Shown: positions 1 through 64,000 of the stretch, piece after piece
Position numbering within the stretch: position 1 is the first letter of the stretch
Layout: every line of letters begins with the position of its first letter
Assembly: GCA_018261905.1 (NCBI GenBank)
Contig: JAGTRU010000004.1
Location: 62,001-126,000 of the forward strand
DNA: 64,000 nt
DNA from: Pseudomonadota bacterium
GTDB lineage: Bacteria > Pseudomonadota > Gammaproteobacteria > Burkholderiales > Rhodocyclaceae
Reading direction: 5' to 3'
Position numbers and translations under genes: made by a program
The notes under the pieces: generated by a model
Told to the model about the DNA's origin: nothing
What the model saw: the letters and a program-made list of their open reading frames with translations, nothing else
The model's database searches: none

Positions 1-569
1 GCCAGTTCCGGCGAGCCGGCGAGCAGGCTGCGGGCATAGCCGTTCTGGCCGAGCGTTTGTTGCGCCAAGACCCCGTCGATGCGCCGGAAATAATCGACAT
101 GCGCCGCCCCGGCCGAGGAAAAGTCGCCCTCCTCGGCGTAATACGGCCCCTTGCGATAACTGATGCGATCGACCAGTTCCGGGATCAGGAAATTGAGATC
201 GGTGTAGCCCTGGCCGTGGGCGTGGGTCGGCATATTGACCGGTACACCGCCGACGTAGGTGGCGAAGTCGGTGCCGTGATCGAGATTGAAACCGCGCAGG
301 AAATACTGGTTGGCCTTGCCGTCGCCGGCATGCTGGGTGACGATCAGGCCGGGCACCATCTCCAGCGCCTCGCCGGGCCGCAGGATCGGCACGGCGGCCA
401 GACGCTGGCTGGAAACCACGCCTTCGCTGCCCGCCGTCGCGATGCCTTCGAGATTTTCGGTCTGTGCTCGCACCTCGACGGTCGAGAGCTGTGGTGTTTC
501 CTCGGCCACGGCCGCCCCCGCCAAGCCCAACATGGCGATTACCATTAGCGTCCGCTCAAATTTCCTCAT
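1..569 (-). CDS. TonB-dependent outer-membrane receptor, 3' part missing (window edge)
   Basis: Reading the minus strand from the ATG at 569 gives a signal peptide (MRKFERTLMVIAMLGLAGAA, then VAEE) followed by a plug domain. Plug segments visible include VEVRAQTENLEGIATAG, a PGEALEMVPGLIV stretch and the family-typical FNLDHGTDFATYVGG / PTHAHGQGYTDLNFL region. The start has a strong Shine-Dalgarno (AGGAGGGAG) and overlaps the stop of the CobN-like gene as ATGA, so the two are co-transcribed. The beta-barrel lies beyond the left edge. It is the last visible gene of the NikR-linked TonB/ExbB/CobN operon. The protein should sit in the outer membrane and import a metal chelate; the substrate is not readable from sequence. 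Confidence 0.9.
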   Translation of the reverse strand, partial: MRKFERTLMVIAMLGLAGAAVAEETPQLSTVEVRAQTENLEGIATAGSEGVVSSQRLAAVPILRPGEALEMVPGLIVTQHAGDGKANQYFLRGFNLDHGTDFATYVGGVPVNMPTHAHGQGYTDLNFLIPELVDRISYRKGPYYAEEGDFSSAGAAHVDYFRRIDGVLAQQTLGQNGYARSLLAGSPEL

Positions 570-3500
570 ACTCCCTCCTGCGTTATTGGTAGCCGCACCA
601 CCGAGTATTTCCGCCATCCCCAACCGGCTACGGCAAGCAGCAACAAAACTGCCCCCATCCAACCCGTCACGGCCGGCAGACTGCCCGGGACGGCCGGTTT
701 GATTTCCGTCATTTCGAGACCGTTGACCGGTGGCGCTTCCGCCGCCGGCACGGGAGGCGCCGTGGTTGCGCTGGCAGCCGCTTGCGCCACCTTCGTCGCT
801 GGCACCGCTTGTTGTCCAAGGCGGAATGCCTTTCCCTCACCCGGCACCGGCTGTTGCGCTGCGACATCGGCCAGTCGCCGGTCCTGGGTCTTGGCCTGGG
901 CCGTCACTTGCGGACTCGAACAGGTGTCGACAGAGCAGGCGACACCAGCCTCGGCGATGCTTTCCTGATTCGCTTGCTGTAGCCTCGCCACGGTTTCCGG
1001 CGAAGCTTTCCAGTAGCCCTTGTTGACTGCTGTCAGCATGCGATCGACCATCACCTGGTAGGCGAGCATGTTCCCGGCCTCCCTGAATTTCTTGCGAATC
1101 CCGAGCTGGTGACGGTCGACGACATAGGTCTCGTACATTTCCTGCCACTTCGTATCGTCGATCTTGTCCGGGGTCGTCACCGTCCACCCCCACAGATGCT
1201 CGACGACCTTGTTGACGAAGCGGGCACCGGCATAGCCTTCCTGCAGCATGACCTCGATCCACTGCGGGTTGAGGTAGCGGGAACGCATTTCCCGTCCCAT
1301 GTATTTCTCCAGGGTTTCAGTTTTTGCTTCGTGCGGGTTGGCCATATTGGTCACCAGCACTTCCGGTGTCGAGCCATTGACCTGGCGGATGGCCAGCGCC
1401 GTGCCCCCCAGGTACTGGAAGAAATCGTCGTTATCGAGCGTTGCGTAAATATTCGACGAACGACTGTGAATGGCGGCCTCCGCCCCCTTGAGCGCCAGCT
1501 TGAAGAGATCGACGCCCAGTTGCGGCGCCGTCTCCTGCGTTACCTTGCCGTCCTTGATGACCCGGCCACCCCAGAAACCCTGACCGTAAGCGTGGCTCAT
1601 GCGCATGAAATAGACGTCGGCCACCTGCTTTTCGCTCTCCCAGGTATTGGAGAACGGGATCACCTTGTCGAGATTGGTCCCGTAGGCGCCGGAAGGCACC
1701 GAGAAGAGACGCACGGCAGCAAGTTTTTCGGCCTCTTCTTTGGCGACACCTTGCGCCATCAAGGCAGCCTTGGTTTCCTGCACGTGCTGGCGCAGGGGAT
1801 TGTCGCCCTCCGACGCCTCACGTGCAGCGCTGGCGGCCTCGTCGAGAAGTTTCATCAAGTTAGCAAAGAGATCGCGGTAAAGACCGGAGGGAACCACCGT
1901 CACATCGACTCGCGGCCGCTCCAACTTGTCTCTGGCAATCGCCACCACCCCGGCGACCCGACCACGCGCATCCCACACTGGTTTGACACCCCACAGGGCC
2001 ATGATTTGGGCTTCCATCACCCCTTCATGGCGCGAGGACTCCACCCCCCAAAGATTGAACACCAGGCGCTTCGGCCAGCGGCCATGGCGTTTCTTCCAGT
2101 TATCCACCAGATCCTCGGCCAGTTTTGCCCCCACTCCATAGGTCGCCGGCGTCGGCAGACGCGACGGATCAAAGCCGAACAGATTGCGACCGGTGGGCAA
2201 CGAAGCCGGATTACGGATCGGATCGTTGCCGGGCCCAGCCGCCACATAGCGACCGGCCAGGCCGGCAGCCAGGGCATTGAGTTCGGCCCGCCCGCTCTGC
2301 TCCAGAGCCATTTCCAGCGCTGCCTGCCGATTAGCACGAACATCTGGCGCCAGACCGGCCTCCAACGAAAGGACAGCCTCCGCCGTTGAGCGACGGCGTT
2401 CGGCCGATGGCGCCAGACCAAAGGTATGCATTCCGAAGGGACTGCGCTTTTCCTCGATGTCCTTGATGTGATGCTCCATCTCCTCGATGGCTGCATCGTC
2501 AACCTCGGTGATGCCCAAATCTTTGAGCAAGCCCATCTTGGCGGCGCGAGCGGCGATGTCGGCGCGAATGGCCGCGGGCGCGAGATTTCCCTTCTCCCTG
2601 GCCACGGCGAAATCCGAAATGAGACCAACCAGTTCCTTCAACTCGGGGTTGAGGCCTGCTTTGTCAAGCGGCGGGGTCAGGTGGGAAATGATGGTTGCCA
2701 TGCCCCGACGTTTGGCCTGGAGCGCCTCACCGATGTCGTCCACGATGTAGGGATAGAGTTGCGGCACAGCACCAACGAAGATTTCGCCGGGATCAGCGGC
2801 AGTAAAGCCGACTTCCTTGCCCGGGTGCCATTCGTGCGTCGCATGGGTCCCGACATGGACCATCGCATGCACACCGGCCTCGTGTTGCAGCCAGAGATAG
2901 AAGGCCAGGTATTGGTGATGCGGCGGCACGGTGACATCGTGGTACAGCTTCTTGACGTCCTGCTCCCAGCCGCGACTGGGTTGCGGTGCAAAGATGAGGT
3001 TACCCCAGCGCTGTGCCGGGAAAATAAAGTTCGGTACGCCACGCTCGTCCCGCCAGATGGATACTTTTGATTCCTCCGGCCGCCCCCAGGCGTTTCTCAT
3101 GGCCTCCTGCAGTTCAGCCGGCAGTTTGTCGAAATACTTGCGGTATTCGCTCACCGGCCAGAGAACGACTTTGCCACTCTTCGCCAGGGCAGTGATCGCT
3201 CCGGCCTGCCAGTTGCCGAGATTAGCCCCATGGCCGCGAATCGCCTCGAACAAAGCCTCTTCGTCAGAGGGTGCCGCCTTGGCCCAATAGCCATCCTGGC
3301 GCAAGCGCTCGAGAATCTGCCACAACGAGCGGGGCAACACGTTCAGGTAGGAGGCGCCAATGTTTTCCTTGCCCGGCGGATAGTTGTAATAGATGACCGC
3401 CACTTTTTTGCCCGGATTCGCCGTTGACCGCAGATCGGCCCATCGCCGGGCGCGCTCGGCGATGCGTTCCACACGTTCAGGGATAGGCGTTTCGGCAATC

Positions 3501-4513
3501 ACTTCCAGGCCGCCCTCCGAATCGCGAACCTTTTCCTTGCTGGCCACGACGGTCGGGGCAATCGTCCCGGCGAACTCTGCACCAGCCACCTGCCATGAGC
3601 GCTCCATGATGTCCAGACCGACCGGCGAAGACTCCCAGGCTGCGCGGCTCTGACTATTCAAGGTAATGGCGTTGAGCACTGGCGCTCCCAGCCTTTCCAG
3701 CACCGGTACCACCTTGTCAGGGCTGACGCCGATTTTCATGCCGAGCGCGATGACTCCGACAACCCGCGGACGTCCTTCATCATCGAAGAGATACTTTTCG
3801 ACGACCAGTTCGTTGGGATAACCGAACACTGGCAGAGCGTTGAGGCCGCGCTTTTCCAGTTCCCTGGCAATTGCCCGCACCGTCGCCGTCTGACCCGACA
3901 AGGCATTACTGCGATAAAAGAGAACGGCCACCCAGGGCGCCCCGTCGCGCCCCCGATAAAGTTTGCGATAGTCCTCGAAGTGCTCGACGACCTTGCGGCT
4001 CTTCGCTTCAAACAGGCCTATTTCCGGCATTGCCAGCGGCCCCGGCGGTCGCTTGCCCAGCTTGAATTCTCGCGCCAGGCCAAGGCGCACCATGTTGGCT
4101 ACATTGTCCGGGCCGCCGGCCAGCATGTAGTCGCGCAGGAGATTGTCCCGAGTCAGACCGAAATCGACGAAATCCGCATCCCAGGTTCGCCCGACCGCAT
4201 AGGCCCGACCGCCCCGGGCGGCAATGCTGCGCAACTCGGCGGCCAGCCCGGTCGCCAGATTGCGCCCGGTCGTCTGCACAAACACCAGGCGCGAGGCCTG
4301 CAAAGCGCCACGGTCGGCCGAGGCCAGGTCAACGCTGGGGTAAATGGCGAAACGCACATCGCGCAAGGCCGAGTCGGCACGCAACTGCTTGACTGCCGCC
4401 AGCGCCGTCTGCGAATCCAGATCGCCGAGCACCAGGCTGACGGTCAATGGCGCCGCCTGGAGCCACCCGGCCCAGAGCCAGAAAATGAGGGCCTGCAGCT
4501 TATTCCGGCACAT
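566..4513 (-). CDS. Secreted, membrane-anchored CobN/HmuS-like chelatase
   Basis: About 1315 residues, close to the length of CobN, the large subunit of aerobic cobaltochelatase. Recognisable family segments are HVGTHATHEWHPGKE, the FNLWGVESSRHEGVMEAQ region and YGTNLDKVIPF. Unlike cytosolic CobN it begins with a signal peptide (MCRNKLQALIFWLWAGWLQA) and ends with a single transmembrane segment (about 20 hydrophobic residues) and a short basic tail, so it should face the periplasm. This is the architecture of HmuS of Bacteroidota hmu operons, a CobN relative implicated in removing metal from haem. The ATG at 4513 overlaps the DUF2149 gene by 14 bases and gives the signal peptide; a longer reading frame upstream has none and was not used. 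The His-rich catalytic region is intact. Inferred role: metal insertion into or removal from a tetrapyrrole or similar chelate brought in by the flanking TonB receptors. Nickel is suggested by the NikR-like operator upstream of the operon. Confidence 0.85.
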   Translation of the reverse strand: MCRNKLQALIFWLWAGWLQAAPLTVSLVLGDLDSQTALAAVKQLRADSALRDVRFAIYPSVDLASADRGALQASRLVFVQTTGRNLATGLAAELRSIAARGGRAYAVGRTWDADFVDFGLTRDNLLRDYMLAGGPDNVANMVRLGLAREFKLGKRPPGPLAMPEIGLFEAKSRKVVEHFEDYRKLYRGRDGAPWVAVLFYRSNALSGQTATVRAIARELEKRGLNALPVFGYPNELVVEKYLFDDEGRPRVVGVIALGMKIGVSPDKVVPVLERLGAPVLNAITLNSQSRAAWESSPVGLDIMERSWQVAGAEFAGTIAPTVVASKEKVRDSEGGLEVIAETPIPERVERIAERARRWADLRSTANPGKKVAVIYYNYPPGKENIGASYLNVLPRSLWQILERLRQDGYWAKAAPSDEEALFEAIRGHGANLGNWQAGAITALAKSGKVVLWPVSEYRKYFDKLPAELQEAMRNAWGRPEESKVSIWRDERGVPNFIFPAQRWGNLIFAPQPSRGWEQDVKKLYHDVTVPPHHQYLAFYLWLQHEAGVHAMVHVGTHATHEWHPGKEVGFTAADPGEIFVGAVPQLYPYIVDDIGEALQAKRRGMATIISHLTPPLDKAGLNPELKELVGLISDFAVAREKGNLAPAAIRADIAARAAKMGLLKDLGITEVDDAAIEEMEHHIKDIEEKRSPFGMHTFGLAPSAERRRSTAEAVLSLEAGLAPDVRANRQAALEMALEQSGRAELNALAAGLAGRYVAAGPGNDPIRNPASLPTGRNLFGFDPSRLPTPATYGVGAKLAEDLVDNWKKRHGRWPKRLVFNLWGVESSRHEGVMEAQIMALWGVKPVWDARGRVAGVVAIARDKLERPRVDVTVVPSGLYRDLFANLMKLLDEAASAAREASEGDNPLRQHVQETKAALMAQGVAKEEAEKLAAVRLFSVPSGAYGTNLDKVIPFSNTWESEKQVADVYFMRMSHAYGQGFWGGRVIKDGKVTQETAPQLGVDLFKLALKGAEAAIHSRSSNIYATLDNDDFFQYLGGTALAIRQVNGSTPEVLVTNMANPHEAKTETLEKYMGREMRSRYLNPQWIEVMLQEGYAGARFVNKVVEHLWGWTVTTPDKIDDTKWQEMYETYVVDRHQLGIRKKFREAGNMLAYQVMVDRMLTAVNKGYWKASPETVARLQQANQESIAEAGVACSVDTCSSPQVTAQAKTQDRRLADVAAQQPVPGEGKAFRLGQQAVPATKVAQAAASATTAPPVPAAEAPPVNGLEMTEIKPAVPGSLPAVTGWMGAVLLLLAVAGWGWRKYSVVRLPITQEGV

Positions 4514-4838
4514 ACACCACGCGTCCATCGCCCAACCGGTAGGCGGTGCCGAGTTTCTCACCCTGCCCGGAAAGGTGCTTGTCAGTGACCTTGTGGGCCT
4601 TGATCTCGTTGCCCTTCTTGGTAATGACCTCGATCTGGCCATTGGAGCCCTTCTTGGTGATGGTCACTTCGGCACTCGGATTGACCAGGTCAATCATGTT
4701 GTAGGCCATGAACAGGGCAATCATCATCGAAACAATGAAAACGATCGAGGCGTCAAACAGGTTGGCGACCCCGGAAATCGGGTCTTCCAGCGCCTCCTGA
4801 CCGTTATCGGCACGCCTACGCCGTTTCAGATAGCGCAT
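4500..4838 (-). CDS. DUF2149 protein, probable ExbD-like partner
   Basis: A 112-residue protein. The ATG at 4838 was chosen because GGAAGG precedes it; longer starts overlap exbB more. The N-terminus is strongly basic (RYLKRRRRAD), followed by one membrane span (about residues 30-50) with NLFDASIVFIV, and a periplasmic tail of about 65 residues rich in Lys and Gly. This topology, and the Asp placed just at the start of the membrane span, resemble ExbD/TolR. No ExbD gene is present, so DUF2149 probably completes the ExbB motor. It overlaps exbB upstream and the CobN-like gene downstream. DUF2149 genes next to ExbB and CobN-like genes are also known from hmu-type operons. The ExbD-like function is inferred. 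Confidence 0.8.
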   Translation of the reverse strand: MRYLKRRRRADNGQEALEDPISGVANLFDASIVFIVSMMIALFMAYNMIDLVNPSAEVTITKKGSNGQIEVITKKGNEIKAHKVTDKHLSGQGEKLGTAYRLGDGRVVYVPE

Positions 4839-5397
4839 GGCTGCCTTCCGGTTGATCAAGGCCATGCTCCCGGGCCGCAACTTCTGTCAGATACTCCATT
4901 TCTCGAATGTCGTCCTTCAGCCATTTTTCGCGAACCAGCGCAATCAGGTAGGCGACGACGCCGCTACCCAGGCCGGCGACCGTCGCGGTAAAGGCAGTCA
5001 CCATGCTGCCAGCCATCTTGGGAATATTGCCCTCGGCCAGCGCAGCCAGCGAGATGCCCATGGGAATCAGCGTTCCCATCAGGCCAAGCGCCGGCCCGAC
5101 CTTGATCACGAAACGGATGCGGTCGAGGTTTTTCGCCAGGCTCAACTCAGCGCCTTGCAGCAGGCGCTCCAGGCGAGCATCGAGATGCGGCGTACCGAGC
5201 GCCAGTTCGATCGCCATTTGCGCCCGATAGGCAGTCACCGCCCTCGCCAGTTTTCGTCGCTCCCAGGCTTCATGCACCAATGCGCCCAGCATCAGCGCCA
5301 CATAGACGATAAGCAGGGAGACGCCGAGGATCACCGGCAGGTAGAACGCGTTGGAGACATCGAAAAGAAAGCGTTCAAGCCATGATACGAATTCCAT
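4816..5397 (-). CDS. exbB: MotA/TolQ/ExbB-family proton channel
   Basis: A 193-residue inner-membrane protein with three hydrophobic segments: near residues 15-40, and a pair around 100-125 and 130-155. The conserved core KVGPALGLMGTLIPMG, followed by MVTAFTATVAGLGSGVVAYLI, is diagnostic of the MotA/TolQ/ExbB family and supplies the proton channel that energises TonB-dependent transport. Its ATG shares one base with the stop of the upstream TonB receptor (TGATG), and its 3' end overlaps the DUF2149 gene, so it is translationally coupled in the operon. It is dedicated to this cluster; no tonB gene is visible in the window, so TonB must come from elsewhere or be replaced. Confidence 0.9.
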   Translation of the reverse strand: MEFVSWLERFLFDVSNAFYLPVILGVSLLIVYVALMLGALVHEAWERRKLARAVTAYRAQMAIELALGTPHLDARLERLLQGAELSLAKNLDRIRFVIKVGPALGLMGTLIPMGISLAALAEGNIPKMAGSMVTAFTATVAGLGSGVVAYLIALVREKWLKDDIREMEYLTEVAAREHGLDQPEGSHALSETA

Positions 5398-7634
5398 CAG
5401 AAGGCTCCGGACAGTTCAAAAAACCAGGCTCGACCTGGAGCACGGTAGGAGGCGTAGTACTCGTGGTCGAATAGGTTGTCGATCGACAAGGCCAACTTGA
5501 AGTTGCTGTTGATCCGGTACACCCCTCTGACATCAACCAAGGTATAAGCATCGTAGGCTCCTGGCACACCGGTCACCGTATCCGAGTTATCTTCCGCCGA
5601 ATAACGCTGGGCAACGTAACGAGCCGTCGAGGAAACCGACCATGTGCCATGCTGCCACTCGGCCCCCAGGGCCGCAGTTGTTTGCGGAACCTGGGGAAAC
5701 TTCTTCCCCTCTGCCCCAGGATTCAGCCTATTCTCGAGAATCTTCGTATCGTTGTAAGCCAGACTACCGAAGGCGCTCCAGTTACTGGAAAGCACCTGGC
5801 GAAGCGAGAGTTCGACGCCCTGGCTACGCGCCCGGCCGGCGTTGTCCCAGACCCGGCAGTTGTCCTTGGCGACATTCAAGGCCTGACCACAGACGCTGAG
5901 CGCCTCGGTATTGTCCTTGACCGTCTTGCGGTAAATCATGTCCTTGAACTGGTTGTGATAAACAGTCAGTTTCAGGTCGGCACCCGGCCAGGGCTTCAAA
6001 TCGGAGCCGATATCCGCTCCGAGCAGGCTTTCCGGTTCAAGTCTGGGATTCCCCGCAAAGACCGTTCCTGCCGTGGAACGCCAGGTCCGGTACAAATCGT
6101 AGATATTCGGGGCTCGGAATGCCTTGCCCAGACTGGCGCGCAACAAGACTTGCGGGGACAGACTCCAGGTTGCGCCCAAACGCGGCGAAACGGCCTCGAC
6201 CGTTTTGCCGGCATAAGTACGCGAGAAGGCGCCACTACCATATTTGGCGGAATAGCCGTCGGTCGCTTCCCAGAGGTCATAGCGCAAGCCGGCATAGGCG
6301 CGTACCGACGTGGCTAGCGCCAGTTCAGCCTGGGCAAACAAGCCGGTCGTCGCTGCCTTGCCGCCGGATTCGGAAGCCTTCGAAGTACGCGACAACTCGT
6401 TGCGCCAGTCGCCCAGATCGTACTCGCTGGTATTGGCCTTTTCCTCGCGTCGGCTGGCACCCCAGAGCAACAGATGCTGACCGAAAAGAGGTGTGGTTAC
6501 CGTTGCTTCCAGTTGACTGCTACGTAAAGGTGTTGAGGAGAAGCCATTGGCCGCCGCACCGCCACTGGCCGTTGCCGTACTCAACGTCGAGGTCACCGTC
6601 GTATACCAGTTGGTACCGATATCAATGACACCGCCCAGGACTTTCACCTTCGACTCACCGATTCGCGTCTCCAGCCCGAGACTGGAAATATCGCGGACCA
6701 TCTCGCCTTGTCCGGGCAAAAAGGCTGCCTCCCGAACTGTCGAGCCATTGGTATACGTCCATACCTGATCGCCAGCTACATTACGTAAATAGCTCTGATA
6801 GTTTTCGTATTCGTAGCGATAAGCCGTTCGCTTGTACGAGGCACTGAGCGCACTGTCCGCGTCGATCCGGAAAGCGGCGCGGATGGCAATCTGCGAATCG
6901 CGCCAAGCATTTTCACCCTTGTCACCGATGATGTAAGTCGTTGCCCCGGCTGTCGTCGCCGTCCGGGTCGCACCACTCACGGAGGCTGGCGGGGCCGTCG
7001 TGCTACGCACTTCGTCGGTCACATAGCCGTCGGTCTGCGATTCCGCCACCGAGACCTGTAGCGACAGGCCGTTCTGCCAGGCATTGCCGGCCGAAAGGTA
7101 CGTCCGCAACAAATTGGCCGGCGCCCTGCCGGTACCCAAGCCATTGCCGTAACCCAGCTTGAAGCGATACTCCTCGGCCTTCGGCATGCGGCTAACGAAA
7201 TTGATGACGCCGCCCATGGCACTGGAACCATACAGACTGGAGCCGGGACCAAGCACCACTTCTACGCGCTCCAGATCTTCGGGCGCAAAGCCACCAACGT
7301 CCGCACCGCCGGTATACGCATCATTGATCGACAGGCCATCAACCATGATCAGGCTGCGCTTGGCATCGGGTACGCCACGCAAGGTAATGGCGTTAAGGGT
7401 GTCCATAAAGCCCTTGCCACGCCGCTGGAAAACCCCGGGAACCAGGCTGACAGCCTCGTCTACACTCTTGATATTGCGCTTTTCCATCTGCTCGGCGGTT
7501 ACCACATAACTGGCGACTGGCGTTTCGTCGACTGCCTTGTTGCTGCGCGTTGCGGTAACCAGCATTTCCGGCAACTCGGTAGTTTCTTCTCCCTGAACGC
7601 CAAGCGCCGTCAGTGAAATAAAAATCAGAACCAA
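5397..7634 (-). CDS. TonB-dependent receptor, first gene of the chelatase operon
   Basis: A 745-residue outer-membrane receptor. A TonB-box-like stretch (PEMLVTATRS) follows the signal sequence, then a plug domain (DEAVSLVPGVFQRRG, RSLIMVDGLSINDAY, ERVEVVLGPGSSLYGSSAMG), a beta-barrel, and a C-terminal Phe (FELSGAF) as expected for Bam-dependent insertion. The only regular start in frame is TTG at 7634. This gives a hydrophobic but weakly charged signal peptide; an upstream in-frame ATT (7668-7670) would give a more basic leader, so the start is uncertain. A NikR-like operator lies 19-45 bases upstream of the TTG. It heads the operon receptor-exbB-DUF2149-cobN-like-receptor. The likely substrate is a nickel- or cobalt-containing chelate, inferred from regulation and neighbours. 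Confidence 0.9.
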   Translation of the reverse strand: MVLIFISLTALGVQGEETTELPEMLVTATRSNKAVDETPVASYVVTAEQMEKRNIKSVDEAVSLVPGVFQRRGKGFMDTLNAITLRGVPDAKRSLIMVDGLSINDAYTGGADVGGFAPEDLERVEVVLGPGSSLYGSSAMGGVINFVSRMPKAEEYRFKLGYGNGLGTGRAPANLLRTYLSAGNAWQNGLSLQVSVAESQTDGYVTDEVRSTTAPPASVSGATRTATTAGATTYIIGDKGENAWRDSQIAIRAAFRIDADSALSASYKRTAYRYEYENYQSYLRNVAGDQVWTYTNGSTVREAAFLPGQGEMVRDISSLGLETRIGESKVKVLGGVIDIGTNWYTTVTSTLSTATASGGAAANGFSSTPLRSSQLEATVTTPLFGQHLLLWGASRREEKANTSEYDLGDWRNELSRTSKASESGGKAATTGLFAQAELALATSVRAYAGLRYDLWEATDGYSAKYGSGAFSRTYAGKTVEAVSPRLGATWSLSPQVLLRASLGKAFRAPNIYDLYRTWRSTAGTVFAGNPRLEPESLLGADIGSDLKPWPGADLKLTVYHNQFKDMIYRKTVKDNTEALSVCGQALNVAKDNCRVWDNAGRARSQGVELSLRQVLSSNWSAFGSLAYNDTKILENRLNPGAEGKKFPQVPQTTAALGAEWQHGTWSVSSTARYVAQRYSAEDNSDTVTGVPGAYDAYTLVDVRGVYRINSNFKLALSIDNLFDHEYYASYRAPGRAWFFELSGAF

Positions 7635-7652
7635 GGAACGAGCCCTATATAC

Positions 7653-7679
7653 GTATGAATTATTTTTAATTTATCTTAC
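7653..7679 (-). promoter_or_regulatory. Putative NikR operator before the TonB receptor
   Basis: The sequence is GTATGA, 15 bases, TCTTAC. The first half is identical to the NikR half-site and the second matches TCATAC at five of six positions. Spacing equals that of the perfect site at 8549-8575. It sits just upstream of the receptor start, where Ni-NikR binding would block initiation. Confidence 0.65.
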
Positions 7680-7690
7680 CCCTTACCGAT

Positions 7691-7713
7691 AAAAAAGCCG
7701 GCAAGCCGGCTTT
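7691..7713 (-). terminator. Rho-independent terminator of the NiCoT permease gene
   Basis: On the minus strand an 8-bp perfect stem (AAAGCCGG / CCGGCTTT) closes a four-base loop and runs straight into a T tract. It lies 17 bases beyond the permease stop, separating that transcript from the TonB receptor operon, which has its own operator. Confidence 0.8.
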
Positions 7714-7729
7714 CCCCTTTTCGTGCTTT

Positions 7730-8539
7730 TTATGCCACAGCTATCCGCCGGGTCATACGTACAGCCAACAAATAGCTGCCGGCCACGATAAGTACTAGCG
7801 AGAAACCGAATATCATCTCCTTACCCTCGCTCCAGGCATTGATACTCGGCGACAACAGCTTGGCGGCGCCGAAGGCGGCGACCAGCAGGCTGACGGCCGA
7901 GACGACCAGGGCCATGACACGCGAGGCGACCAGCGCGACCTGATCGGCCCGGGCGATCAGGCGGGCGATCCACAAGCCGTTGATGCCATCGGTCAGCAGC
8001 ATGCCGAGCATGAAGAGCAGCGCCAGGACCAGGGCATGCTCCCAGCCGCCGAACTGGGTGGCGGTGAGGGCGAAAAAGGCGGCCTGCGAAAGGGTATCGA
8101 AGGACAGGGCGAACAAGGCGCCGACCAGGGCGACCAGCGCCGGCTGGGAAACGTGGCGGAGATTGCCGAGCCAGCGGCCCTTCAGCCCCACCGGCTGCAC
8201 CACTTCATCGGGTTCGGCACGGAGGACGGCGGACAGATTGAGACTGCCGAGGGCGACCAGGAAGGCGATGGAAATCACCGCACCGAGCAGGGCGAACCAT
8301 TCCGGCACCTGCCACTGCCCGGCAAGCGCCGAGACGCCGAGGGCAATGGCCATCACCACGGCACCGTGGCCAAGCGAAAACAAGGTACCGCAATAACGCG
8401 ACATGCCCGGCCGGGCCCGCGCGTTATACCGGGTCAACCCATCGATGGTCGCCAGATGATCGGCATCGAAACCATGCTTCATGCCGAGCACGAAGGTCAG
8501 GATCAGTAATGACAGCCAGTCGGAGGACAGCGCTTCCAT
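7730..8539 (-). CDS. hoxN: NiCoT-family nickel/cobalt permease
   Basis: A 269-residue inner-membrane protein with about eight hydrophobic segments. It carries the NiCoT signatures in order: HGFDADHLATID (metal-binding HX4DH in the second helix), SLGHGAVV (LGHSTVV-type), LSFDTLSQ (GFDT-type) and MLGMLLTDGINGLW (GMxLxDTxDG-type). It is shorter than HoxN of Cupriavidus (about 350 residues). A perfect NikR-type palindrome lies immediately upstream, and a terminator lies between it and the TonB receptor. It should bring Ni2+ from periplasm to cytoplasm for the hydrogenase maturation proteins encoded further along. Transport of cobalt as well cannot be excluded. Confidence 0.9.
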   Translation of the reverse strand: MEALSSDWLSLLILTFVLGMKHGFDADHLATIDGLTRYNARARPGMSRYCGTLFSLGHGAVVMAIALGVSALAGQWQVPEWFALLGAVISIAFLVALGSLNLSAVLRAEPDEVVQPVGLKGRWLGNLRHVSQPALVALVGALFALSFDTLSQAAFFALTATQFGGWEHALVLALLFMLGMLLTDGINGLWIARLIARADQVALVASRVMALVVSAVSLLVAAFGAAKLLSPSINAWSEGKEMIFGFSLVLIVAGSYLLAVRMTRRIAVA

Positions 8540-8548
8540 GGTCAGCCC

Positions 8549-8575
8549 GTATGAATGTTTTCGTAATCTTCATAC
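8549..8575 (-). promoter_or_regulatory. NikR operator before the nickel permease
   Basis: A perfect inverted repeat GTATGA-N15-TCATAC, extendable to GTATGAA/TTCATAC, starts 10 bases upstream of the permease ATG. The half-sites equal those of the E. coli nik operator, but the spacer is 15 rather than 16 bases. nikR itself lies about 1.4 kb away. Confidence 0.85.
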
Positions 8576-8652
8576 AAATGATCGACCAGTGCAACAACTG
8601 ATTGCTCGTCGTACCCCGCGCCACATCCGGCAATTCGCGACCGGCAAAATTT

Positions 8653-9987
8653 TCAGCGGCCGGCCACCGGCAGGGCGAGGACGAATTCCGCACCGCCGCC
8701 CGCCACGTTGCCGGCACTTAACCGTCCGCCATGCCGCTCGACGATGCCGTAGCTGATCGACAGGCCGAGACCGGTGCCCTGGCCGACCGGCTTGGTGGTG
8801 AAGAAAGGTTCGAATAGCCGATCGAGATGTTCGGCCGCAATCCCCGGACCGTTGTCGACAAAACGCAACACGACCATGCCGTCGACCACGCCACCGCTAA
8901 TTTTCAAGCTCGCTTGCGGCTGGCTGGCCGTCGCGTCGCAGGCGTTCTGGACGAGGTTCATGACCACCTGCTGCAATTGCCCGGAGGAACCGGAACAGAT
9001 CAAAGCGGGTGGCAGATCGAGGGTCACGGCAAATTTCGCCGTCGCACTCTGCACCACCCAGCGCACCGAGCGCTCGACGACATCGTTGAGACTGACCTGT
9101 TCCGGCGTCATCTTGTCTACCGCCGAGAAGCGCTTCAGGGCGTCGACGATATCGCGGGTCCGTTCGGCACCTTCGATCATGCCGTCGATCAATTGCGGCA
9201 TGTCGGCCAGGATGCGATCGATGCGCAAGTCCTGGCGCAGGGCGGGCAACGCCTCCGTCTCCGCCGCCGGACTGGCATGGACGGCCGTGAGATAGGTCGT
9301 CAGGCGCCGGCCGTAGCGTTGCAGGGAAAGGACGTTGCCGAGGACGAAACTGATCGGGTTGTTGAGTTCGTGCGCCACACCGGCCACCAGCCGGCCGAGC
9401 GAGACCATTTTCTCGGCATGCAGCAACTGGCCCTGCGTCCGCTTCAGATCGTCGTGCGCCTGCCGCAATGCCGAATAGGCCCTACGCAACTCGCCGACCG
9501 GGCGCCCGGTGACCACCATGCCCATCAATTTGCCGGTCTGCGACAGGCGCGGCGTGCAGTTCATCGACACCGGCACCGTCGACCCGTCGCCGGCGCGCAG
9601 GAAAAACTCGCAGTCATGAACGCCTTCGCGGCCGAATCGGGCGAAGACGTCGCGCGCCCGGGCGCGCTCCAGATCATCGGCGAAGAGGTCGAAAACCGGC
9701 TTGTGCTCGAGTTCTTCGGCCGACTTGCCGGAGAAGTGACGGAGCGAGGAATTGACTTCGTCGATATTGCCGTTGCGGTCGCAGACGATCAGGATGTCCG
9801 ACATCGAGGCCAGCACGCTCTCGATGAACTGGTGCGAATCCTCGAGTGCCGCATTCTTTTCCTCAAGGGCCACTTCGTATTGGAGGAGGTCGTTGTAGAC
9901 CTCGTCCATTTTCTGGATCACCTCGATCCAGGCCTGCTCGCCGTCCGGGGGGAACGCCGATTCAGCGGGCGGGACGGTAATGGACAT
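8653..9987 (-). CDS. hupT: Hydrogenase sensor histidine kinase HupT/HoxJ
   Basis: A soluble histidine kinase of about 444 residues. It has an N-terminal coiled region (YEVALEEKNAALEDSHQF) and a PAS domain (about 60-180). The dimerisation/phospho-acceptor H-box is GRLVAGVAHELNNPISF, and the ATPase domain has N-box NLVQNACDA, G1 DNGPGI and G2 GTGLGLSI. No transmembrane segment is present, as in HupT/HoxJ, which read the H2 signal from the regulatory hydrogenase HupUV and control the response regulator HupR/HoxA. Both partners are encoded at 26,477-30,362. It overlaps the 3' end of nikR; an earlier ATG at 10014 is also possible. The assignment as HupT rests on context plus this architecture. Confidence 0.8.
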   Translation of the reverse strand: MSITVPPAESAFPPDGEQAWIEVIQKMDEVYNDLLQYEVALEEKNAALEDSHQFIESVLASMSDILIVCDRNGNIDEVNSSLRHFSGKSAEELEHKPVFDLFADDLERARARDVFARFGREGVHDCEFFLRAGDGSTVPVSMNCTPRLSQTGKLMGMVVTGRPVGELRRAYSALRQAHDDLKRTQGQLLHAEKMVSLGRLVAGVAHELNNPISFVLGNVLSLQRYGRRLTTYLTAVHASPAAETEALPALRQDLRIDRILADMPQLIDGMIEGAERTRDIVDALKRFSAVDKMTPEQVSLNDVVERSVRWVVQSATAKFAVTLDLPPALICSGSSGQLQQVVMNLVQNACDATASQPQASLKISGGVVDGMVVLRFVDNGPGIAAEHLDRLFEPFFTTKPVGQGTGLGLSISYGIVERHGGRLSAGNVAGGGAEFVLALPVAGR

Positions 9988-10426
9988 GGGCGTCACCGTG
10001 TTCGTCGTGGGCATGGTGATGCTCGGGCTCCAGGGCGATCACGTTGAGATGACCATGGCGGACGCCGCTTTCCGCCATCAGGGCATCGGCGAATTGTCGG
10101 ACATCGGCGGTCGCCCCCTTCAAAATGACGGATTCCAGACAATTGTCGTGGTCCAGGTGGCTGTGCATCGCCGCCACCGTCAGGTCATGATGCGCATGCT
10201 GCAAGCCGGTCAGACGTTCGGCCATTTCCCGTTCGTGATGGTTATAGACATAGGACAGGTTGGCGACGCAATGGCCGGCCGGTGCCGCCCGCTGGCCATC
10301 GCTCTCGATGGCGCCACGGATCAGGTCGCGCACGGCTTCCGAACGATTGCTATAACCGCGCACGGCGATCAACTGGTCGAACTGGCGGGCCAGCGATTCG
10401 TCCAGCGAAATGGTAAAGCGCTCCAT
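9962..10426 (-). CDS. nikR: Nickel-responsive repressor NikR with His-rich tail
   Basis: A 154-residue protein. An N-terminal ribbon-helix-helix DNA-binding domain (MERFTISLDESLARQFDQLI, then RSEAVRDLIR) is followed by an ACT-like metal-binding domain. The nickel ligands are recognisable: a His in the HAHHDL segment, HSH and the Cys of DNCLE, spaced as in E. coli NikR (H76, H87, H89, C95). Unlike the 133-residue E. coli protein it continues past RHGHLNVIALE with a tail of about 20 residues containing seven histidines (EHHHAHDEHGDAHVHY). The ATG at 10426 follows an AGGAG. It is co-oriented with hupT, and its probable operators lie before the permease and the TonB receptor. Confidence 0.93.
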   Translation of the reverse strand: MERFTISLDESLARQFDQLIAVRGYSNRSEAVRDLIRGAIESDGQRAAPAGHCVANLSYVYNHHEREMAERLTGLQHAHHDLTVAAMHSHLDHDNCLESVILKGATADVRQFADALMAESGVRHGHLNVIALEPEHHHAHDEHGDAHVHYRPAR

Positions 10427-10599
10427 GGATCATTCTCCTGACGAAAACAGCGGCCACAATGCCGGCATTTTTCCGCACATGCAACCCGCCCCCGGCAAAA
10501 ATCGGGAACGGGATATGCTTGAAACTCACTGCGGAAAGCGATTCCCGCTTTCGCATCCCTGCTTTCACCAGAAGCGGGCAGCACCAGGAGGAAGTCATC

Positions 10600-11565
10600 A
10601 TGGCCCATACCGACATCCGACTCGCCGTCGCCGAAGAACGCACCATCTACGACGTGGCCGCCATCGAGCGCGCCATGGAAGAGGCCGCCGGCAACCGCAA
10701 CGAGGCTCTGGCCACGCTCTACGACAAGATGAAGCAACGCGGCGGCGGCCGCTTCCTGGTCCGCCCGAGCGGCGCCGACATGATCGACGAGCTCTACGAC
10801 AGTTGCCCCAATTTTGCTGAAGTCATCGACGACCTCAAGAAGTACATCGCCCTCTCGGTGGCCGGCAACGAGCCGATGAGCTTCACACCCATCCTGCTGC
10901 TCGGCGAACCGGGCATCGGCAAGACCCATTTCGCCCGCGAACTGGCCACCCTTCTGGGGACCGGCCACGAATTCATCTCCATGAGTTCGCTGACCGCCGG
11001 CTGGGTGCTGTCCGGCGCCTCGGCACAATGGAACAACGCCAAGCCGGGCAAGGTAGCGCACACTTTGGTGCATGGCGACTACGCCAACCCCATTGTGGTG
11101 CTCGACGAAGTAGACAAGGCCGGCGGCGATTCCCGCTACGACCCGATGGGCGCCCTCTACGGCCTGCTCGAACGCGACACGGCGCGCGCCTTCAAGGACG
11201 AGTTCATCGATATCGACATCGATGCGTCGCACATCCTGTGGGTGACGACGGCCAACGACGAACGCTCGATTCCCGAACCGATCCTCAACCGCATGAACGT
11301 CTACGAAGTGCCGCGCCCCGACCACGATGCGGCGCTCAGCATCGGCGCCGCCCTCTACCGCGAAATCGTCAGTCAGCACGACTGGGGCTTCCCGCCGGAA
11401 GCCGAAACCAGCATCCTCGAACGCCTCGGCTCATTGCCGCCGCGCGACATGAAGAAGCGCCTGCTGGCCGCCTTCGGGAGCGCCAAACTGGAAGGCCGCA
11501 ACTATCTGGTCGAGCCCGATTTCGAGCAAACCAGGATGGGACGCAGCCGGAAGATCGGCTTCTGA
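10600..11565 (+). CDS. Lon-like AAA+ ATPase
   Basis: A 321-residue single AAA+ module. An N-terminal alpha-helical part of about 85 residues precedes Walker A (GEPGIGKTHFAREL), Walker B (PIVVLDEVDKAGG), sensor 1 (WVTTANDE) and an arginine finger (LNRMNVYEV). The region around Walker B resembles the AAA domain of Lon, but the protease domain is absent. The ATG at 10600 follows a strong AGGAGGAAG; upstream in-frame codons are non-coding in character. It is divergent from nikR and convergent with the small membrane protein downstream. Function unknown; presumably a remodelling ATPase. Confidence 0.75.
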   Translation: MAHTDIRLAVAEERTIYDVAAIERAMEEAAGNRNEALATLYDKMKQRGGGRFLVRPSGADMIDELYDSCPNFAEVIDDLKKYIALSVAGNEPMSFTPILLLGEPGIGKTHFARELATLLGTGHEFISMSSLTAGWVLSGASAQWNNAKPGKVAHTLVHGDYANPIVVLDEVDKAGGDSRYDPMGALYGLLERDTARAFKDEFIDIDIDASHILWVTTANDERSIPEPILNRMNVYEVPRPDHDAALSIGAALYREIVSQHDWGFPPEAETSILERLGSLPPRDMKKRLLAAFGSAKLEGRNYLVEPDFEQTRMGRSRKIGF

Positions 11566-11597
11566 GGGCGAAGGACTGGCCAGCGACGGCCCGCCGC

Positions 11598-11999
11598 TCA
11601 TTCCAGGCGACGAAAGACGGTCGTCGTGCCGTCGCGTTCCTCTAGGCGGAATTCGCCTGGCCCTAGCGAAACGACGGGATTGACCTCGTCGCTGATCTGC
11701 GTCCCCTGCTTGATGGTCCAGATGATTTTCTTGTCGGCGTAGCGCCAGACCCCGTATTGCAGGATGGCACCGGCTTCGGTCTTGATCTCCCACTCGCCGT
11801 TGGCGGCAAGATGGAGTGGCGTAACCAGCCGCGACGACTGCCACTTGCCGACGAAATCGCGCTCGCTGATCGCCGGCCCGGCGACCAGCCAATAACCCAG
11901 CCCGCCCGCCAGCAGCAGAAGGAAGAACTTGATCCGCCACCCAGCCAAGAACCCGTTACCCAAAGCGGGCGCGACGGCAACCTTGCCCTTACTCGCCAT
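11598..11999 (-). CDS. Small inner-membrane protein of unknown function
   Basis: 133 residues: a short basic N-terminus, one transmembrane segment (about residues 25-42, FFLLLLAGGLGYWLVAG) and a C-terminal domain of about 90 residues predicted to be beta-rich. The latter has lipocalin-like or small-domain features: FVGKWQSS, then YGVWRYADKKIIWTI. The ATG at 11999 overlaps the stop of the upstream J-domain gene, so the two are translated together. The W-x-S-x-R pattern and the repeated Trp strands suggest a compact ligand or protein-interaction domain. No family name is claimed. Confidence 0.7.
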   Translation of the reverse strand: MASKGKVAVAPALGNGFLAGWRIKFFLLLLAGGLGYWLVAGPAISERDFVGKWQSSRLVTPLHLAANGEWEIKTEAGAILQYGVWRYADKKIIWTIKQGTQISDEVNPVVSLGPGEFRLEERDGTTTVFRRLE

Positions 12000-12765
12000 A
12001 GGCACCGGAGCGCCCCCGGAAACGGTTGATTTCGCGTTCGAGTCGCGCCCTTTCGGCGGCTTTTTCGGCCTGTTCTTTGGCTTCCTTGCGGCGGAACTCC
12101 TCCTCCCTGGCCCGCTCGGCTTCCCGCTCGGCCTGTTGGAGATTGGCCGAGACCTCGGCGCCGATGCGCCGGGACTCCTCCTCGAAGCGACGCTGTTTGC
12201 GCTCCTGCTCGTCGGCCGATTGGGCCAGCCGTCGCTCCTCGCGCTCGGCCTCTTCCTTGCGGCGCATGTCGGCGAGCAACAGCTCGGCTTCGGCCCGGTT
12301 GGCCGCCCGAATCCCGTAGGTCTGATAGAAATCCTGCAGAAAGACCTTGTCGGCGGCCGGCGAGACGGCATTGGCACCGATCACCGCGCTGGCCTGCCGG
12401 TAAGCCGTAAACATGCCGACGATCTGCATTGTCATGCCGATCACCATCAGGCTGGCAATGACCGTCAATAATCGCCGGATCGGACTCCACTTGGCGGCCT
12501 CCGCCGCCAGCCCGTGGTGCATTGCGAGGTCCGCCCCGCCAATGTCGCCGAGCGTGGCGTCGTATTCGGCGCGGCGCGACGGATTGGCGAGCACCTCCCA
12601 GGCATGCTTGACCAGTTGCAACCGGAGTTCGGCCTCGCCCGGCGGCAAGGCGCCGTCGCCGGCCGCTAGCTGACGCGAAAGGCGCAGATAGGCCGCACTG
12701 ATTTCCGCCAGATCGGCGTACGGCGCTATCTCCAGCAAATCGTAATAATTCGTTGTCTGCTTCAT
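11989..12765 (-). CDS. Membrane protein with degenerate J domain and long coiled coil
   Basis: 258 residues. The N-terminal 70 residues follow the J-domain pattern (YYDLLEIAPYADLAEISAAY ... AWEVLANPSRRAEYDATLG), but the catalytic HPD tripeptide between helices II and III is replaced (LSRQLAAGDG), so stimulation of DnaK is unlikely. A transmembrane segment follows (about 95-115, LLTVIASLMVIGMTMQIVG). The last 100 residues are an Arg/Glu-rich coiled coil. It overlaps the downstream membrane protein by 11 bases. Possibly a J-like scaffold rather than a chaperone; function unknown. Confidence 0.75.
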   Translation of the reverse strand: MKQTTNYYDLLEIAPYADLAEISAAYLRLSRQLAAGDGALPPGEAELRLQLVKHAWEVLANPSRRAEYDATLGDIGGADLAMHHGLAAEAAKWSPIRRLLTVIASLMVIGMTMQIVGMFTAYRQASAVIGANAVSPAADKVFLQDFYQTYGIRAANRAEAELLLADMRRKEEAEREERRLAQSADEQERKQRRFEEESRRIGAEVSANLQQAEREAERAREEEFRRKEAKEQAEKAAERARLEREINRFRGRSGAYGE

Positions 12766-12855
12766 GATGACGGATATTCCCGGCCAACCCCGCCGCCAAG
12801 CATACCAAAGTCATCCCGCCGCAACCAAGTCGCCGGTCTCGAAAGTGCCTTGTCC

Positions 12856-14085
12856 TCAAGCCATGCGCCGCACCTTGACCTGATTGCGCCCGTTCTGCTT
12901 GGCGTCATACAAGGCCTGGTCGGCAACGGCCAACAATTGGAGGGGATCGAGCTCGGCCACCGCGGGGGCCAGCGCCAGCCCGAGACTGATCGTCAGCTTG
13001 ACCCGCTGACCGCACTCCTCGAGCGCCTCTTCGGCAACCGCGGCGCGCAGGCGCTCGGCGATCTGCTCGGCGACTTCGGCATCCTCGCCGTCGAGAACGA
13101 TCAGGAATTCCTCGCCGCCATAGCGGCCGACCCGGTTGTAATCCCTGACCCCGCGGCTCAAACGGTCGGCCACGGCTTTCAAGGCGCGATCGCCGACCAG
13201 GTGGCCATGGCCATCATTGATTCTCTTGAAAAAATCGATGTCGATCATCACCAGGCAGAGCGGTAGACCTTCCCGGCGCGCCCGCGACAATCGGGTTTCG
13301 AGCAACCCCATGATCGCCCGCCGATTGTAGAGACCGGTCAATTCGTCGTGCATCGCCTGATCCTGCAGGATGCGCTTGGCTTCGAGCAATTCCTGATTGA
13401 CCTCGTACAGTTGCTGATACAGGCGACTTTTTTCGACGAGCAGCGATAACTGCACGGCCAGCCGGAGGAAAACACCCTGATGGACGTTCTCGTAGGTATT
13501 CGGCGTAAAACTGGAAAAGAACAGCAGGCCGATCGGCTTGCCGTGGGCGATCAGCGGGCAGGTCAGGCTGGAACGCACGCCCTCGGCCAGCACCAGCCGG
13601 CTCGACTCCGAAGCGGGATGGGCCTCCAGGTAGCGTTCCAGGTCGTTGATGATGCGCGGCTTGCCGGTCTCGATCACGACCTGCAGGCTGCTGCCCTGCA
13701 TCGATGCGGTATAGCCCGGCGGAATATTGACCATTTCGCCATCGGAGCGTCCCCAGTAATGCGTCAGGTGCCGCTTGTCGTCGCTGAGAAAAGCCGCCGC
13801 CAGGCGGTTGTAGGGGATGACCCGGCGAAAGGTCTGGAATACCTTTTCCAGCACATCGTCGAGGAACAGGCCGCTGGTTAGCTGCTCGGCAATATGCTGA
13901 AGTTTTCGGCTTTCCTCGAAATTCTGCTCAAGGGTTTCCGCCAGCCGGGTCAGTTCCAGACCGAGATAACCGACCGCATCAAGCGGCTCGGCCGGAATAT
14001 CGACGGCAAAATTACCTTCCCGTAACTGCTGAACGGCTGACTGGAATACCGGAATTCTTTTATCGCTTTCCGCTTCACTGCCCAT
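12856..14085 (-). CDS. GAF-GGDEF diguanylate cyclase
   Basis: About 409 residues. A GAF sensor domain (about 55-230) is followed by a coiled linker and a GGDEF domain with the active-site motif RYGGEEFLIVLDG and substrate features DELTGLYNRRA and DIDFFKRINDGHGH. It should make cyclic di-GMP. The inhibitory I-site position reads RDYN rather than RxxD, so product inhibition may be lost. No signal peptide or membrane helix is seen, so the protein is cytosolic. The ATG at 14085 follows a GGGGGG ribosome site; an upstream ATG at 14127 lacks one. It stands alone, between the J-domain pair and the yfa cluster. Confidence 0.88.
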   Translation of the reverse strand: MGSEAESDKRIPVFQSAVQQLREGNFAVDIPAEPLDAVGYLGLELTRLAETLEQNFEESRKLQHIAEQLTSGLFLDDVLEKVFQTFRRVIPYNRLAAAFLSDDKRHLTHYWGRSDGEMVNIPPGYTASMQGSSLQVVIETGKPRIINDLERYLEAHPASESSRLVLAEGVRSSLTCPLIAHGKPIGLLFFSSFTPNTYENVHQGVFLRLAVQLSLLVEKSRLYQQLYEVNQELLEAKRILQDQAMHDELTGLYNRRAIMGLLETRLSRARREGLPLCLVMIDIDFFKRINDGHGHLVGDRALKAVADRLSRGVRDYNRVGRYGGEEFLIVLDGEDAEVAEQIAERLRAAVAEEALEECGQRVKLTISLGLALAPAVAELDPLQLLAVADQALYDAKQNGRNQVKVRRMA

Positions 14086-14310
14086 TTGTCCCCCCTTATT
14101 TTTGTGACCCGTCGTCATCCCCAGCAACGCTTTGTCGCCATTTGCATCGTTTCGTAGTCAAGCGGCTTTCTGCCACCCCTTCTCGTCTCTGACAAGATGG
14201 ACCGCGAACCGTTGCATGCCGGATCGATTTATTCGTCCTCCGCCGCATTTTATTCCGCGAGCATGACTAGCGCACCACCCCGCCCCCGGGTTTGATCGCT
14301 GACCGGCCCT

Positions 14311-15513
14311 TTACGGCTCGATCCGGATCTGGGCACCGCCCGGCGGACAGTTCAGGGACCCGACGAAGAGCTCGTCACCGGCCCGCAACAAGGCTTTCCC
14401 GGTCCGCAGGAAGAGGCTGTCGGCAGCTTGCCGTTCGAAACTGAAGCTGGCCCCGCCGGTACTCCCCCGGCAGGGCGCGGCGACCACCAGGGCGGCTGGC
14501 AGGACGCCGTCCATGGCGCCGACGTTGCGCAGGAATAGCTGTGACGTTGGCGAGGTTGCCGGCTGCCGAATTTCGCCGAGCAGGCGGACCGGGGTTTCGC
14601 GATGGGTAATGACGGCACGCCAGGTCGCCGGCGTCCACGCCCGGCGATCGCCGGCCACCGGCAGCCGGAACCAGACGATGCCGGCCAGGCCTGCCGGCGG
14701 CCGGGCCTCAAGCTGGCGCAGGAAGCCGCCGACGCTGGCCGGCGCCGCGAACCACTCGACGCCGGCGGGGGCCGCGCGGGCGGCCGGACCTTCGCTCTCG
14801 ATCGCCGTGATGCGGCCCTTTTCGTCGCGTCTGACCAGCGAGCCGTAATTGGGCAAGGCAACCCGGAACGGCCGCTTGGTCCGTCGCGCCAACGCCGCCG
14901 TCCAGGCCCGGGCCGAGGCCGGGTCGAACAGTACGCCGCGCGGATTGGCGACGGCATGCAACTGCAGGACGCTCTCGTCGACCGTGGCGAGCAGCGCGTC
15001 AAGCGCCGGAACGCCGAGCCAGTCGGGAAGCAGGGTGATCGACAGGAGGCGCTCGGCGGCCAGAGCGCGGCGCAGGCTGGCGAGCCAGTCGGCATAGTTG
15101 GCCAGTTGCCGGGTGGCGCAGTCGTGATCGATTTCCAGGCCGAGCTGGGGCACCCCGGCGGCCTGCCAGTGTTGCTGCAGGGCGGCGATTTCGGCGATCA
15201 GTCCGGGGCCGTCGAGCCCGGCCAGCGGCGCTGCGATGCGCACCACCGGAATGGCCGGCCGGCCGCTCGCCGCGAGCCCCGCCAGGTCGACGGCGAGGCG
15301 GTGGAAACGACCCTTGGCATCGACTTCGCCGGCCAGGACGCGCCAGGCCCGAAGCAGATCGGCCGAATCGCGCAGCGCGGCAACGACCGGCTCCGCCCAG
15401 CGGCGCTGCCAGACGTAGGCATCGTGCTCGAGACGCGGCGGCGGGCTTTCCCGACAGGCCGCCAGCAGCACCAGTCCGACCAGGAGCAGGCGCGGCAAAT
15501 ACAGCCCCCTCAA
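14311..15513 (-). CDS. DUF3142 lipoprotein at the end of the yfa cluster
   Basis: 400 residues with a lipoprotein signal (LLLVGLVLLAAC, lipobox LAAC at residue 20). The body resembles DUF3142: a TIM-barrel-like sequence with LGLEIDHDCATRQLANYADW and RVALPNYGSLVRRDEKG, similar in flavour to glycoside-hydrolase-like folds. The role is unknown. The start overlaps the stop of the upstream yfaP-like gene (ATGA), so it is the last gene of the yfaA-T-S-Q-P-P operon. The acidic EIDHD could be an active-site motif, but this is inferred only from position in the barrel pattern. Confidence 0.75.
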   Translation of the reverse strand: MRGLYLPRLLLVGLVLLAACRESPPPRLEHDAYVWQRRWAEPVVAALRDSADLLRAWRVLAGEVDAKGRFHRLAVDLAGLAASGRPAIPVVRIAAPLAGLDGPGLIAEIAALQQHWQAAGVPQLGLEIDHDCATRQLANYADWLASLRRALAAERLLSITLLPDWLGVPALDALLATVDESVLQLHAVANPRGVLFDPASARAWTAALARRTKRPFRVALPNYGSLVRRDEKGRITAIESEGPAARAAPAGVEWFAAPASVGGFLRQLEARPPAGLAGIVWFRLPVAGDRRAWTPATWRAVITHRETPVRLLGEIRQPATSPTSQLFLRNVGAMDGVLPAALVVAAPCRGSTGGASFSFERQAADSLFLRTGKALLRAGDELFVGSLNCPPGGAQIRIEP

Positions 15514-16310
15514 GGGAAGACGAAGGATTTGACGAGGGTCAGTTCACCGGGGCGGCGCAGAGGAATGCGGAAGACCTGCAATTTTTCGTCGGGTGTGCCT
15601 TCGCGGCTGATGATCGCGACCTGGGCAACGCTGATCTCCGCCGGACTGTCCTCGCTGTTGCCGCCCAAGCCCCCGAAATAATTGACGTACACCTGCCAGA
15701 TGCCCTTGGGCGGCGCCGGAATGGCATAGATTTCCGGACCGTAACCGCCGGTCACGTCGACATCGAGAGCACCGCCGTTTTTCGCCAAGCGGTCGCCAAA
15801 ATAGACATGCTGGCCATCCGGGGAAATGACGTGGAGATCGAGATCGGTCATATCGGTATCCCAACTGAGGACGACGCGCAAGCCGACCCGCTGGCGCGCC
15901 GGGTTGGCATCGTAGAAATTCACCCGGCGGACCTGCTGGCGATCGGCCGAACGCACTTCGACACTGTTGGCCCCGGGCGGGAAGGCGTACGGCCGGGCGA
16001 AGCTGCCATCGGCGCCGACGCTGAGCGGCAGCGGCACGCCGTTGACCACCAGGAGATGCGGCTGGCGCGACTTCTCGCCGGCCGCCCGGGCAATCCGGCC
16101 GCGGATCGCCGCCCCCAACTCCCGGCCATCTTCGCCCCGCCGGCTGGCCCCGGCATTGACCCGGCTGGCCGGATAATTGACCTCCTGCAGATGCTGGCCC
16201 GGCTCGCCGCCGGAATGTTTCCAGCCGCCGCGCGGCGCCTCGAGAGTGGCCTGGGCCTGGGCGGCCGTCGCGGCCAGCAGGGCGATCAAGGAGAGCAGCA
16301 GTCGGCTCAT
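15510..16310 (-). CDS. yfaP: YfaP-family DUF2135 periplasmic protein (copy 2)
   Basis: 266 residues with a signal peptide ([20 protein letters not shown]). The C-terminal half is the DUF2135 domain (LSWDTDMTDLDLHVISPDG, then PPKGIWQVYVNYFGG), a pattern seen in YfaP proteins. It is a paralogue of the next upstream gene: both begin the mature part with a (L/V).(A/G)PRGGW segment and share NGV/IxxPL and the DLHVxxPDG core. It overlaps both neighbours by four bases. YfaP proteins are encoded with YfaS-type alpha-2-macroglobulins and are presumed periplasmic partners; their biochemical role is not established. Confidence 0.85.
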   Translation of the reverse strand: MSRLLLSLIALLAATAAQAQATLEAPRGGWKHSGGEPGQHLQEVNYPASRVNAGASRRGEDGRELGAAIRGRIARAAGEKSRQPHLLVVNGVPLPLSVGADGSFARPYAFPPGANSVEVRSADRQQVRRVNFYDANPARQRVGLRVVLSWDTDMTDLDLHVISPDGQHVYFGDRLAKNGGALDVDVTGGYGPEIYAIPAPPKGIWQVYVNYFGGLGGNSEDSPAEISVAQVAIISREGTPDEKLQVFRIPLRRPGELTLVKSFVFP

Positions 16311-17113
16311 TTCTTTTCTCCGTAGCGCAGGGCGCGGACAAAGGTCAGATCGCCGACCCGGCGGAGCGGGACGACTAGGGTTTCCTGACGTTCGTCCGGC
16401 GTATTTTCGTTCGACACGATGCTAAGACGGACCGTGATCAGCGGCTTTTCGTGGGCATCGGCCGCGAAGTTATAACCGGCGGCATTGAAATTGCCCCAGT
16501 AATTGACATAGAGCAGGTAGGTGCCGCTGACCGGCGAGGCGGTCGAGAAAATCTCCGGACCGCCGCCATCGACACTATCGACGTCCAGGCCGCCGCCCCG
16601 TTTCAACAAGGGCTGCGCCCAGAAGGCGTGTTCGCCGTCCGGGGTCAGGACATGGAGGTCGACTTCCGCCTTGGGATCGTCCCAGCCGAGAACGAAACGC
16701 AATTTGCTGCGTGTCTTGTCGGCCTGGTTTTCGTAGAACTGCAGCCGGCGGCGCGCCCCGCCGGCCGCCACCACCTCGACACTGTTGCTGCCCGGCCCGA
16801 AGGCCCAGGGTTTGACGAAATGGCCTTGCTCGTCGGTATACAAGGGCATGTCGATACCATTGACGATGAGGCGGCCGGGCTGACGATTCGTCCCGGCCTG
16901 GCGCAACTGCCCGGCGATCAGCGCACGGTTCTTCTGCCCGCCCCGATCGACCGGCGGTTTCGGGTAGGCGGCAGCGATCGCCGCTTCCTTGTCCCCGGCC
17001 GCGCCGCTGTTGCGCCAGCCCCCGCGCGGCCCGTCGAGGACGATGGCGCTGTCGGCGACGGCCTGACCGACCAGCAGGAAGAGCAGCAAATAGAGCGGAC
17101 AGTGCGGGATCAT
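16307..17113 (-). CDS. yfaP: YfaP-family DUF2135 periplasmic protein (copy 1)
   Basis: 268 residues with a signal peptide ([20 protein letters not shown]). It has PRGGWRNSG at the mature N-terminus and a DUF2135 domain ([32 protein letters not shown]). Stop and start codons overlap those of yfaQ upstream and the second yfaP downstream. The two paralogues differ mainly in the central acidic loop, which suggests an old duplication. It is likely periplasmic and associated with the YfaS macroglobulin; no enzymatic motif is seen. Confidence 0.87.
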
Positions 17114-18804
17114 GGGGTGCCGAGCAGGGAGCGGGCGGTCTGTTCGACGAAGTCCTCGTCGCGACCCCGCGGGTGATTAGCCAGGGCAAAGTGCAGGTAT
17201 TCGTGGGCCAGCGTCAGGCGCTCGTTGACGCTGCCGCTCCCGGTGGCGTAGATGCGGCCGCGACCGATGTCGGCATAGGGATTGCCGTGTTCCAGACGAC
17301 AGACCCGGGGCAGCGGGGTCGGCCGTTCGAAGCCGGGAAGCATCGCCAACTGCCGCCGCCAGGCGCCCTGCCGGGCAGCCAGCCAATTTTCGGCGGGCGC
17401 CAGCGGATGGCACTCGCCGGCGTCGGCTTCGCCGGCCACGGCAAAGCCGGCATCGCCATAGGCCTGGCGGAGGATTTCGTCCCAGCGGCTGCCCGCCGCG
17501 GCCTCCGCGACGGCCGCCTGCCAGGACAACTGGTTGGCGGCGCGGCGCGTCGAATGGTAGCGCCCATCGACGCCGCTCAGGACCAGACCGTCGCTCCACT
17601 CGGCGACCCGCAAAACCGGCGCGGCCGGCGGCGCCGGCGAAACCCGCTGCGTTCGGCTGTCGTCGTCGATTTCGTAGCAACCGGCGGCCAGCCCGGCGTG
17701 GCGGACCAGGTAGGTACGGGCGGCGACGGCCAGGGCGCGGGCCGCTGCCAGCGGCTCGGCGGCGGCCTCGCGCTGGACGACGCGGGCGACGTAGTCGTTA
17801 AGCGCAAAACGTCCGTCAAGGTAGGAACGTTGGCCCACCCGCCGGTGGCTGAGCTCGCCTTGGGCGGTAAAGCTGAGCCGCTGGCCATTCGCGAAGCGGG
17901 CTTCGACGGCGCCGCGCAGCGGGCCTTCCGGGGCCGGCTGGCCGCCGAGCAGGACGGCGGCCAAAGGATAGCGGGCAAAGAAATGAACCCGTACGCAAGC
18001 CGCGGCAGGCGGCGGGCTGACCGGCAGTTGCCCAGCCAACCAGGGGGCGGCCTGCGCGATGACCTGGGCGCTGCTGCCGCTGCCGCGCAACCAGAGCGGC
18101 GTGCCGTCGCTCAGCCAGCCGGCGAAGCCGCCCGTCCGCCGGCCATGGGCGTCGGGCCAGCTCCAGGTTTTGACGCGCAGGGCGTTGCCGAGGTGGGTCA
18201 ACAGGGGCCGGCCCCGGGCTTCCAGGCTGACCCGTTGCAGGGCGGCCAGGGTCGGCTGGCGGTGCGCCTCGTCGATGGCGGCCAGGGCGGCCAGCAACGA
18301 GCTGACGGAGACTTCGCTGGCCGGCTGCAACTGCTGGAGATCGAACAGCCAGGCCGGCCCCTGCGGTGCCTGACGGCGCCAGTAGGCGCGCCAGTCGGCG
18401 GCCGACAGGCCGAGACGGGTGGGGGAAAAATAAAGGCCGCAGGATTGGGCGAGCGCCGCATCGCGCCCGATCGTTTCGCCGGGCGCGCAGCAGTAGGCCT
18501 CCTCGGCGGGGGCGCGGCCAGAACAGCGGTAATCGGCCTCCCGCCGGCCGCTGTCGCTGAGATAGACGTGGACGAACAGCTTCCACAAGCTGCCCAGCGG
18601 TGTCTTGTCCGGAACCGCAATGGGCTCGGCACCGGCGGCACCGAGGCGGAGCGCGGTCGGCGCCGCCGGGTCGCCAAAAACCAGTTCGACGGCAGGCGCC
18701 GCCTGCCCCGCCCCGGCCGCCAGCAGCAACCCGGCCGCCAGGCAGCAGAGGCGCCACCGGACAGACGACGGATGACGAAGCGCTGGCCGACTTGCTCTCA
18801 GCAT
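17110..18804 (-). CDS. yfaQ: YfaQ-family (DUF2300) periplasmic protein with PBP-like and SpoIID-like parts
   Basis: About 564 residues with a signal peptide ([18 protein letters not shown]). The N-terminal part has an SxxK motif ([12 protein letters not shown]), as in penicillin-binding/serine hydrolase folds. The middle has [28 protein letters not shown] followed by [13 protein letters not shown], closely resembling the SpoIID lytic transglycosylase core. Near the C-terminus is a zinc-protease-like HEYLH. Such a combination suggests peptidoglycan recognition or processing, but activity is not proven. The ATG at 18804 was preferred to a TTG three codons upstream. A 165-base non-coding gap with an inverted repeat separates it from yfaS; its 3' end overlaps yfaP. 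Confidence 0.82.
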
Positions 18805-18827
18805 CCTAATCAACGCAATTGAACCGC

Positions 18828-18960
18828 AGTGACGCAGTGAGGCAGAGGAAAAGCCAGGGCTTGCCTGAAGGGTTCAGCACACCTTCCGGGTGAGCCGAAA
18901 AAACGACACAAGCAATTGTTTTCACGTTCTTCTCGGCTCCTTGGCGACTCTGCGGTAAGG
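18828..18960. repeat. Imperfect inverted repeat between yfaS and yfaQ
   Basis: The left arm contains AACCGCAGTGACGCAG and the right arm, read on the other strand, TTACCGCAGAGTCGCC, with CGC-rich continuations. This looks like a decayed intergenic repeat of the CGCAGAG type. It splits the otherwise overlapping yfa operon and could act as a transcript-end or processing site. Confidence 0.4.
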
Positions 18961-18969
18961 TTTTTCGGA

Positions 18970-21900
18970 TCATTTGACCTTCAGCCGCCTTTCCGTCACC
19001 GCCTCGAACGCCTTCTCCTCGGGCTGGTACATGCGGTGGAAACGGGCCGCCGGTACGCTGAAGCTGCCGCGGCTGCCGAACCGCAGCAAGTGGCGGAAGG
19101 TGTGGTGTTCCGCCAGGTCATCGACCGGCACGGCGTAGGACAACTCGCCCGGCTGGTGGCGAGCCCGTTCCATCGGCACCACCTCTTCGCCATCCAGGCC
19201 GCGCACGCGTATACCCCAGGTGCCGCGCTCGACATCGGCGCCCGGCGGCAGTGGCACTTCCAGCAAGCCGTAACGGGGCGGCTCGCCAGCCGTGGCGTGG
19301 AGCGTCACCTCTTCCAGGTAGAGCTCGTTGGAACGGATGTCGCCATCGCCCACCGCCTCGACCTTGAATTCGGTCGCCTCGCCGACCAGGGCCGCGCTGG
19401 CCGGGCGGGCCTCGGCGGCCGGCGGGGGCGCGGCAACGGCGACCAGACGATAGAGTTGGCGTTCAATCTTGAGCGGCAGCTTACCCTTTTCGGGCGCCGC
19501 CGAACGGTAGCGGACAAAGGCCGTCAGCGGGCCGGCAACGGGCGCCGCCAGGCTGATCGAGGTCGGCAGAGCCTTGTCGCCCCAACGCCAGGTCGGCGCC
19601 CCGAGCGGGCCGCCATGCGGCTGCCAGTTGCCCTTCAGAGTAACCGTGCTGCCCTCGCCGGGCAGGTTGCCACCCAGGGCCTTGCTCCACCAGGCCAGGG
19701 CCAGGGCGCGGTCGAAGGTGGCGGCCCCCGGTCCCAGGCTGGCCAGCCAGCGGCCGGCGTCCTCTTTCAGGCTCTCGCGATTGCCCTTGCCTTCCATGGC
19801 GAGAAGCGCCTGGCCGACGGCTTCGGGCTGACTGCGCAGGACTTCGCGGGCACCGTCGACACGTTGCGTCTGCTCGGGGCTCAGGACGATCTTCTGCTGG
19901 CGGGCCAGTTCGCCGATCAGAACGACGCTCAGGGCATCGGCCGAACCTGCCGTTGAACCCAACCACAGGCTGCCCCGGCCGGCGCTCGCCGGCTTTGCGA
20001 CGGCCGGCGTCGCGCCATCCTGGAGCAGGCCTTCGACCAGGGTCCGCACTGGCAGCTCCATTTCCGCCATGAACCACACCGCCAAGGCCCGCAGCGCCAG
20101 GGTGTCCTTGGCCGAATGCTTGCTGTAGGCAGCCAGGCTCTGCCGCCAGTGTTCGGCCGGCAATTTGAGGCCGAGGGCGCGCGAGGCATGCCAGTCGGCA
20201 TAGTAGGCATAGGCGGTGAGCCAGGCACTCTCCGTGGTGCTCGCTCCCCACCAGCCGAAAACCGCCTCCGGACCGGCCATCTGGACCAGCCGCAAGCGGT
20301 GGGTGGCGATCGCCTGGGAGATTTCGCGCAGGCGCGGCGCATCGGCCGGCAGGCTGCGATAGACCAGGCTGAGCGGCAGCAGGCGACTGGCGGTCTGCTC
20401 GACGCAGCCCCACGGGAATTCGAGCAAATCGTCGGCGATGCGGGCAAACTGACCGGCGCTGCCGCGCCCCAGGCTGACCCGCAGATCGCGGGCATCGGCC
20501 GGCAGGGCCAGGCGATTGTCGCCCTCCCGCAATTCCACCGTCTGAAAACGTTCCGAGAGCCAGCCGCCGGGCAGCACGCTGATGCTCTGCCGCAAGCTGT
20601 CGAGGTCCTTGCCGCCCTGCCCCAGGCGGATCGCGAGATCGCCGCTGACCGGCTTCTCCAGCGCCAGGGGGAGGTTATTGGCGCCGGGCTGCAGGGTCAG
20701 CTCGCGACGCACCGCCAGGCCGCCGCCATCGACCGTTAGCTGAACCTTGGCGGGACTGGCGGTCTGGTTGAAGGCGACAATGGTGGCGTTCGGCTGGTCG
20801 CCCTGGCGGAAGGTCGTCGGGCCGGTCCACTTGACATAGAAGTCCTGCTGCGACTCGACATGCCGCGTCTGCTGGCCGACCACCCCGGCCGCGGTGATCG
20901 CCCGGGCGGTGACGCGCCAGCGGGTCAGTGCATCCGGCATGCGGAAACTGACGCTGACCTTGCCGTCCTGGCCGGTGCTCAGGCTCGGCCACCAGCCGGC
21001 GGTATCGGTATCGTCGCGGCGCGGCCGTTCGAGGACCTTGACGCCGCGCTCCGACGGCGAGCGACGCAGCGGAGCGCCGCCCTGGCCCGGCAGGCGGGCC
21101 AGGTCATAGCCGATGAAGGAGAGGCTGACGGCGGTTCGCACATTGTTGCGCCGCGGGTGATAGAAGAAATTGCCGATGCTCGGCGCGATTTCCGGCTGCA
21201 GCACATAGATCATCTCGTCGACCACACCGAGTGTCACCTGGGCCGGCGTCGGCTTGCCGCCGACCCGGGTTTCCAGTTCCAGGGTGACCATCTCGCCCGG
21301 CGCGTAACGCTCGCGCCCGGGACGCACGGCGACCTCGACGCTCGGCACGGCAACGCGCAAGCCCTTGTTCTGGAAGACGTAGTCGCCCTTGTTCAGGTAC
21401 AGCACGGAGAAGGTGACATTCGGCCCGTAGTCGTCCTTGACCGGGATATCGGCCCGCCATTGGGCCGGCGCCACCTGGCTGACGGCCAGCCAGTCGGCCT
21501 TGCCACTGAGCACGGCATGCGCCTCGACGCGGTCGCGTTCGAGGGTGAGCAGGGCATCGCTGACCGGCTGCGGGAAGGTAATCAGGGCATGGGCGGTGTC
21601 GCCGGCCTGATAGTTTTCCTTGTCAAAAACAATTTCGACGCTGCCCGGCACGGCCTGCATGCCGGCCCCGGCCACCCAGTGGCTGGTGGCGGCCAGCAGA
21701 TTGCCCCGGGCGTCGCGCAGGCTGACCGTATACGAGCCGGCCTCGGGAAAACTGAGGCGGGTGCTGTTGCCTTCGGCCAGTGCCCCGTCGTGTTTCTGGC
21801 GGTCTTCCAGACGAAGGATTTCCCAGCGCGTCGGCCGGTTTTGGGCGCTGCCCGCCCCCTGCGGCGTATAGCGGAAATCGACGGCTTCGCCGGGGCGCGA

Positions 21901-23619
21901 AAAATAGGCGGGCGCCGCCAGTTGCCACAGCGTGGCACCGCGTTCGATGAGAATTTCCTTGTTGGCCCGGACCCGATAGGCGGCACCATCCTGGGCCAGC
22001 AGGCTGAGGAGGTAACGCGATGGGTCGTCGGCCGCCGGCAGGCTGAAGATGGCGACCCCGTCGTTGCCGGTCTTCAGTTCGGCGGCCTTGATGGCGACCG
22101 GCACCTGGCCACCGTATTGCAGTTCGCCCTCGACCATGGTCAAGGGCTGGGCGCGCGCCGTCAGGCGCAGCAAGGCCCCGACCACCGGCTTGCCGTCGGG
22201 ATAGCTGAGGCGGATCCGGCCGCTGACGGCTTCCTTGGTCTTGAACTCGGTCTTGTCGAGCACCACGTCGACTTCAAAATGCGGCTTGACGTAGTCGGCA
22301 ACGCGGAAGGCCGCGCCGTAGCTGTCTTCGCCCTTGCTGAAGACGAGTTCCCAGCCACCGGCCTGGGCGGCGGGCGGCAGACGGAAATCGGTTTCGCCGC
22401 CCTTGGCCGCGTCGTAGCGCAGCTTGCGACTGATGATCTCGGTCCCCGCCGGGTCGACCACGGTCAGCGTGATTTCGCCCGAGGGCACCGGCTCGGAGCG
22501 CCGGGCGCTCTTGAATTCGCGACCGAGGAATTTCACCTGGACCAGATCGCCCGGCCGATAGAGCGGCCGATCGGTAATGGCGTAGATCTTGGCGTTGTAG
22601 ATTTCGCTGTCGTGGTAGAAATTTTCCGAAATGAAGACGCCGCCGGCCGGGTCTACGCCGAAAACATAGCTCGTTTCCGGGCTCTTGGCCGGCAGGCGGG
22701 CGACACCGTCACTCGCGGTCTGGCCGCTCTTCAGGACGCCGAGGCCGTCGCTCCAGTTGATCTCGGCCGCCGCCACCGGGGCCCCGTTCTGGCGCTTGGC
22801 CACCCAGACCAGCATCTCGCTGGCGGCGTTCTTGCTCACCGCGACACTGTCGGAAACAAAAACCAGGGTCAGCGCCCGATGCTTGCCGACATAGGCCTCG
22901 ACCAGGTACAGGCCGGGCGCCCGCTTGCCCAGCGGAATGCGCACATTGCCTTCGTTGTTGGGCAGGAACTCGCTGCTGCTGCCTTCCAGTTTGACGTCGG
23001 TGGGCGGCACGATGGGCTTGGCGCGATGCACCGGATAGCGGAAACGGTCGGTCAGCGGCAAGCCGGGCAGCGGCGCATAGGCGGCCGGATGACGGAGCCG
23101 GGTCGGGGTAAAGATCTCGCTCGGCGTCTGCAGTTCTGGAGCGGCCGTGGTCGCCGCCTGGCGGGCGGCGCTTGAGAACAGGCGCTTCCAGGCAAAGCGG
23201 GCATTGGCCCAGATCTTGTCCCAGGACAGGCGGAGCATGTTGGCCATGCCTTCGGCCTGCGGCTTGGCCGGCACCTTGACGCGGTGCAGGTTGCTCTGGG
23301 TGCGCAGGAAGGCGACCGGATCGGGCACTCGGTAAATGGCGATATCGACGCCGCCATACTCTTCCAGTTCGGGCGAGTTGCGCTGGATCTCCAGGCGTAC
23401 CGAGGCCGGCTCGTCGGACCCGTAGCTGGTCTCCGAAAGGAGGAAAAATTCCTCACCGGAAACCGGGCGGTAGTTCGAGCTGGCGGCGACCATTTCGTCG
23501 GCCCCGGTGGGGCTGGCGACGAGCAGGAACGCCAGGATCAGCGGGACAAAAACGCCAGACGGAAAAAGCCGGCAAAATTGGGGTTGTCGTCGCGTGGTCG
23601 CCACCGTGTGTCCTTCCAT
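18970..23619 (-). CDS. yfaS: YfaS/MagD-type bacterial alpha-2-macroglobulin
   Basis: 1549 residues with an N-terminal signal/anchor (FVPLILAFLLVASPTGADEM). Successive macroglobulin-type beta domains are recognisable: TDRPLYRPGDLVQVKFLGRE (the MG domain hallmark), then AWWPSLSTGQDGKVSVSF-like A2M domain segments (visible as GWWPSLSTGQDG). The thioester motif is in FPWGCVEQTASRLLPL, with the Cys-x-Glu-Gln intact, and is followed by the alpha-alpha barrel. It should trap or inhibit proteases in the periplasm. The ATG at 23619 overlaps the 3' end of yfaT by 82 bases. It is encoded with yfaA, yfaT, yfaQ and yfaP, the arrangement known from the E. coli yfa genes and the Pseudomonas mag operon. Retention of the thioester is worth noting because macroglobulins of this operon type have been described as lacking it. 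Confidence 0.92.
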   Translation of the reverse strand: MEGHTVATTRRQPQFCRLFPSGVFVPLILAFLLVASPTGADEMVAASSNYRPVSGEEFFLLSETSYGSDEPASVRLEIQRNSPELEEYGGVDIAIYRVPDPVAFLRTQSNLHRVKVPAKPQAEGMANMLRLSWDKIWANARFAWKRLFSSAARQAATTAAPELQTPSEIFTPTRLRHPAAYAPLPGLPLTDRFRYPVHRAKPIVPPTDVKLEGSSSEFLPNNEGNVRIPLGKRAPGLYLVEAYVGKHRALTLVFVSDSVAVSKNAASEMLVWVAKRQNGAPVAAAEINWSDGLGVLKSGQTASDGVARLPAKSPETSYVFGVDPAGGVFISENFYHDSEIYNAKIYAITDRPLYRPGDLVQVKFLGREFKSARRSEPVPSGEITLTVVDPAGTEIISRKLRYDAAKGGETDFRLPPAAQAGGWELVFSKGEDSYGAAFRVADYVKPHFEVDVVLDKTEFKTKEAVSGRIRLSYPDGKPVVGALLRLTARAQPLTMVEGELQYGGQVPVAIKAAELKTGNDGVAIFSLPAADDPSRYLLSLLAQDGAAYRVRANKEILIERGATLWQLAAPAYFSRPGEAVDFRYTPQGAGSAQNRPTRWEILRLEDRQKHDGALAEGNSTRLSFPEAGSYTVSLRDARGNLLAATSHWVAGAGMQAVPGSVEIVFDKENYQAGDTAHALITFPQPVSDALLTLERDRVEAHAVLSGKADWLAVSQVAPAQWRADIPVKDDYGPNVTFSVLYLNKGDYVFQNKGLRVAVPSVEVAVRPGRERYAPGEMVTLELETRVGGKPTPAQVTLGVVDEMIYVLQPEIAPSIGNFFYHPRRNNVRTAVSLSFIGYDLARLPGQGGAPLRRSPSERGVKVLERPRRDDTDTAGWWPSLSTGQDGKVSVSFRMPDALTRWRVTARAITAAGVVGQQTRHVESQQDFYVKWTGPTTFRQGDQPNATIVAFNQTASPAKVQLTVDGGGLAVRRELTLQPGANNLPLALEKPVSGDLAIRLGQGGKDLDSLRQSISVLPGGWLSERFQTVELREGDNRLALPADARDLRVSLGRGSAGQFARIADDLLEFPWGCVEQTASRLLPLSLVYRSLPADAPRLREISQAIATHRLRLVQMAGPEAVFGWWGASTTESAWLTAYAYYADWHASRALGLKLPAEHWRQSLAAYSKHSAKDTLALRALAVWFMAEMELPVRTLVEGLLQDGATPAVAKPASAGRGSLWLGSTAGSADALSVVLIGELARQQKIVLSPEQTQRVDGAREVLRSQPEAVGQALLAMEGKGNRESLKEDAGRWLASLGPGAATFDRALALAWWSKALGGNLPGEGSTVTLKGNWQPHGGPLGAPTWRWGDKALPTSISLAAPVAGPLTAFVRYRSAAPEKGKLPLKIERQLYRLVAVAAPPPAAEARPASAALVGEATEFKVEAVGDGDIRSNELYLEEVTLHATAGEPPRYGLLEVPLPPGADVERGTWGIRVRGLDGEEVVPMERARHQPGELSYAVPVDDLAEHHTFRHLLRFGSRGSFSVPAARFHRMYQPEEKAFEAVTERRLKVK

Positions 23620-24269
23620 TGCAGCAGTTGAGCCGGCGTCACTGCACGCAGGCCGTTGTCTTGAGGGGTAGAGGGGGATGCCCGGCCTTGCCCGGCACCG
23701 CCCGCCGGCGCGGCAGGCGGCGCGGCAGGCGGCGGCTGGCCGGTGTGATAGGCGATCCAGCTGCCCATCCAGATCATCAGGTGTTGGTCATCGCCCTGAT
23801 CGAAAAAGAGCAGGTCACCGGGTTTGGCCATGGCGCTTTCCCGGCCGAGCAGGCGACTGTTCTTCTGGATCAGGGCCTGGGCGGTGACGAAATTCTGCCG
23901 CTCACCGTCCAGCGTCGTCCAGCCGTTGAGCAGCGACCGCTGCACCGGCGCCAAGTCGAGCTCCGGCGGCAGGCGGCGGCCCGCCAAACCGTTTGCCCGC
24001 CGCCAGCGCGCATCGTGGCTACGCAGGGTTTCGGCCACCGCGAAGCGGGCCAGGCCGGCGCAGTCGCGATGGAACCAGCGGGGCGACGGACCGCGCTGGA
24101 GCTGGTCGGCAACGATGAAGGAGAGCCAGGCACGAAAACGGTCGGATTGCTCGCCGTCGAGCCAGCCAGCCGGCGCCGGGCGGTCGGCAGTCAGGGCGGC
24201 GGCCGGCCGCAACAAGCCGGACACGGCCAGGCCGCCAAGCAGCCCGAGCAGTTTCCGCCGAGCGCTCAT
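23538..24269 (-). CDS. yfaT: YfaT-family DUF1175 protein, NlpC-like candidate
   Basis: 243 residues with an N-terminal signal (RKLLGLLGGLAVSGLLRPAA). HRDCAGLARFAVAETL and DDQHLMIWMGSW supply a Cys and a His in positions reminiscent of an NlpC/P60-like peptidase, and GDLLFFDQGDDQH is typical of that fold. A Pro/Ala/Gly-rich low-complexity insert lies after the His strand. The start overlaps the yfaA stop (ATGA) and the end overlaps yfaS. It probably acts in the periplasm with the macroglobulin; hydrolase activity is inferred. Confidence 0.85.
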   Translation of the reverse strand: MSARRKLLGLLGGLAVSGLLRPAAALTADRPAPAGWLDGEQSDRFRAWLSFIVADQLQRGPSPRWFHRDCAGLARFAVAETLRSHDARWRRANGLAGRRLPPELDLAPVQRSLLNGWTTLDGERQNFVTAQALIQKNSRLLGRESAMAKPGDLLFFDQGDDQHLMIWMGSWIAYHTGQPPPAAPPAAPAGGAGQGRASPSTPQDNGLRAVTPAQLLQWKDTRWRPRDDNPNFAGFFRLAFLSR

Positions 24270-25891
24270 CGGCCGCTGCCCTTCAGCGCCTTGAACTCGA
24301 GCGCCAGGAAACCATCGCCGTCGGCCGGGCCGGGCACCGCAACGGCGGCCGTCTGTTGCTTGCCCCAGGCCTCGAGACGCGGCCAGAGGCGGCTGCGCGC
24401 CACTTCCCGGAAAAAGGATTCCTCGTCGGCCGGCAACACTTCCTGGACTTCCGCCCGCAGCAGACGAGCCACCAAGGCCGGATCGACCACCAGCCAGCCC
24501 GCCCCCGCCAGGCCGGGCTCGTCGCCCAGGGCGGCAGCGCGCTTGGCGGCGACCGCGAGGGCGGCATCCACCAGGCGCCGATCGGGAGAAAAGAAAATCA
24601 ACTCCCGGTGCCGGGCCAGGGCCACCGGGAAGGCACGTTCGCTGCCGCTTTCCTGGCGAAGTCCATGGCGGGAGGCGACGGTGGCGACATAGATCGGGTT
24701 CTTGTCATCCTGGCTGGCGACGGGCTCGGCCTTGGCCGACCATGCCTTTTCCGCCAGTTGGGCGAGCAAGGGCCCGGCCCCGGGCGGCAATTCCTTGCCC
24801 GAACGGGCGACGAAGAGCGGCGCGGCAAGGCGCGAATCGGCGTACCAGCAGACCGCGGCAATCGGGTCGAGGGCGGCCAGTGTCGGCTCGCTGGCCGCAT
24901 CGTTGCCGAGCAGCGCGGCCAGCGGTGCCCTGGCAGCCGACCAGTCGACCGGCAGGGCACTACAGAAGGCGGCGCCGAGCGGCAGGGCCCGCCATATGGC
25001 TGCCGTGTCATGGCCACCCGGCAGGTACTTGGTATCGAGCCGCAAAGCGGCCCGCCAGCTACCGTTTTCATGGTCGAGGCGCAAACCGGCCAGGGCCGGC
25101 AGGAAATGCCCGTAATCGAGCGCGAAAGCGGCCTTGCCGATAACCAAGGAATGTTGTGCCGACTTTGCATAAGGCAGGCTGGCCTGCCAGGGGTGGCCGC
25201 CGTCCAGCAGATCGCCGAGCACCGCCTCGGCATCGCCGCTCAATTGGCCTTCTTCGTCAAGGGCCAGCCTGGGGTCGGAGAGAAATACCCAGTTCTCACC
25301 CCGCCCGGCGAAGGCGAGCGTGCGGCCAGCGCCGTAATCCAGGGTATAGAGGGTGACTTCGTCGCCCGCCAGGGAAAACTTGCCGGCTTGCTTCAGTTGC
25401 CGATCGTCGCCGGCAATCCTGGCCAGGGCTTCGGCCAACTTGCCCAGGGTGCCGCGCTCGAGCTTGGCGACGAAATGTTCCGGGCGCCCCTTGCCGGATC
25501 GCCACAAGCCGATTTCGGCCGGTGCGGCGAGCAGGCTGGCCAAAAAATGGTCGGCAAGGTCGAGGTCATGTTCATAGGCGAGGCGGCGCAGCGTTCCTTC
25601 GATCGACAAGCGGGCTTCATCTTCTTCATAGTGAAAGACCAGCTCCTCGTCGACCAAGCCGGCAAGAACCGGGGTCGCCGCGATGGCTTTCGGCAAATCC
25701 GCCAGATTGCGCGTCGCCAGCAACATCTCGGGATGGCGCAGATCGACCTGCAGGGGCGAAACCCCTTGGTAATGGGGCAGTCTATGCCAGTAGCGGTAAG
25801 CCCCAAAAGCCAGGCCCAGGGCAAGAAGGACGAGGAGAAGGTAGAACTTGCTGCGGCGCTGCCCAAGGGCAACGGGGATCGGCAGTTTCAT
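24266..25891 (-). CDS. yfaA: YfaA-family DUF2138 membrane-anchored protein
   Basis: 541 residues with one N-terminal transmembrane anchor (FYLLLVLLALGLAFGAYRYW) and a large periplasmic part. The DUF2138 pattern begins SPLQVDLRHPEMLLATRNLADL and continues through LRLDTKYLPGGHDTAAIWRALPLGAAFC. The equivalent in Pseudomonas (MagF) is part of an inner-membrane complex with the macroglobulin. It is the first gene of the cluster. A -10-like TACAAT lies about 30 bases upstream of the ATG on the minus strand, but no convincing -35. Confidence 0.87.
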   Translation of the reverse strand: MKLPIPVALGQRRSKFYLLLVLLALGLAFGAYRYWHRLPHYQGVSPLQVDLRHPEMLLATRNLADLPKAIAATPVLAGLVDEELVFHYEEDEARLSIEGTLRRLAYEHDLDLADHFLASLLAAPAEIGLWRSGKGRPEHFVAKLERGTLGKLAEALARIAGDDRQLKQAGKFSLAGDEVTLYTLDYGAGRTLAFAGRGENWVFLSDPRLALDEEGQLSGDAEAVLGDLLDGGHPWQASLPYAKSAQHSLVIGKAAFALDYGHFLPALAGLRLDHENGSWRAALRLDTKYLPGGHDTAAIWRALPLGAAFCSALPVDWSAARAPLAALLGNDAASEPTLAALDPIAAVCWYADSRLAAPLFVARSGKELPPGAGPLLAQLAEKAWSAKAEPVASQDDKNPIYVATVASRHGLRQESGSERAFPVALARHRELIFFSPDRRLVDAALAVAAKRAAALGDEPGLAGAGWLVVDPALVARLLRAEVQEVLPADEESFFREVARSRLWPRLEAWGKQQTAAVAVPGPADGDGFLALEFKALKGSGR

Positions 25892-26180
25892 GAGGCTGAC
25901 CGGCTACGAAATTTGGAGGGCATATTGTATGCTTTATGTCATAAAACCCTACGCCTCTGCCGCAATTATTCTCCGGCCCTGGATGGCAACGGGAGAAAGG
26001 TCGATCGGGCCGTTCTCAAAAGCACGGGTTGCCCGCGAGCTTGGGCCGGATCGGCGGATCCGGTTCACGAAGGATTCCTTTCGCTTCCAAACGAGAAATA
26101 CCGGTCAAATGCGACAGATTGACTGGCAAGATTCGGACGAAAATAGGCAGGCTGGCTTAAGCGACAGAAATCGACATAGA

Positions 26181-26419
26181 GGCTGCGTTTTGCCTGGATT
26201 ATTAGCCGGACGCTCCACAGAGAAATACACAGAAGAGTTGGCTCAAGCGTCCCACCCACGCCAACCTTGCGGGAAATCCGCTCTCTATCGGCCAGACTTT
26301 ACAAAGAGAAGTATGGCGAAGAGTTCGCCCAGGCATTGCTTGGACACAAGTCGGACAAGATGGCAGCGCTTTATCAGGACGAGCGCGATGGGTGGTTCAG
26401 GCCAAAAATCACAAAGTGA
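26181..26419 (+). pseudogene. Two decayed tyrosine-integrase C-termini
   Basis: In the stretch ending at the TGA at 26419, one frame reads TLREIRSLSARLYKEKYGEE, then FAQALLGHKSDKMAALYQDE and WFRPKITK. This is the C-terminal catalytic end of a lambda-type integrase (Arg in ARLY, LLGHK with His, and the Tyr of ALYQ). Directly upstream in another frame, LLAGRSTEKYTEELAQAS is a diverged copy of the ARLYKEKYGEEFAQAL segment. No N-terminal half or start remains. The surrounding 25,892-26,476 region has no other gene and is AT-richer than its flanks. It marks past mobile-element integration beside the hydrogenase cluster. Confidence 0.75.
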
Positions 26420-26476
26420 TTTTCTTCACGTTTTCTTCCTGTTTTCTTCACCCCTATAAAAATCAACCAGTTAAGG

Positions 26477-27895
26477 CTAATGCACCGTACACACCATGCA
26501 CGGATCAAATGATCGCACCACATGCTGCACCGTCGGCAGCGCACCTTCGCCGGCGGCTAAACCAACCAGGGCCAGTTCGAGTGGGCCGGGCTGGCCGGTG
26601 GCGTCGCGTGGCGAAAAGTTCCAGGTGGTGGGGGCGATGATCTGGTAGCGCTCGATGCGGCCGCGCTTGATGTTCAGCCAATGACCGAGGCTGCCGCGAG
26701 CCGCTTCGACGAGGCCGACGCCGCTGCCTTCATCGGGCAATTTGCCCTGGGCGCAGAAGGCTTCGCCGGGCCGGAGGGCCTGCACCCAGGCTTCCATGGC
26801 CGGCAAGACAAGAGCCAGTTCGAGCAGGCGGGCGACGACGCGGGCGACGACACTGCCGCCATCCCGGGCGACAAAATCGACCAGCAGCGGGTTGCCGGCG
26901 ACAAGCTGGCGGGCCAGGGCGCCGACTTCGGCCGGCTGGCCGGCGTAGCGCGGTGCCTTGCACCAGGTATAGGCAGCGGCCTTGTCGGCGGCGACGATGG
27001 TTTCGCCATTCGCCGGATGGCGTGGCGGACTGTCGAGTAGCCAGGCGTGGGTGCTGTCTTCGGCAATCTGCGCGGCGTCGAAGGCGGCCGTAGCTCCCGA
27101 CGCCCGGACACCGGCCGGGAACAGGGCGTAGGCGCCGTGCGAGAGGAAAACGTCGCCGGCCCGGCCGAGCTGGTCCAGACCGAGATCAAGTGCGGCCCTC
27201 AGGAAGGCCGGAAAATCGGCCACCCGGCCGTCCGCCCAGGCGAGCAGCGCGGCTTTGGAGTCGAGTTGGGCAACCGCCCCCAGATCGTCGCCGAACAGGC
27301 GTTTCTCCAGAAAACTGCGGAATTCGCGGAGCAGTGCCAGCAGACGGATGCGTTCGCCGGCCGTGATCGCCCGCGTGCTGCCGCCGGGCTGGATGGCCAG
27401 GCTGTGCGGCCAGCGCCCGGCGAGAAAGCCCATCAGCTTGAGAAAATTGGCCCGGGCCGTTAACACCTCGGCCGCCGCGTCGCCGGTGAGCGCCGTGAAA
27501 CGCCGGGCGACGGAGCCGTACCAAGGGCGATCGGCGTAGGCCGGGCGGGCGAAATCGGGCATGAAGAAGAGGTAGAAATGCGTCAGGTGATCGGCCAGAT
27601 TCTCGGTGGCCTGGATCAGTTGCCGGGCCAGCCGGCCGTTCGGCGGCAGCGTGATACCCATCGCGTCGGCCAGGGCCGCGGCAGCGGCCGCCGATTGCGC
27701 CACCGAGCAGATGCCGCAGATGCGCGGCACGATGGCCAGCGCGTCGAGCGCTGGCCGACCGACCAAGAGCTGCTCGAACCCGCGAAACAGCGGCGAATTG
27801 ACCCGGGCTTGGCCAATCCGGCCGCCGTCGAGGTCGAGACTGATCTCGAGATCGCCTTCAACCCGGTTGAAGGGGCCAAGCACGATGCGACTCAT
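26477..27895 (-). CDS. hupV: Regulatory (H2-sensing) hydrogenase large subunit
   Basis: 472 residues. The N-terminal nickel motif is RICGIC (around residue 58) and the C-terminal motif DPCMVCTVH. The protein stops exactly at that His, with no cleavable C-terminal extension, as in HupV/HoxC regulatory hydrogenases, so no protease processing is needed. With HupU it senses H2 in the cytoplasm and signals through HupT. The start overlaps the hupU stop (ATGA), and hupV is the last gene of the hydrogenase series. The remaining active-site residues (Arg and Glu in FNRVEGDLEI) are present. Confidence 0.95.
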   Translation of the reverse strand: MSRIVLGPFNRVEGDLEISLDLDGGRIGQARVNSPLFRGFEQLLVGRPALDALAIVPRICGICSVAQSAAAAAALADAMGITLPPNGRLARQLIQATENLADHLTHFYLFFMPDFARPAYADRPWYGSVARRFTALTGDAAAEVLTARANFLKLMGFLAGRWPHSLAIQPGGSTRAITAGERIRLLALLREFRSFLEKRLFGDDLGAVAQLDSKAALLAWADGRVADFPAFLRAALDLGLDQLGRAGDVFLSHGAYALFPAGVRASGATAAFDAAQIAEDSTHAWLLDSPPRHPANGETIVAADKAAAYTWCKAPRYAGQPAEVGALARQLVAGNPLLVDFVARDGGSVVARVVARLLELALVLPAMEAWVQALRPGEAFCAQGKLPDEGSGVGLVEAARGSLGHWLNIKRGRIERYQIIAPTTWNFSPRDATGQPGPLELALVGLAAGEGALPTVQHVVRSFDPCMVCTVH

Positions 27896-28887
27896 TTGCT
27901 GCCCTTGCGGACGGCCGGGCGGACCACCGTATGATCGGCCCGGGCATTGTCGCGCACCCGTTTCGGCGTCGCCGACTTGGACAAGGCGGCAAGCGCCACG
28001 AACCAGGCCTTCGGCATGTCACTCGGCAAACCGATCGGAATGCCCGCCACCTTGGGCGTTTCCTGGAAGGCATGCCCGGGCGATTCGAACCCCGGCTCGG
28101 TACAGGCGATGCAGGCAAAGCCGCCGCGCAGGCAGGAACCGCTGCCGTTCCAGGCCCGCAGGTTGCAGTCGGCGTGGGCCTGGGTGCCCTTGCAGCCGAG
28201 GTTTTCCATCAGGCAGCCAAGGTCGGAGGGTTTCTCGGCGCTGGCCTTGAATTCGTAATATTCGTTGCGCGGGCAACCGTGGTGCACCAGTTCGCCGGCG
28301 TAGAACAACGGCCGCCCGAAGTCGTCGAGATCGCTGGCCGGCAGGCCTTCCAGGGCCAGTTTTTCCAGGGTATCGACGACCCAACCGGGATGCGTCGGAC
28401 AACCGGCGATATTGACCACCGGCAAGCCGCCCTTCGAGCGGAAATCGGCGCCGAGCAGGCCGCCCGGGGTCTGCTCGTCGTACTGCAACCCACAGGCTTC
28501 CAGCGGATTGCCCGGCGTACTCGCCGAAAAGCCGCCGTAAGCCGTGCACGAGCCGATCGCGAAAACGTAGCTAGCCTGGCCCGCCAGACGTTCCACCCAC
28601 TCGGTCAGGGGCCGGCCGTTGCCGGCCATCAGGTGGAATTTGCCGCTGCCGTTCGGGCCGCGCAGCATGGCCCCTTCGACGCACAACACGTCGAAGGGCG
28701 TTTGGCCCGCGGCACAGGCCTCAAGAATGGCCTGGGCTTCCTCGCCGCTGGCCTGCGCCAGCGCCGGGTGCCAGACGAACTCGATGCCGGCATCGCGCAA
28801 TTCGTCGAACAGCGGCCGCGGCTCGGCACAGAGCAGCGACTGGGTACAGCCACCGCAACCGCCGCTTTGCAGCCAAAGCACTTTCAT
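27892..28887 (-). CDS. hupU: Regulatory (H2-sensing) hydrogenase small subunit
   Basis: 331 residues without a Tat signal, starting directly at the cluster-binding region (LWLQSGGCGGCTQSLL). The proximal cluster ligands are CGGC, GSCTAYG and GCPTHPGW; the other Fe-S ligands are in HHGCPRNEYYE, MENLGCKG, CLRGGFACIACTEPGF. The CGGC spacing is that of standard [4Fe-4S] proximal clusters, not the six-Cys variant seen in HupS. It pairs with HupV as the soluble H2 sensor. It overlaps hupR upstream and hupV downstream by four bases each. Confidence 0.95.
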   Translation of the reverse strand: MKVLWLQSGGCGGCTQSLLCAEPRPLFDELRDAGIEFVWHPALAQASGEEAQAILEACAAGQTPFDVLCVEGAMLRGPNGSGKFHLMAGNGRPLTEWVERLAGQASYVFAIGSCTAYGGFSASTPGNPLEACGLQYDEQTPGGLLGADFRSKGGLPVVNIAGCPTHPGWVVDTLEKLALEGLPASDLDDFGRPLFYAGELVHHGCPRNEYYEFKASAEKPSDLGCLMENLGCKGTQAHADCNLRAWNGSGSCLRGGFACIACTEPGFESPGHAFQETPKVAGIPIGLPSDMPKAWFVALAALSKSATPKRVRDNARADHTVVRPAVRKGSK

Positions 28888-30362
28888 TCGTCCGACTCCA
28901 GGCCGTAACGCGCCAACTTGCCGCGCAGGCCGACGCGCGACAGACCGAGCTCGCGGGCCGCCCGCGACTTGTTGCCGCGATGGCGCAGCATGGCTTCGCG
29001 AACGACGTGCATCTCCAGGCGCTCCATGCGTTCCTTCAGACCGCCGCTCAGATTGGCGGCAGCCAGTGCCTCCTGCTCCGTCGTTTGCCGGCGGGCGTGA
29101 TATTGCAGGATACGCGGCGCCAGCAGGTCGCTACCGAGCAGCGGCACATCGGCCAGCGCCACCAGGCGCAGGATTTCGTTCTGCAATTCGCGGACATTGC
29201 CCGGCCACGGGTAGGCGGCAATGCTTTGCAGTACCTCCTCGGCAAAACCGTCGATGGCCTTGTCCAGCGACTGGCAACTGGTTTTCAACAAATGCCGGGC
29301 GAGCAGTGGCAGGTCCATCGGCCGTTCGCGCAAGGGCGGCACATGCAGCGGAATGGTCGCCAGCCGGTAATAGAGATCCTCGCGGAAACGCCCGGTCCGC
29401 ACGTCGTCTTCAAGATCGCGGTTGGTCGCGGCGATGATGCGCACGTCGCAGCTCACTACCCGGTTCGAGCCGAGCGGCCGGAATTCGCCTTCCTGCAGCA
29501 CGCGCAGCAGCTTGACCTGGAAGGCTGGGCTGGTTTCGCCGATTTCGTCGAGGAACAGCGTGCCGCCGTCGGCCTGCTGGAACAGGCCGACCCGGTCGTC
29601 GACGGCGCCGGTGAAGGCGCCGCGCTTGTAGCCGAAGAGTTCCGATTCGAGCAGGGTATCGGGCAGGGCGCCGCAGTTCTCGGTGATGAAGGGCCGGCTG
29701 GCCCGCCGGCTTTCGTAGTGGATGGCGCGCGCCACCATTTCCTTGCCGGTACCCGATTCGCCGGTCACCATCACCGACAGGTCGTAGGGCGCGATGCGCT
29801 CGATCAGCGCGCACAGCACATTGAGTGGGCTGTTCGGGGCACGGATGAAACTGCCCAGGCCGAAACTGCTTTTGACCTTGTCCTGCTTGGCATCGACGCG
29901 CTTCCTGAGCACCGGCTCGGCGGTGCGCAGATCGAGCGACAGACGCTGGTTTTCCTGCTGCAGGCGCCACAATTCGGCGGCGCGCTGCAGGGTGAGGAGC
30001 AATTGCTCCGGCTGCCAGGGCTTCAGCAGGTATTGCCAGATGCCGGCTTCGTTGACGCCGCTGATAATGTCCTCGGCGTCGGTGTAGCCGGAGAGGATGA
30101 TGCGCACGACATCCGGCCAGCGCTGGCGGACCTCCTTGAGAAAAGCGACACCGGTCGTCCCCGGCATACGCTGGTCGCAGAGCACGATGCGGATGGCGGC
30201 AGTGGCCATCTCGCGTTCCAGGACATCAATGCCTTCGGCCGCGCCGGAGGCGCAGAAGACCTCGAAATCCTCTTCCAGCGTCCGGCGCAAGGCTTCCTGT
30301 GAGCGCACCTCGTCATCGACGACAAGGACGGCCGGCAGTTTGCGCAGGCTGGTCGGATTCAT
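28884..30362 (-). CDS. hupR: NtrC-family response regulator of hydrogenase genes
   Basis: 492 residues. The receiver domain has DD near residue 16, the phospho-acceptor Asp in [12 protein letters not shown] and Lys in LLKPWQ. The AAA+ sigma-54-activating domain has Walker [25 protein letters not shown] (GAFTGA loop) and Walker [12 protein letters not shown]; a Fis-type HTH ends the protein ([20 protein letters not shown]). It should bind upstream of the sigma-54 promoter of hupSLC under control of HupT. It is encoded between hypX and hupU with four-base overlaps. In HupR/HoxA systems the unphosphorylated form is the activator; which applies here cannot be told from sequence. Confidence 0.93.
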
Positions 30363-32035
30363 GCCGGCGTTTTCCAGTCGAGGTCGCGGTGACGGGCGAG
30401 GTGGCGCGGCGTCCAGGAGTTCGGCGCGCGCGAGACGAAATGATAACGGGCGACGTGATAGGACGGATCAAAACCATAGAAATTGCGGCGCATTTCCTGC
30501 AATTCCTCGGCCCGCCATACGGCCAGCGGCTTGGCGGCTTCGTCGGCCTGCCGTTGGGCGGCCTTGGCGGCGAGACGAGCGGCGAAATCCGGGCCAGCGG
30601 CCAATTCGGCAGCGCGGCGGGCGACATCGACGGCAAAGCCGGGGCCGGGCAGACAGGCATCGTAAAAACCCAGCTCGACGGCTTCCGGCGCCGTCATCGG
30701 CAGCCGATGGCGCATGATCGCCCGCGCCCCGTCCACGCCGACGCGCGGCGGCAACAGGTAGGTCCAGAATTCGGAACCGAAGAGGTTGCCCATGTTCTTG
30801 TAATGCGGGTTCAACATGACGCCGTCGCGGACCCAGACGAAATCGGCGGCGCGCGCCAGGAAACAGCCGCCGGCCCCGGTATTGCCGCCGACCGCGGCGA
30901 CCGTCAATTGCCGCGAACAACGCAGGATGGCTTCGGCCAGATCGTCGATGGCGTTGATATTGGCCCAGGATTCGTCGGACGGACTTTCCGCGGCCTCAAT
31001 GGTATTGAGATGTATGCCGTTCGACCAGAAATCGCTGCCGCCGCGCAGCACGATGACTTGCGTCGGCTGCGTCGTCGCCCACGCGAAGGCTTCGGTCAGG
31101 CGCCGGCATTGCGCCGTACTCATCGCCCCGTTATAGAAATCGAAGGACAGGAAGCCAACGCCGGCCGCTTCTTCGTAGGCGATGTCCTGCCAGGTCGGGA
31201 CCGGCGACTTGCGCCAGCCCGGCAAAGGCAGTTCCGGCAAATTGCCGGCTTCGGGGAAAGCCAGCGTCGTCGGCAGCTTGATGCCGCCGGCGCGTTTGAC
31301 GTGGCCGATCCACACGGCGCCGTCGACCGTGGCGCGACAGATGGCCGTTTCCCGCCGCCCGAGCAGTTCGCCCGGAGCGCCGCGCAATTCCGCTTCCGGC
31401 CAGGCGTCGAAGAGATGGCAGGGCTGGCCGAACAATTCGTCGCTCACCCCGGGGAAACCGTCGGCCGCATTGAGTTTGGCCAGGATCACCGCGCTGCTCG
31501 CCGTCGCCCAGTCCACGGCCCGATCGCTCTGCCGCATCGGGGCATGCGGCCGACCGGGGACGCGCTGCGCCGTGAAGCTGCCGCTTTCGTAACGCTCGAC
31601 CGCGCACAGCACGGCCTGCACCGCCGCCTCGGTCGTCTCATGACGATACAGCGACGCCTTGCGGGCAGCGCGCAGCGGAAAGAGCGCCGAGGCCCAGACC
31701 GGGCCTGCATCCATTTCGGCCTCGGCCTGCAGCACGGTCACGCCCCACTCCGGCTCGCCGTTCTGGATCGCCCAGTCCAGCGCCGATGGACCGCGATCGC
31801 CGGGGCTACCGGGATGGACGACCAGGCAGACGTGGCGCGACCAGATCGCTTCCGGAATCGCCCGCTTGAGGAAAGGGGCAATGATCAGATCGGGCTTGAA
31901 GAGCGCCACGGCTTCCTCGCTGACCGCATCGGCGATATCGAATTCGATGCTGATTTGGTGGCCACGCCGACCCAGTTCGCAAAAAAGACGCTGGGCAAGG
32001 CTGTTAAAAGCGTGTGTCAAAAAAAGAATTCGCAT
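30359..32035 (-). CDS. hypX: HypX/HoxX, formyl-dependent CO-ligand synthesis
   Basis: 558 residues in two domains. The N-terminal half resembles formyl-tetrahydrofolate transferases (PDLIIAPFLKRAIPEAIW, VVHPGSPGDRGPSALDW) and the C-terminal half is an enoyl-CoA hydratase/crotonase domain (VIVLRGGSDFWSNGIHLN, GGNTGAGGCFLARAADFVW, NPHYKNMG). HypX makes the CO ligand of the [NiFe] site from formyl-tetrahydrofolate, which supports hydrogenase maturation in air. It is followed by hupR with a four-base overlap. Upstream, a small plus-strand gene and a weak promoter separate it from hypE. Confidence 0.93.
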   Translation of the reverse strand: MRILFLTHAFNSLAQRLFCELGRRGHQISIEFDIADAVSEEAVALFKPDLIIAPFLKRAIPEAIWSRHVCLVVHPGSPGDRGPSALDWAIQNGEPEWGVTVLQAEAEMDAGPVWASALFPLRAARKASLYRHETTEAAVQAVLCAVERYESGSFTAQRVPGRPHAPMRQSDRAVDWATASSAVILAKLNAADGFPGVSDELFGQPCHLFDAWPEAELRGAPGELLGRRETAICRATVDGAVWIGHVKRAGGIKLPTTLAFPEAGNLPELPLPGWRKSPVPTWQDIAYEEAAGVGFLSFDFYNGAMSTAQCRRLTEAFAWATTQPTQVIVLRGGSDFWSNGIHLNTIEAAESPSDESWANINAIDDLAEAILRCSRQLTVAAVGGNTGAGGCFLARAADFVWVRDGVMLNPHYKNMGNLFGSEFWTYLLPPRVGVDGARAIMRHRLPMTAPEAVELGFYDACLPGPGFAVDVARRAAELAAGPDFAARLAAKAAQRQADEAAKPLAVWRAEELQEMRRNFYGFDPSYHVARYHFVSRAPNSWTPRHLARHRDLDWKTPA

Positions 32036-32124
32036 GCTGTTAGGGTATTTTCAGGGGTATGCAAAAGAAATGGGGCCAGTAACCATGCACCTTTGAGGGG
32101 CAAAGAAGGCTGTCTAGCCCAATG

Positions 32125-32152
32125 GATATATTACCTTCGCGATATTTTTCAA
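32125..32152 (-). promoter_or_regulatory. Possible sigma-70 promoter for hypX-hupR-hupUV
   Basis: On the minus strand TTGAAA and TATATC are separated by 16 bases, about 90 bases before the hypX ATG, in an AT-rich patch unlike the surrounding DNA. This would give the regulatory genes transcription independent of HupR. Confidence 0.3.
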
Positions 32153-32208
32153 TTAGTTAGCTTTGACTACTATGTGTGCTGTCTTGAAATATAACCAGGG
32201 GGATCATC

Positions 32209-32415
32209 ATGCAAGGTCAACGGAAACGTGCCGAATCGCCGAAAGTACGGACATATCGTGCGCCGCGCCCGGAATATACCGCCGCTGTACGCTACCTCGA
32301 CGGAAGTCGCGACATCTTCCACGTTCGCAACGCCGACGACATGGCCGATGCCCGTGCCCTGGTGATCTCGGAACTGGGCGAGGTACGCTCGCTGGTCATC
32401 GCCCTGCGCCACTGA
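32209..32415 (+). CDS. Small protein of unknown function between hypX and hypE
   Basis: 68 residues starting at the ATG after a GGGGGA ribosome site. It has a basic N-terminus (RKRAESPKVRTYRAPRPEY), then a region that looks like a small alpha/beta domain (AAVRYLDGSRDIFHVRNADD ... ALVISELGEVRSLVIAL). It lies opposite to the hydrogenase genes and ends nine bases before the hypE stop, so the genes converge. No homologous family is recognised; the length and codon use fit a real gene. Confidence 0.6.
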   Translation: MQGQRKRAESPKVRTYRAPRPEYTAAVRYLDGSRDIFHVRNADDMADARALVISELGEVRSLVIALRH

Positions 32416-32424
32416 TCCCTCCCT

Positions 32425-33477
32425 TCAGCAAATCCGCGGTAGCTGCTCGCCGGACAACCAGTCCACGATCCGCTTGCCGCCGAAACCGGTAGTCATCTGC
32501 ACGAAATGATGGGCGTCTTCGTGCACCCGGCCAACGATGGCGGCCGCAGCGCCCAGCGGATGGGCGCGCATGGCGGACAATAATTTCTCACCATCCGCTG
32601 CGGCGCAAATTGCCACCAGCTTGCCTTCGTTGGCGACATAAAGCGGATCCAGACCAAGGAATTCGCAGGCCGCATGCACCGCTGGCTGCACCGGAAGCGC
32701 CTTTTCCTGCAACATGATGCCGACGCCGGACTGGGCGGCGATTTCGTTCAAAGTGGTGGCCAGGCCGCCGCGCGTCGGATCGCGCAATACATGAATCTCG
32801 GCCCCGCTCGCCCGCATCGCGGCAATCAGGCCATGCAGCGCCGCCGTGTCGGAAACGATGGGCGACTCGAACCCCAGGCTCTCGCGCTCGGCCATGATCG
32901 CCATGCCGTGATCGCCGAGGGTGCCGGAAACCAGCACCACATCGCCCGGCCGGGCGCCGCGCCCGGACAATTCCATGCCCGGCGCGACGACGCCGACACC
33001 GGTGGTGGTGATGAACACCCCGTCGCCCTTGCCGCGCTCGACCACCTTGGTATCGCCGGTCACCACCGGCACGCCCGCCTCCTGGCTCGCCGCCGCCATG
33101 CTTTGCACGATGCGCGCCAGATCGGCCAGGGGAAAGCCTTCCTCGAGAATGAAGCCGGCCGCCAGATAGAGCGGCGTCGCGCCCATCATCGCGACGTCGT
33201 TGATCGTGCCGTGTACCGACAGGCAACCGATATCGCCCCCTGGGAAAAACAGCGGCGAGACGACATGGCTATCGGTCGCCATGACCAGTTTGCCGGCGCC
33301 CGGGGCGGGCAGCAGCGCGCCGTCATCGCCCTGGGCGAGGTATTCGTTGCCGAGGTATTTGGCGAACAGTTCTTCGATCAGTTGCGCCATGGCCCGGCCG
33401 CCCGAGCCGTGGGCCATGTCGACCTGGCCGTGTTTGATGTCGAGGGGACGGATGTAGGTTTTGCGGGTTTGGGTCAT
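32425..33477 (-). CDS. hypE: HypE, cyanide-ligand maturation enzyme
   Basis: 350 residues of the PurM/AIR-synthase-like family: MAHGSGGRAMAQLIEELF, a DGALLPAPG segment, HGTINDVAMMGATPLYLAAG, VVTGDTKVVERG and DPTRGGLATTLNEIA. The C-terminus ends PRIC, the Cys on which HypF-derived carbamoyl is turned into thiocyanate before transfer to iron. HypE lies after a roughly 700-base repeat-containing gap from hypD and converges with the small gene at 32209. It acts in the cytoplasm with HypF, HypC and HypD. Confidence 0.96.
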   Translation of the reverse strand: MTQTRKTYIRPLDIKHGQVDMAHGSGGRAMAQLIEELFAKYLGNEYLAQGDDGALLPAPGAGKLVMATDSHVVSPLFFPGGDIGCLSVHGTINDVAMMGATPLYLAAGFILEEGFPLADLARIVQSMAAASQEAGVPVVTGDTKVVERGKGDGVFITTTGVGVVAPGMELSGRGARPGDVVLVSGTLGDHGMAIMAERESLGFESPIVSDTAALHGLIAAMRASGAEIHVLRDPTRGGLATTLNEIAAQSGVGIMLQEKALPVQPAVHAACEFLGLDPLYVANEGKLVAICAAADGEKLLSAMRAHPLGAAAAIVGRVHEDAHHFVQMTTGFGGKRIVDWLSGEQLPRIC

Positions 33478-33552
33478 GGGAGGGGGATTGAACTTTTTTT
33501 CAGTTGATGGTCCGGAGTCTCGGCTACGGTGGGTGCTGAGTTTGTTTTACGT

Positions 33553-34150
33553 GGGGGCTCCGCCTTGCGGGCGGGCGTACTTTCTTCTTGCTTCGCCAAG
33601 AAGAAAGTAGCCAAAGAAGAAGGCGACCCCAGGCTACGCGGTCGGCTGCGCCGACTCCCCTGCGCTACTCGGCACTGGCGGGCGCACCCCAAGAGTACTT
33701 CCTCACGATGCTGCGCATCGTTCAGGGCGCTGCGGAACTCGGGGCTACGCCCCTCAGACAGTCCTCGCGCTTTTTCCGCCAGCACCTGCGTTGCTCGGCG
33801 CTCCACATGGGGACCCGGAAAGGCGTCGCCGCCGAACCGGCAATATTCGTTTTTGCGGATTTCCAGCAATCGGCCGCTAAAAAAGGTCACTTTTTGTTCT
33901 TGGGCAGAGCCATCGTTCCATGACGCCTTTCGGGTCCCCATGAGAGGCGCTGAGCAACGCAGGCGGTCTGGGGGCTTTCGGTTTGCGTTGTCTGAGCCAC
34001 AGGCGAGTTTAGCAAGCCGCCCAGACTGCCGAGTAGCGCAAAGGACCCGAAGGGCGCCGACCCTGGGGTCGCCTTTTCTTTGCTTACTTTCTTTTGGCGA
34101 AGCAAAAGAAAGTAAGACGCCCCGCAGGGCGGAAAACAGCGGTTCCGCCA
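33553..34150. repeat. Mirror-symmetric repeat of about 600 bp between hypD and hypE
   Basis: The gap between hypE and hypD holds a large imperfect palindrome. The outer arms each contain a perfect 13-bp hairpin: 33578-33609 (TACTTTCTTCTTG / loop CTTCGC) and 34084-34115 (TTACTTTCTTTTG / loop GCGAAG). An inner inverted pair follows: CATGGGGACCCGGAAAGGCG at 33806 against GACGCCTTTCGGGTCCCCATG at 33922-33942, extended by CCTGCGTTGCTC. Reading frames crossing it (for example 33474-34343) are products of its repeat composition. Similar hairpin-ended intergenic elements are common in beta- and gammaproteobacteria; no transposase is present. Confidence 0.75.
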
Positions 34151-34183
34151 GAGACAAATGCCTACCGGCGCAATACCGCCAGC

Positions 34184-35317
34184 TCATTGCACCACATCCT
34201 TGTACCGCCCATACGTGTAATGCGCCGCACAAGCCCCCTCGGAAGACACCATGCATGAGCCGACCGCGTTTTCCGGCGTACACACCGTGCCGAACAGCTT
34301 GCAGTCCTGCGGCCGCTTGACGCCCCGCAGGATCGCCCCGCATTCGCAGGCCTTGTGGTCGGCCACCGGCTGGTAGTCGAGCGGGAAACGCTTTTCGGCA
34401 TCAAATTCGGCAAACTGGCTGCGGATACGCAACGCCGAGTAAGGCAGCACATTGAGGCCCCGCCATTCGAAACTCTTGCGCATCTCGAAGACTTCGGCCA
34501 CCAATTGCTGCGCCTTCTTGTTGCCATCGCGATCGACCGCCCGCGAAAACTCGTTCTCGACCTCGGCGCGGCCTTCGTTGACCTGACGGATCAACATGCG
34601 GATGGCCTGCATGACGTCGAGCGGCTCGAAGCCGGCGATGACCACCGGTTTGCGATATTCCTCGGCGAAAAATTCGTAGGGCCGGCTGCCGATGATGGTC
34701 GACACGTGTGCCGGGCCGATGAAGCCGTCGAGCGGCACGGTGCCCCACTGGCGCACCTCCGGCGATTCGAGAATGCTGGCGATGGCCGACGGCGTCAGGA
34801 CATGGCAACACAGGACGGAAAAATTCTTCAGGCCGAGGGCAGCCGCCTGCTTGATCGCCACTGCCGTCGGCGGCGTCGTCGTTTCGAAACCGATGGCGAA
34901 AAAGACGACCTGTTTTTCCGGATATTTCTCGGCCAGGGCGACGGCATCGGCGCTCGAATACACCATCCGGATGTCGCCGCCCTTGGCCTTGGCCTTCATC
35001 AGCGACAGGCTGTCGGAGGCCGGCACGCGCAGGCAGTCGCCGTAGGTGCACAAGGTGACGCCCTGTTCGAGCGCCAGGCGGATCGCCTGATCGACCCGAC
35101 CGATCGGCAAGACGCAGACCGGACAACCGGGCCCGTGGATCATCCGAACGTTGTCGGGCAACAGGTCGGTGACGCCGTAACGGGAAATGGCGTGCGTGTG
35201 ACCGCCGCAGAATTCCATGAAATGGTAGCGGCGGGTCGGATCGGCCTCGGCCCGGATGGCTTCGGCCAGACCCTTGGCCACCTCGCCATCGCGGAATTCG
35301 TCGATATATTTCATCAC
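34184..35317 (-). CDS. hypD: HypD, Fe(CN)2CO scaffold protein
   Basis: 377 residues. Conserved Cys motifs are present: FMEFCGGHTHAISRYG, HGPGCPVCVLP, CTYGDCLRVP, FETTTPPTA, FSVLCCHVLTP and the C-terminal Fe-S set (CECGAILRG, DCKLFGTVCTPENAVGSCMVSSEGACAAHY). Together with HypC it carries the Fe(CN)2CO unit during [NiFe] assembly. It overlaps hypC upstream by four bases (ATGA) and is followed by the mirror repeat before hypE. Confidence 0.97.
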   Translation of the reverse strand: MMKYIDEFRDGEVAKGLAEAIRAEADPTRRYHFMEFCGGHTHAISRYGVTDLLPDNVRMIHGPGCPVCVLPIGRVDQAIRLALEQGVTLCTYGDCLRVPASDSLSLMKAKAKGGDIRMVYSSADAVALAEKYPEKQVVFFAIGFETTTPPTAVAIKQAAALGLKNFSVLCCHVLTPSAIASILESPEVRQWGTVPLDGFIGPAHVSTIIGSRPYEFFAEEYRKPVVIAGFEPLDVMQAIRMLIRQVNEGRAEVENEFSRAVDRDGNKKAQQLVAEVFEMRKSFEWRGLNVLPYSALRIRSQFAEFDAEKRFPLDYQPVADHKACECGAILRGVKRPQDCKLFGTVCTPENAVGSCMVSSEGACAAHYTYGRYKDVVQ

Positions 35318-35550
35318 TGGGTGATCAGCGCGTTGACCTGACTGAGTTCGGCGAACAGCGCCAGGGTCTTGGCCGCCTCTTCCGGATCGAGCTTGTTTAG
35401 CGCATAGCCGACATGCACGATGACATAGTCGCCAACCGCCACGTTATCGACCAGCGACAGCGAAATTTCCTTGCGCACGCCGGCCAGATCGACCACCGCA
35501 TTGTCACCTTCGCGCAGTTCAACGACTTGCGCGGGAATTGCCAGACACAT
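35314..35550 (-). CDS. hypC: HypC, [NiFe] maturation chaperone
   Basis: 78 residues beginning MCLAIPAQVVELREG. The mature N-terminal Cys2 binds the iron unit and the large-subunit precursor. Later segments (DLAGVRKEISLSLVDNVAVG, DYVIVHVGYALNKL) are the usual HypC beta barrel. A GGAGATGAA ribosome site lies upstream, within the 3' end of hypF, which it overlaps by 32 bases. A second HypC-like chaperone (HupF) is encoded at 49690. Confidence 0.97.
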   Translation of the reverse strand: MCLAIPAQVVELREGDNAVVDLAGVRKEISLSLVDNVAVGDYVIVHVGYALNKLDPEEAAKTLALFAELSQVNALITQ

Positions 35551-37825
35551 TTTTCATCTCCTTGAACATCGCCCGCGCCACCCAGCCCTGGCCCAGCGCC
35601 AACCCACCATCGTTGGGCGGTGCCTGCCGCGCTTCAAGCACGGTTAATCCGGCGGCGGTCAAAACTGGCCGCAGCGCCGCCATCAATAGTGCATTCATCG
35701 CACAGCCGCCGCCAACAACAATTTTTGCCAGCTTCTCGCGAGTCGCCATTTCCAACACCCATTCTGCCAGCCCGGCAGCCACCGTGGCATGAAACAAGGC
35801 CGCCCCCTGGGCCGCATCTTCGGCATCGAGCAAGGCGGCGAGCAGCGGGGAAAAATCGAGAACCCCGCTGTTTAGCGCGAAACCGCCGGGCAAGGGGAGC
35901 CATGCCTGGTGGACTGCGGCCAGGCCTTCCAGTTCCATCGCCGCCTGCCCTTCATAGGAAGAAATGTCTCGCCAGCCGAGGAGGCCGGCCGCCGCGTCGA
36001 ACCAGCGGCCGAGGCTGGAGGTCGGCGGGCAACGCAGGTCGCGGGCCAGCATGGTCAGCAAGGGCGCCGCGTCGCGCTGCGGATAGTGCTGGTGCAGCCA
36101 GCCGGCGATCCGTTCTTGCTGGCCGCCGTCGTACAGTGCCGACAGCGCCATGCGCCAGGGTTCGCGCGCCGCCCGGTCGCCGCCGGGCAGGCGCAGCGGC
36201 CACAGATGGCCGAGTCGCGTACAGGCCGCGCCGGCGACGCGCAGCAATTCGCCACCCCAGGCCCCGCCGTCCGGCCCCAGCCCGACGCCATCTATGGCCA
36301 GACCGAGAACCGGCTCGTTGATCCCGTGTTCGGCGCAGATCGCGGCGATATGGGCGTGATGATGACCGACGGCGAGCGCCGGCACGCCGAGCTCCTCAGC
36401 CAGCCGGAGCGCCAAGTGCGTCGAGGGAAAATCCGGATGCAGATCGTGGGCGATCAGGTCGGGCCGGACCTCGAGGATGCCCAGCAAATGCCCCACCGTT
36501 TCTTCGAGAAAGCCGATTGCCGCGGCATTGTCGAGACCGCCGACATGCTGCGAGAGGAAGGCTTCCCGGCCTTTCAGCACGCACACCGTATTTTTCAGGA
36601 AACCGCCCAGCGCCAGCACGCTCGGCCCGCCCTTGGCCAGCGCGATCGGCACCGGCACGTAGCCGCGCGCCCGGCGGATGAACAGCGGGCCGGCCCGGAG
36701 CACCGAATCGTCGCAGCGCACGACGATGTCGCGATCGTGCAGCAAATAGGCGTCGGCGATGCCGGCCAGGCGGTTCAGGGCCTCGTCGTTGCCGGTGACC
36801 AGCGGCTCGCCGTGTGGATTGGCGCTGGTCATCACCAGCAGTAGTTCATTGGCGTCCTTGAGCCAGTCGGTGCCCCTCGGCCGGCCCGCCACTTCGTGCC
36901 AGAGCAGCAGGTGCAGCGGCGTGCTGGGCAGCATGACGCCGAGCCAGGGCAGGCCGGGAGCAATGCCGGGCAGCTCGCTGGCGCCTTTCGGGCAAAGCAC
37001 GATGGGCGCGGCGGTACTGCGCAGCAGGTCCAATTCGGCTTCGCCGATCTTGGCAAAAGCGGCCAGCACGGCGGCATTCAGACCCATCACGGCAAAGGGC
37101 TTGGCCTCGCGCTGCTTGCGCTGGCGCAATTCGGCCACAGCTTCAGCATTGCGCGCGTCGCAAGCGAGATGGAAACCGCCCAGGCCCTTGAGCGCGACAA
37201 TTTTGCCGGCCTGCAGTAGGCGCAAGGTTGCGGCGAAGGGATCGCCGGCCAGCGCCTGGCCGGCTGCATCGAGCAAACACAACTGCGGGCCGCAGGCCGG
37301 ACAGCAGGTAGTTTCGGCGTGGAAGCGGCGATCGGCCGGATTCGTATATTCAGCCTCGCAAGGTGGGCACAGCGGAAAACCGGCCAGACTGGTCTGCGCC
37401 CGGTCGTAGGGAATCTTGCGGCTGACGGTGTAACGCGGGCCGCAGTGGGTGCAGGTGGTAAAGGCGTAGCGCCAGCGGCGGTTGGCCGGGTCGCACAGAT
37501 CGGCCAGGCAGTCCGGACAGAGCGCGGCATCCGGGCCGATGGCGGTGGCAATCGCGCCGGCAACGCTGTCGAGAATGACGAACCCTTCGCCAACGACCTC
37601 GCCGGACTCGCTGTCGATGCCGTCGATACGCGCCAGGCGCGGCGCTTCCGTCGGCAAACGGGCAATGAATTCGGCGAGCCGCGCCCCGGCCGCCGCAATA
37701 CTCACCCCGGCGCCATCGTTGCGCACCCAGCCGGAGAGGCCGAGTTCATTGGCCAGCCGCCAGACGTAGGGCCGAAAGCCGACACCCTGGACCAGGCCAC
37801 GCACGCGAAAAAGCCGAGCAGACAT
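35519..37825 (-). CDS. hypF: HypF carbamoyltransferase
   Basis: About 768 residues. An acylphosphatase domain (RVRGLVQGVGFRPYVWRLA) leads into two zinc fingers (CPDCLADLCDPANRRW, then TCTHCGPRYTVSRKIPY, and CPPCEAEY, CPACGPQ). The YrdC-like domain and a carbamoyltransferase domain with VGHHHAHIAA follow. It makes the carbamoyl unit from carbamoyl phosphate for HypE. The ATG at 37825 was preferred to one at 37837. It is the first gene after the helicase/restriction island and so may have lost its original operon promoter; the 100-base gap to the plus-strand helicase should hold a new one. Confidence 0.96.
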   Translation of the reverse strand: MSARLFRVRGLVQGVGFRPYVWRLANELGLSGWVRNDGAGVSIAAAGARLAEFIARLPTEAPRLARIDGIDSESGEVVGEGFVILDSVAGAIATAIGPDAALCPDCLADLCDPANRRWRYAFTTCTHCGPRYTVSRKIPYDRAQTSLAGFPLCPPCEAEYTNPADRRFHAETTCCPACGPQLCLLDAAGQALAGDPFAATLRLLQAGKIVALKGLGGFHLACDARNAEAVAELRQRKQREAKPFAVMGLNAAVLAAFAKIGEAELDLLRSTAAPIVLCPKGASELPGIAPGLPWLGVMLPSTPLHLLLWHEVAGRPRGTDWLKDANELLLVMTSANPHGEPLVTGNDEALNRLAGIADAYLLHDRDIVVRCDDSVLRAGPLFIRRARGYVPVPIALAKGGPSVLALGGFLKNTVCVLKGREAFLSQHVGGLDNAAAIGFLEETVGHLLGILEVRPDLIAHDLHPDFPSTHLALRLAEELGVPALAVGHHHAHIAAICAEHGINEPVLGLAIDGVGLGPDGGAWGGELLRVAGAACTRLGHLWPLRLPGGDRAAREPWRMALSALYDGGQQERIAGWLHQHYPQRDAAPLLTMLARDLRCPPTSSLGRWFDAAAGLLGWRDISSYEGQAAMELEGLAAVHQAWLPLPGGFALNSGVLDFSPLLAALLDAEDAAQGAALFHATVAAGLAEWVLEMATREKLAKIVVGGGCAMNALLMAALRPVLTAAGLTVLEARQAPPNDGGLALGQGWVARAMFKEMKNVSGNSRASR

Positions 37826-37940
37826 TACCGCACCCAATAAGCCAAAGCCGGCAGTTTAAGCCGCTAATGCCCGCCGACGATAATTCGCCCGCCGATGGCC
37901 GTGCGAATTACAATGCAGGCCGAATATCCGACCACTATTA

Positions 37941-40900
37941 TTGTTGTCCTCCTTGTCCTTGCTTACAGACCAAGATCCCGTTCAAGAGGAACGCGCGCTC
38001 AAGCCCCAATGTCTGAGCATCGACCTGGAAGTCGGGCGCAATAGCGCCGTTATCCATCAATTCGCCGCCTTGCGCGGCGATACCGGCGACAGCCTGAGCT
38101 TCCCACCCGGCAAACTGACCGCCGCCATTGCGGCGCTGGACGGCCTGGCGGATGGCGCGGCCTTCCTGCTCGGCCACAACCTGATCGCCTTCGATCTGCC
38201 GCATCTGCGCGCCGTGCAGCCCAATCTGCGCCTGCTCGGCAAGCCGGTGATCGACACTTTGCGCCTCAACCCGCTGGCTTTCCCGAAGAATCCCTATCAC
38301 CACCTGGTCAAGCATTATCAGGATGGCCAACTTCTCGGCAACCGCAAGAACAACCCCCTCCTCGATGCCGAGTTGGCCCTACAGGTTTTCTGCGACCAGG
38401 AACGGAGTTTCCGCCAACTGCAGAAAACCTCGCCCGACCTACTGCTCGCCTGGCACTGGTTGACGACGCGTGACGAGAGCGTTTCCGGGTTCAATCGCTT
38501 TTTCATGACGGTGCGTGGTCGTGGCCCAAAGGTACTACCGGCCACCGAAGCCAACGCCAAAGCCGCACTGCAGCGCCTGCTCGCCGGCAAGAGCTGCACA
38601 CTGGCCGCCCGGCGGATCGTCGACGCCGCCGCGCAACTGGCCTGGCCCTTGGCCTATGCGCTGGCCTGGCTGTCGGTGGCCGGTGGCAATTCGGTGATGC
38701 CGCCCTGGGTCCGCCATCAGTTTCCCGAGGCCGGGAGGCTGGTCCGCCAACTGCGCGACATTTCCTGCGGCGATCCCGATTGCGCCTGGTGCCAGCACGA
38801 ACACGACGCGCGCCAGCAATTGCAGCACTGGTTCGGCAAAAGCTACGATTTCCGGCCCGAGCCGCTCGATCAGGCAAGCGGCCGGCCGCTGCAGCAGGTC
38901 ATTGTCGAATGCGCCATGCGCGGCGAACATAACCTCGGCATTCTGCCGACCGGCACCGGCAAGTCCTTGTGCTACCAGATTCCGGCGCTGTCGCGCTTTG
39001 TCCGCACCGGCGCGCTGGCGGTGGTCATTTCGCCGCTCGTCGCGCTCATGGAGGACCAGGTCAAGGGCCTGCGCGAACGCGGCATCGAATGCTGCGCGGC
39101 AATCAACGGCCTGCTTTCCATGCCGGAGCGGGCCGACGTGCTCGAACGCCTGCGCCTGGGCGACATCGGCATCCTGCTCATTGCCCCCGAGCAGTTGCGC
39201 AATCGCAGCGTGCGCAAGGTACTGGCGCAGCGCGAAATCGGCGCCTGGATTTTTGACGAGGCGCACTGCCTGTCGAAATGGGGACAGGATTTTCGGCCGG
39301 ATTACCGCTATGTCGCGCGTTACATCCGCGAATCAGCAGACAGCAGCCCGGGCAATGAGTTGCCGCTAATCCAATGCCTGACAGCCACCGCCAAGCCGGA
39401 AGTGGTGGCCGACATCATCGACCATTTCCGGGAAAAGCTGGGCATCGAGATGCGCCTGCTCGACGGCGGTGCTGAGCGCAAGAACCTGCAATTTGCCGTC
39501 ATCCAGACCACGGCAGCGGAAAAATTCGACCAGGTCGCCCGCCTGGTCGCCGAGGAGCTGCCGCCCGAAGTCTCCGGCGGCGCCATTGCCTATTGCGCGA
39601 CACGCAAGCAGACCGAAGAGCTCGCCCGTTTTCTCGCCGACAAGGGGCTGGCCGCCGCGCCCTACCATGCCAGGCTGCCACCGGAAACCAAGAAGGAAAC
39701 CCAGAAAGCCTTCATCGCTGGACGCTTGCGCGTCATCGCCGCGACCAACGCCTTCGGCATGGGCATCGACAAATCGGATGTCCGCCTGGTCGTGCACGCC
39801 GACATTCCCGGTTCGCTGGAAAACTATCTGCAGGAAGCCGGGCGGGCCGGCCGCGACCGCGCGGCAGCACGTTGCGTGCTGCTCTACGTGACCGACGATG
39901 TCGAGCGCCAGCACAGCATGTCGGCGGCTTCCCGCCTGTCGCGGCGCGACATCCAGAGTGTCCTGCGCGCCCTGCGCCAGTTGCAGCGCAAGAAGAATCG
40001 CGATGCGGCCATCGTCGTCACCGCCGGGGAAATTCTCGACGAAGACGAGGAAGGCAGTTTCAAGCGCGATATCGCCACCGACGACACCCGCGTGCGCACC
40101 GCCATCGCCTGGCTGGAAGAAGCCTGCCTGGTACGGCGCGAGGAAAACAGCGTGCAGATTTTTCCGTCGGCGCTGCGCGTCAAGGATCTGGCCGAAGCCG
40201 AAGACAAGCTGGCAGCGCACATTCCGGCGGCAGCCGAGCGAAAAAAGTACCTGAATCTGCTGCAAATCCTGATGTGCGCCCCGGCCGACGAGGGCATCAC
40301 CACCGACGAACTGATGGCCAGCGCCGGCTTCGATTCCGATGCCTTGCGCCAGGCCCTGCATCTTTTCGACGCCGTCGGTATTTCGAGCAACGATACCGGC
40401 ATGACGGCCTTTCTCCATGTCGGCGTCGAACAGGCCTCGAAGAAGCGTTTCGAGGCCGCCGCCACGCTGGAAAAGGCGCTCATCGCGGCGCTGCGCGCCA
40501 CGGCACCGGACGTCATTGCCGGCGAGGGCTATCCGCTCAATCTGCGCCTGCTCGCCCAACAGTTGAAGGACGAGGGCCATAGCGAGGCCTTACCGCAATG
40601 GCTGCGCCAGATCATCAAGGGGCTTGAGGGTGACGGGCGCGACAACCCGGACGGTCGCGGTAGCCTGGCACTGAAGCGCGCCAGCGATCCGGAAACCGTG
40701 CATGTCACCCTCAACCGCACCTGGCATGCCCTCGAGAAAACGGCGGAACTCCGCCGGACCGCCGCTAGCCGTTTGCTCGACCACTGGCTGGCCTGCCTGC
40801 CCAATGGTGCGCGCGGCGTCGATCTGCTCGCTGAAACAACCCTCGGCAAGCTCACCGCCAGCGTCAGCGGGGACAGCCTGCTTGCCGCTGAAATCGCCGA

Positions 40901-43106
40901 TATGCGCAAACTCGTCGAGCGCGCCCTGCTCTGGCTGCACGAGCAGGAGGTGCTGCGCCTCAACAAGGGTCTGGCGATTTTCCGCACGGCCATGACCCTG
41001 CACCTCGAAAGCAACTGGAAACTGCAATTCGAGAAGAGCAATTACCAGCCCCTGCAACTGCACTACAGCGAGCTGACGCGGCAGATCCACATCATGGCGG
41101 AATACGCCGAACGCGGCATGCAGCGCATCGCCGATGCCGCGCAACTGGCCCTCGACTATTTCCGCCTGCCGCGCGACGAATTCTGTCAGCGCTGGCTACC
41201 CGAGCGGGCCGATGAACTAACCCGGCAAACGACACCGCAATCCTGGGAAGCCATCGTCGAAACGCTGGCCAAGCCGAGCCAGCGCGCCATCGTCACCGAC
41301 GAACGGGAAAACACCAATGTGCTGGTCCTGGCCGGTCCCGGCTCGGGCAAGACGCGGGTGCTGGTGCATCGCATCGCCTATCTGGTGCGCATGCGCCGGG
41401 AGAATCCGCGGGCCATCCTGGCGCTCGCCTACAACCGCCACGCCGCGCTGGAAATCCGCCGGCGTCTCGGCGAGCTGATCGGCGACGATGCGCGCGGCGT
41501 TACCGTATTGACCTGTCACGCCCTGGCCATGCGCCTGGTCGGCGCCAGTTTCGCCGAGCGCCGGGAGCAGGATGACAACGATTTTGAGGCGGTCCTCAAC
41601 GAAGCCACCGCCTTGCTCGAAGGGCGCGGCCTGCCACCGGAAGACGCCGACCAGCAGCGCGACCGCCTGCTCGCCGGCTTCCGCTGGATACTGGTCGACG
41701 AATATCAGGACATCGGTCCCGGCCAATATGCGCTGATCTCGGCCCTGGCCGGCAGGAAGCGCAGCGACGAGGACGGCCGGCTCAACCTCTTCGCGGTCGG
41801 TGACGACGACCAGAACATCTACGCCTTCAACGGCGCCTCGGTCGAATTCATCCGCCGCTTTGCCGAGGATTACCAGGCGCAGACGCAGTTTCTCGTCGAA
41901 AACTACCGCTCGACAGCGCACATCATCGCGCTCGCCAATGCCCTGATCGCCGGGGCGACGACGCGCCTGAAACAAGCCCAGCCGATCCGCATCAACAGTG
42001 CCCGCGCCCGCTCAGCGGCCGGCGGCGACTGGCAAAGCCGCGACAGCGTCGGGCAGGGCCGCGTACAAATCCTGCCGGCAGGCCGCAACGCCGAGCAACA
42101 GGCGATGGCCGTGCTGACCGAAATACAGCGTCTGCTGCCGCTCGGCCTCGACCTGAGCAAGACTGCCGTCATCGCCCGCCAATGGAAGTTTCTCGACCCC
42201 TTGCGCGCCGCCTGCACCGGCCTGGGACTGCCAGTCAGCATGGCCGACGAGGAAGCACCGCCCCTCTGGCGCCTGCGCGAAACCCAGGCCTTGCTGGCCT
42301 TTGCCGAAGCCCACGGACAACTGATCAAGGCGGAAATCCTGCAAGCCTGGTTTGCCGGGCGCAGTGCGGAGGGCTGGTCGGGTTGCCTGCAGGAAGCCAT
42401 CGCCGCCTTTGCCGAAGATAGCCAAGGCGCCGAAGTGTCGCTATCCTATTTCCGCGACTGGCTGGCCGAATGGGGACGCGCCAGCCGGCGGCGGCAAAAC
42501 GGCTTGCTGCTCCTCTCCGCACACCGTGCCAAGGGGCTGGAATTCGATCATGTCTTCGTGCTCGACGGCGAATGGCATAAGCAGAACGGTGAAGACTTCG
42601 CTGCCACGCGCCGCCTCTACTACGTCGCCATGACTCGAGCCCGGCAAACGCTGACCCTGGCGCGCCTGGATGCTGCCAATCCGCTCCTCGACCACCTGCC
42701 GGACAGCCCGGCCCTGTTGCGTCGGCCGCCGACGCAATGGCTACCTGAACCGCCAGGCTTGCATCAGCGCATTCTGCTGCCCGCGCTACGTGAAATTGAC
42801 CTTGGCTTTGCCGGCCGAAAGAAACCCGCCGATGCCGTGCACCGCCACCTTGCCGCCTTGCAGGTCGGCACCGCCTTACATCTGGTCAGTGACGGCGGCG
42901 AGTACCGCCTGCTGACGCTCGACGGTCACGCCGTCGGTCGTCTTTCCCAGCGCAATTTCACCCCGCCAGAGGGCCTGCACTGCATTGCCGCGACGGTACG
43001 CGCCATCATCACCTGGCGCCGCCGCGACACACCTGCCGAGTATCTGGAAAGCTGCCGCTGTGAGCGCTGGGAAGTGGTTTTGCCGAAACTGGTGTTTGCG
43101 CCGTAG
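37941..43106 (+). CDS. Exonuclease-RecQ-UvrD fusion helicase
   Basis: 1721 residues. An N-terminal DEDD-type 3'-5' exonuclease-like region (SIDLEVG about residue 27; FLLGHNLIAFDLPHL; LLDAELALQVF about 145) is followed by a small CGDPDCAWCQ cysteine patch. A RecQ-type helicase follows: Walker A GTGKSLCYQIPAL about 336; DEAHCLSKWGQDFRPDY about 438; motif VI-like AGRAGRDRAAARC. The C-terminus is a complete UvrD-type helicase: GPGSGKTR about 1134; LVDEYQDI; GDDDQNIYAFNGA; SAHRAKGLEFDHVFVLDG; YYVAMTRARQTL. Starts in the frame are TTG only and the exact N-terminus is uncertain. It is transcribed away from hypF and towards the methyltransferase/endonuclease pair. Role: DNA repair or, by context, phage defence. 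Confidence 0.9.
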   Translation: MLSSLSLLTDQDPVQEERALKPQCLSIDLEVGRNSAVIHQFAALRGDTGDSLSFPPGKLTAAIAALDGLADGAAFLLGHNLIAFDLPHLRAVQPNLRLLGKPVIDTLRLNPLAFPKNPYHHLVKHYQDGQLLGNRKNNPLLDAELALQVFCDQERSFRQLQKTSPDLLLAWHWLTTRDESVSGFNRFFMTVRGRGPKVLPATEANAKAALQRLLAGKSCTLAARRIVDAAAQLAWPLAYALAWLSVAGGNSVMPPWVRHQFPEAGRLVRQLRDISCGDPDCAWCQHEHDARQQLQHWFGKSYDFRPEPLDQASGRPLQQVIVECAMRGEHNLGILPTGTGKSLCYQIPALSRFVRTGALAVVISPLVALMEDQVKGLRERGIECCAAINGLLSMPERADVLERLRLGDIGILLIAPEQLRNRSVRKVLAQREIGAWIFDEAHCLSKWGQDFRPDYRYVARYIRESADSSPGNELPLIQCLTATAKPEVVADIIDHFREKLGIEMRLLDGGAERKNLQFAVIQTTAAEKFDQVARLVAEELPPEVSGGAIAYCATRKQTEELARFLADKGLAAAPYHARLPPETKKETQKAFIAGRLRVIAATNAFGMGIDKSDVRLVVHADIPGSLENYLQEAGRAGRDRAAARCVLLYVTDDVERQHSMSAASRLSRRDIQSVLRALRQLQRKKNRDAAIVVTAGEILDEDEEGSFKRDIATDDTRVRTAIAWLEEACLVRREENSVQIFPSALRVKDLAEAEDKLAAHIPAAAERKKYLNLLQILMCAPADEGITTDELMASAGFDSDALRQALHLFDAVGISSNDTGMTAFLHVGVEQASKKRFEAAATLEKALIAALRATAPDVIAGEGYPLNLRLLAQQLKDEGHSEALPQWLRQIIKGLEGDGRDNPDGRGSLALKRASDPETVHVTLNRTWHALEKTAELRRTAASRLLDHWLACLPNGARGVDLLAETTLGKLTASVSGDSLLAAEIADMRKLVERALLWLHEQEVLRLNKGLAIFRTAMTLHLESNWKLQFEKSNYQPLQLHYSELTRQIHIMAEYAERGMQRIADAAQLALDYFRLPRDEFCQRWLPERADELTRQTTPQSWEAIVETLAKPSQRAIVTDERENTNVLVLAGPGSGKTRVLVHRIAYLVRMRRENPRAILALAYNRHAALEIRRRLGELIGDDARGVTVLTCHALAMRLVGASFAERREQDDNDFEAVLNEATALLEGRGLPPEDADQQRDRLLAGFRWILVDEYQDIGPGQYALISALAGRKRSDEDGRLNLFAVGDDDQNIYAFNGASVEFIRRFAEDYQAQTQFLVENYRSTAHIIALANALIAGATTRLKQAQPIRINSARARSAAGGDWQSRDSVGQGRVQILPAGRNAEQQAMAVLTEIQRLLPLGLDLSKTAVIARQWKFLDPLRAACTGLGLPVSMADEEAPPLWRLRETQALLAFAEAHGQLIKAEILQAWFAGRSAEGWSGCLQEAIAAFAEDSQGAEVSLSYFRDWLAEWGRASRRRQNGLLLLSAHRAKGLEFDHVFVLDGEWHKQNGEDFAATRRLYYVAMTRARQTLTLARLDAANPLLDHLPDSPALLRRPPTQWLPEPPGLHQRILLPALREIDLGFAGRKKPADAVHRHLAALQVGTALHLVSDGGEYRLLTLDGHAVGRLSQRNFTPPEGLHCIAATVRAIITWRRRDTPAEYLESCRCERWEVVLPKLVFAP

Positions 43107-43278
43107 AGGGTAGCGAAAATTTTGGAGCTTGGTGTAAATGCCGACAGCATTCATTGAGCTCAAATATAATGCAGCAGATTGTTGAACGGTCACTGCAGTT
43201 GGAATTACAAATGCCATTTACTGGATTAAAATACAGTACCCGCACATTTATCTTGGCTGCACCCACGGGAGAAAACTG

Positions 43279-44415
43279 ATGGCTTACGAACTGACCGACG
43301 AACAACGTGACCGATACCGCGCTACTGCCATCCGCTCCCAGCTAAGGAAGCAGGAACTGCTGCGTTTTCATGTCGAGGATGCTGAAGACGGCAATCACCA
43401 GCGCTTCGGCGAACGTCTCGACGTCAATGAACTGATGCCTCAATTGGCTCCCAACGGTCTCACCAGCCTGTCCCTTTTTTCCGGGGGCGGCGGACTTGAC
43501 CTTGGCTTCGAACGCGCGGGTTACAAACACTCCGCCTCCTTTGAAATTCTCGACATTTGCGGCGAGACTCTTCGCGCGAACAGGCCAAGCTGGGATATCC
43601 ACGCCGGAACTGAAGCGGGTGACGTACGCGCGGCACGCTTCACGCCCTTTCGCGGTGTCGACGTTGTGCACGGCGGGCCGCCCTGCCAGCCCTTCTCCGT
43701 TGCCGGAAAACAAGCAGGCGCGGATGATCCCCGAAACATGTGGCCCGACTTCGTCCGCTGCGTTCTGCAAACACGGCCACGAGCCTTCGTGGCAGAAAAT
43801 GTCCCGGGATTACTTGACCGCAAATTCGAGTCATTCGTCCGCGACAACATTCTGACCCCTCTGGAGAATCATTACACGGTCTTTCGATTCAAGCTGGCAG
43901 CCCATGAGTTCGGGGTTCCGCAGGCTAGACGACGGGTTTTCTTCGTCGGCTTTCGTTCGCAACGTGATACCGCTCGCTGGCTTCAACCCGTTTCAACACA
44001 CGGCGAAACCGACACCTTGTTCGGTGCGTTGCAGCCTTTCAATCTCGCGCGCCAGAGTCTGGGACTTCCGGAGATAGGTTTCGATCAAGTTTCACCAACC
44101 CTGCGCTCGGGTTTCACCGGCCCGCGCAACACAACCGGCGTTCTAAACAGCAAAGCTGCACTGAATATCTGGAATCAGTTGCGAGTCTGGCCGAATGGAG
44201 TCCAGCCAACGCACTCCATGGCGCGCGCCTATCCCCCGGAAAACGGCCATTTCCGAATGTCAGTCGCAGATTGCGCACTCTTGCAAGGCTTTCCCAGTGA
44301 CTGGCGGTTCAGCGGTGCGGTTTACCAAGCACTTGGCCAAATCGGAAACAGCGTCTGCCCCCCTGTTGCCTATGCCGTAGCACGCCAGGTTGCTCGTGCG
44401 CTCGGAGTCGCTTGA
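43279..44415 (+). CDS. DNA cytosine-5 methyltransferase (type II)
   Basis: 378 residues with all key motifs: I SLFSGGGGLDLGFERAG, IV GGPPCQPFSVAGKQ (catalytic Cys), VI FVAENVPGL, VIII QARRRVFFVGF, and IX/X LQGFPSDWRF / LGQIGNSVCPPVAYAV. The target-recognition region between motifs VIII and IX is short. A charged N-terminal extension of about 60 residues (EQRDRYRATAIRSQLRKQEL) is unusual in length. It overlaps the endonuclease gene by one base (TGATG). Its GC content is lower than that of the flanking hydrogenase genes, which indicates transfer. The recognition sequence cannot be read from sequence. Confidence 0.93.
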   Translation: MAYELTDEQRDRYRATAIRSQLRKQELLRFHVEDAEDGNHQRFGERLDVNELMPQLAPNGLTSLSLFSGGGGLDLGFERAGYKHSASFEILDICGETLRANRPSWDIHAGTEAGDVRAARFTPFRGVDVVHGGPPCQPFSVAGKQAGADDPRNMWPDFVRCVLQTRPRAFVAENVPGLLDRKFESFVRDNILTPLENHYTVFRFKLAAHEFGVPQARRRVFFVGFRSQRDTARWLQPVSTHGETDTLFGALQPFNLARQSLGLPEIGFDQVSPTLRSGFTGPRNTTGVLNSKAALNIWNQLRVWPNGVQPTHSMARAYPPENGHFRMSVADCALLQGFPSDWRFSGAVYQALGQIGNSVCPPVAYAVARQVARALGVA

Positions 44416-45155
44416 TGCCGGTACAAGACGACGAACGAGAGCGCGAACTGGTCCGCATGTTCAACCTCGACTGGGATCCCAGCCACCAACGAGCCGGGGT
44501 TGATGCCATATTGAGTCTTGTCCTGCCTGACAGGCAGATCAGTTTCGAGGTCGAAGTAAAATCCACCACCGGGACTACGGTTTCGACGGCTCGCGACGTT
44601 GGGATGGAACACATCGAAAAATGGCGTAGGAAACTGTTCGTCATTGGCTTCTACTCCAAGGAAGCCCGGCGCCCTGAACTGCAACGCTGCCTTTGCCTGA
44701 CACCGCTGGACATGGAGCCATGGATAGCAGCTATCGAAACGAAGATCATGATCGATTTCAAGCTTGCCGCTTGCGCCTCCCGCCGGCTCGGACTTGAAGA
44801 CTTGTTCGAGGTCTGCGGCAAACAGGAAACCTACTCTTTGGAAGATGCCCGGCGCTTACACAAGCAACAGTGGAGCGCCGAGGAATACAGTGCCGCGCTG
44901 GATACTGTCGAAGCTGGGCAACAGCGGATATCGCAGTCGAAAATGCTGGAAATTCTCAGCTTGCGCTCAAAATACATCGCTGAACGCGGCGCCACGCTGA
45001 ACAACCCTCACATTTCCAAGGCACACTTGGAGCAGTTTGCCGGCACGAATCGGGAAATTCCTGGCCCCAACTGGGCTGAAACCATTCGGCGGATCGCCAC
45101 CACCTTCGCGCAAGACAATCCCGGCCACGCTGCAATACAGGACGGGCAGCGCTAG
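44415..45155 (+). CDS. Candidate type II restriction endonuclease
   Basis: 246 residues, translationally coupled to the methyltransferase (TGATG). A PD-(D/E)xK-like core is visible near residues 30-55 (GVDAIL, then ISFEVEVKSTTG), with Asp and the E-x-K on adjacent strands. No named endonuclease family was recognised. The position after a cytosine methyltransferase, the size and the nuclease motif make a restriction enzyme the best explanation. Other plus-strand partners in the island are the fusion helicase and the methyltransferase. Confidence 0.75.
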   Translation: MPVQDDERERELVRMFNLDWDPSHQRAGVDAILSLVLPDRQISFEVEVKSTTGTTVSTARDVGMEHIEKWRRKLFVIGFYSKEARRPELQRCLCLTPLDMEPWIAAIETKIMIDFKLAACASRRLGLEDLFEVCGKQETYSLEDARRLHKQQWSAEEYSAALDTVEAGQQRISQSKMLEILSLRSKYIAERGATLNNPHISKAHLEQFAGTNREIPGPNWAETIRRIATTFAQDNPGHAAIQDGQR

Positions 45156-45267
45156 CATTCTCCTCCTGGCCCAAGTAAAACCGGGCCAATCCCATGTAAT
45201 AGGCATTCACGGCAAGTGAATACGTATGCGGGCTCAACCCAACTGCGGATATTTTGTCCTTTTCTGG

Positions 45268-46320
45268 CTATTTCCCGGCCAGTTGCCGTTCCAGTTCGGC
45301 CACCCGCCGCTTCAGCCCGTCCACCGTTTCCGAACGCTTGCCGCGCTGCGCTTCCAGGCCGGCGGCGATCCAGTCCAGCCAGGCGCTCAGGCCGTCGCCG
45401 GTGCTGGCCGAGACGCGGAAAATGGTCAGGTCCGGATTGACACGGCGGGCGTTGGCTTCGGCCAGGTCGGCGTCGTATTCGAGATAGGGCAGCAGGTCGC
45501 ACTTGTTGAGCAGCATCACATCGGCAGCGCGGAACATGTCCGGGTATTTGAGCGGCTTGTCCTCGCCCTCGGTCACCGAGAGGATGGCCACCTTGTGCTG
45601 CTCGCCGAGATCGAAGGCGGCCGGGCAAACGAGGTTGCCGACATTCTCGATGAGGAATAGCGACTCGTCGGCCGGTTTGAGTTTCTCCAGGGCGTGGCCG
45701 ACCATGTGCGCATCGAGATGGCAGCCTTTGCCGGTGTTGATCTGCAGGGCCGGCACGCCGGTGGCGCGGATGCGTTCGGCGTCGTTGGAAGTCTGCTGGT
45801 CGCCTTCGACAACGCTGATGGCGACCTTGTCTTTCAGGAGTTCGATGGTTTTGACGAGCAGCGTCGTCTTGCCGGAACCGGGACTGGACACCAGGTTCAG
45901 GGCGAAGATGCCGCGATCGTCGAAACTCTGCCGGTTTTCGCCGGCGTAGCCGTTGTTCTTCGACAGGATATCCTGCTCGATCTGCACCATGCGCGCCTGG
46001 CTCATGCCCGGCACGTGGGCGTGGGCCGGACCGCTGCCGTAATCGAGATCGCCGCCGACACCGTGGGCGTGCAGATGTTGCTCGTGGCTGTGGGCATGCT
46101 CGCCATCGTGGCCGTGGGCATGACTATGTACGCTGCCGTCGGCGTGCTGGTGACTGTGGGCATGCACACCGAGCGGCGCTTCGTCGTGGCTGTGACTATG
46201 CTCATCGGCATGCTCGTGGGCATGGCTATGGGCCGTACCGTCGGCATGCACGTGCGTGTGCTCGTGCGCTTCACCCTCAATGCGCGTTTCTCCCGCGCCA
46301 CAACCGCAAACTGTACACAT
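45268..46320 (-). CDS. hypB: HypB, GTP-dependent nickel insertase with long His tract
   Basis: 350 residues. The N-terminus has the CTVCGCG metal motif, then about 85 residues holding roughly 27 histidines (HEHTHVH, HSHAHEH, HAHSHQH and so on), a nickel store. The GTPase domain follows: Walker [39 protein letters not shown], and NKCDLL (NKxD). It delivers nickel with HypA. It is the last gene of the hupS-to-hypB series before the restriction island. The 112 bases between its stop and the endonuclease contain no convincing gene. Confidence 0.97.
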
Positions 46321-46339
46321 CGCCGATCTCCTTCTCGAA

Positions 46340-46681
46340 TTACTCGATTTCTATTTCCTTGACCCGCATTTCCGTGCCGCTGGTCGGCTGCACCTGGTGA
46401 CTGCCACATTGCGGACAGCAACCGAAAACCTCTTCCATGGGCACGCGGGCGCCACACGGCATGCACCAGCCAATGCCCGGCACGGCGACGATTTCCAGCG
46501 CCGCGCCATGGGCAATGCTACCGTGAGTCACGGCTTCAAAGCAGAATTTCAACGCCTCCGGTTCGACCGAGGACAGACGACCGATTTCCAGCACCACCAG
46601 TTTCACCTTGTGCGCCTGTTCGCGGCGGGCCGTATCTTCGACCAATTGCAGCACGCCTTCGGCCAGCGACATCTCATGCAT
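46340..46681 (-). CDS. hypA: HypA, nickel chaperone
   Basis: 113 residues. It begins [16 protein letters not shown] (nickel-binding His2) and has the zinc site CMPCG ... CPQCGS. It passes nickel from HypB to the large subunit precursor. Its start overlaps the hupK stop by eight bases, and hypB follows 19 bases later. Confidence 0.97.
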
Positions 46682-47573
46682 TGTTCAACTCCACGACATA
46701 GGGCAGGCAGGGATCAAGGGCCAGCACCGCCTGCTCCAGCCCGTGCTGCGCCGCGCCCTGGTCGGTGAACTGCCGGCCGGCAAGTAATGCGTTCAGGGCA
46801 CCGCCATCGGCAAAATAACAATCGGTCGGCGACCAGACCCGGTAATTCCGGACCCTTCCGTCAGCGACATGCACGGCATGGGTCAGTACGCCACGCGCCG
46901 TCAACGTCTGCCCGACGCCCCAGCCGCTACTGCCGGCAGCGGCGATCGGATAAGGCTGATTATGCGCCAAGGCGGCGGCAGCCATGTGCACTTCGGCCAG
47001 GCGTGTTTGGTAGGCGGCGCCCAGCGAAGCGGGCTGGCGCGGCGATGGCAGCTCGCCGCCACAACCCTGCCAGTAGGCCAGCCAGGCTTCCGGCTGCAGG
47101 CTGAGCGCGACGACATGTGGCCGCTGCGCCGGCTCGTCCAGCAGCGCGCCACATTGGCCGGCGACTTCGTGCAGGACGCCAGCCAGCAGAGCCTGCGTAA
47201 CAGCCACCCGCTCCGGGCCCTGGCGGGCTTCCCGCCAGGCGGCAAAAGCGGCACTGGCCGGGGCCAGACCAAGGGCCGGCGGCCAGTCGAGCAGCAGGCG
47301 CCAGAGATTTTCGTGCAGAAACTCGATCCACAACTCGCCGTCATCGACCGGCCGCCGCGCCTCATCCGCCGCCGCGGCCAGCGCTGCCTGGGCGGCAGCA
47401 CGCTGGGCATGGGCGCACAAGGCGTAGAGATAGGGCACGGTCTTGACGACGACTTCCGGACTTTGCCCGATGAACAGCCGGGTCACCGGCGGCCGCGTCA
47501 GCTGCACGGCGAGGTCAGCGATCCCCTGGTCGCGAAACCGGCCGCGAACGGTCAACAAGCCCAACGAGGTCAA
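46674..47573 (-). CDS. hupK: HupK/HoxV-type hydrogenase assembly scaffold
   Basis: 299 residues resembling a shrunken large subunit. The C-terminus ends in ALDPCLPYVVELN, reminiscent of the L2 motif DPCxxC but with one Cys missing. An L1-type Cys pair is absent. GVLTHAVHVADGRVRNYRVWSPTDCYFADG is the other large-subunit-like stretch. HupK/HoxV is thought to hold the Fe(CN)2CO unit during assembly of O2-tolerant hydrogenases. It overlaps hupJ upstream and hypA downstream. Confidence 0.88.
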   Translation of the reverse strand: MTSLGLLTVRGRFRDQGIADLAVQLTRPPVTRLFIGQSPEVVVKTVPYLYALCAHAQRAAAQAALAAAADEARRPVDDGELWIEFLHENLWRLLLDWPPALGLAPASAAFAAWREARQGPERVAVTQALLAGVLHEVAGQCGALLDEPAQRPHVVALSLQPEAWLAYWQGCGGELPSPRQPASLGAAYQTRLAEVHMAAAALAHNQPYPIAAAGSSGWGVGQTLTARGVLTHAVHVADGRVRNYRVWSPTDCYFADGGALNALLAGRQFTDQGAAQHGLEQAVLALDPCLPYVVELNNA

Positions 47574-48037
47574 GTGCGCAATCCGAGAAAAGCCCGCCGG
47601 CTGGTCGCCGTCGCCGCAGCCGGGACGCTGATCGGCTCGGCGAACAGCGCATGCACGGCAGCGAGTGCGGTCAGCCGGGCCGCTTCGTGCGATTCGAACT
47701 CAAAGACCGGCGAAAACAGCGAACAGAGGTGATAAACCCCCAGACTGCTTTCTTCGGCGACGGTGAATTCGTAAATACCGGACGGAAATTGCCAGTCGTA
47801 CTTGGCGCAGGCGGCCAGGGGTGGCCAGTTCTCTTCCTGACCCGGCAGGCAGAGCAGATTGATCGCCCACGGCGTGATCATCGCGCCGACCCAGTGGCCA
47901 TTGCCATCACGCCGGAAATCGACGGCCTCGACCTGTAGCGCGGCATTGCAGATCGGCACGTCGGCCATGCGGCTGCGGGCGATTTCGCTGAATACCTCAG
48001 TCAGTTCCGCCGCCGGATTTTGCCGCCAGATTTTCAT
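47570..48037 (-). CDS. hupJ: HupJ/HybE-family hydrogenase chaperone
   Basis: 155 residues starting MKIWRQNPAAELTEVFSEIA; the ATG at 48037 has a GGAAGGCAG ribosome site. Typical segments are RMADVPICNAALQVEAVDFR, GAMITPWAINLLCLPG and FPSGIYEFTVAEESSLG. HybE/HoxT-type proteins help the small subunit mature before Tat export. A longer upstream reading frame lacks conservation and was not used. The 3' end overlaps hupK by four bases. Confidence 0.9.
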   Translation of the reverse strand: MKIWRQNPAAELTEVFSEIARSRMADVPICNAALQVEAVDFRRDGNGHWVGAMITPWAINLLCLPGQEENWPPLAACAKYDWQFPSGIYEFTVAEESSLGVYHLCSLFSPVFEFESHEAARLTALAAVHALFAEPISVPAAATATSRRAFLGLRT

Positions 48038-48137
48038 TCTGCCTTCCACTTCCGGGGAACAGGCGAAATCCCCGGGCAGCAGGATACCGGCACATACCGC
48101 CACGGGAAGGCACGGATCGCATTCGCTGGCGGTCGCA

Positions 48138-48157
48138 CTCCAAGGCAAGCCTTGGAG
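48138..48157 (-). other. Perfect hairpin between hupI and hupJ
   Basis: CTCCAAGG and CCTTGGAG pair over 8 bp with a four-base loop in the 133-base gap after hupI. No T tract follows, so it is more likely an mRNA processing or stability element than a terminator. Confidence 0.4.
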
Positions 48158-48170
48158 CCTTGCTCCCTGC

Positions 48171-48368
48171 TCATTCGGTCACCATGAACTTGTGCTTCGG
48201 CGCATCGCAGCCCGGGCAGCACCAGTCTTCCGGCAAATTGGCAAAAGGCGTGCCGGGCGCAATACCGCGCACGTCGTCGCCCTGCTCCGGGTCATAGACC
48301 CACCAGCAGATGCCGCACTCCAGCCGGTCTTCCGGCTTTACCGCGAGAAATGAACCTTCAAAACGCAT
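48171..48368 (-). CDS. hupI: Rubredoxin HupI
   Basis: 65 residues with the two rubredoxin knuckles CGICWWVYDP and CCPGCDAPK, which bind one Fe in a Cys4 site. Rubredoxins of this type are restricted to clusters for hydrogenases expressed in the presence of O2, where they protect assembly. It lies nine bases after hupH, with a short gap and a hairpin before hupJ. Confidence 0.97.
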   Translation of the reverse strand: MRFEGSFLAVKPEDRLECGICWWVYDPEQGDDVRGIAPGTPFANLPEDWCCPGCDAPKHKFMVTE

Positions 48369-48377
48369 GCCGGCAAT

Positions 48378-49238
48378 CTAATCGGACTCGACCATCATGT
48401 CGAGATATTCGCGCAGGCGCTCGATGGAATCGGCAAAATCCTCGTCGGCGGCGAGCGCCACTTCCGGCATGCCGACCACTTCGATCGAATTGAGGATCAG
48501 CGTGTCCATCGAGTTGAAGTACTGCACCCACCAGACGTTTTTCAGCCGCGTGCTGGTAATCCGGCAATTGCCGTAACCACGTGACAGGATCGACACCTCG
48601 CGATGGCCGAGCCAGCTATACAGCGTATCGAGATCGGCCTCGCTGACCGGCAACAGGGTCAGGTTGATGACATGGGCGGCTGCGCCGGGTTTCCAGGCGG
48701 CCGCCTGCTGACGTAGTTCCTCGATCAGAGCCGGAGCGTTCATCGTGCCTTCCGGGTAGGCTGGCGCGGGCTGATCGGCGCTTGCCGTGTTTTCCATGGT
48801 ATCGACGAGGACCGCCGGAATACTCCCGGTTTCCAGACGGTCGACGACGAAGGCGCCGTCGTCGGCCAGTTTAAGCACCCGCCACAGGCCGGTGAAGGCC
48901 GTTTCCTGGACGCGCCAGTGCTCCGGCGCGCTGGTGAAGGCGCTGACTTCGCCGAAACCGAGCGACTGGGTAATGACATCGCGTAGCGGCGCGCCAAGGC
49001 CGACCAAATTCAGCGTCGCGCCGCCGGCAAAGCCGGCAACCTCGGCAGCATCGAGCCAGGCGCCGAGCAGGGTGGCCGCTTCGGCAACCACCTCGGGCGC
49101 GGCGTTTTCTGGCAGGCGGGGTGCCGAGAAGGTGTCCATGCTCGGCAACGGCAGGTAATCCGGCGCTTCCTCGCCCTGCGAGCCGGGGCCCATGGCGACG
49201 ACGGAAATCGGGAAGGGACGCATCGCTGAAGGGTTCAT
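48378..49238 (-). CDS. hupH: HupH/HoxQ hydrogenase accessory protein
   Basis: 286 residues. Segments typical of the HupH/HyaF family are MGPGSQGEEAPDYLPLPSMD near the N-terminus and LSRGYGNCRITSTRLKNVWW with the following SMDTLILNSIEVVGMPEVALAA. It acts in small-subunit maturation with HupG. It overlaps hupG upstream by four bases. Confidence 0.93.
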   Translation of the reverse strand: MNPSAMRPFPISVVAMGPGSQGEEAPDYLPLPSMDTFSAPRLPENAAPEVVAEAATLLGAWLDAAEVAGFAGGATLNLVGLGAPLRDVITQSLGFGEVSAFTSAPEHWRVQETAFTGLWRVLKLADDGAFVVDRLETGSIPAVLVDTMENTASADQPAPAYPEGTMNAPALIEELRQQAAAWKPGAAAHVINLTLLPVSEADLDTLYSWLGHREVSILSRGYGNCRITSTRLKNVWWVQYFNSMDTLILNSIEVVGMPEVALAADEDFADSIERLREYLDMMVESD

Positions 49239-49693
49239 GCGCAGGCTCCCGAGGTATTTTCGGCACGCACCGGAATGCCGATCGGTTTCGGTTGCGCCGG
49301 CCCGTCGAGCAGGCGGGCGACTTCATTCTGGTATTCGTTCCAGTCGCGGATGCCATTCAGGGCACCGACGTACTGGCCGTCACGCAGGAAGACGACGGCC
49401 GGGGCGCGGGCCACACCATATTGCTGCATGAGCGGCGCGCTCGCCTCGGCGCCGGCGACCCGGCGGGAAATCTTGTCGCCGAGCGGCTTCAGGGCTTCCG
49501 GCAGGATCACACAGGCGTCGAGCACCTCCAGGTTGCGCTGCGGGTCTTCGGTCAGCAGCAGGGCGGTGAGGCCGGCCGGGTAATCGCTCTGGCCGGCTTC
49601 GACGCGCTGGAAGGCGTGTTTTTGCAACATCCGGCCGATGGCCGTTTCCAGGCGTTCGAGCGAAGTCGCTCCGGGAGAAAGTTGCAGGCTCAT
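49235..49693 (-). CDS. hupG: HupG/HoxO thioredoxin-like accessory protein
   Basis: 152 residues with a thioredoxin-like fold (TALLLTEDPQRNLEVLDACV, ARAPAVVFLRDGQYVGAL) but without a CxxC active site, as in HyaE/HoxO. These proteins bind the Tat-dependent small-subunit precursor. The ATG overlaps the hupF stop and the 3' end overlaps hupH, all by four bases. Confidence 0.92.
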   Translation of the reverse strand: MSLQLSPGATSLERLETAIGRMLQKHAFQRVEAGQSDYPAGLTALLLTEDPQRNLEVLDACVILPEALKPLGDKISRRVAGAEASAPLMQQYGVARAPAVVFLRDGQYVGALNGIRDWNEYQNEVARLLDGPAQPKPIGIPVRAENTSGACA

Positions 49694-49992
49694 GGCTTTT
49701 GCGTCCTTAGAAATTCGGGCAATTGGGGTTCGCGGTCGAGATCCGCGAAAAAGGCAGACAAATCGGTTGCGCCGGCGTTGACGGCATCGAGCGCATCCAG
49801 AGCGGCATTGATCGCCGCAGCGCGTTCGGCCGGGATGATTTCACGCGCCGCATCGAGAAAGGTCAGCAACCAGGTGCCGACCGGCTGCACGCCGACCAGC
49901 GCCAGGTCGACGCGGGTTTCGCCATGGCGACCGAGGCAGCGGGCGAAATGCTCGCCGCACTCGACGATCTGGACGGGAATGCCGAGGCACAT
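49690..49992 (-). CDS. hupF: HupF/HoxL, HypC-like dedicated chaperone
   Basis: 100 residues beginning MCLGIPVQIVECGEHFARCL, so it has the essential Cys2 of HypC proteins, plus a C-terminal extension of about 25 residues (DLSAFFADLDREPQLPEF) seen in HupF/HoxL. It protects the large-subunit precursor under O2. The start lies two bases beyond the hupD stop; a much longer upstream reading frame is not conserved. Confidence 0.94.
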   Translation of the reverse strand: MCLGIPVQIVECGEHFARCLGRHGETRVDLALVGVQPVGTWLLTFLDAAREIIPAERAAAINAALDALDAVNAGATDLSAFFADLDREPQLPEFLRTQKP

Positions 49993-49993
49993 C

Positions 49994-50608
49994 TCAGCTT
50001 TGTTCCATATTGAGGAAACGCGCGTCGCCCATGCGGTAAGCCTGGTCGGCCGGCGGTCGTTCGGCTTCGTAGAGGTCGATGGCCAGCGCCGAGTTGTTGA
50101 TGCCGAGCGCTTCGCCCTGGCGCTTTTTCGGCGTCGCCCCCCAGCGCTCGAGCCAGGCAAAGGCGATGTCGAACGCCGCCGGCATCTGCGCCTTGACCAC
50201 GTCGCGCAGGCTGCCGCCGAAGTCTTCCAGTTCTTCCGGCTGGACGCCGATCAGCACCAGTTCGCCCGGCAGTTTCTCGGTCATCTCGGCAGCCGCCAGC
50301 ACTTCCTGGAAACCGGTCTGGTGCAGGCTCATCTTCTTGGCGCCCATGAAGCGCGGCACCAGATCGCCGACCACTTCGCGCAGCGTGCCCGGCGTATCGC
50401 CGTAATCCACCGCATCGAAAACCAGCAGGCAATCGGCTTCCTGGACGTAGGGCAGCAGGTAGAGGCCCTGCGTCCCGCCATCCATCAGTTCGACCTGCGG
50501 CGGGAATTCCCAGCCGGCGTTCAGCGCCTCGACGCAACGCACGCCAAAGCCTTCGTCGGCCCACAGGATATTGCCGATGCCCAGTACCAGAATGCGTTTG
50601 GAATTCAT
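49994..50608 (-). CDS. hupD: HupD, endopeptidase for the large subunit
   Basis: 204 residues. GIGNILWADEGFGVRCVEAL holds the nickel-binding Glu and Asp, and VFDAVDYGDTPG and MSLHQTGFQEVLAAAE (conserved His) are further hallmarks. It removes the C-terminal peptide of HupL after nickel insertion. The ATG at 50608 has a GGGGG ribosome site; a GTG two codons upstream is the alternative. It is separated from hupC by 170 bases containing a hairpin. Confidence 0.94.
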   Translation of the reverse strand: MNSKRILVLGIGNILWADEGFGVRCVEALNAGWEFPPQVELMDGGTQGLYLLPYVQEADCLLVFDAVDYGDTPGTLREVVGDLVPRFMGAKKMSLHQTGFQEVLAAAEMTEKLPGELVLIGVQPEELEDFGGSLRDVVKAQMPAAFDIAFAWLERWGATPKKRQGEALGINNSALAIDLYEAERPPADQAYRMGDARFLNMEQS

Positions 50609-50628
50609 TGCCACCCCCAGAAAGAAAC

Positions 50629-50659
50629 GCCCCGGCTACATTCGCATGCAGACCGGGGC
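50629..50659 (-). terminator. Hairpin with T-rich tail after hupC
   Basis: On the minus strand GCCCCGG and CCGGGGC pair over 7 bp around a 17-base loop and run into GTTTCTTTC. It lies beyond hupC, before hupD. It probably attenuates transcription, so structural genes are made in excess over the accessory genes. Confidence 0.5.
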
Positions 50660-50784
50660 TTGTGCAAGCTAGACCCTTAGCCCCGATTGATGGTCAGGCG
50701 CCGCCAGGGCAAGGCGAAGGCGCGCAGGCAGTGCACTTGCACGGCAAGCGCCGACAACGCGGCCCTGGCAAGCCTGTCCATCAA

Positions 50785-51489
50785 TCAATCCTTGAACATC
50801 CGCCAGCCGGAGATCATCGTGGATATGAGGCTTTGCCGGCTCATGATGTCTTCGCGAATCGCCGCGTAGATGTGCACGATGGCAAAAGTCATCATGATCC
50901 ACATGCCCAGCCGGTGCAGGTTATGCACCTGCATGGAACCGCCGAGGGCGGGAATGACCCAGCCGAACAGGCTGTCCTGCCAACTGCCCAGGCCGGCCCC
51001 TTCGCTGTAGATGGCAAAGCCGGTAAACACCATGCCGACGGCCAGGATGGTGAAGAAGAAGAACATCATCAACTGCGCCATCGGGTTGTGGCCGACATAT
51101 TTCTTCGGATGCTTTTCGAGGAACAGGTACCAGCGCACCTCGAAAAACACTTCACTCCACCAGTGCTTGTTGGTGATCGGCAACATGAAAATCTGCCGGG
51201 CATGGCGGTTGCCGACGAAAGCCCAGTAGATGCGGCCGAGCAGACCGACGGCGAAGATGTAGGCGGCGGCGAAATGGGCAAAGCGGATATAACCCATCAG
51301 GAAATGGGTCGCCGCCTCGCCGGGTTGGGTTGGCAAGGGCGTGCCGATGAAATAGCCGGTCACCGCCAGGACCACCATGGCCAGCGCGTTGATCCAGTGC
51401 CAGAGACGCACCGGGGCTTCATAGACGTAGATCGAACGAACCTGGCGACCGCGTTGTTCGGCCTCCAGCATGTCCTGTTGTGAAAGCAT
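50785..51489 (-). CDS. hupC: HupC/HoxZ, cytochrome b anchor of the uptake hydrogenase
   Basis: 234 residues with four to five membrane helices. Haem ligand His residues are likely in YEAPVRLWHWINALAM, VGNRHARQIF and the VHNLHRLGMWIMMTFAIVHIYAA stretch. It passes electrons from HupS to the quinone pool. It follows hupL by ten bases and is then followed by the hairpin and hupD. Confidence 0.95.
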   Translation of the reverse strand: MLSQQDMLEAEQRGRQVRSIYVYEAPVRLWHWINALAMVVLAVTGYFIGTPLPTQPGEAATHFLMGYIRFAHFAAAYIFAVGLLGRIYWAFVGNRHARQIFMLPITNKHWWSEVFFEVRWYLFLEKHPKKYVGHNPMAQLMMFFFFTILAVGMVFTGFAIYSEGAGLGSWQDSLFGWVIPALGGSMQVHNLHRLGMWIMMTFAIVHIYAAIREDIMSRQSLISTMISGWRMFKD

Positions 51490-51499
51490 AACAGTCTCC

Positions 51500-53296
<1,797 letters not shown>

Positions 53297-53297
53297 C

Positions 53298-54404
53298 TTA
53301 TTTTTCCCCCTTCTGTTCTTCAGTCTCGCCGGCCTTCTGGCGGGCACGAACCAGCGCCGTCACGGCGGCATGCGCGGCAATCGCGGCGCCGACCGTGCCG
53401 GCGGCAGCCTTGCCGATGGCGTCGGCATTGCCTTCGACGCCGAAGGCCTTGATGTCGGTAACCCGGTCGTAGAAGCTGCCCTTGTCCCAGAAGCCTTCTT
53501 CCGAACAGCCGATACAGCCATGCCCGGACTGTACCGGCCAGCTCACGCCACCGTTCCAGCGCATCGAGGAACAGGCGTTGTAGGTGGTCGGGCCCTTGCA
53601 GCCCATCTTGTACAGGCAGTAGCCCTTGCGTGCCCCTTCGTCATCCCAGTTCTCGACGAACTGGCCGGCATCGAAATGGCCACGGCGATAGCACTTGTCG
53701 TGAATACGCTGGCCGTAGAACATTTTCGGACGACCCTGGCGGTCGAGCTCCGGAATGCGGTCGAAGGTCAGCATGTAGGTGACGACACCGGTCATCACTT
53801 CAGCAATCGGCGGGCAACCCGGCACATTAATGATCGGCTTGCCGGAAATGACTTTATGGACTGGCGTGGCGCGCGTCGGATTCGGCTTGGCGGCCTGCAC
53901 GCAGCCGTAGGAGGCGCAGGCGCCCCAACTGATCACGGCCTTGGCGTCGGCGCAGGTTTCCTTGAGCACTTCGACGAAGGGACGACCGCCGTGGATGCAG
54001 AACATGCCGTCTTCGTTGAGCGGCGGGTTGCCTTCGACGGCAACGATGTAGTTGCCCTTGTACTTCTTCTTGACCTCTTCGATGATCGCCTCGGCCTGGT
54101 GACCGGCGGCGGCCATCAGCGTGTCGTCGTAATCGAGCGAGAGCATCGAGAGCACGACATCCTTGGTCAGCGGGTGCGCCGAGCGGATGAAGGATTCGGA
54201 GCAGCAGGTGCATTCGAGGCCGTGCAGCCAGATCACCGGCGTGCGCGGCTTGGTTTCCAGCGCCTGCGCGATGCGCGGTGCGGCGGCGCTGCCCAGGCCC
54301 AGCGAAGTGGCGGTCAGGCTGCAGAATTTGAGGAAGCTGCGCCGGGTAATGCCCTGGCGGCGCAGTACTTCATAGAATGTCTCGGTCACGGATGTATCCC
54401 CCAT
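53298..54404 (-). CDS. hupS: Uptake [NiFe]-hydrogenase small subunit, O2-tolerant type
   Basis: 368 residues with a twin-arginine signal ([20 protein letters not shown]) that exports the folded HupSL complex. The proximal-cluster region reads [10 protein letters not shown] and later [11 protein letters not shown], so both extra cysteines of the [4Fe-3S] cluster (equivalents of C19 and C120 of Cupriavidus HoxK) are present. NVPGCPP gives a further ligand, and [21 protein letters not shown] and [11 protein letters not shown] bind the distal and medial clusters. The C-terminal Ala-rich segment anchors it to the membrane. A sigma-54 promoter lies 30 bases upstream. Confidence 0.97.
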
Positions 54405-54433
54405 CGTTATGTCGCTTGGCGAGCAAAGCCTTA

Positions 54434-54449
54434 TGCAAGCCCCGTGCCA
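54434..54449 (-). promoter_or_regulatory. Sigma-54 promoter of the hydrogenase operon
   Basis: On the minus strand TGGCAC and TTGCA are separated by five bases (TGGCACGGGGCTTGCA), matching the -24/-12 consensus in every key position. It lies about 30 bases before the hupS ATG and should be activated by HupR. An AT-rich stretch upstream (about 54,463-54,490) could bind IHF. Confidence 0.85.
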
Positions 54450-54676
54450 TTCGCCTGGAAATCAACAATTAACGATATAAATCAAGACATTTCCCGGCCG
54501 ACCGGCAACCAGCAATGGACGTTGGGCATGCGACAAGTGGTCGACTTTAATACAGAGTGGAAGGTTTTATTCCATTCGCGACCGACACATTCGCCCGCCG
54601 CTTCGCCACAGTGTGTAATCACGATTCGCCCGATCCCGCCTTCTGGCTCTAAAATCCAGGCTACAGGAGAGAGACA

Positions 54677-57600
54677 GTGCCCAGAATCGTCGAACTGATC
54701 AGCAGTCAAAGCGGCCAGATCCGGCCCCATGCCACGCTCGGCGAAGCCGCGGCGATCATGGTCAAGGAAAAGCTGTCGTCGATCATCGTGGTCGACGACC
54801 AGCGCATTCTCGGCATCGCCACCGAAGGCGACATCCTGCACGCCATGCGTCAACATCGTGGCCTGCAGCAGCCGCTCGGCGCGGTGATGAGCACGACGGT
54901 GCACAGCCTGCCCGGCCACACCGAGTTCCGCGAAGCCTATCGCGCCGCAGCCCGCCTCGGCATCCGCCACATCGTCGTGACCGACGAGGCCGGCCAGCCG
55001 CTCGGGGTGGTCAGCGAATCGGATTTCCGCCACCACCTGGGGCCGGATTTTTTCCGCCACCTCAACAATGTCGACACATTGATGGAGCGGATGTTTCCCC
55101 GTCTGCCGCCGGAGGCGACGCTAGAGGCCGCCTTGTCGGCGATGGAGGCGGCGCGCGCCAGTTGCGCGGTGGTGGTCGAAGGCAACTTGCCGATCGGCAT
55201 CCTGACCGAACGCGATGTCGTGCGCCTGTTCCTCGAGGCCGGCAACAACCCGCCGCTGACCAGCGTCATGACCCGGCCGGCGATTACCGTCAACGAAGAC
55301 AGTTCGCTGGCCGATGCGGCGCAATTGATGGACCAACGGCGCATCCGCCATCTGGTCGTGGTCAATGGAGCCGGCCACGCCGTCGGTCTGCTGTCCGAAC
55401 ACACGCTGATGCGCCCGCTCGAACTCGATCTGCTCGATGACGCGCTGGCCGACCGCCTGGCCCTGACCCGCTCACGCGATCAGGCCGAAGAAAAAAGCAA
55501 CCGCGACGAACGTTACCAACGGGCACTGCTCGACAATTTCCCCTTTCTCGTCTGGCTCAAGGATACCGAATCGCGCTTTCTCGCCGTCAATCGCGCCCTG
55601 GCCGAGAACTGCGGTGCCGCGTCGAGCAGCGAGCTGATCGGCAAATCCGATTTCGATCTCTTTCCGCCTGAACTCGCCGAGCGCTATCGGGCCACTGACC
55701 TCCGGGTCATGAACAGTCGGCAGAAACATGTGGTGGTCGAACCGATCGTTCGCGACCAACAGTTCACCTGGTTCGAGACCTGCAAGACACCGGTCATCGA
55801 CGATAACGGCAAACTGCTCGGCACCGTCGGTTTCGCCCAGGACATTTCCGAACGGCGGCGGGCCGAAGAAGCCATCCTGCTGCGCAACGCGGCACTCGCC
55901 GGCATGCTGCGCAACGAACCGCTGGTCGGCGTCCTCGAACTGATCGCCCTCGCCGTCGAGGCCGAGATGCCGGAATGGACGTGCTCGACGCTGCTCCTGA
56001 CAGACGACCGGGAGCACCTCTACCACTTCGCGGCGCCGCGCTTGCCCGAATGCTTCCGCGAGAGCGAACCCGGCCTGCCGATCCGGGCCGATTCCGGTTG
56101 CTCCGGCAGCGCGGCATTCCTGCAGCGGCGGGTCATCACCGAAGACATCGCCAACCACCCGAACTGGCTTGTCAAACGCGACTCGGCGGCGCAAGCCGGC
56201 TTCGCCGCGGCCTACGCCGAACCCATTTTCAACCCGCAACACCAGGTAATCGGCACCTTTACCGCCTACCACCACACCAGCCGCGGCCCGAGTGACGAAC
56301 AGCAGGCCCTGCTGACCCACGCCGGCCAGTTGGCGGCGCTGATTCTCGCCCATCACCAGGGGGCAGAGAACCTGCAGAAAAGCCTGGAAACCTTTCGCGG
56401 CATTTTCGACAGCATCAGCGAGGCGCTGTTCATCCAGGCCGCCGACGGCACTTTCCTCGATGCCAACAGCGGTGCCGAGCAGATGTTCGGAGAGCCGCGC
56501 AGCGCACTGATCGGGCAGCGCCACACGGCGGTCGGCGCCCCCGGCCTGAACGATCCGCAACAAATCGAGCAGCACATCGCGGCAGCCATCGACGGCCAGC
56601 CGCAGTATTTCGAATACTGGGCGCAAAGTAGCAATGGGCGGATTTTCCCGGTCGATGTCCGGCTCCATCCCTGTCGCTATTTCGGTCAGCAGGTCTTGAT
56701 CGCTTCCGTCGTCGACATCAGCCAACGCCAGCGCGCCGCCCTGCGCCTCGAGATCGAACACGACCTGGCGCAGGCCCTGGCCACCGGCCTGCCGCGCCAA
56801 GACGTGCTGAACACCATTCTCCAGGCCGCCTTGCGCTTCCCCGACCTGGATGCCGGCGGCATCTATTACCGGCAGGCCGACGGCGCCTATCACCTGGTGG
56901 CGCAGCAGGGACTGTCATCCCAATTCGTCGCCGAAAACAGCCAACTGGAAGCCGCCAGCCGGCAGGCGGCGGTCATTCAACAGGGCGACCTGGTGTGCAC
57001 CTGCCGCGAACTCACCCAGCACTGCAACGATCCCGAACTGATCAACACGCCGCGCCTGCAAACCGAAGGCCTGCGCTGCCTGACCGTGCTACCGGTGATG
57101 GTCGGCGGCCAGCCCATCGCCTGCCTCTACCTGGCTGGCCGCCAGGCCGGACAGATCTCGCCCGACACACTGCAGGCCCTGGAAACGCTGACCGGCAATT
57201 TCGCCCAGACCCTGCTCCGCCTCAACGCCCAGGAAGAAGCCGAACGCCTGCAGCAAAATCTGGGCGGCCTGTTCAACACGCTGACCGATTTTCTCTTCGT
57301 GATCAACGGGGCTGGCCGCATCCTGCATTACAACCGGGCCCTCGCCGAAAATCTCGGCTACGGCCCCAACGCCCTGCTCGGCCAGCCGGTCAGCATCCTG
57401 CATCCGGTGAGCAGCAGCGAACAGGTCGGCCAGTTACTCGCCAAGATCGTCGCCGGCCAGTGCACGCACAGCCCGTTGCCGCTGGTGCACGCCGACGGCC
57501 ACCTGATTAGCGCCGAAAGCCGTATCGTCGCCGGCTATTGGGACGGCCAGCCGGCCTTTTTCGGGATTGCCCAGGATATCAGCGAGCGCCTGATCGCCGA

Positions 57601-59683
57601 AGAACGCCAGAAGCTGGCCGCCAGCGTCTTCGATAATGCCCACGAAGGCATCATGATCACCGACCCGGCCGGCCACATCATCGAAGTCAATGCCACGTTC
57701 AGCGAACTGACCGGCTACAGCAGGGAAGAAGCCATCGGCCAGACCGCCGACCTACTGAAGTCCGGCCATCATGACGACGACTTTTACACGAAGATGTGGC
57801 AGACCATCCGCGACGTCGGCTACTGGCGGGGCGAAGTCTGGAACCGCAAGAAAGGCGGCGAAGTCTTCGTCGAGCTGCTGACCATCTCGACGGTGCGCAA
57901 CCGGGCCGGCCAGATTTCCCACTTTGTCGGGATCTTCTCCGATATCACGGTGCTCAAGCAGCACCAGGAACGCCTCGAACATCTGGCCCATTTCGACGCC
58001 CTGACCCAGCTCCCCAACCGCATGCTGCTCGGCGACCGCATGCAACTGGCCATGGCCCAGACCGAGCGCAATGGCAAGGCCCTGGCCGTCTGCTATCTCG
58101 ACCTCGACGGCTTCAAACCGGTCAATGACCAATACGGCCACGCCACCGGCGACAAGCTACTGGTCGAGGTCGCCCAGCGCCTGCGGAACTGCGTGCGGGC
58201 CGGCGACACGGTTTCCCGGCTGGGTGGCGACGAATTCGTGCTGCTTTTTTCCGAACTCGACAACGTGCGGGAATGCGACCATGCCATCAACCGTATCATC
58301 GCGGCACTGACCACACCGTTTCGCATCGGCGGCCATGAAATCTCCATTTCGGCCAGCATCGGTGTCACCCTCTACCCGCAGGACGGCTCCGACAGCGACA
58401 CCCTGCTGCGCCATGCCGACCAGGCGATGTATGCCGCCAAACAAGCCGGCCGCAATCGCTTTCACCTGTTCGACCCGGAAAACGACCGCCGGGCCCGGGT
58501 CCGCCACGAGGAAGTGCGCCGCATCCGCGAAGCCCTGGCCGAGGGCGAGTTCGTGCTCTATTACCAACCCAAGGTGGACATGCGCCAGGGCAGCGTGGTC
58601 GGCGCCGAAGCGTTGATCCGCTGGCAGCATCCGGAGCGCGGCCTGCTCTTGCCCAACGACTTCCTGCCGGCCATCGAAGGCAGCGAACTTTCCATCGCCC
58701 TGGGCGACTGGGTCATCCAGGAAGCCTTGCGCCAGTTGAGCATCTGGCAGGAGCAGGGGCTCGACCTGGCGGTCAGCGTCAATATCGCCGGCGAACACTT
58801 GCAGGGCCATGGCTTCGCCCGGCGCCTCGGGGAGTTGCTGGCCGCCCACCCGAACGTCGCGCCGCACAACCTGGAACTGGAAGTGCTGGAGACGGCGGCC
58901 CTCGAAGACATCGGCCGGGTCGCCGAACTGTTCGCCGAATGCCGGCGGTTCGGCGTCAGCTTCTCGCTCGACGACTTCGGTACCGGTTATTCCTCGCTCA
59001 CCTATTTCCGCCGCCTGCCGGCCGATGTCCTGAAAATCGACCAGTCCTTCGTCTGCGACATGCTCGACGACCCGGACGACCTGGCCATCGTCGAAGGCGT
59101 CATCGGCCTGACCCAGGCCTTCCAGCGCAAGGTGATCGCCGAAGGCGTCGAAACGGTCGAGCACGGCCTGGTTTTGCTGCTCCTCGGCTGCGACATGGCG
59201 CAGGGCTTCGGTATCGCCCGGCCAATGCCGGCGGCCAAGCTGCCGGCCTGGGTGGCGCTGTTCCGACCGGACAAGCTGTGGGATCAGGCCACCGTCTTCC
59301 GCTGGTCGCGCGAAGACCTGCCGCTGCTGATCGCCGGAGTCGACCACCAGCGCTGGAAAAAAAGCCTGTACGCCTACCTCGCCGACAGCACGGCAAGCTT
59401 GCCGGCCCCGCCCAACGAGCCCGGGCAATGCCGCTTTGGCCGCTGGTACCATAGTCCGGCGGCGCAAAAATATGCCGTTTTCTCCGACTTCGCCGAACTC
59501 GCGCCGCTCCACCGCCGCTTCCATCGGCTTGGCGAAGAGCTGATGGCACAGCGCACGACCGCCAGCGAAGCGAGCCGTCAGTCGCAACTCGGCGAGTTGG
59601 AAGAGCTGAGCGGCGCCTTGTCCCGACACCTGGAAAAAATCCAGGCTGCGCTACTGCTTTCCTATCAAGTCAGGAAACCTTAA
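54677..59683 (+). CDS. CBS/PAS/GAF/GGDEF/EAL/CZB signalling protein
   Basis: 1668 residues starting at a GTG with a GGAGAGAG ribosome site. Order: four CBS motifs (residues 1-255; EKLSSIIVVDDQRILGIATE and three more), PAS (about 275-400), GAF (about 405-560), PAS (about 570-690), GAF (about 700-860), PAS (about 870-985), PAS (about 990-1110). These precede a GGDEF domain with RLGGDEFVLLFSE (about 1182), an EAL domain with GAEALIRWQHPERG (about 1310) and DDFGTGYSS, and a C-terminal CZB zinc-binding domain (DHQRWKKS, CRFGRWY, LHRRFHRLG; about 1548-1668). Both catalytic motifs look intact, so it could make or degrade c-di-GMP. No membrane segment. It is divergent from hupS. Confidence 0.92.
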   Translation: MPRIVELISSQSGQIRPHATLGEAAAIMVKEKLSSIIVVDDQRILGIATEGDILHAMRQHRGLQQPLGAVMSTTVHSLPGHTEFREAYRAAARLGIRHIVVTDEAGQPLGVVSESDFRHHLGPDFFRHLNNVDTLMERMFPRLPPEATLEAALSAMEAARASCAVVVEGNLPIGILTERDVVRLFLEAGNNPPLTSVMTRPAITVNEDSSLADAAQLMDQRRIRHLVVVNGAGHAVGLLSEHTLMRPLELDLLDDALADRLALTRSRDQAEEKSNRDERYQRALLDNFPFLVWLKDTESRFLAVNRALAENCGAASSSELIGKSDFDLFPPELAERYRATDLRVMNSRQKHVVVEPIVRDQQFTWFETCKTPVIDDNGKLLGTVGFAQDISERRRAEEAILLRNAALAGMLRNEPLVGVLELIALAVEAEMPEWTCSTLLLTDDREHLYHFAAPRLPECFRESEPGLPIRADSGCSGSAAFLQRRVITEDIANHPNWLVKRDSAAQAGFAAAYAEPIFNPQHQVIGTFTAYHHTSRGPSDEQQALLTHAGQLAALILAHHQGAENLQKSLETFRGIFDSISEALFIQAADGTFLDANSGAEQMFGEPRSALIGQRHTAVGAPGLNDPQQIEQHIAAAIDGQPQYFEYWAQSSNGRIFPVDVRLHPCRYFGQQVLIASVVDISQRQRAALRLEIEHDLAQALATGLPRQDVLNTILQAALRFPDLDAGGIYYRQADGAYHLVAQQGLSSQFVAENSQLEAASRQAAVIQQGDLVCTCRELTQHCNDPELINTPRLQTEGLRCLTVLPVMVGGQPIACLYLAGRQAGQISPDTLQALETLTGNFAQTLLRLNAQEEAERLQQNLGGLFNTLTDFLFVINGAGRILHYNRALAENLGYGPNALLGQPVSILHPVSSSEQVGQLLAKIVAGQCTHSPLPLVHADGHLISAESRIVAGYWDGQPAFFGIAQDISERLIAEERQKLAASVFDNAHEGIMITDPAGHIIEVNATFSELTGYSREEAIGQTADLLKSGHHDDDFYTKMWQTIRDVGYWRGEVWNRKKGGEVFVELLTISTVRNRAGQISHFVGIFSDITVLKQHQERLEHLAHFDALTQLPNRMLLGDRMQLAMAQTERNGKALAVCYLDLDGFKPVNDQYGHATGDKLLVEVAQRLRNCVRAGDTVSRLGGDEFVLLFSELDNVRECDHAINRIIAALTTPFRIGGHEISISASIGVTLYPQDGSDSDTLLRHADQAMYAAKQAGRNRFHLFDPENDRRARVRHEEVRRIREALAEGEFVLYYQPKVDMRQGSVVGAEALIRWQHPERGLLLPNDFLPAIEGSELSIALGDWVIQEALRQLSIWQEQGLDLAVSVNIAGEHLQGHGFARRLGELLAAHPNVAPHNLELEVLETAALEDIGRVAELFAECRRFGVSFSLDDFGTGYSSLTYFRRLPADVLKIDQSFVCDMLDDPDDLAIVEGVIGLTQAFQRKVIAEGVETVEHGLVLLLLGCDMAQGFGIARPMPAAKLPAWVALFRPDKLWDQATVFRWSREDLPLLIAGVDHQRWKKSLYAYLADSTASLPAPPNEPGQCRFGRWYHSPAAQKYAVFSDFAELAPLHRRFHRLGEELMAQRTTASEASRQSQLGELEELSGALSRHLEKIQAALLLSYQVRKP

Positions 59684-59744
59684 GCAAAATTGGGCAGACT
59701 GGCGACCCGCGATCGATCGCCCCTCGCCATTCCCGCCGCGCGAC

Positions 59745-59773
59745 GGGGCAAGAAGCGCCGTTTTTCTTGCCCC
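59745..59773 (+). terminator. Terminator after the GGDEF/EAL gene
   Basis: A perfect 10-bp stem (GGGGCAAGAA / TTCTTGCCCC) with a nine-base loop, followed by TTCTGTTTGC, lies 62 bases after the stop. It separates this gene from ccmA, 80 bases on. Confidence 0.7.
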
Positions 59774-59852
59774 TTCTGTTTGCTTCCCGCCAATCTGCCG
59801 GTACACTTGCAGGCTGATTATTTGTCCCTGATTTCTTTCGGTTTTTCTCCTG

Positions 59853-60467
59853 ATGCTTGAAGCTGACAATCTGGAATGCGTGCGCGGTGAGCGCCGCTTG
59901 TTCGCCGGCCTCGGCTTTCAGCTGGAAGCGGGGGAGCTACTCTATTTGCAGGGCAAGAACGGCGCCGGCAAGACCAGCCTGCTGCGCATGCTGATCGGCC
60001 TGCTGCCGCCGGAAGCCGGCGAAATCCGCTGGCGGGGCAAAGCGATCCGGCAGCAATCCGACGAGTTTCGGGCCGATCTTTGTTATCTCGGCCACCTGAA
60101 TGCCATCAAGGAAGAATTGACGCCGCTCGAAAATCTGCTGGCCGCCGCCCGCCTGGCCGACGAAACGCTGAGCGAAGACGATGCCATCGACGCTCTCGAG
60201 CAGGTCGGCCTGGCCGGTCGCGAGGACCTGGCCTGCAAATACCTCTCGCAAGGCCAGAAACGGCGCGTCGCGCTGGCCCGTCTGGTCAAGGAAAAACGCC
60301 CCCTATGGATTCTCGATGAACCCTTCGTGGCCCTTGATGTGGCGGCCGTCGACTGGCTGGCCGGGATCATTTCCGGCCACCTCCAACGCGGCGGCCTGGC
60401 CGTCATGACAACGCACCAGTTGGTCGATATCGCGGCCGGCCGGGTCCGCGAATTGCGGCTCAGTTGA
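59853..60467 (+). CDS. ccmA: CcmA, ABC ATPase of cytochrome c maturation
   Basis: 204 residues. Walker A is GKNGAGKTSLLRM, the ABC signature YLSQGQKRRVALARL and Walker B LWILDEPFVALD. It energises release of holo-CcmE through the CcmBC complex. The ATG at 59853 has no strong ribosome site. It heads the ccmABCDEF operon, with ccmB 13 bases downstream. Confidence 0.95.
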   Translation: MLEADNLECVRGERRLFAGLGFQLEAGELLYLQGKNGAGKTSLLRMLIGLLPPEAGEIRWRGKAIRQQSDEFRADLCYLGHLNAIKEELTPLENLLAAARLADETLSEDDAIDALEQVGLAGREDLACKYLSQGQKRRVALARLVKEKRPLWILDEPFVALDVAAVDWLAGIISGHLQRGGLAVMTTHQLVDIAAGRVRELRLS

Positions 60468-60480
60468 GGGAAAGCGGCGG

Positions 60481-61149
60481 ATGCTGAAAATCGTCATGGC
60501 GGTGATTACCCGCGATCTCAAACTGGCCATGCGGCGCCAGGCCGATATCGTCTCGGCGCTCTTCTTCTTCATCATCGTGGTCAGCCTCTTTCCGCTCGGT
60601 GTCGGGCCGGAGCCCGACCTGTTGCGCAAATTGGCGCCCGGCGTGCTGTGGGTGGCCGCCCTGCTCGCCACCATGCTGTCGCTGCCCCGCCTGTTCGCCG
60701 ACGACCATCGCGACGGCACGCTCGAACAACTGGCCCTGGCGCCCTACCCGCTGGGCCTGGTGGTGACCGGTAAAGTGATCGCTCACTGGCTGGTTTCCGG
60801 CCTGCCGCTGGCGCTGATCGCACCGGTCCTCGGCATCCAGTTCGATCTTTCGGCCGATGCCCTGCTCGTCCTGACCCTCGCCATCCTGCTCGGCACCCCG
60901 GCCCTCTCCGGCATCGGCGCCATCGGCGCCGCCCTGACCCTGGGCCTGCGCGGCGGCGGCGTCCTCCTTTCGCTACTCGTTCTGCCGCTCTACATTCCGG
61001 TGCTAATATTCGGCGCTGGCGCAGTGGATGCGACGGTGACCGGTCTCGGGGGGGAAGGTCATCTATCCCTGCTTGCCGCCCTGACCTTTGCCTCAATTGG
61101 CTTTGCCCCCTGGGCATCGGCCGCCGCCTTGAAGATTGCCCTCGAATGA
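60481..61149 (+). CDS. ccmB: CcmB, membrane subunit of haem-handling ABC complex
   Basis: 222 residues with six hydrophobic segments. LFADDHRDGTLEQLALAPYPLG and LGTPALSGIGAIGAALTLGL are family-typical. It partners CcmA and CcmC in delivering haem to CcmE. Its last codons overlap ccmC by four bases. Confidence 0.94.
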   Translation: MLKIVMAVITRDLKLAMRRQADIVSALFFFIIVVSLFPLGVGPEPDLLRKLAPGVLWVAALLATMLSLPRLFADDHRDGTLEQLALAPYPLGLVVTGKVIAHWLVSGLPLALIAPVLGIQFDLSADALLVLTLAILLGTPALSGIGAIGAALTLGLRGGGVLLSLLVLPLYIPVLIFGAGAVDATVTGLGGEGHLSLLAALTFASIGFAPWASAAALKIALE

Positions 61150-61892
61150 AAGATCGCTTCAATCTCTATCGTCTGGCCTCGCCAGCGACCTTCTATCCCT
61201 TCGCCGGGACGATGATTCCCTACTTTGCCGCGGTCTCGGCGGTCTTCGGCATGGCCGGCCTCTATCTCGGGATGCTGGTTGCGCCCACCGACTTCCAGCA
61301 GGGGGAAGGCTACCGGATCATCTTCATCCACGTCCCGGCCTCCTGGATGTCGATGTTCATCTACCTGGTGATGGCCTTCTGGGCCGCCATCGGCCTCGCC
61401 TTCAACACCCGCCTGTCGGGCATGATGGCGCAGGCCCTGGCCCCGACCGGCGCCCTGATGGCTTTCCTGTCGCTGTGGACCGGCGCCCTGTGGGGCAAGC
61501 CGATGTGGGGCGCCTGGTGGGTATGGGATGCCCGACTGACCTCGGAACTCATCCTGCTCTTCCTCTATATCGGCTACATGGCGCTGACCGCCGCCATCGA
61601 CGATGCGCGCCGCGCCGACAAGGCCGGCGGATTATTGCTGCTGGTCGGCGTCATCAACGTGCCGATCATCTATTTTTCGGTCAAATGGTGGAACACGCTG
61701 CACCAGGGCTCAAGCATCAACATGGCCAAATCGTCGATGGCGACCACCATGTTGTGGGGGATGTTGCTGATGGCCATGTGCTTCTGGATGTATTCGATTG
61801 CCGTCGCCCTGATGCGGGTGCGCACCATCATGCTGGAGCGCGAACGGCATACCGACTGGGTCAAGGCCCGCCTGGCGGGAGACGAAAAATGA
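61146..61892 (+). CDS. ccmC: CcmC, haem-loading membrane protein
   Basis: 248 residues with six membrane helices and the tryptophan-rich haem-binding loop (GKPMWGAWWVWDARLTSELI). Conserved His residues are in IIFIHVPASWMSMF and FSVKWWNTLHQGSSI. It loads haem onto CcmE. Both neighbours overlap by four bases. Confidence 0.95.
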   Translation: MKDRFNLYRLASPATFYPFAGTMIPYFAAVSAVFGMAGLYLGMLVAPTDFQQGEGYRIIFIHVPASWMSMFIYLVMAFWAAIGLAFNTRLSGMMAQALAPTGALMAFLSLWTGALWGKPMWGAWWVWDARLTSELILLFLYIGYMALTAAIDDARRADKAGGLLLLVGVINVPIIYFSVKWWNTLHQGSSINMAKSSMATTMLWGMLLMAMCFWMYSIAVALMRVRTIMLERERHTDWVKARLAGDEK

Positions 61893-62077
61893 TCTACTGG
61901 CACAGTTTTGCCGACTTCATCGCCATGGGCGGTTACGCCGGCTACGTCTGGGGCTCCTTCGGCGTCACCGCCCTGATCATGCTGATTGAACCTATTTTGG
62001 TCAGCCGCAATCGAAAGTCCACCATAGCTCGTCTAAGGCGTCAGTTGCGCGCCGAAACCAGGAACACCGCTGAATGA
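61889..62077 (+). CDS. ccmD: CcmD, small membrane protein
   Basis: 62 residues: an N-terminal [20 protein letters not shown] membrane helix and a basic cytoplasmic tail ([19 protein letters not shown]). It releases holo-CcmE from CcmABC. It overlaps ccmC and ccmE by four bases (ATGA); a longer frame through ccmC is not real. Confidence 0.92.
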
Positions 62078-62547
62078 AATCCCGCCACAAGAAACTCGCG
62101 CTGATCGGCGGCGCGCTCGCCGTCCTCGGCATCATCGCTTCCCTCGTCCTCAACGCCCTGAACAGCAATATCGCGCTTTACATCACGCCGACCGAAGTCG
62201 CCGGGGGCAAGGCGCCGCAAGGCAAGGCCTTCCGCATCGGCGGCCTGGTCAAGGAAGGCAGCCTGCAGCGCCAGGCCGACGGCGTCACCATGGCTTTTGT
62301 CATCACCGACACCGCCAAGGACATCAAGGTCAATTACAAGGGCATTTTGCCCGACCTTTTCAAGGAGGGGAAAGGCGTCGTGGCACAAGGCAAGATGACG
62401 GCGAACGATACTTTTGCCGCGCAGGAAGTGCTGGCCAAGCACGACGAGAATTACATGCCACCGGAAGCCGCCAAGGCCGTCAGCGACGCCCAGGCGGCCA
62501 GCCAGAAATCCGCTGCGGCGGCCGACAAGCCGAAAGCGAGCTACTGA
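62074..62547 (+). CDS. ccmE: CcmE, periplasmic haem chaperone
   Basis: 157 residues with one N-terminal anchor ([20 protein letters not shown]) and the haem-binding motif [12 protein letters not shown], whose His forms the covalent haem bond. The C-terminal tail is Ala/Lys-rich. It passes haem to CcmF. Confidence 0.96.
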
Positions 62548-62549
62548 TC

Positions 62550-64000
62550 ATGATTCCCGAACTCGGCCATTTCGCTCTCATCCTTGCCGTGCTGGTCGCC
62601 CTCATCCTCGGCACCCTGCCCTTGATTGGCGCCCACCAGAACCGTCTCACCTGGATCGCCGTGGCTCGCCCGGCGGCCGTCGCTTTTGCGCTGCTCGTCA
62701 CCTTTTCCTTCGGCTGTCTGACGCAGGCTTTTGTCGCCAACGATTTCTCGGTGGTCTACGTCGCCCAGCACTCGAACTCGCTGCTGCCCATCCAGTATCG
62801 CGTCGCCGGCGTCTGGGGCGGCCATGAGGGCTCCTTGCTGCTGTGGATGCTGATGCTGTCCTGGTGGACCGTTTCCGTTGCCATGCTCTCCCGGCAACTA
62901 CCGGAAGCCATGGTGGCCCGCGTCCTCGGCACCCTCGGCCTGGTCGCCTTCGGCTTCCTGCTCTTCATCCTGATTACTTCCAACCCCTTCGAACGCCTGC
63001 TGCCGGGCGCCGCCGAAGGACGCGACCTCAATCCGCTGTTGCAGGATCCCGGTCTGGTCATTCATCCGCCGATGCTCTACATGGGCTACGTCGGGTTCTC
63101 GGTGGCTTACGCCTTTGCCGTCGCCGCCCTCCTTTCCGGTCAGCTCGACGCCGCCTGGGCGCGCTGGTCGCGGCCGTGGACCATGGCCGCCTGGTGCTTC
63201 CTGACCCTCGGTATCGCCCTCGGTTCGTGGTGGGCCTATTACGAACTGGGCTGGGGCGGCTGGTGGTTCTGGGATCCGGTCGAAAACGCCTCCTTCATGC
63301 CCTGGCTGGTCGGCACGGCGCTGATCCACAGCCTGGCGGTCACCGAAAAACGCGGCAGCTTCAAGAACTGGACGGTACTGCTGGCGATCGCCGCCTTTTC
63401 GCTGTCGCTGCTCGGTACCTTCCTGGTTCGTTCCGGCGTTCTGACCTCGGTCCATGCTTTCGCCACCGACCCGAAACGCGGCATTTTCATCCTCGCCTTC
63501 CTGGTCGCCGTCATCGGCTCCTCGCTTACCCTGTTCGCCTGGCGGGCCCCCAAGGTCGGACTGGGCGGCCGCTTCGGCTTGCTCTCCCGGGAATCGCTGC
63601 TGCTCACCAACAACGTCATGCTGGTCGTTGCCGCGGCCACCGTCCTGCTCGGCACGCTCTACCCGCTGCTCGTCGATGCCTTGGGCGTCGGCAAGATTTC
63701 GGTCGGCCCGCCCTACTTCAACGCGGTGTTCGTGCCGGTAATGACGCCGGTGCTCTTCCTGATGGGCGTCGCGCCTTTCGCCCACTGGAAGGAAGCCTCG
63801 ATTCCGGAAATTTTCCGCACCGTCCGCTGGGCCTTGATTCCGGCCGTCATCGTCGCCGTCGCGCTGCCGCTGATTTACGGCGCCTGGAGCCCGCTGGCCG
63901 CACTCGGCCTGTTGCTCGCGGTCTGGATCGTCGTCACCGGCGGCATCAATTTCGTCGAGCGCGTTCAACATACGCGGGCCGGCCAATCATTCCTGAGCGC
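62550..64000 (+). CDS. ccmF: CcmF, cytochrome c haem lyase subunit (3' end beyond window)
   Basis: Open from the ATG at 62550, two bases after ccmE, to the right edge. It begins MIPELGHFALILAVLVALIL and has many membrane helices, HPPMLYMGYVGFSVAYAFAV, and the WWD-type haem motif GWGGWWFWDPVENASFMPW. HSLAVTEKRGSFKNWT and LGTFLVRSGVLTSVHAFA are also typical. It attaches haem to apocytochromes with CcmH/G, which should lie to the right. Confidence 0.96.
   Translation, partial: MIPELGHFALILAVLVALILGTLPLIGAHQNRLTWIAVARPAAVAFALLVTFSFGCLTQAFVANDFSVVYVAQHSNSLLPIQYRVAGVWGGHEGSLLLWMLMLSWWTVSVAMLSRQLPEAMVARVLGTLGLVAFGFLLFILITSNPFERLLPGAAEGRDLNPLLQDPGLVIHPPMLYMGYVGFSVAYAFAVAALLSGQLDAAWARWSRPWTMAAWCFLTLGIALGSWWAYYELGWGGWWFWDPVENASFMPWLVGTALIHSLAVTEKRGSFKNWTVLLAIAAFSLSLLGTFLVRSGVLTSVHAFATDPKRGIFILAFLVAVIGSSLTLFAWRAPKVGLGGRFGLLSRESLLLTNNVMLVVAAATVLLGTLYPLLVDALGVGKISVGPPYFNAVFVPVMTPVLFLMGVAPFAHWKEASIPEIFRTVRWALIPAVIVAVALPLIYGAWSPLAALGLLLAVWIVVTGGINFVERVQHTRAGQSFLS

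Follow-up and report, generated by a model that had tools for sequence, protein, structure and literature searches.

The window, the whole 64,000-nucleotide stretch of DNA that was analysed, carries at its left end a minus-strand operon in which every junction overlaps, by 1, 23, 14 and 4 nt with the starts chosen, and which bears out the gene order given in the original prediction. TonB-dependent receptor 1 (5397-7634, 745 aa, TTG start as called) is followed by an ExbB/MotA/TolQ-family proton-channel protein (4816-5397, 193 aa; MotA_ExbB 45.5 bits), a DUF2149 protein with one membrane segment (4500-4838, 112 aa; DUF2149 profile 107 bits), a predicted exported CobN-like chelatase (566-4513, 1315 aa; CobN-Mg_chel 999 bits) and the 5' part of TonB-dependent receptor 2 (1..569; Plug 53.5 bits, barrel 85.3 bits). 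Receptor 2 starts at 569, overlapping the CobN-like stop by 4 nt, and its whole gene (L003:10512-12569, 685 aa) has its 3' end about 1.49 kb to the left of the window. NCBIfam profiles match receptor 1 in the order haemoglobin/transferrin, haem, siderophore and B12 receptors, all below cut-off, and its matches to solved structures are generic, while receptor 2 has no PDB sequence match at 0.001.

Upstream, on the same strand, lie a NikR-like operator with one mismatch, 18 nt 5' of the receptor 1 start as called (7653-7679; GTAAGA-N15-TCATAC on the operon strand), an intrinsic-terminator-like hairpin, read by eye, right before that box and 3' of the permease gene (7691-7713), and a NicO/NiCoT-family permease (7730-8539; motif KHGFDADHL) scoring above the Pfam cut-off (PF03824, 63.7 bits) and far below the NCBIfam cut-offs. 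Beyond these are the perfect NikR-like operator of the permease (8549-8575; GTATGA-N15-TCATAC), a PAS histidine kinase (8653-10014) that lies between permease and nikR and overlaps the 3' end of the latter, and nikR itself (9962-10426), which encodes the nickel-responsive repressor and scores above the NF002815 and below the TIGR02793 cut-off. The boxes, with nikR and the permease adjacent, support the proposed nickel link; the box closest to the earlier wording of a NikR site before the operon is the one at 8549-8575, which serves the permease, and a separate box at 7653-7679 belongs to the operon. [NiFe] hydrogenase large-subunit genes are present on the operon's contig. The host bacterium is a relative of Azonexus.

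NikR-like boxes and metal control across the family

Both boxes have N15 spacing, the 27-bp form of the enterobacterial operator given as GTATGAT-[N13/14]-ATCATAC in the available part of PMC545781, and at the sequence level the locus presents the 27-28 bp inverted repeat at the promoter that marks NikR regulons. The permease box is the sole zero-mismatch match in the whole genome, and the operon box is one of two one-mismatch matches, the other falling within a 770-aa open frame. Allowing two mismatches, the genome holds 39 matches against 26 for the reversed pattern, and the window 2 against 0.44 expected, a count that 8 of 100 shuffles reach and that is weak on its own, so that the weight rests on genome rank and position; no N16 box was found in the window at this threshold. 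We infer that NikR would bind the predicted boxes and repress in response to nickel.

A hairpin with a T-run followed by GGTAAGA-N14-TTCATAY at the operon start is common to the window, Azonexus sp. R2A61 (L116, identical to L140) and Methyloversatilis thermotolerans (L117, identical to L185), the box thus being retained in two of three close orthologues; in the third, Parasulfuritortus L141, which is 70% identical, no box can be recognised, a lack that counts against the nickel reading. Genomes G1128, G1094 and G643 likewise have the N15 palindrome close to nikR (one mismatch in the last), and G905, G853 and G396 carry nikR with no site at one mismatch or fewer. An ortholog-wide box was rejected: a first set of 12 orthologues at 51-58% has no NikR box at the promoter and riboswitches in eight, L068-L070 have no box at one mismatch or fewer, and two-mismatch N15 matches in L118-L126 occur only within called receptor ORFs (L122, L123, L126).

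A search for the same gene order beside nikR, proposed as a check, found further lineages with the nickel link. Within the 58 family loci of the neighbourhood count (from 77, the other 19 being fragments, a duplicate and more distant groups), nikR lies in seven (L142, L144, L186, L152, L162, L166 and L208), against about 0.23 expected with one nikR per 4.5-Mb genome, although the loci are not independent; it lies in none of the 36 comparator loci (L071-L106). The module adjoins nikR in Methylomonas, Verrucomicrobia and one Nitrospinota MAG, and NikR-like boxes precede it in Rhodoblastus. Methylomonas L142 reads nikR, box, HupE/UreJ, a receptor 2 homologue (42%), a second HupE, ExbB, DUF2149, CobN-like protein and receptor; two of the five Methylomonas loci, L155, whose start is near a contig end, and L184, lack nikR, and the genome of L184 has no NikR match. 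In Rhodoblastus L165, N16 boxes with one and two mismatches lie directly before exbB and before the receptor, and its genome has two NikR matches elsewhere. Verrucomicrobial L208 combines nikR with CbiM/CbiQ-type genes, with no receptor found near the verrucomicrobial loci. A palindrome, GTAATAC-N14-GTATTAC, occurs twice in L162, once in L163 and twice in L208, and in neither L166 nor L175; the 8 loci scanned for it (96 kb) yield 5 matches, compared with 22 across 1.22 Mb from 72 others and 0-1 when blocks were shuffled five times, figures that are suggestive only, because the motif was drawn from the loci in which it was counted.

Homologues under riboswitch control had been named as evidence against NikR control, and the outcome is divided: cobalamin riboswitches precede the operon in 20 of 43 scanned family loci and in none of the 10 nickel-linked ones (0/10 against 20/33 others, hypergeometric 6e-4, ignoring kinship). 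Here "upstream" means on the operon strand, sometimes several kb before exbB (L119, L158, L172), and the single riboswitch of L179, which sits far downstream, was left out of the tally. The family is therefore metal-switchable rather than nickel-specific, with related modules adjoining NikR boxes, cobalamin riboswitches or, in three loci of a distant group of relatives, Zur-like boxes near the receptor. Fur boxes were rejected for the PepSY-linked clade (L153, L160, L179, L191), where the only two matches, with five mismatches, both fall within the chelatase ORF. A tree built in quick mode from 95 rows, after removal of 14 duplicates and 3 short rows and without L177, which had no chelatase hit, has flagged long branches; on it the labels of 34 rows (11 assigned to Ni, 23 to Co) change three times between nickel and cobalt. 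Co was assigned to L148, L187 and L196 from cbiZ alone and Ni to L152, L162, L166 and L208 from nikR proximity, and L141, L155 and L184 are unlabelled.

The CobN-like protein

The N-terminus, MCRNKLQALIFWLWAGWLQA-APL, reads as signal-peptide-like, and an Ala/Pro-rich linker near the C-terminus precedes a hydrophobic segment (hydropathy 2.05, 17-residue window) followed by R/K; together these support the earlier claim of an exported, anchored protein, which probably faces the periplasm from the inner membrane. The C-terminal segment is found in 50 of 52 measured family proteins, the other two lying slightly below the cut, and in 0 of 5 cytosolic chelatases (L098, ChlH-like, and L104, CobN; L099, L105 and L106 placed with them by tree only). 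At matched lengths, which replace an earlier comparison using longer stretches for family than for controls, N-terminal hydropathy is at least 1.79 (median 2.38) in 58 family proteins and 1.11-1.65 in the controls; the window protein scores only 1.55, within the cytosolic range, on a scale where Trp counts as polar, so its signal peptide rests on reading of the sequence and on relatives.

The predicted fold (residues 21-1205; pLDDT 86, pTM 0.81) has whole-length structural matches only to CobN, HmuS and ChlH, and the model depicts the complete six-domain class I chelatase fold of that superfamily. The superfamily histidine of the H-x-G-x-H motif, defined with HmuS His538 in the accessible text of PMC12583661, is H557 here and is kept in 58/58 rows of the family alignment, a set that overlaps with, and differs from, the 58 neighbourhood loci. 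A Cys pair, C1193/C1198, is likewise a family feature. The likeness to HmuS drawn earlier holds for this fold and catalytic histidine. The haem ligand His254 (HGR motif) is absent, the region reading MKIG with K260 in 58/58 rows and no HGR, and LSLDHxxEFMGG with the second cavity residue His1209 is unmatched, the window reading ATLDNDDFFQYLGG with N1028 and no His at that column in 58 rows. At HmuS Met79, where the larger alignment is poor, the window has TTG against GMG in HmuS, and several relatives have MG. With two HmuS-defining residues missing, the protein, judged by its residues, is not an HmuS; its control is of nickel rather than iron type.

The sequence is slightly nearer CobN (445 bits) than HmuS (430 bits) and falls below both the NCBIfam CobN equivalog cut-off (831 bits against 1248) and that of TIGR02257 (609 against 822); its C-terminal hydrophobic segment also departs from the cytosolic, anchorless cobalamin cobaltochelatase CobN. 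The BtuS family, which Rodionov 2003 (cited in PMC6460266) put forward and which comprises CobN-like proteins under B12 regulation, is described in the seen part of that source as the third type related to CobN, with a predicted role in metalloporphyrin salvage and with Bacteroides BtuS predicted to be exported and membrane-anchored. The riboswitch-controlled sister loci fit BtuS (PMC6460266), and the window shares its exported (here by reading), membrane-anchored CobN-like protein with receptor; in contrast, NikR-like boxes precede the window branch, which has nikR and a NicO permease as neighbours, and neither the window nor L003 has an Rfam riboswitch match at gathering score. By its relatives, the operon represents a nickel branch within the known periplasmic CobN proteins of BtuS/HmuS type and not an isolated oddity.

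Candidate roles of the module

On balance we lean towards a nickel-starvation operon in which the CobN-like protein strips the metal, in the periplasm, from an imported nickel chelate, the Ni2+ passing to the permease. Under nickel scarcity Ni-NikR would leave the two boxes and the operon would be on; receptors 1 and 2 would import at least one nickel chelate through the outer membrane; the anchored, periplasm-facing CobN-like protein would bind the chelate in its class I chelatase cavity and remove nickel with H557; and the freed Ni2+ would enter the cytoplasm via the neighbouring NicO permease and serve the [NiFe] hydrogenases encoded on the contig. This reading builds on computed features (the arrangement of the genes, the boxes, also present in two close orthologues, the signals for export and anchoring, the fold and the repeated linkage to nikR), from which we infer demetallation over insertion, nickel as the metal and a macrocyclic cargo, for which a tetrapyrrole is plausible. 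HmuS, reported in 2025 as a haem dechelatase (PMC12583661), demetallates haem, which counts for demetallation; it requires NADH (PMC12583661), which by analogy may count against the reaction in the periplasm, where a source of NADH is problematic. Also against it, a B. fragilis double mutant of CobN-like BtuS proteins continued to produce PPIX, although its growth on haem was poor (PMC6460266).

The reverse reaction, put forward as an alternative in the original prediction, would have the CobN-like protein place nickel into an imported metal-free tetrapyrrole, much as cobalt and magnesium are inserted by its superfamily relatives CobN and ChlH. We consider it highly improbable, because a NikR repressor implies expression when nickel is scarce and because the five operon genes include no CobS/CobT or ChlI/ChlD-type partner; the periplasm, moreover, has no ATP. 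Salvage of corrinoids by a BtuS that removes or swaps their cobalt, with NikR control incidental or arising from shared Ni/Co uptake, draws on the many sister operons that cobalamin riboswitches precede, of which some include CbiZ, CbiMN or BtuCD genes, and on the finding that only three alignment columns separate nickel- from cobalt-linked proteins, mildly, at the thresholds used. It nevertheless seems quite unlikely here: the riboswitch is absent from the window and nine other nickel-linked loci scanned, Azonexus R2A61 keeps separate NikR-box (L116) and riboswitch (L119) copies, and the neighbours of nickel-linked loci are NicO, HupE and nikR, with no CbiZ match seen in the named loci.

A cargo other than a tetrapyrrole, such as a linear Ni-metallophore or Ni-histidine-like complex unloaded by the CobN-like protein as a periplasmic metal-binding protein, is rather unlikely. 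C1193/C1198 could carry metal, and the nickel TonB receptors FrpB4, FecA3 and Daro_3944 (known or predicted), which share outer-membrane nickel uptake with the window and are NikR-controlled in Helicobacter, are linked to no chelatase module in the available parts of PMC11247825 and PMC3400609; against this, the macrocycle-chelatase fold is complete, its catalytic histidine is kept, and characterised relatives work on tetrapyrroles. In Pseudomonas aeruginosa, PA1922-PA1925 similarly unites a TonB receptor, a CobN-like and an ExbD-like protein in one metal-starvation operon of unsettled role (PMC4542158, PMC8531726, PMC10393844, in excerpt), which, unlike the present one, is under Zur (zinc) control.

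Demetallation of a scavenged nickel chelate would suggest Ni-tetrapyrroles as a nickel source outside the NikABCDE, NikMNQO and NiCoT models. Most remaining bacterial and archaeal members of the superfamily lack reliable annotation according to the HmuS authors (PMC12583661, in part), and the locus ties one chelatase branch to nickel via an independent readout, its regulator, so that general metal mining from organic complexes by periplasmic chelatases becomes directly testable. Among the open-licence literature matches listed, seen in part, there is no NikR-controlled TonB receptor/CobN-like system, and an earlier mention in Rodionov 2003 or 2006 is possible.

The ExbB and DUF2149 proteins may form a proton-driven motor that belongs to the operon and serves either the receptors or the chelatase itself. 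The hmu operon of Bacteroidota likewise joins a TonB receptor, the proton-motive helpers HmuU and HmuV and a CobN-like protein that carries membrane segments at its two ends (PMC12583661, accessible text). The two genes are adjacent in 56/58 family loci, contig starts interrupting the remaining two, and we take HmuU and HmuV to correspond to them. That the pair powers the chelatase, replacing the CobN/ChlH ATPase motor for nickel extraction from scavenged Ni-tetrapyrroles (methanogen F430 or its breakdown products), with the same engine rewired to nickel, cobalt or zinc control across lineages, is a speculative and fairly unlikely proposal. Homology of DUF2149 to ExbD is not established (hhalign probability 1.7%, P 0.029); the DUF2149 membrane segment carries an invariant Asp (D29), and in that alignment the membrane Asp is in register.

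Operon architecture and NikR-like boxes

Five minus-strand genes, joined by end-to-start overlaps, lie to the left of a NicO permease gene and nikR in the window, encoding TonB receptor 1 (5397-7634), ExbB (4816-5397), a DUF2149 protein (4500-4838), the CobN-like protein (566-4513) and TonB receptor 2, whose gene begins at 569 and continues for about 1.49 kb past the window. A genome search found the CobN-like gene to be the sole PF02514 gene. Divergent from nikR on the plus strand (10459-11565) lies an ORF that, read by eye, resembles an ATPase and has a stretch like a Walker A motif.

The box of the NicO permease, GTATGA-N15-TCATAC (8549-8575), is the only perfect match in the scanned 4.9 Mb genome, and the operon box (7653-7679) is one of two one-mismatch matches genome-wide, the other sitting within a 770-aa open frame. 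At up to two mismatches, the genome holds 39 matches versus 26 for the reversed pattern; weak matches therefore carry little meaning. The enterobacterial NikR operator, as described in PMC545781, is a 27-28 bp repeat in which N13/14 separates 7-mers, so that N15 separating 6-mers is regular.

Three relatives likewise have the N15 palindrome close to nikR: G1128 at about 1.5 kb from the NikR domain, G643 at about 1.6 kb with one mismatch, and G1094 at about 0.15 kb. None was found at up to one mismatch in the nikR-bearing relatives G905, G853 and G396. Two of the three closest orthologues, from Azonexus sp. R2A61 (72%) and Methyloversatilis thermotolerans (69%), share the operon start of the window, with a T-run hairpin followed by GGTAAGA-N14-TTCATAY; no box could be recognised in the third, from Parasulfuritortus cantonensis (70%), yet two NikR matches occur in its genome. 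Rhodoblastus acidophilus carries N16 boxes ahead of exbB and ahead of the receptor gene. Downstream of the NikR-box chelatase operon of Azonexus sp. R2A61, an RND pump gene (ACR_tran; 1132-4287 of locus L116) takes the place held by receptor 2 in the window.

Predicted export of the chelatase, and the core module of its family

With a signal-peptide-like N-terminus, and an Ala/Pro-rich linker and membrane anchor at its C-terminus, the CobN-like protein of the window is predicted to be exported. Of 52 family proteins measured, 50 show a C-terminal hydrophobic segment and two fall slightly below the cut; none of five cytosolic chelatases shows one. At matched lengths, N-terminal hydropathy is at least 1.79 (median 2.38) in 58 family proteins and 1.11-1.65 in controls. 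The window protein, at 1.55, falls among the controls because the scale used treats its Trp-rich core as polar, and its export signal thus rests on the reading of its sequence and on its relatives.

Genomes with a match at 1e-50 numbered 38 of 369 in the class, 88 of 399 in the order and 112 of 395 in the taxonomic family, counts that include ordinary CobN and BchH. A named collection gave 159 pattern matches, of which 142 encode a relative; the best 80 of these yielded 77 loci, 58 of which were treated as the chelatase family. The CobN-like gene has ExbB and DUF2149 genes as direct neighbours in 56 of the 58; a contig start truncates each of the other two. A receptor gene lies near the CobN-like gene in 41 and a TonB-like gene in 12, as counted by single-sequence searches that miss distant members. 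The 56 adjacencies against 41 receptors identify the chelatase-ExbB-DUF2149 triad as the core and the receptor as the variable part.

A further arrangement occurs in L100-L103, where CobN-like proteins of about 1500 aa have an ExbB-like neighbour and no DUF2149 match. In L153, L160 and L179, a PepSY membrane protein is encoded between receptor and ExbB; their clade also includes L191, a locus that starts too late to show this gene. Scanned loci of the clade lack an upstream riboswitch, and the three genomes checked gave no NikR match.

Metal links across the family

Of 43 family loci scanned with Rfam, 20 have a cobalamin riboswitch upstream, on the same strand as the operon, some of them accompanied by CbiZ, CbiMN or BtuCD genes. 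None of the ten nickel-linked loci scanned has such a riboswitch. Seven loci contain nikR: three of five from Methylomonas, three from Verrucomicrobia and one from a Nitrospinota MAG, in which it directly follows the chelatase gene. The three Methylomonas loci have a box with one or two mismatches and receptors, one of them 41-43% identical to receptor 2, and one locus (L142) includes HupE/UreJ genes; the Verrucomicrobial L208 encodes CbiM/CbiQ-type transporters, with similar matches in L162. Azonexus sp. R2A61 holds one NikR-box copy and one riboswitch copy about 47 kb apart. On a quick tree, nickel-linked proteins fall in several places, and three switches between the nickel and cobalt labels are enough to explain their distribution.

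In two Verrucomicrobial loci, L162 (at 3951-5135) and L166 (at 7809-9035), the place of a receptor ahead of ExbB is taken by a DUF3344 protein (Pfam, for L162) together with a prepilin-like gene. In L162, a nickel locus, the chelatase gene is succeeded by a small regulator-like gene and a CobW-family GTPase gene (10359-11534).

A more distant group had no riboswitch in the ten loci scanned. Among 23 of its loci there are 16 Zur-like sites at up to two mismatches, three of them at a receptor: those of L087 (13914, two mismatches) and L089 (8216, one mismatch) precede the called ORF by 10 and 32 nt, respectively, and that of L085 (13921, no mismatches) lies within a long called ORF of uncertain true start. 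These three operons, ordered receptor-chelatase-ExbB-DUF2149, are possibly a zinc version like PA1922-PA1925. Pseudomonas aeruginosa PA1922 is under Zur control according to PMC4542158, PMC8531726 and PMC10393844, although one review describes this regulation as unique to P. aeruginosa within Pseudomonas.

Proposed role in nickel acquisition

The family is already known in outline from BtuS, HmuS and PA1922-1925; we found no description of a nickel branch in the openly available literature searched. NikR represses nickel-uptake genes under plentiful nickel, and the operon should therefore act under nickel scarcity; that it serves nickel acquisition is very probable. The receptors would provide the import step. 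The periplasm lacks ATP, and the exported chelatase has no ATPase partner among the operon genes. For HmuS, PMC12583661 describes demetallation by the same fold, with a requirement for NADH. Given these points, the simplest reading is that the CobN-like chelatase would demetallate the cargo and hand Ni2+ to NicO, a reading we favour slightly. A tetrapyrrole cargo is suggested by the macrocycle fold, and we judge its chances to be even; F430 or geoporphyrins are candidate cargoes.

The same contig carries [NiFe] hydrogenase large-subunit genes at about 26480-27784 and 51548-53140 of the window. Hydrogenase genes near the nickel locus encode a large-subunit-like protein (26477-27895), a HypX-like formyltransferase and enoyl-CoA hydratase protein (30359-32035) and HypF (35519-37837).
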